A stretch of DNA of 46,250 bases from a virus: the IMG/VR virus record IMGVR_UViG_3300020578_002188, positions 1-46,250 of that record. One strand, given 5' to 3'. Made by a program: the position numbers and the translations under genes. A model generated the notes under the pieces. It did not search any database. It was not told the DNA's origin and saw only the letters and a list, made by a program, of their open reading frames with translations. Below are positions 1 to 46,250 of the stretch, piece by piece (positions within the stretch are counted from its first letter, which is position 1; each line of letters opens with the position of its first letter).

Positions 1-15
1 TTTAAATCAGAATAA
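1..15 (+). CDS. 3' end of an upstream gene (last four codons)
   Basis: Frame 1 reads four sense codons (F-K-S-E) and then TAA at 13-15, one base before the next ATG at 17. The same K-S-E-stop-G-ATG arrangement closes the DUF1566 gene at 211-561, with a 16-base identical stretch (4-19 against about 550-565). The off-window gene may therefore be a paralogue of that DUF1566 gene. This is inferred from very little sequence. Confidence 0.35.
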   Translation, partial: FKSE

Positions 16-16
16 G

Positions 17-208
17 ATGACAGCAGTAGAAGAATTAGAACGTGAGGTTTCAAACCTTGTTGTAACTACAAAAGAGTATGTAATGATACTCATTAATCAA
101 GCCAAAGCAAAAGAGAGAAGTCAAAAGGCAGAAGAATACCTAAAAGGTTTTAAAGATGGTAAAGAATACCAGATAAAATTAGATGAATTAACTTTTAAAA
201 TAAAATAA
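17..208 (+). CDS. Small hypothetical protein (63 aa), helical and charged
   Basis: I do not recognise this protein. It is rich in Glu and Lys and looks mostly helical, with an N-terminal stretch (about residues 4-30) whose spacing of Leu, Val and Ile could form a short coiled coil. The ATG lies one base after the TAA of the upstream gene and the stop lies two bases before the next ATG, which supports a real, co-transcribed gene. There are no cysteines, signal peptide or catalytic motif, so no function is proposed. Confidence 0.6.
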   Translation: MTAVEELEREVSNLVVTTKEYVMILINQAKAKERSQKAEEYLKGFKDGKEYQIKLDELTFKIK

Positions 209-210
209 CA

Positions 211-561
211 ATGGAAAATATAGTAGTAAACGGAATTGAGTACACTCCAGTAATTAAAGAAACTCAAATAATTAATATGCATTATCATTTTGAACTTTCC
301 TTGGAAAGATCCTATGAAAAATTAACATGGAAAGAGGCTGTAGCATATGTAAATAGTTTAGGGGATGGTTGGAGATTACCTACTATTGAGGAATGTTTTA
401 TGATTTACCATAATAAACTTATAGATAAGGGTTACTATTGGAGTAGTACAGAATTTTTTGATAATGTGTACATTTTCAATTTTGAATACGGAAAAGTTTT
501 TGATAATAGAAAAGAGTTTGATTATTATGTATTTGCTGTAAGAGACATAAAATCAGAATAA
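211..561 (+). CDS. DUF1566 (Lcl C-terminal domain) protein
   Basis: The 116-aa protein shows the usual marks of the DUF1566/Lcl_C family. It has a W-x-x-A segment followed by GDGWRLPT (about residues 51-58), then YWSST about 20 residues later, and a closing AVRDI. In bacteria this domain is found in secreted or surface proteins and in C-type-lectin-like folds. In phages it occurs in small accessory or receptor-binding proteins. This one consists of almost nothing but the domain and has no signal peptide. It sits in a run of small accessory genes, two bases after one gene and one base before the radical SAM gene. Its role in the phage is unknown. A diversifiable ligand-binding role is possible, but no template or variable repeat is visible nearby. 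Confidence 0.7.
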   Translation: MENIVVNGIEYTPVIKETQIINMHYHFELSLERSYEKLTWKEAVAYVNSLGDGWRLPTIEECFMIYHNKLIDKGYYWSSTEFFDNVYIFNFEYGKVFDNRKEFDYYVFAVRDIKSE

Positions 562-562
562 G

Positions 563-1435
563 ATGGTAATTGAAAAAGTTACTAGAAAATCTATGATTAT
601 AAGACCATCAGGCAGGAGCACAGATTTTATTGCTCCTTCCTTTGGTCATGGCTGTTTGTATAACTGTACTTACTGTTATATGAAGAGACATAAGCCGGAA
701 GGATTATCTGTAGCTACAAATACTATGGATATCCTGACAGAAATTAACTCACATGCATATTTTTCTACAGTAGAGAAACCAAATCAAACAGGAGAGTATG
801 TAACTTATGATATCTCTTGTAATGAAGACTTTGCTCTGCATGCTAAATATCATGATTGGAAAACAATTTTTGCATTCTTTAGAGATCATCCACTTGCTAT
901 GGGTTCATTTGCTACTAAATGGGTAAACAGAGACTTTCTAGAATTTAGACCTGAAGGTAAGATTAGAGTTAGATTCAGTTTAATGCCTGAAGAGTACAGA
1001 AAAATATTAGAACCCAACACTCCAGAAATTAAAGACAGACTTTATGCTGTATGGGATTTTTTAGCTTGTGGGTATGAAGTTCATCTTAACTTCAGTCCAG
1101 TAATTGTACATGATGACTGGATACAAAAATATAGACAGTTGTTTATGTTAGTTGATACATACTCTAAAATAATGAATTGGAGAGTAATGGATGCTCCTGT
1201 TAAAGCTGAAGTAATATTCCTTACTCATAATGAGCAGAAACATTTGTATAATCTTGAACATAAGTTACCAGGAGAAGATTTACTTTGGGTACCCAAAATA
1301 CAAGAGAGTAAAGTATCTCAGTATGGTGGTGAGAATATCCGTTATGAACATAACAAAAAAGCTGATTATATCAAACAGTTTGTTGAGTTACATGATGAGA
1401 TAATACCTTGGAATACAATTAGATACATATTTTAG
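563..1435 (+). CDS. splB: Radical SAM enzyme of the spore photoproduct lyase family
   Basis: The 290-aa protein carries a CX3CX2C cluster (Cys31, Cys35, Cys38, within SFGHGCLYNCTYCYMKRH) that would bind a 4Fe-4S cluster and S-adenosylmethionine. The surrounding residues match the spore photoproduct lyase family. In characterised SPL a further Cys about 43 residues after the third cluster Cys donates a hydrogen atom during repair of the thymine dimer 5-thyminyl-5,6-dihydrothymine. Here Cys86 (in YDISCNED), 48 residues on, is the likely equivalent. The protein is somewhat shorter than the roughly 340-aa Bacillus enzyme, mainly at the N terminus. It acts on DNA in the cytoplasm. Together with the glycosylase at 3.2 kb it suggests a DNA-repair set. 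Family assignment is strong; the substrate is inferred. Confidence 0.87.
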   Translation: MVIEKVTRKSMIIRPSGRSTDFIAPSFGHGCLYNCTYCYMKRHKPEGLSVATNTMDILTEINSHAYFSTVEKPNQTGEYVTYDISCNEDFALHAKYHDWKTIFAFFRDHPLAMGSFATKWVNRDFLEFRPEGKIRVRFSLMPEEYRKILEPNTPEIKDRLYAVWDFLACGYEVHLNFSPVIVHDDWIQKYRQLFMLVDTYSKIMNWRVMDAPVKAEVIFLTHNEQKHLYNLEHKLPGEDLLWVPKIQESKVSQYGGENIRYEHNKKADYIKQFVELHDEIIPWNTIRYIF

Positions 1436-1437
1436 CT

Positions 1438-1716
1438 ATGACACTTAGAGATACAGAACTAATAGGTAAAAGACTTGTAAAGTATGGATTTTTTAGATCA
1501 CTTGCAGACCATCAAGACTATAGAACTCTTGGTTCTATGGGTAATATAAGTATAAAGTTTAAAAAGTTTGGAACTACATGGTGTGCAGTAATAACTCATA
1601 CTATGGATTTAAACTTTGAAGTCAGATATACTTATTATGGTGAAGTATTTACTCCAGAATGGGTAGTAGAAGAAAACAAGAAATTTCAAGCAATGTTTAA
1701 ATTTTTAAGATCATGA
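1438..1716 (+). CDS. Hypothetical protein (92 aa)
   Basis: Not recognised. The sequence is mixed alpha/beta, with several Trp and Tyr residues and a central strand-rich part (about residues 35-70). It starts two bases after the TAG of the SPL-like gene and its stop overlaps the next start as ATGA (1713-1716), a typical translational coupling. It has no membrane segment and no catalytic motif. It is probably a small accessory protein of the early region. Confidence 0.65.
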   Translation: MTLRDTELIGKRLVKYGFFRSLADHQDYRTLGSMGNISIKFKKFGTTWCAVITHTMDLNFEVRYTYYGEVFTPEWVVEENKKFQAMFKFLRS

Positions 1717-2111
1717 TAAAGAATTTTAGTGATCCAAAGATTAAGAAATTAATCAAGGATATTTGCAATGAACATTGGGAAGTTGCAAAATCAAATGACA
1801 GTAATATTGGATATTTATGGTATATGTATGCAGCAGGTACCAAAGTAGGAACATTCAGACCATTTATTTTCTTTGCAGAGTTAAACTTACTTGTTAAGAC
1901 AGGTTATATTACTGAAGAAGCAATGAATAATATGTTTGGGATGTTAGATAGTTCAGATGAAGATAATGCAAACCTAATGGCTCTTGCTTTATTAACTTTT
2001 AGAAATAATAGGATAAAAAACCTAGGTGTTTATACTTTAGATAATGATAAATACAAGGAAATTGACTATATTAGAGATGTCATGTCTACTTACTTATTTA
2101 CAGGACGTTAG
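1713..2111 (+). CDS. Hypothetical protein (132 aa)
   Basis: Not recognised. Mostly helical, with aromatic-rich segments near residues 25-50 and an acidic stretch around 80-90. It is coupled to the upstream gene through the ATGA overlap at 1713-1716. It is followed by a short spacer and a 41-codon ORF. There is no recognisable motif. Confidence 0.65.
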   Translation: MIKNFSDPKIKKLIKDICNEHWEVAKSNDSNIGYLWYMYAAGTKVGTFRPFIFFAELNLLVKTGYITEEAMNNMFGMLDSSDEDNANLMALALLTFRNNRIKNLGVYTLDNDKYKEIDYIRDVMSTYLFTGR

Positions 2112-2138
2112 CAGAAATAATTTTAAAATTTAAAGAAT

Positions 2139-2264
2139 ATGAAAAAACTAAAAAAATGGTTTGAACTTTACTTTGGTTGGTTTTTTATAAATGGTCATAA
2201 GCAAGAAGCATGGAGAAGATATTTAATTAAAAAGTATAAAAATGACAGAAAAAGATTTAATTGA
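2139..2264 (+). CDS. Possible small basic aromatic protein (41 aa)
   Basis: An ATG at 2139 opens a 41-codon frame ending in TGA at 2262-2264. The product begins MKKLKKWFELYF and is rich in Lys, Arg, Trp and Phe. The pattern would suit a small membrane-associated or nucleic-acid-binding peptide. It fills the only gap between the genes ending at 2111 and starting at 2242 and overlaps the latter by 23 bases. The evidence is the position, the A-rich leader and coherent composition. It could also be untranslated leader. Confidence 0.45.
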   Translation: MKKLKKWFELYFGWFFINGHKQEAWRRYLIKKYKNDRKRFN

Positions 2265-2493
2265 TCTTGGTTTTCAAAGAGTAGATATACTTGACCAAGA
2301 CAGTCAAAACGGATATGATTATTATTTCTATGAAAAAGAACTCTGTGACCATTTAGTATTACACAGTACAGATAGTGTTGATGTAAAAAATGATAAATGG
2401 TTTTTAGAATGTCATGATATTCCTGCTGTAAAAATTGAAAACAAGAAACATTTTATACAGTTTTTAGAAATAATGAATCTTATAACTTGTTAG
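2242..2493 (+). CDS. Hypothetical protein (83 aa)
   Basis: Not recognised. An acidic alpha/beta protein that starts MTEKDLIDLGF, a helix-turn beginning common in small phage proteins of the type L-x-x-L-G-F followed by beta strands with YDYYFYEK. The stop is one base from the next ATG at 2495. It has no cysteine cluster and no signal sequence. Confidence 0.65.
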   Translation: MTEKDLIDLGFQRVDILDQDSQNGYDYYFYEKELCDHLVLHSTDSVDVKNDKWFLECHDIPAVKIENKKHFIQFLEIMNLITC

Positions 2494-2494
2494 T

Positions 2495-2848
2495 ATGTTT
2501 AGTGGTAAGTTTATTAAAAAAGATGGGAAACTTATATTTGCTCATCCTCAAGACAAACTGGCCTATGAACTCTTTCTAGAGAAGATACCAGAGGGTCAGA
2601 AAGTAGATATGTATTTAGATCTAGCAGGTATAGATCATAGTAAAGCACAACTTGCAAAAGTACATGCTTGTATTAGAGAATTAGCAAAAGAGTCAGGTTA
2701 TACATTTGATGAAATGAAACTTGTTGTAAAACAAGCTTCAGGACTTGAAGGTAAATCTTTTGCAGATTGTAGTAAAGATGAACTAATGTTAGCTATTGAA
2801 GGTTGTATACAGATAGGTAGAGAGCAGTTTAATATTAATCTTGCTTAG
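2495..2848 (+). CDS. Hypothetical phage protein (117 aa), faintly NinB-like
   Basis: The N-terminal third (about residues 1-40) is beta-rich and begins with a short hairpin MFSGKFIKKDGKLIF. The rest is helical, with S-K-A-Q-x-x-K-V-H near residue 50 followed by IRELAKESGYTFDEM. This layout is reminiscent of small recombination-associated phage proteins such as NinB, but the resemblance is weak and I would not assign function on it. It is the last plus-strand gene before the single minus-strand gene, and the two 3' ends overlap by 14 bases (2835-2848). Confidence 0.6.
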   Translation: MFSGKFIKKDGKLIFAHPQDKLAYELFLEKIPEGQKVDMYLDLAGIDHSKAQLAKVHACIRELAKESGYTFDEMKLVVKQASGLEGKSFADCSKDELMLAIEGCIQIGREQFNINLA

Positions 2849-3149
2849 GTTCAACATAACCTTCATCTCCTGGTTGGAGAACTTCTCTTTCAGTATATAA
2901 TTGTTTATCTTTAGCTTGTTTTTCTATCTCAGCAATAAGAAGAGTTAATGTATGAAATGTTTTTTGCCAATCACTCATATCTTTATACTCTATAGAAGTA
3001 GTGTCTTTAATTAATTGTTCTCTATTTTGCTCATCTTTAATTTGAGTTAATAGATAAAATAATGAGTTCTTTGCCATTAAATAATATGCTTTGTTAACTT
3101 TTATGTCAATGAGTGCATCATCATTTAATTCTTTGAATTTTAAAGCCAT
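2835..3149 (-). CDS. Hypothetical protein (104 aa), isolated on the minus strand
   Basis: This is the only minus-strand gene inside the 20-kb plus block. The protein begins MALKFKELNDDALIDI, is helical, and has a hydrophobic stretch (about residues 20-35, AYYLMAKNSLFYLL) and an acidic C terminus. No plus-strand gene covers 2849-3178, and the frame has ordinary protein composition, so I take it as real. It converges on its left-hand neighbour with a 14-base overlap and diverges from the uracil-DNA glycosylase gene across only 29 bases. Its orientation matches the virion/RNA-polymerase block, so it may be a late or structural gene. That is inference. Confidence 0.7.
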   Translation of the reverse strand: MALKFKELNDDALIDIKVNKAYYLMAKNSLFYLLTQIKDEQNREQLIKDTTSIEYKDMSDWQKTFHTLTLLIAEIEKQAKDKQLYTEREVLQPGDEGYVEPKQD

Positions 3150-3178
3150 AATGTTTTTTTATCAAAAATAAGAAAAAA
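3150..3178. promoter_or_regulatory. Divergent intergenic gap, candidate promoter region
   Basis: The 29 bases between a minus-strand start (3149) and a plus-strand start (3179) are almost pure A and T, with a T run on one side and A runs on the other. Both genes need an upstream signal, but the gap is too short for two complete promoters, so any promoter must extend into coding sequence or be compact and phage-polymerase-specific. I see no clear Bacteroidota -7/-33 pair. Confidence 0.3.
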
Positions 3179-3877
3179 ATGAATTTAGAAGAAATTAAAC
3201 AAAAAATGTTTAATAAACTTGAATCTAGTGGTTGGGATAGAATTTTTAAATCTTTTATATTTAGTAGTGAATTTGATGACATACTCACAAAGTTATATAC
3301 TCTAAGTCAAGAAGATAAAAGATTTACTCCACCACTAAAACAAGTGTTTAGAGCATTTGAAGAATGTCCGTATGATAATTTACAAGTAGTTATTATAGGA
3401 CAAGATCCTTATCCACAGTTAGGTATAGCAGATGGAATAGCATTTAGTTGCAGTAATACAGATAATTTACAACCTAGTCTTAGATATATTCTAGGAGAAG
3501 TAAACAGAACTGTATATAATGGTCATGAAATAAGCACTGATGTTGACTTAAAAAGATGGGCTAATCAAGGTATACTTATGCTTAATACAGCTCTTACAGT
3601 TGAAGTAAACAAAATTGGTAGTCATTATGATATATGGAAACCATTTACTGCTTATCTATTGGATTATTTAAATAACTATAATCCCGGGTTAGTTTATGCA
3701 TATTTAGGTAAAAAAGCTGAAGAATGGTCAGATTTAACTACAAATACAGAACATAAGTTTTTTGTAAAACATCCTGCTAGTGCAGCTTATAGTGGATCTA
3801 AATGGGATAGTAATGATATATTTAATAAAATATCAACTGTTGTAAAGAATACAAGTGGTAATGAAATAACGTGGTAA
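3179..3877 (+). CDS. ung: Family 1 uracil-DNA glycosylase
   Basis: This enzyme excises uracil from DNA. The water-activating motif GQDPY is at residues 74-78 (Asp76 catalytic). It is followed by the family continuation G-x-A-D-G-x-A-F-S, and the central LNTALTV block matches the LLNxxLTV segment of Ung. The C-terminal motif is HPASAA (His198), equivalent to HPSPLS in cellular enzymes. At 232 aa the length is normal for family 1. The residue after GQDPY is Pro rather than the usual His, and the second motif is degenerate, as in other divergent phage Ungs. The gene starts the replication run and is followed one base later by the next gene. A phage-encoded Ung indicates that the phage DNA uses thymine, not uracil. 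Confidence 0.92.
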   Translation: MNLEEIKQKMFNKLESSGWDRIFKSFIFSSEFDDILTKLYTLSQEDKRFTPPLKQVFRAFEECPYDNLQVVIIGQDPYPQLGIADGIAFSCSNTDNLQPSLRYILGEVNRTVYNGHEISTDVDLKRWANQGILMLNTALTVEVNKIGSHYDIWKPFTAYLLDYLNNYNPGLVYAYLGKKAEEWSDLTTNTEHKFFVKHPASAAYSGSKWDSNDIFNKISTVVKNTSGNEITW

Positions 3878-3878
3878 G

Positions 3879-4466
3879 ATGGATGAAATATTTAATAAAC
3901 TTATAGAAGTTAATTTAACTCCAAATGCATATTATATTTTACACTGTATTAAAGAAAGAATAGTACCTAAATCATTTGTAAACAAAGACTTACAATTAGT
4001 AAAGCTAAAATCAGATAATTGGGTAACACAAGACTTGCAATTAACAAGTAAAAGTGTTATCTTTATGTCTGAAATAGATAGTTTTTTCAAAAAGTCTAAA
4101 AAGAAAACTTCACAAGATTTAATGGGTAAAGAATTTCTGGAAAAGATACAGGAGTATGTTGAAATATTCCCTAATAAAAAACTCTCTTCAGGTAAATATG
4201 CAAGAGTAAATGCAAAAAATTTAGAAGGTGCATTTAGATGGTTTTTTGAAACATATGATTATTCATGGGAAACAATACTTGTAGCTACTGAAAAGTATGT
4301 AACAGAATATAGTTTAAAAAACTATGAATTTATGAGAACTGCACAGTATTTTATAAGAAAGCAAGAAATAGATAAAACTTTTGTTTCTGATCTTGCCACA
4401 TATTGTGAATTTATTAATACAGGCACTGATGAAGGTCAATTTTATTTTAAAGAAAATGTAGTATGA
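3879..4466 (+). CDS. Hypothetical replication-region protein (195 aa), possible helicase partner
   Basis: Not recognised by motif. The first 60 residues look like a small winged-helix module (helix, helix, then NWVTQDLQLT strand/turn). A basic linker follows (KKSKKKTSQD, about residues 71-80). The C-terminal part is a helical bundle with several Trp, Phe and Tyr residues, including AFRWFFETYDYSWETI. Phage replication initiators and helicase loaders often combine such an N-terminal DNA-binding domain with a helical domain, and this gene lies just upstream of the DnaB-like helicase. That is the basis for suggesting a loader or initiator; it is a positional inference only. Its stop overlaps the next start as ATGA (4463-4466). 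Confidence 0.6.
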   Translation: MDEIFNKLIEVNLTPNAYYILHCIKERIVPKSFVNKDLQLVKLKSDNWVTQDLQLTSKSVIFMSEIDSFFKKSKKKTSQDLMGKEFLEKIQEYVEIFPNKKLSSGKYARVNAKNLEGAFRWFFETYDYSWETILVATEKYVTEYSLKNYEFMRTAQYFIRKQEIDKTFVSDLATYCEFINTGTDEGQFYFKENVV

Positions 4467-4645
4467 AAAAAGGATTACTGCTTATGATTGCTGTTGTGGG
4501 AAGTATAATTAGTTATTATACTGTGAATTTGTTTATAGTTAGTATATCATTTATGCAGTATTTTGCTATTGAAATTATAATAACTGCCATGCACCAATTA
4601 TACAATCAAGCAAAAAAGAATAGTTTAAATATAAATCCACAATAA
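4463..4645 (+). CDS. Small membrane protein (60 aa)
   Basis: The protein begins MKKGLLLMIAVV and continues as one or two closely spaced hydrophobic helices (about residues 3-44), ending in a short polar tail. It would sit in the inner membrane. The ATGA overlap with the upstream gene and the two-base gap to the helicase gene show it belongs to the replication transcript. Possible roles include membrane anchoring of replication proteins or an early membrane effect on the host. No holin partner or endolysin lies nearby. Confidence 0.6.
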   Translation: MKKGLLLMIAVVGSIISYYTVNLFIVSISFMQYFAIEIIITAMHQLYNQAKKNSLNINPQ

Positions 4646-4647
4646 AA

Positions 4648-5655
4648 ATGTCAGAGCAATTTAACGGGGCTAAACCTTTACTACCAATTAGTGAAAGACA
4701 GGCTTTAGAAAAAGCATTAATTAAAATGAAAGCTAGAAGAGAAGGTAGATTACCTTCTTTAGTAAGTGCTTGGCCCAAGTTTAATGATGCTTTTTGTGAT
4801 GGATTAGAATGGAGAACTATCACCTTAGTAGGTGCTAGACCTGGAACAGGTAAAACTTTATTTATGGAACAATTAATCAGTGATATCATTGTTATGAATC
4901 CTGAGCAAAAGTTTAGAGTATTAAAGTTTCAAATGGAAATGGTTGATGAAACCAGCGGAGTAAGAAAATTTAGCTTACAAACAGGTTCTGATTACAATAC
5001 ATTAATGAGTAAGGGAGGAGCTCTTGTAGATAAAGAAGTCTATAAGAAATGTTTAGAGTATTACCAATCTACAGAATTAAAAGATTTTGTGAATGTAGTT
5101 TATGATTCATGTACTATTGATGAGATGTGTGCCACAATCCATTATGAAATGGAAAAGTATAAAAATACTGATGGTACTTACACAAACATGTTAGTAACTA
5201 TAGATCACTCAGCTTTATTTAAAGTTGGTAAAGGACAAAAAGACAAATTTGATATGCTAGGTGCATTGGGTGAAGCCTTGACCCATATGAAGAAAAAATA
5301 TCCTATTGCATTTCTTGTTTTAAGTCAATTAAACAGAAATATAGATGACCCTAAAAGACAAGAAGAAGGCTCTTATGGTAATTATGTATTAGATTCTGAT
5401 ATTTATGGTTCTGATTCTTTATTACAACATGCTGATGTTGTTATGGGTATGAATAAACCTTCTATAAGAAAAATTAGACAGTATGGTCCTGAAAAGTTTT
5501 TAATTGAAGATCCAGATATTTTGGTTTTTCATTTCTTAAAATCTAGAAATGGTACCACAAGAATAAGCTTCTTTAAGCTAGATAGAAGTACAATGAAAAT
5601 AATTGAAATACCCACTCCTCCACAGGCAACTAAGCAAAAAATACAAATAAATTAA
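4648..5655 (+). CDS. dnaB: Replicative DNA helicase, DnaB-like SF4 ATPase
   Basis: The 335-aa protein is a RecA-fold hexameric helicase of superfamily 4. The Walker A motif GARPGTGKT is at residues 62-70. The segment FQMEMV corresponds to the helicase signature after motif 1, a Walker B-type strand ends in TIDHSA, and LVLSQLNRN is the motif 3 region that senses phosphate. The C terminus has the arginine-containing KSRNG segment. It lacks the DnaB N-terminal helical domain and is about 100 aa shorter than cellular DnaB, as in many phage helicases. It would unwind DNA at the phage fork together with the primase at 7784 and the polymerase at 16425. Assignment is firm; whether it needs the protein encoded at 3879 as a loader is unknown. 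Confidence 0.92.
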   Translation: MSEQFNGAKPLLPISERQALEKALIKMKARREGRLPSLVSAWPKFNDAFCDGLEWRTITLVGARPGTGKTLFMEQLISDIIVMNPEQKFRVLKFQMEMVDETSGVRKFSLQTGSDYNTLMSKGGALVDKEVYKKCLEYYQSTELKDFVNVVYDSCTIDEMCATIHYEMEKYKNTDGTYTNMLVTIDHSALFKVGKGQKDKFDMLGALGEALTHMKKKYPIAFLVLSQLNRNIDDPKRQEEGSYGNYVLDSDIYGSDSLLQHADVVMGMNKPSIRKIRQYGPEKFLIEDPDILVFHFLKSRNGTTRISFFKLDRSTMKIIEIPTPPQATKQKIQIN

Positions 5656-5660
5656 TAAAT

Positions 5661-6314
5661 ATGAGTAATTTTAGAAAAGATAGAGAAAGAGAATTCTTTA
5701 GTTATCATATGCCAACTTTTAAAAATATTGGTATTGCAGATCCCTTCTTCACTATTAAAACAGCATTTTTCCAGAAAGGTAAGTATGGTAGACATGTCCA
5801 GTTTTTTGAATGGGAATTAAAAAAAGGTGAAGATATTTATGTAGAATTCTATGATAATAAATCTGATGATTCTGGTAAAACTGTTGATATAACACCTATG
5901 TATGGTGACAGGCCTTTATTTAAATTTAAAAGCAATCCTTTCTATTCTGAAGAATATGAAAAGAAAGAAAATTTAAATGATAAAGGAGAAACATATATCA
6001 CATATGTTGTTCCTGTTAATGAATGTGTAGCAGTTTTAAATACAGGACAAGAGATTAGTTATGCTCTTTATGAAAAGAGAAAGGAAGAAGCTAAACTAGA
6101 AGTTCCTCAACTACAAAAATCATTAAGCATATTTCCAGATTTTGAAGAAACATTTCCTCCAAAAGCAGGAATAGAAATTTCTAATGAAGAAATTGCAGAT
6201 GCACCTTTGTCAGAAATTACTATCAGAGATCTTGCAGCAATTATGTTGATGAAACCTGTTAGTGCTAGACCATGGTTAAATGATTTGATTAAACAAACAA
6301 AAAGTGAGATATGA
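5661..6314 (+). CDS. Hypothetical replication-region protein (217 aa)
   Basis: Not recognised. The N-terminal half is beta-rich with alternating charged and aromatic residues (for example FEWELKKGEDIYVEFYD). The C-terminal 40 residues, starting around LSEITIRDLAAIMLMKPVSARPW, form a helix that may be a protein-binding tail. It lies between helicase and Sak4-like ATPase with a 5-base gap upstream and an ATGA overlap downstream (6311-6314). That position favours a replication or recombination accessory, but no catalytic residues are visible. Confidence 0.65.
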   Translation: MSNFRKDREREFFSYHMPTFKNIGIADPFFTIKTAFFQKGKYGRHVQFFEWELKKGEDIYVEFYDNKSDDSGKTVDITPMYGDRPLFKFKSNPFYSEEYEKKENLNDKGETYITYVVPVNECVAVLNTGQEISYALYEKRKEEAKLEVPQLQKSLSIFPDFEETFPPKAGIEISNEEIADAPLSEITIRDLAAIMLMKPVSARPWLNDLIKQTKSEI

Positions 6315-7030
6315 GTATAGTACTTCCAACTAAAAAGGTCAAAGCTGAGAGACAGAATCCCAAAAGAATTGTGATTTATTCAAAGCCAAAGACTGGTAAA
6401 ACAACTGCATATGCAGGTTTAGAAGATAATCTGATTTTAGATTTAGAGAATGGTACTGATTATGTTGATGCATTAAAAGTAAAAATTAATAGTTTACAAG
6501 AGTTACTGGATACTGGTAAAGCAATTAGAGCTGCAGGTAATCCTTATAAGTATGTTACTGTTGATACTGTAAGTGCATTAGAAGATATGATCATGCCTCT
6601 AGCTATTAAACTATACAGAGCAACCCCTATGGGTAAAAACTTTGATGGTGATACAGTAGTTACTCTTCCAAATGGTGCTGGATATTTATATATCCGTCAA
6701 GCATTCTTTCAAGTTTTAGATTTTATTGATACCTTAGCACCTACAATCATCCTATCTGGTCATATTAAAGACAAGGTGGTAGATGATAAGGGTGAGATGG
6801 TTATGTCTGCTAACATAGACTTAACTGGTAAAATTAAATCTTTAATTTGTGCTAATGCTGATGCAATTGGGTATATGTACCGAAAAGGTAACAAGACTAT
6901 TTTGTCCTTTAAGACAAATGAAGAAGTTACTTGTGGTGCAAGACCTGAGCACTTACGTAATGAAGAAGTAGTAATTACAGAGATGATTGATGGTGTTCTA
7001 AAGACATCATGGGATAAAGTATTTGTTTAA
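6311..7030 (+). CDS. Sak4-like RecA-fold ATPase (phage single-strand annealing/recombinase type)
   Basis: The 239-aa protein has a P-loop SKPKTGKTT at about residues 24-32 right after a short strand, a Walker B-type strand ending in TVDTVSAL at about residues 77-84, and an ILSGHIK strand typical of the phage AAA_24/Sak4 family. Sak4 proteins bind single-stranded DNA, hydrolyse ATP and promote annealing with their cognate SSB. The SSB-like gene follows directly, 20 bases downstream, exactly the arrangement known for Sak4-SSB pairs. The upstream gene overlaps by four bases. The family call is confident; annealing activity is inferred from the family. Confidence 0.85.
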   Translation: MSIVLPTKKVKAERQNPKRIVIYSKPKTGKTTAYAGLEDNLILDLENGTDYVDALKVKINSLQELLDTGKAIRAAGNPYKYVTVDTVSALEDMIMPLAIKLYRATPMGKNFDGDTVVTLPNGAGYLYIRQAFFQVLDFIDTLAPTIILSGHIKDKVVDDKGEMVMSANIDLTGKIKSLICANADAIGYMYRKGNKTILSFKTNEEVTCGARPEHLRNEEVVITEMIDGVLKTSWDKVFV

Positions 7031-7050
7031 TAATTAAAAAGTAAAATAAA

Positions 7051-7731
7051 ATGGCGTTAAGTACAGAAGATCTTGGTACCGGTGGATCCGGTCTACCAAA
7101 AACAATTAGTCCAGGTAACCATGTATTAAAAATTAATGGTGTTGAACTAGAAGAATTTAAATTTATTGACAATGCATATCATTTGATATTGCATGTAGAA
7201 ACTGAACCTATAGAAGGTTTTGAAGGTTTTGCTTTTGATAAAGACAATCCTGATAAAGGACACTTTGCAGGTCAGATAGGTAAAGTTAAAGCTTCTCAGT
7301 ATGCATATGCAGATGGAGAAACTAAATCTGGTCAAAAAATACAAAGAGATAGATCCATTCTAATCTTTTTACAAAATCTCTGCAAGACTGCAGGAATTAA
7401 TGAATGGATGCAAGCTCAACATAATAAGCATGAAACTATTGAAGACTTTGTAGAAGCCTTTAATAAAACTGCACCTATTAAAGATAAATATTTAGAATTC
7501 TGTGTTGCTGGTAAAGAATATGTTGGCAAAACAGGTTATACTAATTATGATCTATGGTTACCAAAAGCAGAAAATAATAAATATGCAATTGCTGAAGTAG
7601 AAGCTGGCAAAGTATTAATTTATAATGCTGATAAACATCTTAAGAAACTTGAAGTAAATAATGTACAAAGTTTTGGTGAAGATGATATTGTGCCAGGAAA
7701 AACAACTTCTTCAGATTTCTCTCTAGACTAA
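7051..7731 (+). CDS. ssb: Single-stranded-DNA-binding-like protein
   Basis: The 226-aa product is beta-rich over its first 190 residues, as expected for an OB fold. It ends in a polar linker and then the acidic, hydrophobic-capped tail SSDFSLD, which is like the C-terminal peptide by which SSBs recruit replication proteins. The N terminus begins with a glycine-rich stretch (TGGSGLPKTI). Its position immediately after the Sak4-like ATPase supports the role. Sequence similarity to bacterial SSB is not obvious, so the assignment rests on tail, context and predicted fold. A hairpin terminator follows four bases or so after the stop. Confidence 0.7.
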   Translation: MALSTEDLGTGGSGLPKTISPGNHVLKINGVELEEFKFIDNAYHLILHVETEPIEGFEGFAFDKDNPDKGHFAGQIGKVKASQYAYADGETKSGQKIQRDRSILIFLQNLCKTAGINEWMQAQHNKHETIEDFVEAFNKTAPIKDKYLEFCVAGKEYVGKTGYTNYDLWLPKAENNKYAIAEVEAGKVLIYNADKHLKKLEVNNVQSFGEDDIVPGKTTSSDFSLD

Positions 7732-7739
7732 TAAGTTAT

Positions 7740-7772
7740 GGGGGAAATTTTGTAGTTTCCCCCTAATTTTTA
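7740..7772 (+). terminator. Rho-independent-type hairpin after the SSB-like gene
   Basis: GGGGGAAA at 7740-7747 pairs perfectly with TTTCCCCC at 7756-7763 across an 8-base loop and is followed by TAATTTTTAAATTTT. The next gene starts at 7784, about 12 bases after the T-rich tail, leaving no room for a normal promoter. Confidence 0.85.
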
Positions 7773-7783
7773 AATTTTAGAGT

Positions 7784-8764
7784 ATGATTTCTACAAAAGG
7801 TTTAACTTCTGATTTAGCAGATATACCTAGAGAATGGGTCTTTGAGTATTATTTAAAACTTACTGAAAGATTATCAGGTCAAAGTCTTAAAATCAAATCT
7901 GTATTTAATGTAAAAGATAAAGTTCCTTCTATGTGTATTTATATAGATAGTAAAGGTAATTATAAGTTTAAAGATTTTTCTTCAGGATATGGTGGAGATA
8001 GACTAAATCTTGTAATGTACCTATACAATCTTAATTCAAGAGGAGAAGCTTCTAAAAAAATACTGGATGACTATAATGTTTACATTAGTAATAATACATA
8101 TGTTTCTATAGAATATAAACCTCATAGTAAATATGTAGTTTCTGATTATGAGATGCGGCACTGGAATACTTTAGATCAAACATATTGGAAGACTTTTAAA
8201 TTATCTTCTTCTATATTAGAGAAACATAATGTTTATCCTTTATCATTTTATACTATGATTAAAGAAGATGATGAAGGTAATTTATTAGATCTTATAAATA
8301 TTAAAGGTAATTTTATTTATGGTTATTTCCGGGAAGATGGTACACTATATAAAATCTATACTCCAAAAAACAAAGATAATAAGTTCATTAAAGTAAGAGA
8401 TTATATACAGGGTTCTGATCAACTTGAATTTAAATCTAAGTATCTGATTATTACTTCTTCTCTAAAAGACTTAATGTGTTTTAAAAGATTAGGTATATCC
8501 GGTATAGAAACTATTGCACCAGACAGTGAGAATAGTGTTATACCAGAAAATTTTATGAGACCACTCCTAGATAAGTATCAAAAGATAATTGTATTATTTG
8601 ATAATGATGAACCAGGACTAAGATCTGCTGAGAAGTATAATAAAAAATATGGTTTTAATTACATAAATTTAGATATGTCTAAAGATCTTTCTGATTCAGT
8701 TAAAGATTATGGTATTGAAGCTGTCAGAAATAAATTATTTCCACTATTAAAACAAGCATTATGA
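7784..8764 (+). CDS. dnaG: DnaG-like primase with TOPRIM domain
   Basis: The protein (326 aa) would make RNA primers at the phage fork. The N-terminal part contains a degenerate CHC2-like core (KFKDFSSGYGGDRLNLV, about residues 64-80) that keeps the fold-defining Phe and Gly-Gly-Asp. The Cys and His zinc ligands are absent. The C-terminal part is a TOPRIM domain: strand YLIITSSLKD at residues 220-229, where DnaG normally has the catalytic Glu, and the metal-binding DND at 273-275 in IVLFDNDEPG. The Glu position is occupied by Ser. Context is good: it follows helicase, Sak4-like and SSB-like genes. The next small gene begins at 8761, overlapping the stop. Confidence 0.85.
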   Translation: MISTKGLTSDLADIPREWVFEYYLKLTERLSGQSLKIKSVFNVKDKVPSMCIYIDSKGNYKFKDFSSGYGGDRLNLVMYLYNLNSRGEASKKILDDYNVYISNNTYVSIEYKPHSKYVVSDYEMRHWNTLDQTYWKTFKLSSSILEKHNVYPLSFYTMIKEDDEGNLLDLINIKGNFIYGYFREDGTLYKIYTPKNKDNKFIKVRDYIQGSDQLEFKSKYLIITSSLKDLMCFKRLGISGIETIAPDSENSVIPENFMRPLLDKYQKIIVLFDNDEPGLRSAEKYNKKYGFNYINLDMSKDLSDSVKDYGIEAVRNKLFPLLKQAL

Positions 8765-8916
8765 AAAATCCAATGTATGATTATGTTTTTAGACATAAAA
8801 TAACAAAAGCTAGATTAAGTTTTGAAGCAAGATCCATAGAAGAAGCAATAAGTATATTAGCTACTATGGTAAGTACTGTAGCAGATTGGGACATGAAAAG
8901 ATACAAACACAAATGA
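8761..8916 (+). CDS. Small hypothetical protein (51 aa)
   Basis: An ATG overlapping the primase stop (8761-8764, ATGA) opens a 51-codon frame ending in TGA at 8914-8916. The product starts MKNPMYDYVFRHKITKAR and contains a helix-forming segment IEEAISILATMV. Both ends are coupled by ATGA overlaps to neighbours, filling a gap of about 150 bases. The sequence looks like a small beta-alpha fold with no known motif. Confidence 0.65.
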   Translation: MKNPMYDYVFRHKITKARLSFEARSIEEAISILATMVSTVADWDMKRYKHK

Positions 8917-9338
8917 GTTGGTTATATCAAGGTAGAGAGTTTAATAGTAGTATGATTCCTGAAGGAGCCGTGGGATTTGTGTATGAGATGGAAGCTATTA
9001 TTGATGGTAAATCTGTAAGGTATGTGGGTAAGAAGAACTTTTACTCTACTACAAAGAAAAAATTTGGTAAAAAAGCTGTTGCTCAGATGACAGATAAAAG
9101 AAACAAAAAATATGAAACTGTTTCTAAAGCTAGTTACCAGAACTACTATAGTAGTAATACAGTTCTTAAAGAAGCTCACAAAGCTGGTATACCAATCAAA
9201 AGGTATATGGTCAAAATATGTTTTTCCAAGATGGAACTTACATATTTTGAAACTAAGTATCAGTTTTTAAGAGAGGTTCTTGAAAAAGATGAATACCTAA
9301 ATGGAAACATTTTAGGTAGGTTTTACAAAATCAAATAA
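8913..9338 (+). CDS. GIY-YIG-type nuclease, SegE-like
   Basis: I place the start at the ATG at 8913, where it overlaps the upstream TGA as ATGA. A longer frame from a TTG at 8886 would add nine residues that duplicate the coding sequence of the small gene upstream. The 141-aa product has FVYEM followed by RYVGKKNF, the beta-strand pair that carries the two Tyr of GIY-YIG nucleases, then YQNYYSSNTVL, an acidic catalytic helix MELTYFETKYQ (Glu near residue 118) and the ending EYLNGNILGRFYK. This pattern matches the phage T4 SegE-type subgroup. The nuclease would cut DNA. It is not flanked by homing signs such as an intron or an interrupted gene, so it may be a free-standing nuclease. Confidence 0.78.
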   Translation: MSWLYQGREFNSSMIPEGAVGFVYEMEAIIDGKSVRYVGKKNFYSTTKKKFGKKAVAQMTDKRNKKYETVSKASYQNYYSSNTVLKEAHKAGIPIKRYMVKICFSKMELTYFETKYQFLREVLEKDEYLNGNILGRFYKIK

Positions 9339-9340
9339 TT

Positions 9341-9532
9341 ATGAGTAATGACAGACATATCTGGGAAGGTTGGACTGTAAATGATTTTATCAAAGAGTTG
9401 GAAATAACATTTCCGTACCAAAAGTTTAAAACAAAGGAAGAAGTAAAAAATTGGTGTAAGTCTGAACAGCCTTATTACAAGAAACACATTCCTGAAGTAG
9501 CAAAACATTTTATACAAAAAGCAGGATTATGA
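9341..9532 (+). CDS. Small hypothetical protein (63 aa)
   Basis: Not recognised. The product begins MSNDRHIWEGWTVNDFI and is helical, with many Lys and Trp residues. The IWEGWTVNDFI opening is of a type I associate with small phage proteins, without a function attached. It is two bases after the GIY-YIG gene and overlaps the next gene by four bases (9529-9532). Confidence 0.65.
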   Translation: MSNDRHIWEGWTVNDFIKELEITFPYQKFKTKEEVKNWCKSEQPYYKKHIPEVAKHFIQKAGL

Positions 9533-9930
9533 CAGAATTAGAATTAACAAGCCTCCTATTTCAGTTGGCTGATTTAGGTGTTACTGGTGTTAAAGTAAAA
9601 TATGATGGTGCAGGAGACTCCGGTGCCATAGAATGGATAGGTTATACAACTAAACCTTGTGAAACTCCAGAAGATGTAGATGATAACACGGAAGATTGGG
9701 GTAGTGATTCAGCATTAGCAAAAATTTCTCCAGATGCATATACTGCAATTGAATCTTTTGCATATGATATTCTTAATGATATAGAAGATTGGTGGAATAA
9801 TGAAGGTGGTTGGGGAGATTTATGTATATGTGTTCCTTCAGGAAAATATATTATTAATAATAACATAAGAATTACTGACAGTGAAAATTATTTTCATGAT
9901 GGTAGTTTGTTAGAAAAAGTAGATAAATAA
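9529..9930 (+). CDS. DUF6878-like protein
   Basis: The 133-aa protein has the block VKVKYDGAGDSGAIEWIGY at residues 21-39 and a C-terminal block WWNNEGGWGDLCICVPSG, followed by IINNNIRI. These resemble the two conserved halves of the DUF6878 family, a set of small uncharacterised proteins common in phages and plasmids. It is very acidic, especially between residues 43 and 57. It shares an ATGA overlap with the previous gene and a one-base overlap with the DUF6915-like gene, and is the first member of a cassette leading to the VWA and MoxR genes. The family call is from memory of the pattern; function unknown. Confidence 0.65.
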   Translation: MTELELTSLLFQLADLGVTGVKVKYDGAGDSGAIEWIGYTTKPCETPEDVDDNTEDWGSDSALAKISPDAYTAIESFAYDILNDIEDWWNNEGGWGDLCICVPSGKYIINNNIRITDSENYFHDGSLLEKVDK

Positions 9931-10277
9931 TGGCTCATCCTTGGCAACATGCAAAATCATCAGCTAAGAAGTTTGGTGGGTCTCCTGTGGATTATCTAGC
10001 AATACATAACTGGTTTGATGAAACTAAGGCCTGGGTAGGTCATAGTATGCACAGAATGTTTAGACATCATAGTGAAGGTATATTTGAATGTGAAAAAAGA
10101 TTTGGTATGGTAATTACCAACTCTGATGGTAAAGATGTATATGTCCGGTATATTGGGGAACAGCATGTTAAGGAGGATTGTAACAATTACATTCCTACTG
10201 CAAAAGAATGGGTAGATATGATTACAAGTGGTAAACCACATGAGTGGGCCATTAAAACATTAAAAATTGAAGACTGA
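9930..10277 (+). CDS. DUF6915-like protein
   Basis: The 115-aa product starts MAHPWQHAKSSAKKFGG and contains DYLAIHNWFDETKAW, then MFRHHSEGIFECEKRFG and YIGEQHVKEDC. The His-rich RHHSEGIF and EQHVKED segments are the recognisable core of the DUF6915 family of small phage and plasmid proteins. The conserved His, Glu and Asp residues suggest metal binding or catalysis, but no activity is known. It overlaps its neighbours by one base on each side (TAATG and TGATG), so translation is coupled to the DUF6878-like and downstream genes. Confidence 0.72.
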   Translation: MAHPWQHAKSSAKKFGGSPVDYLAIHNWFDETKAWVGHSMHRMFRHHSEGIFECEKRFGMVITNSDGKDVYVRYIGEQHVKEDCNNYIPTAKEWVDMITSGKPHEWAIKTLKIED

Positions 10278-10696
10278 TGAAGAAGATGATTTTTGATAAA
10301 GATGAGACAAGAAACTTAATTATGATGTTGCAATCTGATGATGCAGATAATCATACTATAGCTTATGAGTCTTTAAAGAATGTTGATTTTGATAAGTATA
10401 TTGGAGAACTGTTTGTTCTTCTTAAGTTTGGTGGGCATGCTATAGCGGACTGGAATGTTGGTTGTAAAAAGATAACAAGTAAGTTAGAGAAACTTATATC
10501 TAACCAATTTCCACTTAGTAGTCCTAAGATATTAAGTCTGATTACAAAACACAAAGGTTCTACAGCTTCGGTTGAGCTATTTATGGAATTCTTTATTAGG
10601 GATATGACAAGGATGTTAGAATCTATTGGCTATCCTACAGATAAATTTGAGATAAACATTAAATTTAAAGATGATGGACAAACAACAAAGTCTTAG
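10277..10696 (+). CDS. Hypothetical helical protein with SDxxDNHxxAxE motif, upstream of the VWA gene
   Basis: The 139-aa protein begins with about 60 residues that include LIMMLQSDDADNHTIAYES, followed by FDKYIGELFVLLKFGGHAI. The same kind of block recurs inside the 437-aa protein encoded at 13080-14393, on the other side of the VWA-MoxR pair. In Bacteroidota a similar L-x-S-x-D-x-x-N-x-x-L-A motif heads leucine-rich or HEAT-like repeat proteins, so a short helical repeat involved in protein contacts is likely. The 3' end overlaps the VWA gene by 26 bases. Function unknown; an adaptor for the VWA-MoxR pair is a guess from position. Confidence 0.65.
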   Translation: MKKMIFDKDETRNLIMMLQSDDADNHTIAYESLKNVDFDKYIGELFVLLKFGGHAIADWNVGCKKITSKLEKLISNQFPLSSPKILSLITKHKGSTASVELFMEFFIRDMTRMLESIGYPTDKFEINIKFKDDGQTTKS

Positions 10697-11852
10697 TAAA
10701 ATTGGTAAAGAGTTAATGTTGAAAGAGCCCTATTATGGGTTCTTTCTTATTGCTCTAAATAAAGTCTGGGGTCAAAAAGTTCCTACTGCCGGAGTTAGCA
10801 AGAATGGTATTAATTATCAGCTTGCTATTAATCCTGAGTTCTGGGAATCTTTAAGTGATAACCACAGACTTGGATTATTAAAACATGAATTGTTACATAT
10901 TGCATTTGGACATCTTACAATGTTCTTTAAGTTCAGTGATAGAAGACTTGCAAATGTAGCAATGGATATGGAGATCAATCAGTATATTAATACAGAATAT
11001 CTACCTGAAGGTGGTATTGATATAGATAACTATGAAGATCTTAATCTTGATAGAAAAGCTGGTTGTAGATATTACTATGACAAACTTAAGCAACTTCAAG
11101 ATGAAAAGAAACAAAATGGTACTTGTGGTAATGCACCTATGGATAATTTATTGGATGCTATAGAAAATGGTGAGACAGATGATCATTCTACATGGGAAGA
11201 GTTTGAAGACATGACTGAGGCTGAAAAGAAGTTAATTGAAAAACAATTACAAAAAGTTCTTAGTGATGCTAAAGAACAAACCATTAAGAAAAGAGGCACT
11301 GTTCCTGGAGAAATTGAAGGAGTAATTATTATTGAAGAGGTTGTTAAACCTAAATTTAACTGGCGGGGTTATATCAGAAGATTTACTGGTGTTAGTACTA
11401 AAGTATTTACCAAGAAAATCAGAAGAAAAGAGAACCGTAGATTTGAAGCTAATCCAGGTCTTAAAGTAAAAATGAGACAACATATGTTGTTGGCTATTGA
11501 TACTTCAGGATCTGTAAGTGATGCTGAGTTACAAGAATTTATGAGTGAGATATATCATATTTACAAATGTGGTGTAGATATTACTGTAATTCAATGTGAT
11601 ACAACTATTAGATCTATTGAACCTTATAAAGGTAAGTTTGAAATGGCTGTACAAGGTAGAGGTGGGACTGAATTTGATCCTGTCCTAGAATATTTTAACG
11701 CCAACCTAAAGAAATATACAAGCCTGGTATATTTTACTGACGGAGAATGTAGTTATTCTGTAAGACCTAAAGCTAATACTCTATGGGTTTTATCAGAAAG
11801 ATCTTATATGAATCCAAAGTTACCAGGTAAAGTTATTAAATTAGAATTATAA
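10671..11852 (+). CDS. VWA-domain protein with N-terminal HExxH putative metallopeptidase (DUF2201 type)
   Basis: The 393-aa protein has two parts. The N-terminal domain carries HELLHIAFGH (His72-Glu73...His76, with His81 five residues on), the zinc-binding signature of the DUF2201 putative metallopeptidase domain. The C-terminal domain is a von Willebrand factor A fold with a complete MIDAS: DTSGS at 277-281, Thr333 in GRGGTEFDP and Asp357 in YFTDGE. A linker rich in Glu and Lys separates them. Proteins of this type pair with MoxR AAA+ ATPases, which is exactly the next gene (11863, 10 bases away). Such pairs remodel or mature partner complexes. The target here is unknown. Start is at 10671 or 10674; both overlap the upstream gene. 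Confidence 0.88.
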   Translation: MMDKQQSLSKIGKELMLKEPYYGFFLIALNKVWGQKVPTAGVSKNGINYQLAINPEFWESLSDNHRLGLLKHELLHIAFGHLTMFFKFSDRRLANVAMDMEINQYINTEYLPEGGIDIDNYEDLNLDRKAGCRYYYDKLKQLQDEKKQNGTCGNAPMDNLLDAIENGETDDHSTWEEFEDMTEAEKKLIEKQLQKVLSDAKEQTIKKRGTVPGEIEGVIIIEEVVKPKFNWRGYIRRFTGVSTKVFTKKIRRKENRRFEANPGLKVKMRQHMLLAIDTSGSVSDAELQEFMSEIYHIYKCGVDITVIQCDTTIRSIEPYKGKFEMAVQGRGGTEFDPVLEYFNANLKKYTSLVYFTDGECSYSVRPKANTLWVLSERSYMNPKLPGKVIKLEL

Positions 11853-11862
11853 AAAAAGAGTT

Positions 11863-13032
11863 ATGAGTCAAGTACAATTAAATGTTAATGAGTTAAAGAG
11901 TTTTATTAAACACATGGTTAAGAATAACCAACATATTCAGTCTGAAGGTAAAGTTCCTGTGGCTATAAATATTGAGGGTGATGCTGGTCTTGGTAAGACT
12001 TCAGCAATCATGCAGTTGGGTAAAGAATTGAATATGGAAGTTGTAAAGCTGAATTTATCTCAGCTGGAAGAATTAGGTGACTTAGTTGGTTTTCCTGTAA
12101 AAGAATTTCAAATACAAAATGCTGAAGGTAAAACTACCTGGATTAATGAATCTCAGATATCTGCAGCTAGTGCTAAAGGTTATAAAGTTGTTGGTAAGAG
12201 AATGTCACATGCTGCTCCTGAATGGATTCAGGGTAAAGGTGAGGGTGGTTTCTTAATTCTTGATGACTATACTCGTGCTGATGCAAGATTTATGCAAGCA
12301 ACTATGGAGATCTTAGATAGACAAGAATATGTTTCTTGGAAGTTACCTAAGAACTGGCATGTTATTTTGACTACTAACCCAGATAATGGTGACTATAATG
12401 TTACCTCTCTTGATGTTGCTCAGAAGACTAGATTTATTTCTGTAGAGTTAAAGTATGATTCTGATGTATGGGCTAAGTGGGCAGAGAAAGCAAACATAGA
12501 TGGTAGATGTATTAACTTTATGTTGATGCACCCAGAATTAGTAACTCAAAGAGTTAATCCAAGAGCAATTACTACTTTCTTTAATGCTATTAGTTCTATT
12601 GATAAGTTTGAAGCAGACTTGCCTTTAATTCAAATGATTGGTGAAGGTTCTGTGGGTGTAGACTTTAGTTCAATGTTTACTATGTTTATTAATAATAAAC
12701 TAGATAGAATAATTAGTCCTGAAGATATCCTAACCAAAGATGAGCAGTATGTTATGAACTCTCTTACTAATGCAGTAGGTAAAGATGATGACTTCCGTGC
12801 TGATATTTCTAGTGTTATTGCAACCAGAGTAATTAACTATTCTCTTACTTTGGCTGACAAAGGAACAGTAGGTAAACCAATTATTGATAGGATAGCTAAA
12901 CTTACTACAGACTGTGATGCATTTACTAATGATCTTAGATATTATATGGTTAAAGAGATTGTCAATGGTAATAAAGTTAAGTTTAGCCAATTGATGATGA
13001 ATCAGGAAGTGGTGAAGATGGCTGTAAAGTAA
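11863..13032 (+). CDS. MoxR-type AAA+ ATPase
   Basis: The 389-aa protein has Walker A GDAGLGKT at residues 39-46, a Walker B strand FLILDDYTRAD around 129-139, and a sensor 1 strand VILTTNPD around 167-174. A helical lid follows, with HPELVTQRVNPRAIT, where the Arg residues may act as sensor 2. This is the organisation of MoxR-family ATPases, which act as ATP-driven chaperones with VWA partners, as in RavA-ViaA. The upstream gene encodes a VWA protein, so a functional pair is very likely. A perfect 9-bp hairpin closes the unit nine bases after the stop. The cargo of the pair is not visible from sequence. Confidence 0.88.
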   Translation: MSQVQLNVNELKSFIKHMVKNNQHIQSEGKVPVAINIEGDAGLGKTSAIMQLGKELNMEVVKLNLSQLEELGDLVGFPVKEFQIQNAEGKTTWINESQISAASAKGYKVVGKRMSHAAPEWIQGKGEGGFLILDDYTRADARFMQATMEILDRQEYVSWKLPKNWHVILTTNPDNGDYNVTSLDVAQKTRFISVELKYDSDVWAKWAEKANIDGRCINFMLMHPELVTQRVNPRAITTFFNAISSIDKFEADLPLIQMIGEGSVGVDFSSMFTMFINNKLDRIISPEDILTKDEQYVMNSLTNAVGKDDDFRADISSVIATRVINYSLTLADKGTVGKPIIDRIAKLTTDCDAFTNDLRYYMVKEIVNGNKVKFSQLMMNQEVVKMAVK

Positions 13033-13040
13033 TAATTTTT

Positions 13041-13066
13041 AAGGGGAGTGTAAACTCCCCTTTATA
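13041..13066 (+). terminator. Hairpin terminator after the MoxR gene
   Basis: AAGGGGAGT at 13041-13049 pairs perfectly with ACTCCCCTT at 13054-13062 around a GTAA loop. The tail is only TTTATATT, so termination may be partial and leave readthrough into the gene starting at 13080. Confidence 0.78.
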
Positions 13067-13079
13067 TTAAATAAAATCT

Positions 13080-14393
13080 ATGAAAACATATTTGTTTATT
13101 CATGAAGCAGAAGCAGATGATAAAGAGTTAATATTAAAGGTAGAACCTTTATATTGTACTGATAGAAATGGTAATGTTTTAACTGTAAATGATAAAGATT
13201 ATACTCCTACAAAAGGAGATCTACTTTATTTTCTGCCTGGTGTAAATATTCCCCGGGTAAAACTAAAAGACTTGTCTTTGCAACACGGTATTAAAACTGT
13301 AAGAGATATTAATCAAGCAACACATGTCTTTGCTGGTAAGAATACTAGAGACAAGATTACATCTAGTAAATGGTACTATACAATGGAAACTAAAGGTCTT
13401 AGAGATATTCTTGCAGATCCCGAGCTTGTAATGGATGATTATTATAAAGATAATCTTAATCAAGCTCTAGAGTTTTATACTGAAGATATAGTAATTTTAC
13501 ATTACCATACAGCAAATCAACTAAGAAATTCTGAATTACCATCTGTAAAAAAATATATTAGTTCTACTATTTCAAGATCTTCTAATATATTTTATTCTGT
13601 AGATGATGAGCACGTAGACTTATTTCCTACAATATGTAATTTAGATATATTTCATGAAAGTAAATTGCTAAAGCATATTAATGGTGATGATGCTGCTACT
13701 ATAGATGAAACTATGTTCCTGCAAATTTCTGACATGTTCAATAGCTCAGATTCAGATAATCATATTCTTGCAATGGAAATTATGGCTAATTGTAATTATA
13801 TAGATAGTTTACTCTATATTGAGATGTTATTTGAGAAGTATGCTTATAAAATGACTCAATGTCATACTAAGAACCATGTTAATTTCAAGTCTTTACTTAG
13901 TTTTCTAGGTAAGAATAAAAGTTACATGGGTACTGATGTTGATGAAGTTATGAAGTCTCTTATAGATAAAGGGGTTCTTGATATAGAAAAGGTAAATGTT
14001 ATCATGAAGTATTATGGTGAGGAAATAGCTGACCGTGGAGGTAATGATTATTTTCAAGTTAAAACAATCACTCTTAATGAAGATACTTCAAAACTGCTCA
14101 ATACTAACTATGTTCATGAGCTCATTCCAGATTTTATTCCTGAAGGTAGTTTTGAAATACCTGAACTACATGGAAACCTAATAGAATTAAACTCTGAAGA
14201 AGATCTATGCAGTGATTCTGCACAAGAAGAAGAACTTACTGATGAAGACATAGAAGATGCATTTACTAGAATTGAGAGAAATGAACTCAAGTCAGAGTTA
14301 ATAGCATTAGAAGAGTCTACAGGGAACCCTGGAACAGAGACAAATAACAATAAAATAAAAGAAGAAGATGGAGATGGCTTTGAATGGTTCTGA
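13080..14393 (+). CDS. Hypothetical protein (437 aa) containing the SDxxDNHxxAxE motif
   Basis: Not recognised overall. The first 150 residues are mixed alpha/beta, with many Asp and Lys residues. Around residues 215-255 the sequence FNSSDSDNHILAMEIMAN resembles the motif in the protein encoded at 10277-10696. The C-terminal third is very acidic (Ser, Glu and Asp runs, for example NSEEDLCSDSAQEEELTDEDIED) and ends in EDGDGFEWF, an acidic-aromatic tail like those of SSB-type hubs. The gene lies between the MoxR terminator and the PD-(D/E)XK nuclease. The acidic tail suggests a protein-interaction surface. Function is unknown. Confidence 0.68.
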   Translation: MKTYLFIHEAEADDKELILKVEPLYCTDRNGNVLTVNDKDYTPTKGDLLYFLPGVNIPRVKLKDLSLQHGIKTVRDINQATHVFAGKNTRDKITSSKWYYTMETKGLRDILADPELVMDDYYKDNLNQALEFYTEDIVILHYHTANQLRNSELPSVKKYISSTISRSSNIFYSVDDEHVDLFPTICNLDIFHESKLLKHINGDDAATIDETMFLQISDMFNSSDSDNHILAMEIMANCNYIDSLLYIEMLFEKYAYKMTQCHTKNHVNFKSLLSFLGKNKSYMGTDVDEVMKSLIDKGVLDIEKVNVIMKYYGEEIADRGGNDYFQVKTITLNEDTSKLLNTNYVHELIPDFIPEGSFEIPELHGNLIELNSEEDLCSDSAQEEELTDEDIEDAFTRIERNELKSELIALEESTGNPGTETNNNKIKEEDGDGFEWF

Positions 14394-15384
14394 TGAGATG
14401 GAAAAATTCTATCAGAAGAAATTTTATTTTAGTTATAGTGGGTTGAATAAATTACTTTATTCTCCTGCTATGTTTTACAATCATTATGTGCTCAACCAGC
14501 GAGAAGACAGTACAGACCCTCACCTTGTAGGAGGTAGGGTCTTGCACTGCCTTTTATTTGAACCTGAAAAATATGATGATTACTTTATATCACTACCAGG
14601 TAAACTACCTAGTGATAACCCTAGAAAAATTATTGATAATATTTTCAGAATTCATCTCGGATATGAAAATAATTCATTAACTTTAGAAGACTACTCACAA
14701 GATATACTCACACATCTACTCACAGCAAATCTTTATCAGAATCTTAAAACAGATCAGCAAAGACTTGACAAGATGCTTACTGATGAACACAAAGAGTATT
14801 TTGAATTTCTCAAACAAAGTCTAGACAAAACAATAGTGGATCAACCTACTTTGGATGGCTGCAAAGCACAGGTAGAGATACTAAAGAATAATAAAGACAT
14901 TAGATCTTTATTACAACTAGACAAGTCTGAGGAAGACACACACATTGAGACCTATAATGAGTTGCATATTAGGGTTGATCATGACAAATTACCTTTTGGT
15001 TTACACGGAGTACTTGACAATGTTGTTGTTGACAATGAGGCAAAGATAATTTTTATCAATGACCTCAAAACAACTGGTAAGTCTGTACAAGATTTTCCTG
15101 AATCTGTTGAATACTACAAGTATTGGATACAAGCAGTTATCTATACTATTCTAGCTTCAGACAAATTCTTAAAAGACAAACCAGATGTAGGGCTTTGGCA
15201 AGTTCAAGTAACCTTTATTGTAATTGACAAATACAATTTAGTGTATCCTTTCCAAGTCTCTACAGAAACAATGAGTCAATGGAAAAGTAACTTCAGATCT
15301 GTATTAGAAATAGCAAAATGGCACTATGTACAGAAAAGTTATGACTTACCATATGACCTAGCAGTTGGTAATGTAAAATTGTAA
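14368..15384 (+). CDS. PD-(D/E)XK exonuclease, phage recombination type
   Basis: The protein has an N-terminal segment FSYSGLNKLLYSPAMFYNHY (a helical cap common in the PDDEXK_1 and Cas4-like families), then GGRVLHCLLFEP, the conserved His-containing helix. The catalytic core follows: LHGVLDNVV with the first Asp, INDLKTTGK with the D-x-K pair, and YWIQAVIYTIL with the trailing Gln and Tyr. Such nucleases act with Sak4-like proteins and polymerases in phage recombination. The listed start overlaps the previous gene by 26 bases. An in-frame ATG at 14398, four bases after the previous stop, may be the true start and would remove ten residues. Both preserve the whole domain. Confidence 0.82.
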   Translation: MEMALNGSDEMEKFYQKKFYFSYSGLNKLLYSPAMFYNHYVLNQREDSTDPHLVGGRVLHCLLFEPEKYDDYFISLPGKLPSDNPRKIIDNIFRIHLGYENNSLTLEDYSQDILTHLLTANLYQNLKTDQQRLDKMLTDEHKEYFEFLKQSLDKTIVDQPTLDGCKAQVEILKNNKDIRSLLQLDKSEEDTHIETYNELHIRVDHDKLPFGLHGVLDNVVVDNEAKIIFINDLKTTGKSVQDFPESVEYYKYWIQAVIYTILASDKFLKDKPDVGLWQVQVTFIVIDKYNLVYPFQVSTETMSQWKSNFRSVLEIAKWHYVQKSYDLPYDLAVGNVKL

Positions 15385-15387
15385 ATT

Positions 15388-15954
15388 ATGGCAATTAATG
15401 CGCTTTATGTAAAGTATTTTCAGAAGTCTAAGATATTTATATATCCACTCTTAGACATTAAAAGAGGGTCACCAGTATTACCTTTAGAAACTTATGTAAG
15501 TTGGGGTAATAGTTATAAACCCGAGGATATGAAATTAATATGTGTTTATCCAACTAGATTAGATAGTGTGTATATTCAGTTTGAAAAGAATGTGTTATTA
15601 ACACATAACAGAATATCTGACTATATTAAAATAGATAATGAAAACACTGTTGTTACATTTGACTTTTCTGATTTAAGTGATGATTGGAACTATTTTCTTC
15701 AAGGAAGATATAGTATGTTAAAAGATAAAACAAAGCGCATGATTTTAAACTACTTTGATAAGTCAAGTAGTAGCTATACATATGTAAATAGCTATCTTTA
15801 TCCAGAGAAATTTTTCTATAAATATGCTGAATTATTAGATGTAAATATATCTTTATTAGAATCTGTAGGTGAGTTATGTAATAAACCTAATTTTGAGAAA
15901 GAGAATCTAACAATTGAGGTAACAAATTTGGAAAATATAAATATTCTGGATTAA
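15388..15954 (+). CDS. Hypothetical protein (188 aa)
   Basis: Not recognised. The N-terminal half is beta-rich, with MAINALYVKYFQKSKIFIYP and LETYVSWGNSYKPEDMKLI, and the second half is helical (KFFYKYAELLDVNISLLES). The opening looks like a small alpha/beta domain conserved in some phage proteins, but I cannot name it. It starts three bases after the nuclease stop. No catalytic cluster or membrane segment is seen. Confidence 0.62.
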   Translation: MAINALYVKYFQKSKIFIYPLLDIKRGSPVLPLETYVSWGNSYKPEDMKLICVYPTRLDSVYIQFEKNVLLTHNRISDYIKIDNENTVVTFDFSDLSDDWNYFLQGRYSMLKDKTKRMILNYFDKSSSSYTYVNSYLYPEKFFYKYAELLDVNISLLESVGELCNKPNFEKENLTIEVTNLENINILD

Positions 15955-15982
15955 TTTGTAATAATTTTAAAACCAACAAAAA

Positions 15983-16333
15983 ATGAATGAATCAATGATG
16001 CTTGTCCAAGCAACTTGGCAAGACAAACAAACTTTTAGAATGATCCCTATTAATGAAAATTGCCCTTATGTAGAGTGCATTTTTGATCCAGGAACAAAAG
16101 TTTTTGTAATTATCTCTAAAATTAAAAAAACTACATTACACATGCTTCCTAAATTAGATGAGTATGGTCAAGCTATCACAGGTACAAAAGGTATGAAACA
16201 AGAAAGACACAAAGTAGAAGTGTTTCAAGAGTTTTATATTGAAGACCTTTCTGCAACAGAAGAATTAATCAAAACTTTTGCAATTAATGCTAAAAAGTTT
16301 GATTATAAGAAGTTTATGGCCGAGCAAGCATAA
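15983..16333 (+). CDS. Hypothetical protein (116 aa)
   Basis: Not recognised. The protein is beta-rich in its first 80 residues, with ATWQDKQTFRMIPINENCPY and FDPGTKVFVIISKIKK, and ends in a helix, KKFDYKKFMAEQA. It is separated from the previous gene by 28 bases and is followed, about 20 bases after the stop, by a hairpin terminator. It looks like a conserved small protein of the replication region. Confidence 0.62.
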   Translation: MNESMMLVQATWQDKQTFRMIPINENCPYVECIFDPGTKVFVIISKIKKTTLHMLPKLDEYGQAITGTKGMKQERHKVEVFQEFYIEDLSATEELIKTFAINAKKFDYKKFMAEQA

Positions 16334-16354
16334 ACATTTACAGTTAGTTTAAAG

Positions 16355-16385
16355 AGAGGGTGGGTACCAAACACCCTCTTTTTTA
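16355..16385 (+). terminator. Hairpin terminator before the DNA polymerase gene
   Basis: AGAGGGTG at 16355-16362 pairs with CACCCTCT at 16372-16379 around a 9-base loop that itself contains the palindrome GGTACC. A T-run (TTTTTTATTT) follows directly. This is a strong intrinsic terminator on the plus strand. Confidence 0.88.
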
Positions 16386-16424
16386 TTTATTAAAATGGGG
16401 GAACAGCTTAACTGAACTAATCTT
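16386..16424 (+). promoter_or_regulatory. Leader of the DNA polymerase gene, candidate promoter region
   Basis: The roughly 40 bases after the terminator and before the ATG at 16425 are the longest gene-free leader in the plus block. They include a short G run (GGGGGAAC). No clear sigma-70-type or Bacteroidota -7 TAnnTTTG box is visible. It is a candidate for a phage-RNA-polymerase start site. Confidence 0.3.
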
Positions 16425-18323
16425 ATGAAAACACATTGGGTACATGACTATGAAACAATGGCTAACTTATTTGTAGCCGTGTTTGAAGATGTAAAATCTA
16501 AAGACAGAAAAATATTTATCTGTCACAAAGCAAAAAATGATATAGAAGAACTAGTTAATTTCTTAAACAGAAATAAAAACTTTAATGAATGGCATGTAAG
16601 TTTTAATGGTCTTGGTTTTGACAGTCAGATTACTGAATATATACTAAGAAAACAAGTAGACTTATGTAACATGTCTGGTGAAGAAGTAGCAAAGTATCTA
16701 TATGGTAAAGCACAAAATGTAATATCAAAACAAAATGCAGGTGAGTTTCTAGAATTTAGTCCGCGGGATCTACAGATAAGACAAGTAGATGTGTTTAAAC
16801 TTAATCACTGGGATAACCCAGCAAAAAGATCTAGTCTTAAATGGATACAGTATACTATGGATTGGAAGAACATTATGGATATGCCTATTCATCATACTAC
16901 TGAAGTAGAAGAGGACCAGATTCCGGATATTGTTAGTTACTGTATTAATGATGTTAAGTCTACTAAACAGATTATGCATCTAAGTAAGGAGCAAATTAAT
17001 TTAAGAAGAGCTCTAACTGAAGAGTATAACATAGACTTATTCTCTGCTTCTGAACCTAGAATATCTAAAGAATTGTTCTTACATTTTTTGAGTAAACAAA
17101 CTGGAATAAAAAAAGCTGAGTTAAGACAAATGAGAACTCAGAGAAATCAAATAATATTTAAAGATATAATCCTCCCTTATATTGAATTTAAGACAGCTAC
17201 ATTTCAAAACCTTTTAAAAAAGTTTCAGGACGTAATATTATATCCTGGAGAAACTAAAGGTGGTTTTAAATATTCTGTTCAGTATAAAGGAGTGAAGACT
17301 GATTATGGTCTTGGTGGTATTCATGGTGCTAGAACTAGCAAAGTATATAATGCCACTGATGATATGATTATTATGACTTCAGATGTTACTAGTTTCTATC
17401 CTAATCTAGCTATTAGAAATGGATGGTCTCCGGCACATTTACCTAAAGTAGAATTCTGTGAGCTATATGAATGGTTCTTTGAAGAGAGAAAGAAAATTCC
17501 AAAGAAAGATCCTAAGAACTATGTATACAAGATTATTCTAAACTCAACTTATGGTTTATCTAATGATGAGAATAGTTTCTTGTATGACCCACAGTTTACT
17601 ATGAGCATTACTATTAATGGTCAGTTGTCTTTAACTATGTTATATGAGATGATTTGTGAAGAGATACCAAATGCCATTCCCCTAATGCAGAATACAGATG
17701 GTCTTGAAACTATGATTCCAAGAGAATATGTAGATAAATACATGGAAATTTGTGAAAGATGGGAAAAGATTACTAATCTACAACTAGAACATGACAAGTA
17801 CTCTAAGTTAGTATTAGGTGATGTAAATAATTACATAGCAGTTACTGAAGATGGTAAGTCTAAATGTAAAGGTAGATTTGAGTATAAAGATCTAGCTCTT
17901 CATAAAAACAAAAGTTTCTTGATTATTCCTAAAGCACTACATGCATACTTTGTTGAAGGTATTAAACCTGAAAAGTTTATAGCTGAAAATTTAAACATTT
18001 TTGATTTTTGTGGTGGTGTTAAGATTAAAGGTGATTGGAAATTTTATAAACATGAAATAGTTTCCGGAGACTTTATACTAGAAGAATTACAAAATACTAT
18101 TAGATATTATATATCCAATAAGGGTTGTAAGATCATCAAGAAGAATAATGAAGACTCTAGAGAAATACAAGTAGAGGCTGGAAGATGGTTGCAAAAACTA
18201 TATATAAATGCTGATGAGAAAGCATTTGAAGACTATGATATTAATTATGATTACTATTTAGAGAAGATTAAGAGAGAAATTAATTCTCTAGAACCAAATA
18301 CAAATCAATTAAGTTTATTTTAA
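16425..18323 (+). CDS. DNA polymerase, family B
   Basis: The 632-aa protein has both 3'-5' exonuclease and polymerase parts. Exo I is HDYETM (Asp8, Glu10), Exo II is FNGLGFDSQI (Asn61, Asp66), and Exo III is YCIND (Tyr172, Asp176). Polymerase motif A is DVTSFYPN (Asp320), motif B is KIILNSTYG (Lys369, Tyr376), and motif C is NTDG (423-426). Motif C normally reads DTDS; the second Asp is kept (Asp425) while the first is Asn and the Ser is Gly. The spacing from motif A to B is short (about 50 residues), so the fingers are minimal, and there is no sign of a TPR2-type insertion. It would replicate the phage genome. The next gene follows one base after the stop. Confidence 0.92.
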   Translation: MKTHWVHDYETMANLFVAVFEDVKSKDRKIFICHKAKNDIEELVNFLNRNKNFNEWHVSFNGLGFDSQITEYILRKQVDLCNMSGEEVAKYLYGKAQNVISKQNAGEFLEFSPRDLQIRQVDVFKLNHWDNPAKRSSLKWIQYTMDWKNIMDMPIHHTTEVEEDQIPDIVSYCINDVKSTKQIMHLSKEQINLRRALTEEYNIDLFSASEPRISKELFLHFLSKQTGIKKAELRQMRTQRNQIIFKDIILPYIEFKTATFQNLLKKFQDVILYPGETKGGFKYSVQYKGVKTDYGLGGIHGARTSKVYNATDDMIIMTSDVTSFYPNLAIRNGWSPAHLPKVEFCELYEWFFEERKKIPKKDPKNYVYKIILNSTYGLSNDENSFLYDPQFTMSITINGQLSLTMLYEMICEEIPNAIPLMQNTDGLETMIPREYVDKYMEICERWEKITNLQLEHDKYSKLVLGDVNNYIAVTEDGKSKCKGRFEYKDLALHKNKSFLIIPKALHAYFVEGIKPEKFIAENLNIFDFCGGVKIKGDWKFYKHEIVSGDFILEELQNTIRYYISNKGCKIIKKNNEDSREIQVEAGRWLQKLYINADEKAFEDYDINYDYYLEKIKREINSLEPNTNQLSLF

Positions 18324-18324
18324 A

Positions 18325-19482
18325 ATGCCAAAGAAAATACAAAACACAACAAAGGCACATTTAGTAAGTGTGCCTTTACCAAATCATGCTGCTACTTATA
18401 CTGTTATAAGTCACCAGTTTGTTATTGATTATGCTTACCAATCCCTTGCTGCTGCAGGGTTTAATATTGTAGATGAGGAGTACAGATGTACTGCTGATGG
18501 ACAGATTGCTCAAGGAATTTATAAGTTAAATTTTAATAATGACCCTGAGTTGTCAATGATGTTTGCTTGGACAAACAGTTATAATAAACAAGTAAAGTTT
18601 AAATGTGTAGTTGGTGCTTATATAAATAAGACAGGTGGTGTTATGATTTCTGGAGAAGTTGGTAGCTGGGTTAGAAAACACACAGGTTCTGCAGACACAG
18701 AAACAAAAGCTACTATTGATAATTATATTACTAATGCAAACATGTACTATAATCAGTTGTGTTCTGATAAAGCTGCTATGGAAGTAGTAACACTTAACAA
18801 AAGAAAACAGTCTCAACTTTTGGGTGTGCTCTTTGCTGAGTATGAAATACTTACTACAGAACAATCTAGTATGGTAAGAGACCAAATGAAGAAACCAAAT
18901 CATGTATTTGCTAATACAGATAGTTTATGGGCCTTTTATAATTATGTAACTGATGCATTACAATTATCACATCCTAAGACTTGGATGGAAGACCAAAGAA
19001 TCTTACATTACTTTATAGGAACAATTTGTGATTTTAGTCAACCAGTTCAACCAGTTGTTGTAGTTAGTGAACCAGTTGAGGAAGAACTAGAAATAATAGA
19101 TCCGTTATATGCTGACCCAAGACAAACTAATATTCTAGATCAAATTGCTGAAGCAGAACTATCTGATAATCAAGTGGTGCAAGAAGAGATAAAAATAGAA
19201 GCAGTTTTGCACCAGTCAGAAGAAATCATTGAAGACACAAATGAAGCTGAGGAAGTTCCATTTGCTCTAGATGAAGATGTAGTATCTTTACAACCATCTC
19301 CTGAAGATTATGAACAGTTTGAAAAAGAAGTAATACTTGAGCATAATGATCCAATAGCTAATACTTTTGAAACAGTAGAAACTACTGACAATTTAGATTC
19401 AGTATTTGCTGAAGAAGATGATTTTGATCTTGACTTTAATGAAACTGATAATGATTCAGATTCTGCACCTGATTTCTTTTAA
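18325..19482 (+). CDS. Hypothetical protein with acidic C-terminal tail, faintly DUF932-like
   Basis: The 385-aa protein has an N-terminal part (about residues 1-210) with alternating strands and helices, including VISHQFVIDYAYQSLAAAGF, FAWTNSYNKQVKFKCVVGAY and GEVGSWVRKHTGSAD. This layout resembles DUF932-like phage and plasmid proteins, but the match is weak. After residue 230 the chain becomes strongly acidic and low-complexity, with repeated Glu, Asp and Val, and ends in DNDSDSAPDFF, an acidic-aromatic tail. Such tails often bind SSB-type partners or mimic DNA. It follows the polymerase gene by one base and is closed by a terminator. Confidence 0.62.
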   Translation: MPKKIQNTTKAHLVSVPLPNHAATYTVISHQFVIDYAYQSLAAAGFNIVDEEYRCTADGQIAQGIYKLNFNNDPELSMMFAWTNSYNKQVKFKCVVGAYINKTGGVMISGEVGSWVRKHTGSADTETKATIDNYITNANMYYNQLCSDKAAMEVVTLNKRKQSQLLGVLFAEYEILTTEQSSMVRDQMKKPNHVFANTDSLWAFYNYVTDALQLSHPKTWMEDQRILHYFIGTICDFSQPVQPVVVVSEPVEEELEIIDPLYADPRQTNILDQIAEAELSDNQVVQEEIKIEAVLHQSEEIIEDTNEAEEVPFALDEDVVSLQPSPEDYEQFEKEVILEHNDPIANTFETVETTDNLDSVFAEEDDFDLDFNETDNDSDSAPDFF

Positions 19483-19486
19483 TTTT

Positions 19487-19522
19487 ATGGGGATAGTATA
19501 AAGCTATCCCCATTTTTTTTTA
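19487..19522 (+). terminator. Hairpin terminator after the acidic protein gene
   Basis: ATGGGGATAG at 19487-19496 pairs with CTATCCCCAT at 19504-19513 around a 7-base loop and is followed by a run of nine T residues at 19513-19521. It is a perfect 10-bp stem and the strongest terminator in the window. The next gene starts at 19533, about 11 bases downstream. Confidence 0.92.
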
Positions 19523-19532
19523 TTTTAGCAGT

Positions 19533-19955
19533 ATGAAAAAACAACTTGAAGCAGTGGAAAAATTCCACAAAGCATTTGGTCAAGAAAATGGTAGATGGCC
19601 AAGATTATTATCTCATTCTGAATTTGATCTGAGACATACATTAATGAAAGAAGAAAATGATGAGTACTTAGAAGCTTGTCATAAAAAAGCATTAGTAGAT
19701 GTTGCTGATGCATTAGGTGACCAGTTATATATTTTATGCGGAACTATTCTTAAACATGGTATGCAACATATTATAGAAGATGTATTTAATGAAATACAAG
19801 AAAGTAATATGAGTAAATTAGATAAAGATGGTAAACCTGTATTAAGAGAGGATGGGAAAATCTTGAAGGGACCAGGATATTTTAGACCTGAACTAAGTAA
19901 ATTTATTAAAGTTGACACAGATGCATCCAGTAGCATTCAAGAAAGCAATGATTGA
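19533..19955 (+). CDS. MazG-like nucleoside triphosphate pyrophosphohydrolase
   Basis: This 140-aa protein belongs to the all-alpha NTP-pyrophosphatase superfamily (MazG, HisE-like). The metal-binding helix shows EENDEYLEA, about residues 36-44, and the second acidic helix VADALGDQLYIL provides the trailing Asp residues. The ending KLDKDGKPVLREDGKILKG with GYFRPEL is typical of the phage/bacterial branch near phosphoribosyl-ATP pyrophosphohydrolases. It would hydrolyse unwanted or alarmone-type nucleoside triphosphates to monophosphates. The last 35 bases overlap the next gene. Confidence 0.8.
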   Translation: MKKQLEAVEKFHKAFGQENGRWPRLLSHSEFDLRHTLMKEENDEYLEACHKKALVDVADALGDQLYILCGTILKHGMQHIIEDVFNEIQESNMSKLDKDGKPVLREDGKILKGPGYFRPELSKFIKVDTDASSSIQESND

Positions 19956-20094
19956 AGCATACTTAGCAGGTGCTAATAGTATGTATTGCGGTTGTTATGA
20001 AAAACAATCTAAAGCAGATGCTGCAGATTGGTTCTATAATCAGTATGGAGAACAAGAGTCAGAGAAATGTGACTGTTGTGAAGAAGATGAATAA
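19921..20094 (+). CDS. Small hypothetical protein, Cys-rich C terminus
   Basis: I choose the ATG at 19921 over a TTG at 19912. An ATG at 19948 next to the upstream stop is another option. The product (57 aa) starts MHPVAFKKAMIEAYLAGA and contains SKADAADWFYNQYG. It ends in an acidic, Cys-rich tail with CDCC and EEDE and has four or more Cys residues that could bind a metal. The helix AMIEAYLAGANSMY is a common small-phage-protein pattern. Both the overlap with the upstream gene and the terminator right after it support expression. Confidence 0.62.
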   Translation: MHPVAFKKAMIEAYLAGANSMYCGCYEKQSKADAADWFYNQYGEQESEKCDCCEEDE

Positions 20095-20098
20095 TTTT

Positions 20099-20127
20099 AG
20101 GGGAGCCGTTTGGTTCCCCTTTTTTTT
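20099..20127 (+). terminator. Terminator at the convergence of the two gene blocks
   Basis: AGGGGAGCC at 20099-20107 pairs with GGTTCCCCT at 20112-20120 (one G-T pair) around a GTTT loop and is followed by T7. It ends the plus block. On the minus strand the same stem follows the stop of the 46-aa gene at 20126-20266, but lacks a strong T tail in that direction, so it may act in both directions with different efficiency. Confidence 0.88.
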
Positions 20128-20266
20128 ACCTACCCTGAGCTCTATAAGCTTTCTTGTAGTTCTTAGACTTCTTAAGTTTTGAAGTCTTAGATTTTGCATG
20201 TACTCCTGGACGGGATACTTTATTACTCTTATAAGTTTTAACTGTTGTTGTATTACTTTTTGCCAT
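20126..20266 (-). CDS. Small very basic protein (46 aa), last gene of the virion block
   Basis: The minus strand from 20266 to 20126 encodes MAKSNTTTVKTYKSNK followed by VSRPGVHAKSKTSK and a tail with LKKSKNYKKAYRAQGR, ending in TAA. More than one third of the residues are Lys or Arg and acidic residues are absent, so the protein is expected to bind nucleic acid. It starts six bases after the stop of the 1150-aa gene, so it is co-transcribed with the virion and RNA polymerase block. It ends at the shared terminator. The motif SRPGVHAKSKTSK is like a conserved small protein of crAss-like phages, as far as I recall. Its function is not known; packaging with the virion DNA is an inference. Confidence 0.75.
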   Translation of the reverse strand: MAKSNTTTVKTYKSNKVSRPGVHAKSKTSKLKKSKNYKKAYRAQGR

Positions 20267-20272
20267 AATATA

Positions 20273-23200
20273 TTAATTAAAGAATGTACTTTCAAATGAT
20301 TTAACTGCTTCTCCTGGTGTAAAATTGTATCCAGAAAAACCCATTAGTTTTAGAAAATAAGCCCAAGATTTATTGTCTCCTTTGTTCCAAACTCCTGTAT
20401 CTTTTTGATAACTTAATTTTTCAGGATTCCAAGTAAAAATAAACTGATCTGTAAATTTAATTGCTCTGTTTAATGTACCTGTCATTGCTGAAGGTGATTT
20501 TACAACCCTATATGCATCTACAATATTAATGTATGAACTTGTTTCACTTCTCATTCTAGTAGCCTCATACAAAACAAAATTATATATGTAATTATCTCTA
20601 GCTGCTTTTTGAGATTCAGTTAATTTATCATCATCATCACCTGTACCCATCATAGATCTAATTAGCATGATAAGAGCTATAGTTGTTAAAATTATTGTAG
20701 CTTCTGCAATAACTCTTCTTATTTGTGCTTTTTCAAATGGAGAATAAGAAGCCCAGTTTTTCATTATATTAAACTTATAGTCTCTTAAATCTCTAACAAA
20801 AGTTTTATAAAATGTTATATAATAGCCTTCAGTAGGTGCACCTAATTCTTGATCCATACCTAGCTTTTTCCATCTTTTTTTATAGCCCGGAACTAAGTGT
20901 TTTTTATACATTAGAAGTAATCTTCCTAAAGCTCCTCTTTGAATTGTACCTTTATCAAATTCATTATAGACACCATGCATTCTTTTATTTAATGCATGTA
21001 ATCTAGACTGAAAGTTTAGTCTTTGTTTTTCATCATAATTAAAAGCTATGTATTCTCCAGTATCATCTTTGATTGGTTCTTGGTTAGCATCTACTTGTAA
21101 TATTTTTATTTTACCATCAAGTTCAACACCATACTTTTCATGAGCTTGTAATAGAGTTATTATTTCTCCATTTTCATTATCTAATACTTTAGTAGCATCC
21201 ATTAATGCAAACATAGTACTACCCTGTACTTCATGTTCACCAAAGAACTGATTAAAGAATAAAGTATTTGTACTAAATAATTTGTTGGCCATACTACCTG
21301 TAATGTTCCTACCATATTGGTCTTTAAAATTACCTTGTATAGCATCATAATAATCAAATAACCTGGTAGCTAAATTAGTTGGAGCAGATTTACTAAAGTC
21401 TGAAATAAATCCAGGAACTGATTTAGTATAGTAAGCTTTTCCTTTCATAAGATTTTTCTTATTAAAGAATTCTCCGGCATTTGCTTCTATCATTACTTGA
21501 ATATTAGCCTGCATATTATTTGCCACACCCTTTAATAAATCTGCTGCAATAGAAGTAATAGCAGAATAACCCATTAAATTATTTACAATTTTATCTATTT
21601 GTAAACCAAATAATTGTTCTGATTTTTGCATTTCTCCATATACAACCATATCTATAAAAGCATCCACATGTTTTTGAGAAAAACTTTCTCCATTCTTTTT
21701 TATATATTCCTCATAACCTAATTTTTTTGCAAATGCATCTAACACAGGTTTACCAAGAGAATTAGTTTTTAAAACTTGTCTATCACCTATAACAGTTTGA
21801 AATAAAGAAATTTCAGAGTTTATTTTATTTAATGCTTCATATCTATTAGCCATTGAGTTAAATAACATTACAGATCTTGCTATATTTAAACTCATATCTT
21901 CAGTAGGCATTATCTGTGTATAATACACCGGGATAAATTTTGCTTCTGTAATACCTAAACCAGCTAAACCATATTCAGTATCATAAGCTTGCATCTTTAC
22001 AGCTTCTCTTGCTTTTGTTTTTACAGTTTTTACAATACCTTCTTGCTGTAATCTTTCACCATCAGTCTTTACTACTGAAGGTAGGATGTAACCTCTTCTC
22101 TGTACTTCCGGTAATTTTTCTTGCGCCTCTAAATATATATCTAACATTTTCTTATGGTACTCACCTTTTGCATTTTTAGGTGTACCATCTAAATTATATA
22201 AGGCTGTCCAGTTAGCATTTAAATAATCATTAGAAGGTTCAGATAACTCTCTCATATAAGTGACTACACCATTTCTTTCATGCTTTACACTTTTTAACCA
22301 ATCTGAATATTCATCATCAGTAATAATTCTTTTAGATAATTCAAGTTGTTTTTCTTCAATTATTTTATTTATTTCTGATATAGGTTTAGCTTGAGTGTTC
22401 TTTCTATACCAAGCAGCTCTTTGAGATCTCCAAGCTTTTAATGCTTGTTTTTCTTCAAATGTAGGTTTCTCACTTAAAACAGGTTCTTCACCTATTGCTT
22501 CAAGCATTTGATTTCTAGCTTTATTAAATTTAGTTACATCATATTTTTGTACAAAAGCATATGTCTTTATGTATTCAGTTTCACCATCTTTATTTTTAAT
22601 AGGTATTTCTATAGTTTCATAAATACCTTCATTAAATTTAGCAGGGTTATCTCTATTGCTTTGTGTTCTTAAATAATCTTCAAAAGTTTCTGCTACAGTA
22701 CGTTCCATTACTATATCCTTAAGACGGGCTTCTTCTAGTCCACCTTTAATAGCTTTAGCAAATAATCCTAGAGAAGCATCATGAGAACTAATTAAAGGCC
22801 CTACTAAGAAATCAAATACATCTTCATCTTTATTTGCTACTTTAAGCATTTTTATTAAACCTTCTCTATCTAAATTAAAAGACTTAAACTTTTCTTTTCT
22901 TTCTTCTAATTGAGCTATTCTTTCAGCTTTTTTTTCATCACTTAAGTTACTGTTTTCTATATCAGATATTCTTTGATCTAGTACAGTCATATCTGATTCT
23001 AGCCTGTTAGTAATATCTGGACCTTTATACTCTAATAAAAAGTCTGCAATTAAGGGAATACCTTCTGTTAATACTTTTTGTTTAATAGTTTCATGTATAC
23101 CTTTCATCTCAATAATTTTTTGTTGAGGTGTCAAAGGTTGTCCAGGAACTCTATTAGTTATACTATCTGCTGTAAAGTAATTATCTAGATCTGCTTTACT

Positions 23201-23725
23201 TATTTCATCTAGTATAGAATACCCATTAATAAAATCATTTATAGCAGATAATTTTCCTATTACTTCTTTAGGATCTAGAGTTTCTTTATTTTTTAAAAGA
23301 TAAGCCATTTCTAAAGATGCCTTTCTGGATTTTTCATAAGCATCATCTACAAATAAGTAAATAGATTTAACACCTTCTGCAACCTTTACTTCTTCAATAA
23401 GATCTCTGAGTTTTTTCTTTTTATATTCTTTATTAGTAATGACTTTATTTTGAAGAGTAGCATATTGTTTTTCAAGATATAATATTACACTATCAACTAA
23501 ATTACCAAAATCTCTAGGGTCTGATTCTTCTTCATCAGTTTTTGCAGCTTCAGCTTCTTCAGCAAAGTCTTCTGTTTCATCTGAAAATGTAAGTGTATCT
23601 GGAGTACCATCATCTAGAAGATCTTGTTCTAACAACCAAGCTTCAAATGCAGCTGATTCATTACCATTAGCTTCTGCTAAAAGTCTTTTCCAATCTTCAC
23701 TATCTTTATTAGGGCAGGCTAACAT
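20273..23725 (-). CDS. Large virion-block protein (1150 aa) with one membrane segment
   Basis: Not assigned to a family. It starts MLACPNKDSEDWKRLL, an opening seen in large polyvalent proteins of crAss-like phages. The first 450 residues are helical and strongly charged (coiled-coil-like), the centre (about residues 480-950) is mixed, and near residues 1004-1023 there is a hydrophobic helix (AEATIILTTIALIMLI) followed by an acidic GDDDDK turn. The single membrane segment near the C terminus fits a protein ejected into the host envelope. It overlaps the polymerase giant by 7 bases (23719-23725), so they are coupled. In phi14:2 and crAss-type phages, genes next to the RNA polymerase encode capsid or tail cargo proteins; this is the basis for a cargo call. 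Confidence 0.8.
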   Translation of the reverse strand: MLACPNKDSEDWKRLLAEANGNESAAFEAWLLEQDLLDDGTPDTLTFSDETEDFAEEAEAAKTDEEESDPRDFGNLVDSVILYLEKQYATLQNKVITNKEYKKKKLRDLIEEVKVAEGVKSIYLFVDDAYEKSRKASLEMAYLLKNKETLDPKEVIGKLSAINDFINGYSILDEISKADLDNYFTADSITNRVPGQPLTPQQKIIEMKGIHETIKQKVLTEGIPLIADFLLEYKGPDITNRLESDMTVLDQRISDIENSNLSDEKKAERIAQLEERKEKFKSFNLDREGLIKMLKVANKDEDVFDFLVGPLISSHDASLGLFAKAIKGGLEEARLKDIVMERTVAETFEDYLRTQSNRDNPAKFNEGIYETIEIPIKNKDGETEYIKTYAFVQKYDVTKFNKARNQMLEAIGEEPVLSEKPTFEEKQALKAWRSQRAAWYRKNTQAKPISEINKIIEEKQLELSKRIITDDEYSDWLKSVKHERNGVVTYMRELSEPSNDYLNANWTALYNLDGTPKNAKGEYHKKMLDIYLEAQEKLPEVQRRGYILPSVVKTDGERLQQEGIVKTVKTKAREAVKMQAYDTEYGLAGLGITEAKFIPVYYTQIMPTEDMSLNIARSVMLFNSMANRYEALNKINSEISLFQTVIGDRQVLKTNSLGKPVLDAFAKKLGYEEYIKKNGESFSQKHVDAFIDMVVYGEMQKSEQLFGLQIDKIVNNLMGYSAITSIAADLLKGVANNMQANIQVMIEANAGEFFNKKNLMKGKAYYTKSVPGFISDFSKSAPTNLATRLFDYYDAIQGNFKDQYGRNITGSMANKLFSTNTLFFNQFFGEHEVQGSTMFALMDATKVLDNENGEIITLLQAHEKYGVELDGKIKILQVDANQEPIKDDTGEYIAFNYDEKQRLNFQSRLHALNKRMHGVYNEFDKGTIQRGALGRLLLMYKKHLVPGYKKRWKKLGMDQELGAPTEGYYITFYKTFVRDLRDYKFNIMKNWASYSPFEKAQIRRVIAEATIILTTIALIMLIRSMMGTGDDDDKLTESQKAARDNYIYNFVLYEATRMRSETSSYINIVDAYRVVKSPSAMTGTLNRAIKFTDQFIFTWNPEKLSYQKDTGVWNKGDNKSWAYFLKLMGFSGYNFTPGEAVKSFESTFFN

Positions 23726-26700
23726 AATTTTTTAAGTATTTCAGTTTCTATTTTTAACAACTCTTCTTGTGTTTTAGCTTTTTGTAAATTTAATAATACA
23801 TCATTAGCATCTATACCTTTTTCAGCTAAAATTTCATCTATAGGCATAGTCTTACGTAAATTTGTAAACTGATCTATTAGAGCTTTTCTTTTACTTTCAT
23901 CTACAGGAGTAGTAGTTGCTTCTTCAACTAGACCAGATTCCATATTTACATTTCTTAATAGTATAGTATTTTCATCTACAAGATCATATAAGTTTCTAGA
24001 ATTTTTAATCCAAGTTCTTGTACCAGTAGGTAAACTTACAATAAATTTATTTGGTAATACTCCATCATTATCTTTTAATGCTGCTTGGAATACTTTCATA
24101 TCTTCTTCTTGTATTGTAGGTTCACCAGTTGATGTTACTGGTTCTACAGTAGGTTGACCGGATACAAAGTTTTTAAATCCTTGTATATCTTCTGTTCCTC
24201 CAAGTATATATATATTTTTTACATCAAATACTCCATATGAATTAGATAATAAAGGATCTACAATGTTTTCATAAATAACACCATCATTTCCATTTTTAAG
24301 TGCATCAGCAACTTGTTTTGCAGCAAAAGCAGCTGTTCTTGTTTTTGTATTTTTGTATACATCAGGAAATGCTGATCCTTCATAATCATGAACAGATGGA
24401 TTTTGTAAATTTAAAAGAACAGGCATTGCCTTTTCTTCAAAACCTACACTTTTCATATCCTTTTTTACTTGAGCATAAGTATTATTATCTTCAGCAATTG
24501 CAGCATTAATAAAGTCTTTAATCTTATCATTAGTAACTTCATCTGCATAAAACCTTTCTGCCGTTAATACAGTTTTTCCTTTATCAAATCTAGCAAATTC
24601 TGTTCTGTTACCTTTTTTAAAAATCCTAAAGTTACTTGTTGAATTAGTAAAATCAATGTCATTATTTTTTTTAAATATATCAATATTAGACAAAAACTTA
24701 TTAAGAGTTTTTAATGAATTCTCTGTACTAGCTAATGTGTTTGTAAAAAGTGAACTAGAGCCCTCTTTATATTTTCTAGCTAATCTGGTTTCTTCTTTTC
24801 CTAATAAATCAATTATTTCTTTAGTAGTTTTACCTTCTTTTTTTGCTTTATCAATAAGATTATTAAAATAAGGAACTCCTTTTAAAACTTCTACAGCATC
24901 TTCTACATAGTCTTTTACACCACTTCTTACATTTTGTAAAGCATCTAAAATTTCAGATAAATATCTATCTCTACCTAACAGTGTATAACTAATAGCATTT
25001 GTTTTTCTATCTGAAAAGAAAATAGTATTTGCTGAATCACTAAGGAATTGCTCAGATTTATCTTCTGATTGATATGTAATTATACCAGTGTTTGTTCCTT
25101 TTTTATCTTCATCAAACTCTTCAAATACTTCATATGTACCATGATAAAGTATATCAGTAGCTTGTGTACCTGCTAGTTTACCTTGAGTAGTAAGATAGTT
25201 AATCCAATTACTATACTGTTCAGGTGTTCCTATAGTACTTAATACTGGTTTAGATTCAAATAGTTCTGATACTCCTGGTTTAATAAAAGATTCACCTTGT
25301 ACAAACTCTTTAAACCCTTCTATATCTTGTTTACTACCTAATTCATGTAAATTTTTTGATGTTGTAGCATATACATTACCTGATTCTTTTGTTCTGCCTT
25401 TATCTGTACCTTTTAATACCAAATCTTGTGGTTCATTTTTTACAGATTCAGTATTCATTTCTCCCACATTCTTCACATTAGCCGTATTAATTAGAAATGT
25501 GTTTACTATTTCCTTTTCACTTTTAGATACAAACCCTTTGTCAAAAGCATATTCTTTTGCATAACTTAATTTATCAGTAAAAAACCCTCTTGTCTGAAAA
25601 TCAGTTCTTCCTTTTTCACTACCTCTGTAAACTATTGCATTATCAGGGAATATAGTGTCAAGATATCTAGAGTATTGTTGTGCAGTTCCTATATTAGCTA
25701 ATTCAGGATTAGATTTAAATAGTTCTGCTACTCCTTCTTTAACTTCTCCTACTGGTACAGTAGGTTGAGTAGTAGCTTTAAATGTATTAGCATATACATC
25801 TCTAATAGCTTGTTTACCAGCTTCATTAATTTCTCTAGTGCCTATGCCTGCAAAGTTTTTAGTAAGAGTTGGTACTTCAGATTTAGACCATTCACCATTA
25901 ATATTTTTATACCATTGATTTCTTACTTGGTCAAATACATATACAGGTTTACCAGCTTGTATAGCCATTTCTACAGCATAACCTGTTCCACCTTGCACTG
26001 CAAACTTGAGAAGTTTTCTTGGTTCAGCAGATTTCTCATCTCCTTTCCAGATATCACCTTCTTTACCTAATGTACCAATAGCAAATACTGCATCTGAATT
26101 AGCAACCTGAGCCCAATTTCTAATCAGTCTCTGGTCTTTCATTGTGTTATACTTGTAACCCCACATTTGTTTAGCAGCCTGAGCAACTTTACTTGCTCCT
26201 TCTACAGCTATTGGTTCATCTGTAATATCTACGTTTCCTAATGGTGCATTTTTTGGACTTTTTACCCCAGTATAGTAATGGTTATTATTTACCATTCCAA
26301 ACTCTTTACCAATAACATCCCACTCAGTATCAGAGCCGTTAGCTCCTCCAGAATGATTAGTATATTCTGCTGGATTGTTTGTAGCACTTACAGGAGCTTG
26401 GTTAGCTTTTAAAGAATCTTGATAAGATCTGATAAGAACTTTAATAAAATTGCTATCAGTTCCTTTACCTTCCCATCTGCTACCTTTTACTCCTACAGTA
26501 TGTTCAGAAGCTTCTAAGAAAGGCACACCACCTCTATCTGTTATTTCTTTAACCAATTCTGGATGAGCCTTAAACTTTTTCATCTGAAGTTTATACATAA
26601 GATTCATATCATATCTTAATGCTTCTTCTGCATTAAGATTAGGAGCTTTTATTTTAGAAGCATTTGCTTTATATTCAGCTTCTATATCCATAATATTTTT

Positions 26701-29700
26701 AGCACCCCAGTTAGGATTTGTTAACTCTCTACCCAGCTTATCAGATGATTTAGTACTAATATTTATACCAACTACTTTACTTGCAGGAGTTCTCCCTGGT
26801 TTAACAGAAGATTTAGGATATACTTCATCAGCTAATAACATCTTTTTACCAGTTGCTAAGTCTACATTTTGTATGTAAACTTCTTTTGTGGCATTATCTA
26901 TCATATCATAATAACCATATGAGTTTAGATTCCACTGTGCACTTTCAGGCATAGTTTGTCTTTTACCCGTTACATTATTATAAAATTCTGTAAATAAAGT
27001 TTTTGGAGTAAAGAATACTTTAGGTTTAATGTTATTACTCTTACTTAAGTATGTGTTATAAGAAGCAATGTCTTCTGCAGACATAATAACAGGACCCTCT
27101 GATAAACCAGTTAATAAATCAAATGACTCTATAAATTCATCTTTTACTTCTTTAGCATGAAAACCTTTTAAAGGAACAGAATAGTTCTTGAACATTTCTT
27201 CACTTACAACAGTATCATATATTCTATTTAAAATTTTATTTGTATCCTCTGGAGATATAAAATAATTTTTAAAGAAATCATCTACTGCATAACGCATTAA
27301 TTTTTGATACTGTTCAGGATCTAAAGCTTTTGTAAATCCAAATTTAGTAGGTCCAACCCCATGCTGATAAAACATCATTAATGAGAACTCATTAAATAAG
27401 TCTGATATTCTTTTATTTAATTCTGGATCATCAACTTTTTTAATAGTAACATCTCCTAAGTTACGCAAGTTAGAGTAATATATTTCTGCTAACTGTCCTT
27501 TTACAAGCTTTTTATTATTTAATTGTAGAAGTTTTACATTAGCTCTTCTTGTTTCAGCAGGTGCAATCTGTGATAATATAGGATACTCTGATTTTACTTT
27601 ATCTGATAAACCTCTTATAAGATCAAGTATAGTATCTGAATAACTATATTTAGTAGAGCCCATTATATAAGCTTTATTATAACTATCTCTTAAAGCTTTT
27701 TCAGATAACCATGCTTCATACGCATCTTCAGGAATATTACCTAGTTTACTTAAAAACTCTTTATATGCTAAATCATTTTCTAAGGATTCAATAGGATTTT
27801 TAACTCTTAACGCCTCTCTTTCTAAAACATATCTATAGTAACTATTTAAATTTAAGAAAGGATTTTGATTAGGTTTAAATACATCTAGACCTTGTTCTGC
27901 ATAATTTCTAGCAGTAGTGTTTCCTTCTAAAAATACTTTATTATTAAAGTCATCTTCAATAGCTTTTGTATTTATGATCATTACACCATTTTCTACAATA
28001 GCATCAAAGTCTGCATTATCATCTATTAAAGTAGGAAAGCCTCCGACTTCAGGGCCCACATTAACTAATTTACCATCTTCATTTTGAAAATTAGAAATAT
28101 AGTTTTGATATATAAAGTTAATTACACCATTATTATAAGCTTTAGTAAAGTTTTCTTGTCCCTTTATACCTGTTCCAAATTTTGATTTTATAAGTCTTCT
28201 TTCCTGAACTATTTTGTCTGATATAAAAGTACTGATGTCAACATTTAATCTTAAAGGAAATAATGGTAATATTAAATCTAATATTAAATCATCTACATTA
28301 AATGAAGATACTACAGAGTCTTTAGTTAATCTTTCAAAGGTTCCATTGTCTATTTTACTAGACTTAGCAAGCATTTTATAATTACTTTTTCTTTGTCTTA
28401 CTTGTTGAGTTGTAGTTAATGTTGAAGTATCTGGAGCAAAAGACTGTTGTAAGTTATCCATTCCTTCAAATTGTTTTTCTAACTCAATAAAGTTCATGAA
28501 TAATGCCAGTGATTTTAAACTTGAACTATCATTTGTTGATATGCCATCATATAAAGTTTCTAACCTAATATCACCTGCGGGTAAATAAGTTCTTGATAAA
28601 ACTTCTGTTGTAAAAGGAATTGTTGAATTATCTAATAAATCTCCTACCTCACTAGCAGATTTATATAGTATTATATTATACTTATCTTCTGATTTGTTAT
28701 AAAGAAATATCTTATCTACCTCAGTTATTTTTTTAGAGTTTAACTCATTTGCTAAATCATTTATTGATAGTAATCTTCCTTTACTTGCATTAGGGGTTAT
28801 AACAAATACATTTTGATCTTCTAACTTTCTAACTGTATTAATAGCAGCTCTTAGTTTTTCACGGTTTACCTTATTTAGTAAATCAGTTTTTTGTCCATCA
28901 TTTAATGTGTCTAATATAGGTATTGCAATATCATATAGAGCTGTACTCTTAACCTTAGAAGCTTTTTGACCATTTATAATAGTATAGTATGCACTATTCA
29001 TTAATCTTTGGTCTTCCATGTATTTTTTAATCAAAGGTTGATTAACAAACATGAATACTTCTTCTTCATTTACTCCTGCTTGTATTAAGTAACTAATTAC
29101 ATTAATACCTTCTGGAGTCATCTGTAGATCAAAAGGAAAAGGATTTTTTGCTCTATCTAATATACCATTAAGATTATGTGAGTTTAAGTCAGTAATTCTA
29201 CTACCCTTCTGTGTTTTTTCTCCGGATAATGAAATTACTAATTCACCTTTTTCATTTCTAACTACATTATGTAAAAATCTCATTACTAAAGGTAGTTCCA
29301 ATGGTTTTATAATTAACTCACCTGTATCTAAATTAAAGAACTCATCTTTATATGTATTAGGCATTTTAGCTCCAATGGTTTTAAATATAGTATGGTTCTT
29401 TGTTATTTTAGCTTGTATACCTAATGAAGGCTCTAAAGATAAATTAGCAGCATGTTTATACAAGTTATAGGTTGCCTCTAATAATCTTGTAGGACTTATA
29501 ACTGTTTTTCTTTTTCCATCTTTATCAGGAGCTGATTTATTAGGCTCAATATTTCCTGGGTTTTTATATCTATCATAACCACTTCTTGTTTTCTCTAAAT
29601 ACGGTATATATTTATCTACCAAGTGAGTCAAGTTTGGTGTAACTAGATATGCATAGTTTTCAGGAAGAGCTAACAAAGATGTATGAGTTTCAATATATTT

Positions 29701-32700
29701 ATTTTGTAAATATCTTTTCTGTTGCTCTATTAATTGTTCAGAACTTATTTCAGGAAGTTTTTCAAAATCTTCTTTAGTTAATTTTTTATTAGAAGCTTTC
29801 TTTTCCTCAAACTGTTTCTCAAGTTCTTGAGCTTTCTTTAATTTATTTTCAAAATCAGAAATTCCTTTACTAATGTAATTACCATCTTTATCAATGTTAG
29901 CCATTGCAAAGAAAAGTTTATCACCATCAAAGTCAGAACCAGCTTTAGCAACTATTTCTGTAGGAACAATAACAGTATTACCAAATGCAGGATCTACAAA
30001 ATGCCATACTTCAGCACCTTCTATAGTATTTGTAGCATCATTTGGAATTCTTGGTCCACCTATAGTAATTGCTTTTCTATTATTACCTGTATTCAACCAT
30101 TCCTCATCTTTAATAAGTTCATTAAGTCTTTCAATGGTACCTATTTTTTGACCTTTATATACTTGGTTTAAAAGATTATTATAAGAACCCTGTAAACTAA
30201 TTGCTACTTTCATCATTTTTGTAGCTGCTCTTTCACCAGTTTCTTTATTTATAATCTCTCCTCTTAAATAAAAAGGTAGAGTGTTAGATCCTAATAATTT
30301 TTTTCTTTCTTCTGGATCTGTTACATTACTAAATTGTGTGTCCCACCAACCATTTGTAAATGATGTAGGTGCTTGCACCAGTGGTTCACCATTAGTTTTT
30401 TGTTTAATTAATCTTTTTTGAATTACACTCATTAACAACTGTTCAATATCCTGAGACTCAGGATGAATAGAAAGATCCATTGTTAACTGACCATCCTCAG
30501 TTGTATTTATTAATTTAACTAAGTGATTAGGTATATCTTTTGCTGCTAATTCTTCTCTTATAAATTCAACAAAGTTTTTAAGATTACCTTCATATCTTTT
30601 AGTTTCTTCATTATACACATAACCTATTTCATTTAATAGATCTGATTGTAATAACTTTGTGTAATCTTTAATAGTATTTAAATAACTATCTATTATCTGT
30701 TTATTATTTTCATTTTTTATCTTACCATTTTCAAACAAGTTATCTAAAATAATAGCTCTTGTTTGTGTAGCTATTGGAAGCTCACCTTTAAACTCATCAT
30801 TAATTACAGTAACTTCTTTTAAATTAGCTAAGTAAATTGGATTTAATGTAAATTCTACATCATCAGAGATAGCTTTTTGTTGATCTGAAGCAAATATATT
30901 ATCTAGTTTACCTGTAGAAGTTAAGTTAGCAGCTTTAGATCCAGAACCAAATGTAACATATTGTACATTTTCTCTAAGCATTTTTTTATGAAGCTTATCT
31001 AATTGAGAACCTTCTTTAGCATTAACACCTGGAATTAAAGGCATAACAGAAAACTTATGCATTGCTGTAGTAGCAATTAAGTCATTCTTTAGTGCACCAA
31101 AATAATGTAATTTATAAATAGGAAAGTACTGAGCAGCCTCCGCTTGAGTAACTTTTTCACCATTTATAATCTTTTGATATAAGTTCTCTTGAGCTATAGA
31201 CCATCCTCTACCTGTTTTATGTAAAGCTCTATATGCATCTATTGTCATATAAGCCATACCATCACCTTCAGTCATTTTCTCAAATGCTTCAGCATTTAGT
31301 TTTGTAAAATACTCTGCAGTTTCATTATCATATGTTTTAGAAAACTCTTCTTTCCAAGCAGCTTTCATATCATCTAGATATATACTTTTTCTTTCTATAT
31401 CTTGAATAACAGCAGTATTTAATATGTCTGAAAAAACATAATTATCATAGTTTATTTTACCATTAGTTTTTGCAGTCTCTATTGCAGCATATGTTCTTAG
31501 CTTTTCTACCTTTTGACCTGACTCATTTTTAATTTCATAAGGTGCATTAAATGTATTATTAATAAAATCTTGAGTGCCTTGATCATATAAGAAACCTGTA
31601 CCATCTGATGTAGCTCCTGGAATCCTTTTAGACCAATCTTCTTTTGCATGATCCCATTGAGCAAAATCACCAAACATTATTATAGATGTTTCAAACTTAT
31701 GTATCCAATCATTATAAGCATAAGCTTTAATAATATTATCTGTTATAGTCTTATTATTTCTTATTGCTTTAAGTTCTTCTGATGTAGGTGACTCAGAAAG
31801 TTTAACACCAGCTTTTCTTAAAAGAGACTCAGATAAATAAGGAACATCTTGATAGTAAGTTTTAGAATAATCAGAAACTAATTCATTAAAATAATTTTTA
31901 AAATCATTAGATACTAGACGTGCTAACTCTCTATCAGTTTTTAATGAAGTTCTTAAATTAACATTTATATTTTCTTCAATAAGATTATATAATTTGGTTT
32001 TAGTCTCCGGGCTCAGTACAGTATCAAATGCACTAAATACTTCTCCGGCATAAATCTTTTTACCATTAACTTCATCTACTACTCTATTATAACCTGTAAT
32101 TTTTAAAAGCTCATTTCTTTGTGATCCTTTAAACTTTTTTATTCTATCAAACTCTCCTTCTAAGTAACCAGAAAGATATTCAACTATAGCATAATTTTCT
32201 CCCTTGTTACCCTCAAAGAACATATTGATATCTACATACAAGTTTTTATCAGCACCCTTCTCAAGAACTAATCCATTTTCTATTCCACCTATAACTCTAA
32301 AACCTTGTGAAAACTTTTTCTCAGAAATACGCGGTAGTTCTGCCCAGCCTGCAAGAAGCATACTATGAATCTCTTGTAGGAACTTGGATTTATCATCTAG
32401 TTCAGTAGTAGTATTACCTAGATCATCATTTATATTAGTACCATCTACAGCAATAGCTTCAATATATCTACCTTTTTTTCTATCACCATTTTTTTCATAT
32501 CTATCAAATATACTATTCAGTATTTTTAAATGTCTAGTATAAGTATTTATAGTAGGGTCAAGATAACTCATATAAGAATACTGCTTTTCTTGCCATAGAT
32601 CTGTTATTTTTTCTACATTATTAAGAGCATCTAATCTAGCAGAATAAGTACTATAGTTTATGTCTTCATATCCTGTATTACCATTAGATCTAATTACACC

Positions 32701-35700
32701 TGCTGTAGCTGAATCATATCCATATTTACCTTGTAATTCAGCAAGTCTTCTTAACTGAGTATTCTCATTAAAGTCCTCTTTTATTATTCCTGTAAATACA
32801 TCTTTTGGTACAGTTGTTTTTAAAGTCTCAAGTGGGTTTAATCTAAATTTATCTAAGTATTCTTTTTGAAGTGGGGTTAATGTTTGACCTGCTTGTTCAA
32901 GTAACTGTAGTTCATTAAACTCTATTACAGCATCAAATATATAAGGTAAACCATAGTAATCAGAGTTTTTATCAAGTTCAGAAATTATATTTTTGTTTGT
33001 ATCTAAACCAATACCTATAGCTTGAGCAAACTCTAAAGATTTAGATTTTTTTAAGTTCCCGCTTTTTTCTCTAAACTCAGATACAATTGCATTTAAATTT
33101 AAAGAAGAAACATTATTTGCACTCTTATTTATATATGGAGTTTTAGGAGAACTCTTAAATTCAGAAATCCATCTACCTTGTATAGAACTAATAGATAAAG
33201 AAGCTTGTACAGATTGTAAATCAAACTCACCATTATCACTTAGTGTAGCAAACAATTGCATGTATTTAACTTTAGCTTTACCAAAGTCTTGTAAGAATTG
33301 TCTACTTATATCAAATTCATAAGTGTTTCTTGTATTTGGTTCAGGATATTTACTTTCAATTAATTGTTTAATTTCCGGAAACTTTTCTGCTTCTCTAACA
33401 AGAGCATCATAAGCTTTTTGTCTATCTCTTATACCACCAATAGTTTTTGCTACAATATTAAATATCTTAGAAAAATCAGCTCTTTGTTTAAATCCAAATC
33501 TATCTACAGGAGTGTTTCCTTGAGAATCTACTTTAAACAAACTCTTTAATATATAAGCTGTTTCTTTACTCATTAATTGTTGTAGAGAAACCTTGCCCTT
33601 TAAATTATCATTATTTATTTCTAGTTGGCTTGTAACACCATCACCAACTTTTGTTTGGTCAATTGTATTACCATCAGCATCTACTGTTTCTGTATAATCT
33701 GTTTCATACTTTTTCTTTGCTACTTCATAGTCAGTATTTTCTAAATAGTATTTAATAACACCAGATTTATTATCTCCCCAGTTACTAAGAGTTAATTGCA
33801 GTATTCTAATATTATCTAGTATTAGAGCTTCATCTTCAGATAAATTTAAATTAGGCTGTAAAGCTTTTTGATTAAGCTCAAATCCTGTATAAGCTTTTGC
33901 CTCACCTTTTACATAGTTATTATATTGTACTTCAGCATCCTCTAAATTAGATACTACAATTATATCTACAGGTTTACCATTCTCATTTTTAATTTCTTTA
34001 TGCTTATAAAAATCAGAAACAATTTTTATAGTACCTGCATATGATTCACCTTTTACTCTTTCACCTTTCTTTAAAGAAGGATCAAGTTTAGAAAAATCTA
34101 AAATTTGAGAAGCTAAGAATACATATTTATGATCACCTTTTTTATTAGTTAATTTGGCAGATGCATAGTCTTTTATATTCTGTAAAGTAGATAACCCATT
34201 AAAATCAAAATTTGGTTTTAATTTATTTAGTTTATCTTTTTCTGTTTTAAGTTTTTTTTCTAAAACCTCTCTAACTTCATTTAATAGTATTTCTCTTCTT
34301 TGAGTTTCAACAAGAGTAGCTATTGTTATAGCTTTAGCTCCGGGAACATTTTTATATTTCTTATATCTTGCATCTATAATTTCAGCAATTATAGAATCTA
34401 TTGCAGATACTAATTGTGTACTATCTTGTTTACTAAGTACATCTTCTCTAGGGTTTTCTACATTTCTTACACCTCTATCTAAAGAGAATAGTTCAGCATT
34501 AGATATAAGAGGTTTATAACTATTTAAATTACCAACTCTCAAATTGTTAAACAATTCTTTTGCCATTGGTGAATTTAATGCATCTATAGTAACATCTTTT
34601 TTGTTAAACTTCTTAAGAAATTTACCTAATAAAGCTTTTAAGAAATTTAATATTTGTCTAAATATAGTATTTTTAACCGGAGTTTTAGTTTCAGGTTTTT
34701 CAGTCTTCATGTAGTTTCTGAAATCTTCTGCTAACTTTTCCTCTAATTGTCTTATTTCTGCTGTAGAGTAACTATAGGTTTCCCCATTTTCTAAAGTGAA
34801 GGTTCCCTTTAAAGATCTCATCTCATTATATAGATCAGTCTTTTGTTGAGGAGTTAAGAATAATTGTGAGAAAGCATGCCATGCCTCATGATATATTGTT
34901 AGATTTTGGAATACACTACCTTTCTGAACATTATAATTTATCTTACCAAGTCTATCTGGATTTGCTAAAGTTCCCGCACTTACAATAAAAGTAGCATATA
35001 TATCTGAATTTACTATATTCATTATAGGATTCAAGTCTATTGCATCTCTCATGGCTTTCATTCCAGGACTATTCCACCAATCAATAGACTGTTTTATTTT
35101 CTTTTCACTTATTTTTTCATCTAAGTTTTTTGCTCTTCTAAATAATCCATCTATTAAATCATCAGGTTTATTAGAGTTAGTTGGATTATTATGAGGCTGA
35201 GGAGCTTCTGGCTGAACAATATTTTGTATTATATCAGTACCACTTTTAATTTCAGCACCTTCAACTTTATTATCTATAATGTTATTTATAATATTAATTT
35301 GTTTTTGTGAAAAGTTAGTTATTAATATTAAACTGTCAAGTACTTCTCTAGCAAATTCTTTAGTGTACTGAGAATTCTTTTGTATTTCATTTTTTAATAA
35401 TTTATTTAAATGCCATGACTCACTTGCCAAAATACCTTGACGAGCCATCTCATCAATATATTCTGGTGAAGTTATTATATTATATAATCTTGTTGCTTCT
35501 ATATCAGCTGCAGTAGTAGTATTTACAGGTATGAATTCATCATCAACAGGTTCTTGTCTTTTTTCAGCAATAGGTTTATATAAAACAAGTTCTCTACCTG
35601 CTTCTTCTACATCTTGTTCAATCCAACCAATTAGTGATTCATAGCCATTAGCAATCATAGCTTCTGTTACAGCATCATTGGATTCTTGCATAGACTTAAA

Positions 35701-37743
35701 TGATTTGCCTTCAATTGCAGATCTTTTAATATCCATAAATCTAGTTTGACCTTCTTCTGTTGTTGCATCTAAAGTCTTAGAAGGATCATAAGATACGGTT
35801 ACTTCTTCTACAGGATCATTAGAAAGAACTTCTTGAAAAGGTTTATCTAATGCATAATATAAACCAGAGCCTCTCTGTGCATAACCTACTCTAGAAGAAA
35901 AAGTACCAGATGTTCTAAATGCTTTTACTGTAACTATATTAGAAACTGTAGGACCTGTAGGAACATCAAACTGTAATGAATAGTTAAAGAAACCTGGGTT
36001 ATTTTCTATGAGTGAAATATTAGGATTTTGAGCAAGTATTAAATTATAATAACTGTCTTTTTCAAATGTTTTACCACCTTTATAAATTCTATATGAGTTA
36101 TTTCTTAGTGCATCATTATCATAACTTATAAAAGTAGCATAGCCATTATAACCTTCAGTTAAAGCATTAAATAAGTCTTCAGAAGCTTTTGCTGTATTTA
36201 CATTGTTTAGATTAGTATTAGATAGATTGTATTGAGCTATTTGGTTTATTAGGTTAGGCTTCTCATATATAGTTAAGAACAATGAGTTTTTTTCAAAATT
36301 ATATGTTATGTCAAAATTTCTAACACTTTTTGTCATTCCTATAGGAATAAACTGTTTAATAAAATCATATTTTTGTTGAACAGTTAATCCTGGTTCTATA
36401 ATAATTTCTGAAATTTGTTTTGCTATATCATTAGTTATTCTCATCCTATCAATAGGAAACCTTTCACTATTTATTTCTATAGTTCCTCCACCTTTTTTTA
36501 CAACACCACTTTCTTTTGATTGAGTTTCAATTGTAGATATAATTTTTTTAGACTGATTAGGAAATGTTATTAAGTTTTCTAGAGATATAGTTGTAGCAGA
36601 ATCTAGAGTAGTTATACCATTAGTCATTCCTGTAATAGGTAATAAGTAGGCAGCATCTGAAGGCTTTCTTCTTAAAGCAGCATCTTGTATTTTTTTAAGA
36701 GTTGCTAAGTCTTCCTCTTGTTCTTTTATTATTGAATCTAAGTAAGCTTGTTTATCTCCAAATTCTTCTTTATAAGTACTTCTAGCAATTTCTTTTGGTG
36801 TAAGAATAGCATTCTCATTACTATAAATATTAGTAGTTACAAGTTTATTCTCAACTACTCTTACTGGTCTTAAGAATTGGTAAACAATTTTACCTTCATT
36901 TTCATTAGAAATATTACCAGCATCATCAAAGTAAAGTTGATTTCCTGCTTCATCAGATAATATTAATACAACTCTTTCATTAATTTTTAAAACTCCTTTA
37001 GGTGTTTTATCACCAATTGATCTAGCTTTTATAATTTCATCTTCAGTTGTTTTATCAAATAATTGTTGTCTATTTCCAGTAGCAAAATCATTTAAATTAT
37101 AAGCTCTAAAGAATAGTTTTTTACCTTGATATATTACACCATCTGTAATACTTTGATTGTTCATACTATTGCTTATAGAAGCCATTGTATTAACAATATG
37201 TATTTTATTTGGATCTATTCTTTCTACAACAAGTTCTTTAGAATTTTTTGCAGAAGGTTTTATTTTAACATATGATTGACCTGTACCTGTTAAAGGACTA
37301 AATGTTCTAAATCTTCTTGAAGGTATAACTGGTTCATTAATTACTGTTTCTTTTATTTCAATCTCATTTTCAGATATATCATCTGTATTTATACTAGCAT
37401 TAATTTTATCAGCATCTATAGGCTTGTCAAATTCTTTTAGTACATTATTGATACCATCTTCTGATCTAAAAGATATGTTTAATTCTTTTAATTTATTTAC
37501 ATCAATATTAATATTACTTTCAAAAAAATATGAAGTATATACACTTGATATTAATTTAGGTAATGATGCAATGTATTTTGCTGCAGCTTCTGGTGAACCA
37601 TTAGCTTTAAGTTCATTATAAAAATTTTGCATGAACTCATTTGGATCAAAACTTCCTTTTTTTTCTGCCTCTTTTAAATTTGCAACAACATATGAATAAA
37701 GTGATTTTATTATCTCTGGATCATTTATAGCACATTGGATCAT
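23719..37743 (-). CDS. Giant polyvalent virion RNA polymerase (4674 aa) with ART-like, zincin and Rossmann domains
   Basis: The chain is 4674 aa. In order: an ART-like region around residues 560-730 (GSGLYYALDKPF), a zincin with HEAWH at 952-956 and a downstream Glu-rich helix, a long central part containing DFDGD at 2604-2608, the metal-binding signature of the two-barrel RNA polymerase family to which phi14:2 gp66 belongs, a Rossmann-like domain at about 3796-3985 starting SGGANGSDTEWDVIG and ending FAGIGTREI (SLOG or MoCo-carrier type), and two related C-terminal ART-like modules with YRGS at 4039-4042 and YHGT at 4200-4203. The polymerase would be packaged and ejected to transcribe early genes. 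The other domains may modify or degrade host proteins. The start ATG overlaps the upstream stop by one base (TAATG). DFDGD is diagnostic; the exact polymerase borders are not visible. Confidence 0.85.
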   Translation of the reverse strand: MIQCAINDPEIIKSLYSYVVANLKEAEKKGSFDPNEFMQNFYNELKANGSPEAAAKYIASLPKLISSVYTSYFFESNINIDVNKLKELNISFRSEDGINNVLKEFDKPIDADKINASINTDDISENEIEIKETVINEPVIPSRRFRTFSPLTGTGQSYVKIKPSAKNSKELVVERIDPNKIHIVNTMASISNSMNNQSITDGVIYQGKKLFFRAYNLNDFATGNRQQLFDKTTEDEIIKARSIGDKTPKGVLKINERVVLILSDEAGNQLYFDDAGNISNENEGKIVYQFLRPVRVVENKLVTTNIYSNENAILTPKEIARSTYKEEFGDKQAYLDSIIKEQEEDLATLKKIQDAALRRKPSDAAYLLPITGMTNGITTLDSATTISLENLITFPNQSKKIISTIETQSKESGVVKKGGGTIEINSERFPIDRMRITNDIAKQISEIIIEPGLTVQQKYDFIKQFIPIGMTKSVRNFDITYNFEKNSLFLTIYEKPNLINQIAQYNLSNTNLNNVNTAKASEDLFNALTEGYNGYATFISYDNDALRNNSYRIYKGGKTFEKDSYYNLILAQNPNISLIENNPGFFNYSLQFDVPTGPTVSNIVTVKAFRTSGTFSSRVGYAQRGSGLYYALDKPFQEVLSNDPVEEVTVSYDPSKTLDATTEEGQTRFMDIKRSAIEGKSFKSMQESNDAVTEAMIANGYESLIGWIEQDVEEAGRELVLYKPIAEKRQEPVDDEFIPVNTTTAADIEATRLYNIITSPEYIDEMARQGILASESWHLNKLLKNEIQKNSQYTKEFAREVLDSLILITNFSQKQINIINNIIDNKVEGAEIKSGTDIIQNIVQPEAPQPHNNPTNSNKPDDLIDGLFRRAKNLDEKISEKKIKQSIDWWNSPGMKAMRDAIDLNPIMNIVNSDIYATFIVSAGTLANPDRLGKINYNVQKGSVFQNLTIYHEAWHAFSQLFLTPQQKTDLYNEMRSLKGTFTLENGETYSYSTAEIRQLEEKLAEDFRNYMKTEKPETKTPVKNTIFRQILNFLKALLGKFLKKFNKKDVTIDALNSPMAKELFNNLRVGNLNSYKPLISNAELFSLDRGVRNVENPREDVLSKQDSTQLVSAIDSIIAEIIDARYKKYKNVPGAKAITIATLVETQRREILLNEVREVLEKKLKTEKDKLNKLKPNFDFNGLSTLQNIKDYASAKLTNKKGDHKYVFLASQILDFSKLDPSLKKGERVKGESYAGTIKIVSDFYKHKEIKNENGKPVDIIVVSNLEDAEVQYNNYVKGEAKAYTGFELNQKALQPNLNLSEDEALILDNIRILQLTLSNWGDNKSGVIKYYLENTDYEVAKKKYETDYTETVDADGNTIDQTKVGDGVTSQLEINNDNLKGKVSLQQLMSKETAYILKSLFKVDSQGNTPVDRFGFKQRADFSKIFNIVAKTIGGIRDRQKAYDALVREAEKFPEIKQLIESKYPEPNTRNTYEFDISRQFLQDFGKAKVKYMQLFATLSDNGEFDLQSVQASLSISSIQGRWISEFKSSPKTPYINKSANNVSSLNLNAIVSEFREKSGNLKKSKSLEFAQAIGIGLDTNKNIISELDKNSDYYGLPYIFDAVIEFNELQLLEQAGQTLTPLQKEYLDKFRLNPLETLKTTVPKDVFTGIIKEDFNENTQLRRLAELQGKYGYDSATAGVIRSNGNTGYEDINYSTYSARLDALNNVEKITDLWQEKQYSYMSYLDPTINTYTRHLKILNSIFDRYEKNGDRKKGRYIEAIAVDGTNINDDLGNTTTELDDKSKFLQEIHSMLLAGWAELPRISEKKFSQGFRVIGGIENGLVLEKGADKNLYVDINMFFEGNKGENYAIVEYLSGYLEGEFDRIKKFKGSQRNELLKITGYNRVVDEVNGKKIYAGEVFSAFDTVLSPETKTKLYNLIEENINVNLRTSLKTDRELARLVSNDFKNYFNELVSDYSKTYYQDVPYLSESLLRKAGVKLSESPTSEELKAIRNNKTITDNIIKAYAYNDWIHKFETSIIMFGDFAQWDHAKEDWSKRIPGATSDGTGFLYDQGTQDFINNTFNAPYEIKNESGQKVEKLRTYAAIETAKTNGKINYDNYVFSDILNTAVIQDIERKSIYLDDMKAAWKEEFSKTYDNETAEYFTKLNAEAFEKMTEGDGMAYMTIDAYRALHKTGRGWSIAQENLYQKIINGEKVTQAEAAQYFPIYKLHYFGALKNDLIATTAMHKFSVMPLIPGVNAKEGSQLDKLHKKMLRENVQYVTFGSGSKAANLTSTGKLDNIFASDQQKAISDDVEFTLNPIYLANLKEVTVINDEFKGELPIATQTRAIILDNLFENGKIKNENNKQIIDSYLNTIKDYTKLLQSDLLNEIGYVYNEETKRYEGNLKNFVEFIREELAAKDIPNHLVKLINTTEDGQLTMDLSIHPESQDIEQLLMSVIQKRLIKQKTNGEPLVQAPTSFTNGWWDTQFSNVTDPEERKKLLGSNTLPFYLRGEIINKETGERAATKMMKVAISLQGSYNNLLNQVYKGQKIGTIERLNELIKDEEWLNTGNNRKAITIGGPRIPNDATNTIEGAEVWHFVDPAFGNTVIVPTEIVAKAGSDFDGDKLFFAMANIDKDGNYISKGISDFENKLKKAQELEKQFEEKKASNKKLTKEDFEKLPEISSEQLIEQQKRYLQNKYIETHTSLLALPENYAYLVTPNLTHLVDKYIPYLEKTRSGYDRYKNPGNIEPNKSAPDKDGKRKTVISPTRLLEATYNLYKHAANLSLEPSLGIQAKITKNHTIFKTIGAKMPNTYKDEFFNLDTGELIIKPLELPLVMRFLHNVVRNEKGELVISLSGEKTQKGSRITDLNSHNLNGILDRAKNPFPFDLQMTPEGINVISYLIQAGVNEEEVFMFVNQPLIKKYMEDQRLMNSAYYTIINGQKASKVKSTALYDIAIPILDTLNDGQKTDLLNKVNREKLRAAINTVRKLEDQNVFVITPNASKGRLLSINDLANELNSKKITEVDKIFLYNKSEDKYNIILYKSASEVGDLLDNSTIPFTTEVLSRTYLPAGDIRLETLYDGISTNDSSSLKSLALFMNFIELEKQFEGMDNLQQSFAPDTSTLTTTQQVRQRKSNYKMLAKSSKIDNGTFERLTKDSVVSSFNVDDLILDLILPLFPLRLNVDISTFISDKIVQERRLIKSKFGTGIKGQENFTKAYNNGVINFIYQNYISNFQNEDGKLVNVGPEVGGFPTLIDDNADFDAIVENGVMIINTKAIEDDFNNKVFLEGNTTARNYAEQGLDVFKPNQNPFLNLNSYYRYVLEREALRVKNPIESLENDLAYKEFLSKLGNIPEDAYEAWLSEKALRDSYNKAYIMGSTKYSYSDTILDLIRGLSDKVKSEYPILSQIAPAETRRANVKLLQLNNKKLVKGQLAEIYYSNLRNLGDVTIKKVDDPELNKRISDLFNEFSLMMFYQHGVGPTKFGFTKALDPEQYQKLMRYAVDDFFKNYFISPEDTNKILNRIYDTVVSEEMFKNYSVPLKGFHAKEVKDEFIESFDLLTGLSEGPVIMSAEDIASYNTYLSKSNNIKPKVFFTPKTLFTEFYNNVTGKRQTMPESAQWNLNSYGYYDMIDNATKEVYIQNVDLATGKKMLLADEVYPKSSVKPGRTPASKVVGINISTKSSDKLGRELTNPNWGAKNIMDIEAEYKANASKIKAPNLNAEEALRYDMNLMYKLQMKKFKAHPELVKEITDRGGVPFLEASEHTVGVKGSRWEGKGTDSNFIKVLIRSYQDSLKANQAPVSATNNPAEYTNHSGGANGSDTEWDVIGKEFGMVNNNHYYTGVKSPKNAPLGNVDITDEPIAVEGASKVAQAAKQMWGYKYNTMKDQRLIRNWAQVANSDAVFAIGTLGKEGDIWKGDEKSAEPRKLLKFAVQGGTGYAVEMAIQAGKPVYVFDQVRNQWYKNINGEWSKSEVPTLTKNFAGIGTREINEAGKQAIRDVYANTFKATTQPTVPVGEVKEGVAELFKSNPELANIGTAQQYSRYLDTIFPDNAIVYRGSEKGRTDFQTRGFFTDKLSYAKEYAFDKGFVSKSEKEIVNTFLINTANVKNVGEMNTESVKNEPQDLVLKGTDKGRTKESGNVYATTSKNLHELGSKQDIEGFKEFVQGESFIKPGVSELFESKPVLSTIGTPEQYSNWINYLTTQGKLAGTQATDILYHGTYEVFEEFDEDKKGTNTGIITYQSEDKSEQFLSDSANTIFFSDRKTNAISYTLLGRDRYLSEILDALQNVRSGVKDYVEDAVEVLKGVPYFNNLIDKAKKEGKTTKEIIDLLGKEETRLARKYKEGSSSLFTNTLASTENSLKTLNKFLSNIDIFKKNNDIDFTNSTSNFRIFKKGNRTEFARFDKGKTVLTAERFYADEVTNDKIKDFINAAIAEDNNTYAQVKKDMKSVGFEEKAMPVLLNLQNPSVHDYEGSAFPDVYKNTKTRTAAFAAKQVADALKNGNDGVIYENIVDPLLSNSYGVFDVKNIYILGGTEDIQGFKNFVSGQPTVEPVTSTGEPTIQEEDMKVFQAALKDNDGVLPNKFIVSLPTGTRTWIKNSRNLYDLVDENTILLRNVNMESGLVEEATTTPVDESKRKALIDQFTNLRKTMPIDEILAEKGIDANDVLLNLQKAKTQEELLKIETEILKKLC

Positions 37744-40700
37744 TACTGACAGTTTTTAAATTTATTAATTAAATCATTCTTTATATCCTCCACATTTGTT
37801 TCCATACCAATATTGTAAGCTTCTTGTTTAGCTTCATCAGATGCAAGGAAAACATCTTGAGCATCAAAAGTTTCTTCTAAAATTTCTTTTTCAGCAGGAG
37901 ATGTTGTATATGTTGTTTGTTTATCAGAGACATTATTTAACTCTGACTCTTTAACAAAATTATTTGACAATTCATTTGGAGAGACTACCATTTCTTTTGC
38001 ATTTTTTCTAGGTGTATTTTGTTTAGTAGCTAATTTTAACACAATGTTTCCATTTTCTAATATCTCTGTTACCACCATTTTAGGGTTACCATCCTTATTA
38101 AGATAATAAATATCATTTACTTTTACAACACTTTCTCCATCTATTGTAGAATCTATTGGATCAGCAAAAATATCTACTACATCAACAAAGCCTGAATCTA
38201 ATCTAAAGTTAGCATTAAAATCTTTAACATCTTTAAGTTGACCTTGTATTTTTTGTATAACATTATCTTTTAAAAACTTGTTACTTAATTGCTGTTCTAG
38301 ACTACTCTGCAATGTATCTAAACTATTTACAGCATCTTGTATTTCTTGAGGTGTTGTAGCTTGAGATGCATTAACAAATGTTTCTAAGATAGCTTTATCT
38401 TGAGCATTAGTATTATTTAAACTAATTAAATTAAAGACATCTCTTTGATAATCTGAAAATGCTCTAGCAGCAACATCACTGGTTGTATTAACTTTTAAAT
38501 ACTGTATTCTTTTAACTGCTTCATGTATTATTTCAGATACTTCTTCTCTATTAGGATTACTATTTTGTACAAAATCTATTTCTTCCGGAGTTAATACTCC
38601 TGTAGATAATGCGTCAATTGCTAATAATTGTCCGGGAGTTGGTGCATAAGCAACTTTTCCAACAAATCTATCTTTATGTACTTTAAATACATTAGCAAAA
38701 GCTTCATCTTTTTCTAGTTGTTGTTGTACAAAGTCAGAGTTTTCTGATAGGTCTATACTATCAAAGTTCTGAGTAATATTAAATTTACTAAGTCTTTCTT
38801 GAATAGTTTCTATTTGAGAGTCTATCTTCTTAGTACTATTTTCATATTTTTTAGTAAGGGTATTTAATTTATCTTTAGGTGATACAGTTTTAGATACACC
38901 AGATAAATCTATCATTTCTTCAACATACTCACCTGTTGCATCCTTATATCTTGTGATTGGGAAAAGAGTATTCATCTCATCTCTTACACTAGCCATATAA
39001 AGAGGAATAAGCATTTCTGAAACTTGTGGTGAATTATCTACTTCAAACTCTTTAATACCAATAGAATTTTTTGATATTTTGCCATCAGGTGTTCTTCTAT
39101 AAATTAAAGGTTGATATATGTATTGAGCTGTAGGTTTTCCTGCAGTTAAAATTTTTCCAGTTTGTGGATCAGAACTTCTTTGAACGGGTAATATAGATAT
39201 ACTAGCATCAACACCAATCATTCTTTTTAATAAGGTAGCATAAGTAGCTTGTTGTAAAGTATAGTTTTCTCTTTTAGAATATATACCATCATCTTTTGTG
39301 GTGGCTGTTTTTTTAGTCTTTTTAATTTTATTAAACTTAAACCACTTATCCTCATTTCCTGTTTTAATATCTATGATATGTATTTTACCTTTTCTATCTA
39401 CTGCTATTAAGTCAATTTCTCCGGCAATCCTATCTGTAGTACCATCAAGCTTTTCTATATTAGAATCATATACTACTAATCCTTTAGCTACTATATAAAG
39501 TTCACCATTATCAATTCTTCTTTTTATTTGGGTAAGGTGTCCATCTGGTCCAAATAAATCTAAGTAAGCTTTTTTAGTAATTTTATTAGGATCAAACTCC
39601 GGCATTTTACCTTCACCCAAAAAATCTTTTGCAGCTTGATCTATATAATTACCAGCTTCTCTACCATCTTCATATGTTTTTTCTGATACAAACTTATATA
39701 TCTTATTATATAAATCTTCATTGCTTATGTTTACAGGTTGAGCACTAGTAGTTTGTTCTTCAGTACTTACTGGAGCTTCTTCTAAAGCATCTAGTTCTGC
39801 ATCATATTTAGCATTGATTTCCTGCTCAAGCTGCGTTAGTTGCTTAGCATTTCTATCTTTTATACCAGAAACCCAATTATCGGCAGATTCTTTAGAATCA
39901 AACATACCTATTTGTAATACAGCAGCTTGTATCAATTTTCCATTTTCTATAATTGCTGGCTTGATAACATTTATAACTATTGGGTAAGGCTCGCCTTTAA
40001 ATGTTTCAGATGTATTATCTTGAAAAGTTGCTGTTACTTCTGACCCTTCATTATATTTAACCCCAACTTTAGAATATTCTGGTATTTCTTGATTTTCTTT
40101 TAAGTTATTTTCAAATTCTTGTTGTACTTCTAATGCGCCTTTTCTATTATTAAGTTTTCTATCTAATTCTTCCTGTCTTCTTCTTTCTATATCAGCTTTC
40201 TTATCAGAAACAGGACTGGTAGAAACAGCTGGTTCTGCATCATATTTTCTTTTTAAATCAGCTAATTCCTTATCTCTTGCACTTTCAAGATTAATTCTAT
40301 ATCTACGTTTACCAACACTATTAATTTTAGATTCATAACTTTTCTTTATAGAAGCAACTTGATCATTATATTCTTTTTGAGATATATCTTTTAAAACTAA
40401 AGGTTTTGACAAATATTCTAAATTTAATAATCTTTCTAAGTATTCATTTTCTATATCTGTTACTTTTTTATCTATACCATCTTTAAAAAACTCTGTAGAT
40501 TCCTTATCTAATAAATTTAAAGCTTCTAATCTTTCTATATTAGCTTTATTAGAAACAGGAGTTGTAGTTGGTTGTAAAATATTAGTTAATTCATCTGCTA
40601 GTTCTTCATATAACACATCTCTAAATCCAGCAAGATCAGCTTGTTTAGCTAAATAAATAAAACCTAGTATTGAAGACTCAGTTTCTGATAAAGGTTTTAT

Positions 40701-43700
40701 TGTACCATCTTCTAATTTTTCTGATACTTTAATATTATAACCACCTTCTGTAGGTACTAAATCTTTAACATAGTTTTTACCTTTAAAGGTAAAGTCTTCT
40801 GCTCCAGTATTTTCTTTAAGAACATTACCACCAAAAGCAATTTGAAATATATCTTCTAAAACTGCTTTATCTGTATATTGGTAATCACTTGCTTCTACAT
40901 CTTTTATAGCATTAGTAACCCTTCTATGGAAAAGATCATTTATTAAATAAGCTTTTTCTCCGGCCTTTAATCCTGTTGTAGGGTCATCTACCTTAAGTGT
41001 TTCTCCTGCTTTTACATTTTCCTGAAGTTTAATTAACTCTTCAATCTTTTTAATAGAAGCTTTTTGTTCTGGAGTATATGATTTATAAAGTTCTTCTTTA
41101 GTTTTTTGTGCTGTTTCTTCATCTTCAAAAATCATGTCAAGATCTAAGTCTTGACCAAAGAGTTCATCTTCTTCTTGGCTTACTGGTTTTTCAGGTCTAA
41201 GTGCATTAAACTTAGTTAAGTACTCTTCAAAAATTTCATCATATTCAGTAGTACCTTCTCTATATACTTCATTAGCAGGTTCATTAAAGAACTCTTTTGG
41301 TTTAGTTCCATTTTTAATAAACTCTGCAAAGTCATCTACACTCATGTAGATACCTCTATCTGCTAAAGCATTTAGTAAAGAGTTTGCTTCTACAATACCT
41401 ATTTGTTCAGTTACAATATCTCTAAAAATATTTTCTCTATTATCATAGAGTGACTTTAACCATTCTGTATTTCTTTCTACAAGTTTTAAAAATTCTTCCG
41501 GGTTATGTAGTAGGTTATTATACCTAACCAACTTTTTAGATTCTGTATCTAGTTTTTGGTGATCTAATAAATCATTAAATAAGTCATCTAATTTTTCATC
41601 AAATACATTATCATTACTAACATCAGCAATAGACTTTAAATATTTGTCTACACTTCTTTTATATGCTTGTATTCTTTCAGCTTTATTTACATCATCAAAA
41701 GCCCCTAAATTTTTATCTATAGCTGCAATAACAGCTTCATCAGTTAATTCATCAGTTTTAATATTTCTTTTTTCAAGTTCTTTTTTCATTGATTTTTTAA
41801 TCAACTCAAGATTTTCATATCTGTTAAAGAAATTATTAAATGTTTCTGTTTCATTAAATAACTCTGTGTAAGCTTCTAATTTTTTCTTTTTGTTTTCTAA
41901 CTCTTTATTTAACTCAGGATTTAATGTACCAGATTTCTTTAAATCTTCTAATGATTTAATTTCATTTCTGATATTACTTATTTCTTTTCCTAATACTAAA
42001 TTGTCTAATAAGCTATTAACTTCTGTATCTGATATAGATGCAAATGGTTTATTAGCTGTAAGTTTATTTTTAATTCCTGCTTTTCTTTTTAAAGCAGATT
42101 CAAAAGCTTCATTAAAGAATACAGCATTTCTTAATGCTACATTCCAACCTGTATAAAGTTGTACTTTAGCATTAAACTCTGGATCTTTTTCATTTAATGT
42201 CTCTAGAGAAATTGGATTAGGATATCTTTCTTTATAGTAATTATATCTTTTTTCTACAGTATCTATTCTGTTAATTATATCATCAAGTCTATTTAAATAT
42301 TTTTGACCCTCACCTTTTTCTATACCAGGAACTTCTTTTTCTATTTCTTCAGGAGTCATCTTCTTCATATCAGTCATCCTTTCTCTGAAGAGATATAAAC
42401 TACCTGTTTCCATAGCAGTAGTTACTTGACTTATAAAAGCTTCATCTGTAGCATCATAAGCTTGTCTTTTTGAACCTGTATTTTTAACATCTGCGGCCAT
42501 ATCCTGAACAGCAGCATTAAATATTCTAGAATCATAAAATTGCTTTGGACCAAGACTATTTAAATTTTTTACAATGCCATTAAGCATTTCTTCTTTTCTT
42601 GTTTTATATTCTTGGTATTCTGCATTATTAAATAATCTGTTATATCCTATAGATAACATAGGTACTGCACTATTTAAAGGTGCTGCAAGTGTACCCATTA
42701 AGAAACCAGATGCAAAAGTTTCAGCACCTTGTTCAGTAAACTGTTGACCAAATTCATCTTCATAATAGTCAAACTTAGTTTTATTTGCATAACCAGTTAC
42801 ACCTCTTGAATATAGATTCATTTTTAAAACAGAACTTTTAAAAGCATCTGTATAATATTTTTCATTTGCTCCAGCAATTATTTCTTGAGCATTTTCTTGT
42901 AAACCTTCGGTAAAATTAGATTTAAAATAACCTACAGTCTTACCTACACTTTTATATATAGGATCTTTTGCCCAACCTTTTGCCCATGACATAAAATCAT
43001 TAGACTGTCTAGCAAATTGTTTTTTAGTATTATCATAAACAATCTTACCTACAGTACCAAACTTACCGTTACCGGCTTTCATTACATCATCTATATTAGC
43101 TCTTACAAAGTTTCTTATACCACCTCTTGGACCTGTAATATTATTAAAGGTTATTTTATTTGATGCATATATTAATCCTGTATTCCAATATAAAGTATCT
43201 AATGAAGCTTGTTTAGCTGTAGCCATTAATTTTTCTTGTACATCATTAGTAGGAGCTGTACCAAATTTTTCATAGTGAGCATTATACCCATCTTTATAAA
43301 CTTTGTTTTCTACCATACCAGCTTCAAGCCTAGCTTCAGATAAAGCCATATTTAAGTTTCTTACATCTCTATAGAAACCTCCGGCAGTTCTAAATGTCTT
43401 AGCAAGACCCGTTAAGTTATCAGTAGCTCTTATACCTGTTATTGCATCTACAGTATTTTCTAAAGGATTTAAGAATCTTCCTATTTTACTAGTACCTGCA
43501 GCATTAGCTGCATTCCAAAACTTTCTTGCTGATTGAGAATTATTTAAAGCTTTAAGTGTATTACCTACTGCTTTACTGGCATCATATGCTGCCTCAAAAC
43601 CTTTTATACCTTTAAATAAAGAAGGTATTTTTCTTGCATTATTTGCAGTAGTAACTGCTGCTGAAGTACCTGCTGTTAACGGAGCTAATGCTAAACCAGC

Positions 43701-44441
43701 TACTTCTTCTACTATAGCTTCAGTAATAATACCAGCAGTGTAACCAAAGTTCATTACTGTATTATTTACAAATCCAAATGCTCCTCCTTTACTAGATGAT
43801 CCTATAGCAGCTAATCTTTCATATTCTTCTGCTCCTTCTAGGTCTGTTCCGGTAAAGTCACCTTGAATCATTTTCCATAAACTCTTAGGTCCATCAGTAA
43901 AACCTTTCCACACCATTGGTAAAAATGAGTGTGACATCATTCTACTCCAATCATCTGCTTTAGTAGTTCTTGCATTAAATAGGGCTTCATTATCCCTTAA
44001 AGGGTGAAAGCCTACTTTATCAAATGTTTCTTGTCCATATGCTGCATATCTATCATAGAATGCTCCTCCACTTGGACCAGCATTATAACTATATATTCTA
44101 GCATAATCTTCATTTGACTGTTTACTTTGTATTAATGATTTTAAATAATCTTGTTGTGCATTCATTAAACCTTTTACATCTACCTTTCCAGGTTTAGGTG
44201 CAGATTTAATTATACCAGGATTATTTACAATATTTTGTTTAATGTTAAAGTTAGGTCTTGTTAAATCTCTAACACCAGGCATACTAAAAGGATTAGGTGC
44301 CTGTGGAAAATTAATTTTAGGAGTATCTATTTTATCACCTTCAAAAGGTAAATAACTATTAGCATCTGAACCAGGTCTATTAATACCACCAAACTCTGGA
44401 CCTAAATCATCTAGAGGATTAAAAAGATTTTCTTCAGCCAT
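37743..44441 (-). CDS. Giant virion-block protein (2232 aa) with embedded PD-(D/E)XK nuclease
   Basis: The N terminus (about residues 1-100) is Pro- and Asn-rich and reads like a disordered region. Hydrophobic, glycine- and alanine-rich segments follow at about residues 225-275 and 560-600. Most of the chain to residue 1600 is helical and charged. A PD-(D/E)XK nuclease core lies at about 1655-1740: AGEIDLIAVD with Asp1677, HIIDIKTG with Asp1691 and Lys1693, and LQQATYATLL with the trailing Gln. The rest is low-complexity Lys/Glu and Asn-rich sequence. In the order of crAss-like phages this position corresponds to the large cargo proteins next to the RNA polymerase, so it is probably in the virion and enters the cell with DNA. 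The start is two bases after the upstream stop. Confidence 0.82.
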   Translation of the reverse strand: MAEENLFNPLDDLGPEFGGINRPGSDANSYLPFEGDKIDTPKINFPQAPNPFSMPGVRDLTRPNFNIKQNIVNNPGIIKSAPKPGKVDVKGLMNAQQDYLKSLIQSKQSNEDYARIYSYNAGPSGGAFYDRYAAYGQETFDKVGFHPLRDNEALFNARTTKADDWSRMMSHSFLPMVWKGFTDGPKSLWKMIQGDFTGTDLEGAEEYERLAAIGSSSKGGAFGFVNNTVMNFGYTAGIITEAIVEEVAGLALAPLTAGTSAAVTTANNARKIPSLFKGIKGFEAAYDASKAVGNTLKALNNSQSARKFWNAANAAGTSKIGRFLNPLENTVDAITGIRATDNLTGLAKTFRTAGGFYRDVRNLNMALSEARLEAGMVENKVYKDGYNAHYEKFGTAPTNDVQEKLMATAKQASLDTLYWNTGLIYASNKITFNNITGPRGGIRNFVRANIDDVMKAGNGKFGTVGKIVYDNTKKQFARQSNDFMSWAKGWAKDPIYKSVGKTVGYFKSNFTEGLQENAQEIIAGANEKYYTDAFKSSVLKMNLYSRGVTGYANKTKFDYYEDEFGQQFTEQGAETFASGFLMGTLAAPLNSAVPMLSIGYNRLFNNAEYQEYKTRKEEMLNGIVKNLNSLGPKQFYDSRIFNAAVQDMAADVKNTGSKRQAYDATDEAFISQVTTAMETGSLYLFRERMTDMKKMTPEEIEKEVPGIEKGEGQKYLNRLDDIINRIDTVEKRYNYYKERYPNPISLETLNEKDPEFNAKVQLYTGWNVALRNAVFFNEAFESALKRKAGIKNKLTANKPFASISDTEVNSLLDNLVLGKEISNIRNEIKSLEDLKKSGTLNPELNKELENKKKKLEAYTELFNETETFNNFFNRYENLELIKKSMKKELEKRNIKTDELTDEAVIAAIDKNLGAFDDVNKAERIQAYKRSVDKYLKSIADVSNDNVFDEKLDDLFNDLLDHQKLDTESKKLVRYNNLLHNPEEFLKLVERNTEWLKSLYDNRENIFRDIVTEQIGIVEANSLLNALADRGIYMSVDDFAEFIKNGTKPKEFFNEPANEVYREGTTEYDEIFEEYLTKFNALRPEKPVSQEEDELFGQDLDLDMIFEDEETAQKTKEELYKSYTPEQKASIKKIEELIKLQENVKAGETLKVDDPTTGLKAGEKAYLINDLFHRRVTNAIKDVEASDYQYTDKAVLEDIFQIAFGGNVLKENTGAEDFTFKGKNYVKDLVPTEGGYNIKVSEKLEDGTIKPLSETESSILGFIYLAKQADLAGFRDVLYEELADELTNILQPTTTPVSNKANIERLEALNLLDKESTEFFKDGIDKKVTDIENEYLERLLNLEYLSKPLVLKDISQKEYNDQVASIKKSYESKINSVGKRRYRINLESARDKELADLKRKYDAEPAVSTSPVSDKKADIERRRQEELDRKLNNRKGALEVQQEFENNLKENQEIPEYSKVGVKYNEGSEVTATFQDNTSETFKGEPYPIVINVIKPAIIENGKLIQAAVLQIGMFDSKESADNWVSGIKDRNAKQLTQLEQEINAKYDAELDALEEAPVSTEEQTTSAQPVNISNEDLYNKIYKFVSEKTYEDGREAGNYIDQAAKDFLGEGKMPEFDPNKITKKAYLDLFGPDGHLTQIKRRIDNGELYIVAKGLVVYDSNIEKLDGTTDRIAGEIDLIAVDRKGKIHIIDIKTGNEDKWFKFNKIKKTKKTATTKDDGIYSKRENYTLQQATYATLLKRMIGVDASISILPVQRSSDPQTGKILTAGKPTAQYIYQPLIYRRTPDGKISKNSIGIKEFEVDNSPQVSEMLIPLYMASVRDEMNTLFPITRYKDATGEYVEEMIDLSGVSKTVSPKDKLNTLTKKYENSTKKIDSQIETIQERLSKFNITQNFDSIDLSENSDFVQQQLEKDEAFANVFKVHKDRFVGKVAYAPTPGQLLAIDALSTGVLTPEEIDFVQNSNPNREEVSEIIHEAVKRIQYLKVNTTSDVAARAFSDYQRDVFNLISLNNTNAQDKAILETFVNASQATTPQEIQDAVNSLDTLQSSLEQQLSNKFLKDNVIQKIQGQLKDVKDFNANFRLDSGFVDVVDIFADPIDSTIDGESVVKVNDIYYLNKDGNPKMVVTEILENGNIVLKLATKQNTPRKNAKEMVVSPNELSNNFVKESELNNVSDKQTTYTTSPAEKEILEETFDAQDVFLASDEAKQEAYNIGMETNVEDIKNDLINKFKNCQ

Positions 44442-44443
44442 TA

Positions 44444-46250
44444 TTATCTATTATTATAATTGTAATTATTTATTGCTCTTGATTGATCAAAGAAACCACC
44501 TTCACCTGTAATATTATCAAATACAAAACTTGTAAGATTATTACCATAAGATGTTTCATAATCTACTAATCTATTTTCTAATTCTGTATTTGTATTAGGG
44601 TCATATACACCAGATGTTATTTCTACTGAATAAGGGGATAATCCAAAATCATTTTTTGAAATTGTTAATGTATTTTTTGGATTTAATGGATCAGTATAAA
44701 TATAAGGTTTACCTGTATAATCTATTACAGCTGATATTGGATCTTTTGTAGATTCTTGATACAAGGTAGTTCCTGATAGTTGTTCTTTAGGTATCATAAA
44801 CTGTACTCCATTTTGCTGTAGCTCAGCTTTTTTCTCATCACTAACATTAAGAGATTTAATATAAGCATCTGGTAGTTTTATTATTACTCCAGAATATTTT
44901 ATATCACCTGCAGATATTGGTTTATAAGCAATACCAAATTCAGTAAGAGTATTTTCTTTTGTATACTTTCCTTTAGCGTCTTTAAGATCTGTAAGTATTT
45001 GTTGTGCTAGAGGGACATCTTTACCTTCAGCAACATGACCATGCGCCCAAGCAGAAGCACTTGAACCAAAAGTAGATACTCTAATATTTTCGGTATCACC
45101 TAAATCTAAGTTACTTAGTGTATTTAACATTTCATATCCTTTAGCTGCAACAGGTCCCATGCTCTTTGTATTAACATTATAGTACTTCATTTTATTAGTA
45201 TAAAGTCCTGTACCCGCATCTGTAATTGCATCAATTCCTGGAGGAGCTTGTTTAATTACAGAAGAATTTGTAAATGCTTTATTGGCTTGTTTAACTAATT
45301 CAAAATATTTTAAAGGACCACCTGCATCATCTCCTAATCCCTTATAAACTTCAACTCTTCCTGAAGATGCGTAGCTACCTTTACTTCTATCTATACCCTC
45401 TCTACTAACACTAGTTGGACTATAACCAGGAAATACAAAATCTATAATCTTTTGTCCTGTACTTTTTCCTGGACCTTTAATATATTTACTTTTTAAATCA
45501 TCTGGAACTGCTTTATAAAATTCTTCTTGTGATCTTATATTACCATTTTCATCAAATAAATAATCTACAATAGATGAACTTGGGGTATAATTACTAGGAT
45601 CCAATTGACTTTTTACTAAATCAGTTACAGAAGTCTTTCCTCTTAAATTAGGATTAAGTCTTATCATTTCAGCTTTTACACCTTTTATAGCATCTTCTTT
45701 CCATTTTTTAAGAGATTTATCATATTCTATATAACCAGTAAGAGCAGAACTATTTTTTCTAAAAGCTGAATATAAAGCTGTAGGTTTACCACCAACTTGA
45801 ATTTCTGATAAGTTAGGATTTTGAGCAATAAATTCATTTAACTTATTTGACATATTGTCTAATTTAAGTGTTGTAATACCTGTACCTGTATACGCCCCTT
45901 TAAATACATCTTGAGATGCACTAGCAATTTCTGAATAAACTTTATCATCAAAACCAGCTAAAAGTGTAGTAGCTTCTTTAGCAGGAATTTTACCGTCTCG
46001 TACTGCTTGATACAAAGACATATCACTTTTTATATTATATTTTGCTCTTATATCATTTGTAAGTACTTTATTAAAAAAGAATTTTCCTTTTTCATATCTA
46101 TCAATAGCTACTAATTGTTCTTGTAATATATTTGCTACTTCTTGATTACTCATATGACCATTACCGTTTAATGTAGCAATAAGAGGAAGACTACTTTGAA
46201 AAAGTTGTTTTACTTTAGCAAACTGATCTTTCTTAACTTGATTAGCAAAG
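44444..46250 (-). CDS. Virion-block protein, 5' end beyond the window (at least 601 aa)
   Basis: The frame ends at 44444 and remains open to the window edge. An ATG exists at 46153-46151 and would give 569 aa. However, the 32 codons upstream of it continue in the same frame without a stop and read as ordinary protein (FANQVKKDQFAKVKQLFQ), so the true start lies outside. The protein is helical at its N terminus (NILQEQLVAIDRYEKGKFFF) and beta-rich near the C terminus, with many Asn and Gly residues. I do not recognise it. In transcription order it comes just before the 2232-aa gene, two bases upstream. A structural or cargo role is likely from context. Confidence 0.8.
   Translation of the reverse strand, partial: FANQVKKDQFAKVKQLFQSSLPLIATLNGNGHMSNQEVANILQEQLVAIDRYEKGKFFFNKVLTNDIRAKYNIKSDMSLYQAVRDGKIPAKEATTLLAGFDDKVYSEIASASQDVFKGAYTGTGITTLKLDNMSNKLNEFIAQNPNLSEIQVGGKPTALYSAFRKNSSALTGYIEYDKSLKKWKEDAIKGVKAEMIRLNPNLRGKTSVTDLVKSQLDPSNYTPSSSIVDYLFDENGNIRSQEEFYKAVPDDLKSKYIKGPGKSTGQKIIDFVFPGYSPTSVSREGIDRSKGSYASSGRVEVYKGLGDDAGGPLKYFELVKQANKAFTNSSVIKQAPPGIDAITDAGTGLYTNKMKYYNVNTKSMGPVAAKGYEMLNTLSNLDLGDTENIRVSTFGSSASAWAHGHVAEGKDVPLAQQILTDLKDAKGKYTKENTLTEFGIAYKPISAGDIKYSGVIIKLPDAYIKSLNVSDEKKAELQQNGVQFMIPKEQLSGTTLYQESTKDPISAVIDYTGKPYIYTDPLNPKNTLTISKNDFGLSPYSVEITSGVYDPNTNTELENRLVDYETSYGNNLTSFVFDNITGEGGFFDQSRAINNYNYNNR

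Follow-up and report, generated by a model that had tools for sequence, protein, structure and literature searches.

A crAss-like phage encodes a radical-SAM protein of the spore photoproduct lyase (SPL) family, and on its sequence and predicted structure this protein is probably (at roughly 60%) an active, phage-adapted SPL of the Cys-bearing TIGR03886 branch that would repair phage DNA independently of light early in infection. The SPL family is already known; its crAss-like phage branch appears to be the new part. The gene is an intact ORF of 290 codons, with an ATG start and no internal stop, and its product is 290 residues long. The window, that is, the whole stretch of DNA analysed, is a virus record of 46,250 bases, and its features are collected in Table 1.

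Table 1. Features of the window that bear on the SPL-family gene (positions are those of the window).
Feature	Position	Strand	Evidence or remark
Upstream gene, Lcl_C domain	211..561	+	domain match; neighbour not conserved in relatives
SPL-family radical-SAM enzyme, TIGR03886 branch, 290 aa	563..1435	+	profile, PDB and predicted-fold matches
[4Fe-4S] cluster motif C31-X3-C35-X2-C38, including Y37 (Y39 at 677-679)	653..676	+	aligned to C90/C94/Y96/C97/Y98 of Gt SPL
Cys86 codon, H-atom donor position (C140 Gt / C141 Bs)	818..820	+	three alignments; invariant 127/127
Glu88 codon, phage-specific change at Ser142 (Gt) position	824..826	+	invariant 127/127
Lys119 codon, equivalent of Lys174 of Gt SPL	917..919	+	alignment
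Downstream small gene	1438..1716	+	accompanies SPL in some relatives; 27/81 lineage-A contigs; absent together with SPL in L324
Small gene (g1713), start of conserved replication block	1713..2111	+	75/81 lineage-A contigs
Uracil-DNA glycosylase superfamily protein	3179..3877	+	PF03167 E 3e-11; syntenic in relatives
DnaB-like replicative helicase	4648..5655	+	PF03796 E 1e-19; beside SPL in lineage B phages
DNA polymerase B	16425..18323	+	phrog_1252 E 4e-143; similar to phi14:2 and others
4674-aa protein with RNA polymerase DFDGD motif	23719..37743	-	matches only crAss-like records among deposited phages, phi14:2 included

The phage protein matches the TIGR03886 profile with an E value of 8e-90 and 301.4 bits, which misses the NCBIfam equivalog cut-off of 437.55 bits, partly because its N terminus is short and the N-terminal 61 model positions are absent; despite this sub-cut-off score, the protein falls within the TIGR03886 clade in a tree. 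It also matches PF20903 (71.2 bits against a curated cut-off of 27, E 9.6e-20), with residues 8-289 lying on model positions 65-337 of 338, and scores 67.5 bits against TIGR04070, the true SplB equivalog, where the threshold of 400 is missed. Both TIGR profiles are matched by 47/47 aligned phage members. When all PDB sequences were searched, by phmmer with the protein and with a profile of the 47 phage members, SPL was the top and almost the sole match, and entries for Geobacillus thermodenitrificans SPL (Gt SPL) were the only clear ones. An AlphaFold model, for which 47 phage homologues were the input (pLDDT 85.6, pTM 0.87), predicts the SPL fold, a partial TIM barrel closest to 4FHC. The six PDB entries that best match this predicted model by Foldseek and VIA-align are all Gt SPL, with Z scores of about 27.5 (27.7 for 4FHF) and an rmsd of 2.4 A over 276 residues, and the next-best family, RlmN, reaches a Z score of 14.0. 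A structure search of BFVD found no SPL-like viral structure, just general radical-SAM matches. The phage protein starts near SPL residue 61 and has no counterpart of the N-terminal ~60 residues found in bacterial SPL; supply of this part by the upstream gene was considered and rejected, since that gene encodes an Lcl_C-domain protein.

The first-pass annotation had proposed an SPL-like enzyme with a CX3CX2C cluster and a likely H-donor at Cys86, and each of these points is supported: sequence and profile matches, the predicted structure and the invariance seen among the phage members all speak for the identity of the enzyme and for the role of Cys86. The cluster reads C31-X3-C35-X2-C38. Alignment with characterised SPL places C86, which lies 48 residues past C38, on the H-donor Cys, and Y37/Y39 on the catalytic Tyr pair Y96/Y98. 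A placing of Cys86 elsewhere, which the annotation had named as a ground for refutation, was not seen. Taken together, C31, C35, C38, Y37, Y39, C86, K119 and S139 align with C90, C94, C97, Y96, Y98, C140, K174 and S195 of Gt SPL, and all eight are invariant in 127/127 distinct viral sequences. The corresponding C141, Y97 and Y99 of Bacillus subtilis SPL form the radical relay (PMC3742179). Three other positions differ from Gt SPL, with S142 replaced by Glu88, A234 by Ser178 and R304 by Gln253, suggesting that lesion recognition may differ; Tyr305 of Gt SPL is kept as Tyr254. Ser142 and Arg304 are conserved in SPL and, from the 4FHD work, are presumably near or in contact with the bound lesion, but the phage protein has Glu88 and Gln253 there. 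At position 88 the bacterial relatives have S, G or T.

The relationships of the gene were examined in a tree of 84 sequences, from a careful IQ-TREE run in which the bootstrap had nearly settled. In this tree classical SPL is split from TIGR03886, and within the latter a Glu at the H-donor position marks one clade (98/96) of Proteobacteria, Deinococcus, Actinobacteria and some Bacteroidota. This Glu is present in 18/18 members sampled (L157-L161, L253-L257, L259-L265 and L272), within the motif YD[LI]GEN[GS]D, and its presence in place of the H-donor Cys makes the annotated function of these 18 bacterial proteins doubtful. The Cys is retained in the rest of TIGR03886, comprising long Bacteroidota genes, short Bacteroidota genes and all phages; as judged from these alignments, the phages are on the TIGR03886 branch that keeps the full SPL catalytic residue set. 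The phage genes form a single clade (100/99) nested in Bacteroidota, with a short Cys-type Bacteroidota group as its sister (100 SH-aLRT in another tree), although some long branches meet and the exact sister could change. This topology is most simply read as one acquisition of the gene from a Bacteroidota chromosome, after which phages passed it to one another or inherited it, and the short Cys-type Bacteroidota genes are likely the source lineage. Several Bacteroidota (L309-L312, L316) carry short Cys-type SPL genes on the chromosome, including one with a transposase-rich genome of 1.9 Mb. In one Bacteroidota genome (L312, 1830-7928), a second short SPL-family copy adjoins a CRISPR array of ~68 repeats; comparison of the spacers of this array with the phage loci analysed gave zero matches.

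That the carrier is a phage, as first proposed, was confirmed by the crAss-type RNA polymerase in the window and by the crAss-type TerL and major capsid protein of most long carrier contigs. Searches with the phi14:2 proteins detected TerL in 14/19 and the major capsid protein in 15/19 of these contigs; both genes lie outside the window fragment. Cellulophaga phage phi14:2 itself gave no match to the SPL gene. TerL identity to phi14:2 ranges from 24% to 42% among carrier contigs, indicating that the carriers span very different crAss-like groups. The relatives of the RNA polymerase ORF are 3300-4740 aa long, compared with 2180 aa for phi14:2 g066. The crAss-like phages of known host infect Bacteroidota and the sister group of the SPL gene is found in Bacteroidota chromosomes, from which we infer a Bacteroidota, and probably non-sporulating, host. 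Origin of the locus as a host gene or prophage was rejected in view of the virus record, the phage replication block and the crAss-type RNA polymerase, and two loci titled as bacterial (L083, L084) have the gene content of phage contigs binned into MAGs. Among 50,697 deposited phage records, no relative was found apart from two doubtful scaffolds, MT835514.1 and MT835770.1 (L401, L402). These are 'UNVERIFIED' fecal 'Bacteriophage sp.' scaffolds with weak matches, and they were rejected as phage SPL, being probably bacterial DNA with a different SPL-like type; their neighbours are an SDR gene, which is beside the SPL-like gene in both, a nucleosidase-like ORF and a sulfate-transporter-like ORF. 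A literature search found no SPL paper dealing with crAss-like phages, and a phage SPL branch with its own active-site signature, widespread in crAss-like phages, was not found described in the literature covered, most subscription journals being outside that coverage.

The spacing of the SPL gene to both of its flanking genes is operon-like (one base upstream, two bases downstream), and the upstream Lcl_C gene is likely on the same transcript. In lineage A, to which the window belongs, SPL is located just upstream of a fixed replication block made up of g1713, g2242, g2495, the uracil-DNA glycosylase gene, g3879 and the genes for DnaB helicase, AAA_24 and primase, and in lineage B it adjoins the DnaB or AAA_24 gene. 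The uracil-DNA glycosylase gene (phrog_12143, with no function given there) gives this region a second base-repair gene alongside SPL. Elsewhere in the window (10671-13032, + strand), a VWA-like metallopeptidase gene (DUF2201) adjoins a MoxR-type ATPase gene, a pair more usual in bacteria. When 80 contigs were collected through the DnaB gene, SPL was nearby in 18, whereas none was nearby in 17 whose upstream sequence extended for at least 4.5 kb; a search of the whole length of these 17 contigs, mostly fragments, returned no SPL, in a run without a positive control but with a query that worked elsewhere. The SPL gene is accessory in crAss-like phages, not all of which need it. Two loci, L319 and L324, resemble filled and empty versions of one site. 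No photolyase domain was found in 20 carrier contigs, most of them incomplete, with control genomes positive.

In the mechanism that we propose, the enzyme would be made early after infection, together with the replication proteins, and would act on the phage genome that has just entered, flipping a thymine dimer out of it. A SAM-derived 5'-deoxyadenosyl radical would then take the C6 hydrogen, leading to splitting of the thymine-thymine bond, and Cys86 would quench the thymine radical, with Y37/Y39 relaying the radical, so that repair would run in the dark and leave the genome uncut. The substrate is likely spore photoproduct (5-thyminyl-5,6-dihydrothymine) or a close relative from poorly hydrated DNA; the former appears likeliest because the phage enzyme keeps the Cys that its Glu-type TIGR03886 relatives have lost. 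Glu88 and Gln253 may leave room for a related lesion. An alternative, for which we would allow a chance well below even, is that these two residues have retuned an SPL-fold enzyme, which would then act on a different thymine lesion or a modified base instead of spore photoproduct: Glu88 is present in 127/127 phage sequences but absent from every bacterial relative sampled, all of TIGR03886 differs from SPL at the position of R304, and the literature search found no demonstrated substrate for members of this family. However, the residues of the SPL radical-transfer path are all kept, including the Cys lost in the Glu-type bacterial branch, and no base-hypermodification genes were recognised in the main ORFs of the window by Pfam and PHROGs scans. 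Base hypermodification as the role of the enzyme was rejected, as the scans of the window ORFs recognised no other genes of such a pathway. The window shows no depletion of TT/AA dinucleotides (observed/expected 1.03).

If spore photoproduct is the substrate of an active phage SPL, the lesion could arise in several ways. One of these, the capsid route of the first-pass annotation, which we regard as rather improbable, is that spore photoproduct forms under UV while the DNA is tightly packed in the wet virion and that the enzyme repairs it after injection. Carrier phages spend part of their life as free particles and have the gene beside early replication genes, both in keeping with such a route, but the DNA inside phage capsids is mostly B-form, the gene is missing from many crAss-like relatives, a literature search found no report of spore photoproduct in phage capsids, and the sequence says nothing on where the lesion forms. 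Formation of spore photoproduct is favoured when DNA is dry, in the A-form or bound by SASP, and by low hydration (PMC3742179, PMC3949526), the last of which also speaks for formation within the capsid. In non-spore-formers the gene has been linked to desiccation and UV (PMC3323433, PMC12029717, PMC3314630): bacterial relatives are under SOS control in alpha- and beta-Proteobacteria (PMC3323433), UV-induced in Curtobacterium (PMC12029717) and present in desert Deinococcus (PMC3314630). Given these conditions and this link, a dried or frozen virion, or a lesion made in the host, is equally as possible a source as the wet capsid. The combined proposal, that Crassvirales-like phages evolved their own SPL branch, with its invariant Glu, for dark and nick-free repair of a lesion from packaged or dehydrated virion DNA, is offered tentatively. 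That the gene is non-functional, or a recently captured host gene without a phage role, as its variable presence among close relatives might suggest, is highly improbable, considering the at least 600 IMG/VR relatives in one scan and 217 in a second lineage, their single deep phage clade, a median dN/dS of 0.16 over 2145 pairs, which indicates purifying selection, and an invariant active site.

SPL is usually treated as an endospore enzyme, with a few annotations in UV-tolerant non-spore-formers, and it is here frequent in crAss-like phages from many IMG/VR samples. Should the phage enzyme be active, a light-independent direct-reversal enzyme would join the known phage repair genes, and the importance of spore photoproduct outside spores would become directly testable in a virus. 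If the phage branch does act on a virion lesion, spore photoproduct or a sister lesion would be a natural viral lesion outside endospores. In addition, many bacterial proteins annotated as SPL family are without the H-donor Cys.

Among known systems, SplB (TIGR04070; Bacillus, Geobacillus; PDB 4FHC-4FHG) shares with the phage protein the fold, CX3CX2C, both catalytic Tyr residues, the H-donor Cys and the SAM-contacting Lys and Ser. The phage protein differs in having ~19% identity to SplB, in being without the N-terminal ~60 residues and in the changes of S142 to E, A234 to S and R304 to Q; moreover, the setting of SplB is sporulation, whereas that of the phage protein is a phage. The TIGR03886 proteins of Proteobacteria, Deinococcus and Actinobacteria are closer (~40% identity), sharing the subfamily signatures NGRS/SGRS, RFSLMP, NFSPV, LTHN and GG-N-RY, and are SOS- or UV-linked in non-spore-formers, but they have Glu at the H-donor position in all those sampled, in contrast to the phage proteins, which have Cys and are missing the N-terminal part. 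The short Bacteroidota TIGR03886 proteins (L143, L289, L290, L304) resemble the phage proteins in length and in the Cys and form their sister group, although their genes are chromosomal, their cluster motif is two residues longer (CRDSYCY) and position 88 is Thr rather than the phage Glu. Phage photolyases and T4 endonuclease V are examples of virus-encoded repair of UV-damaged thymines, as is proposed here. Their targets are cyclobutane dimers, which are dealt with either through light-driven reversal or through incision, whereas SPL chemistry is a direct reversal by a radical mechanism that is independent of light.
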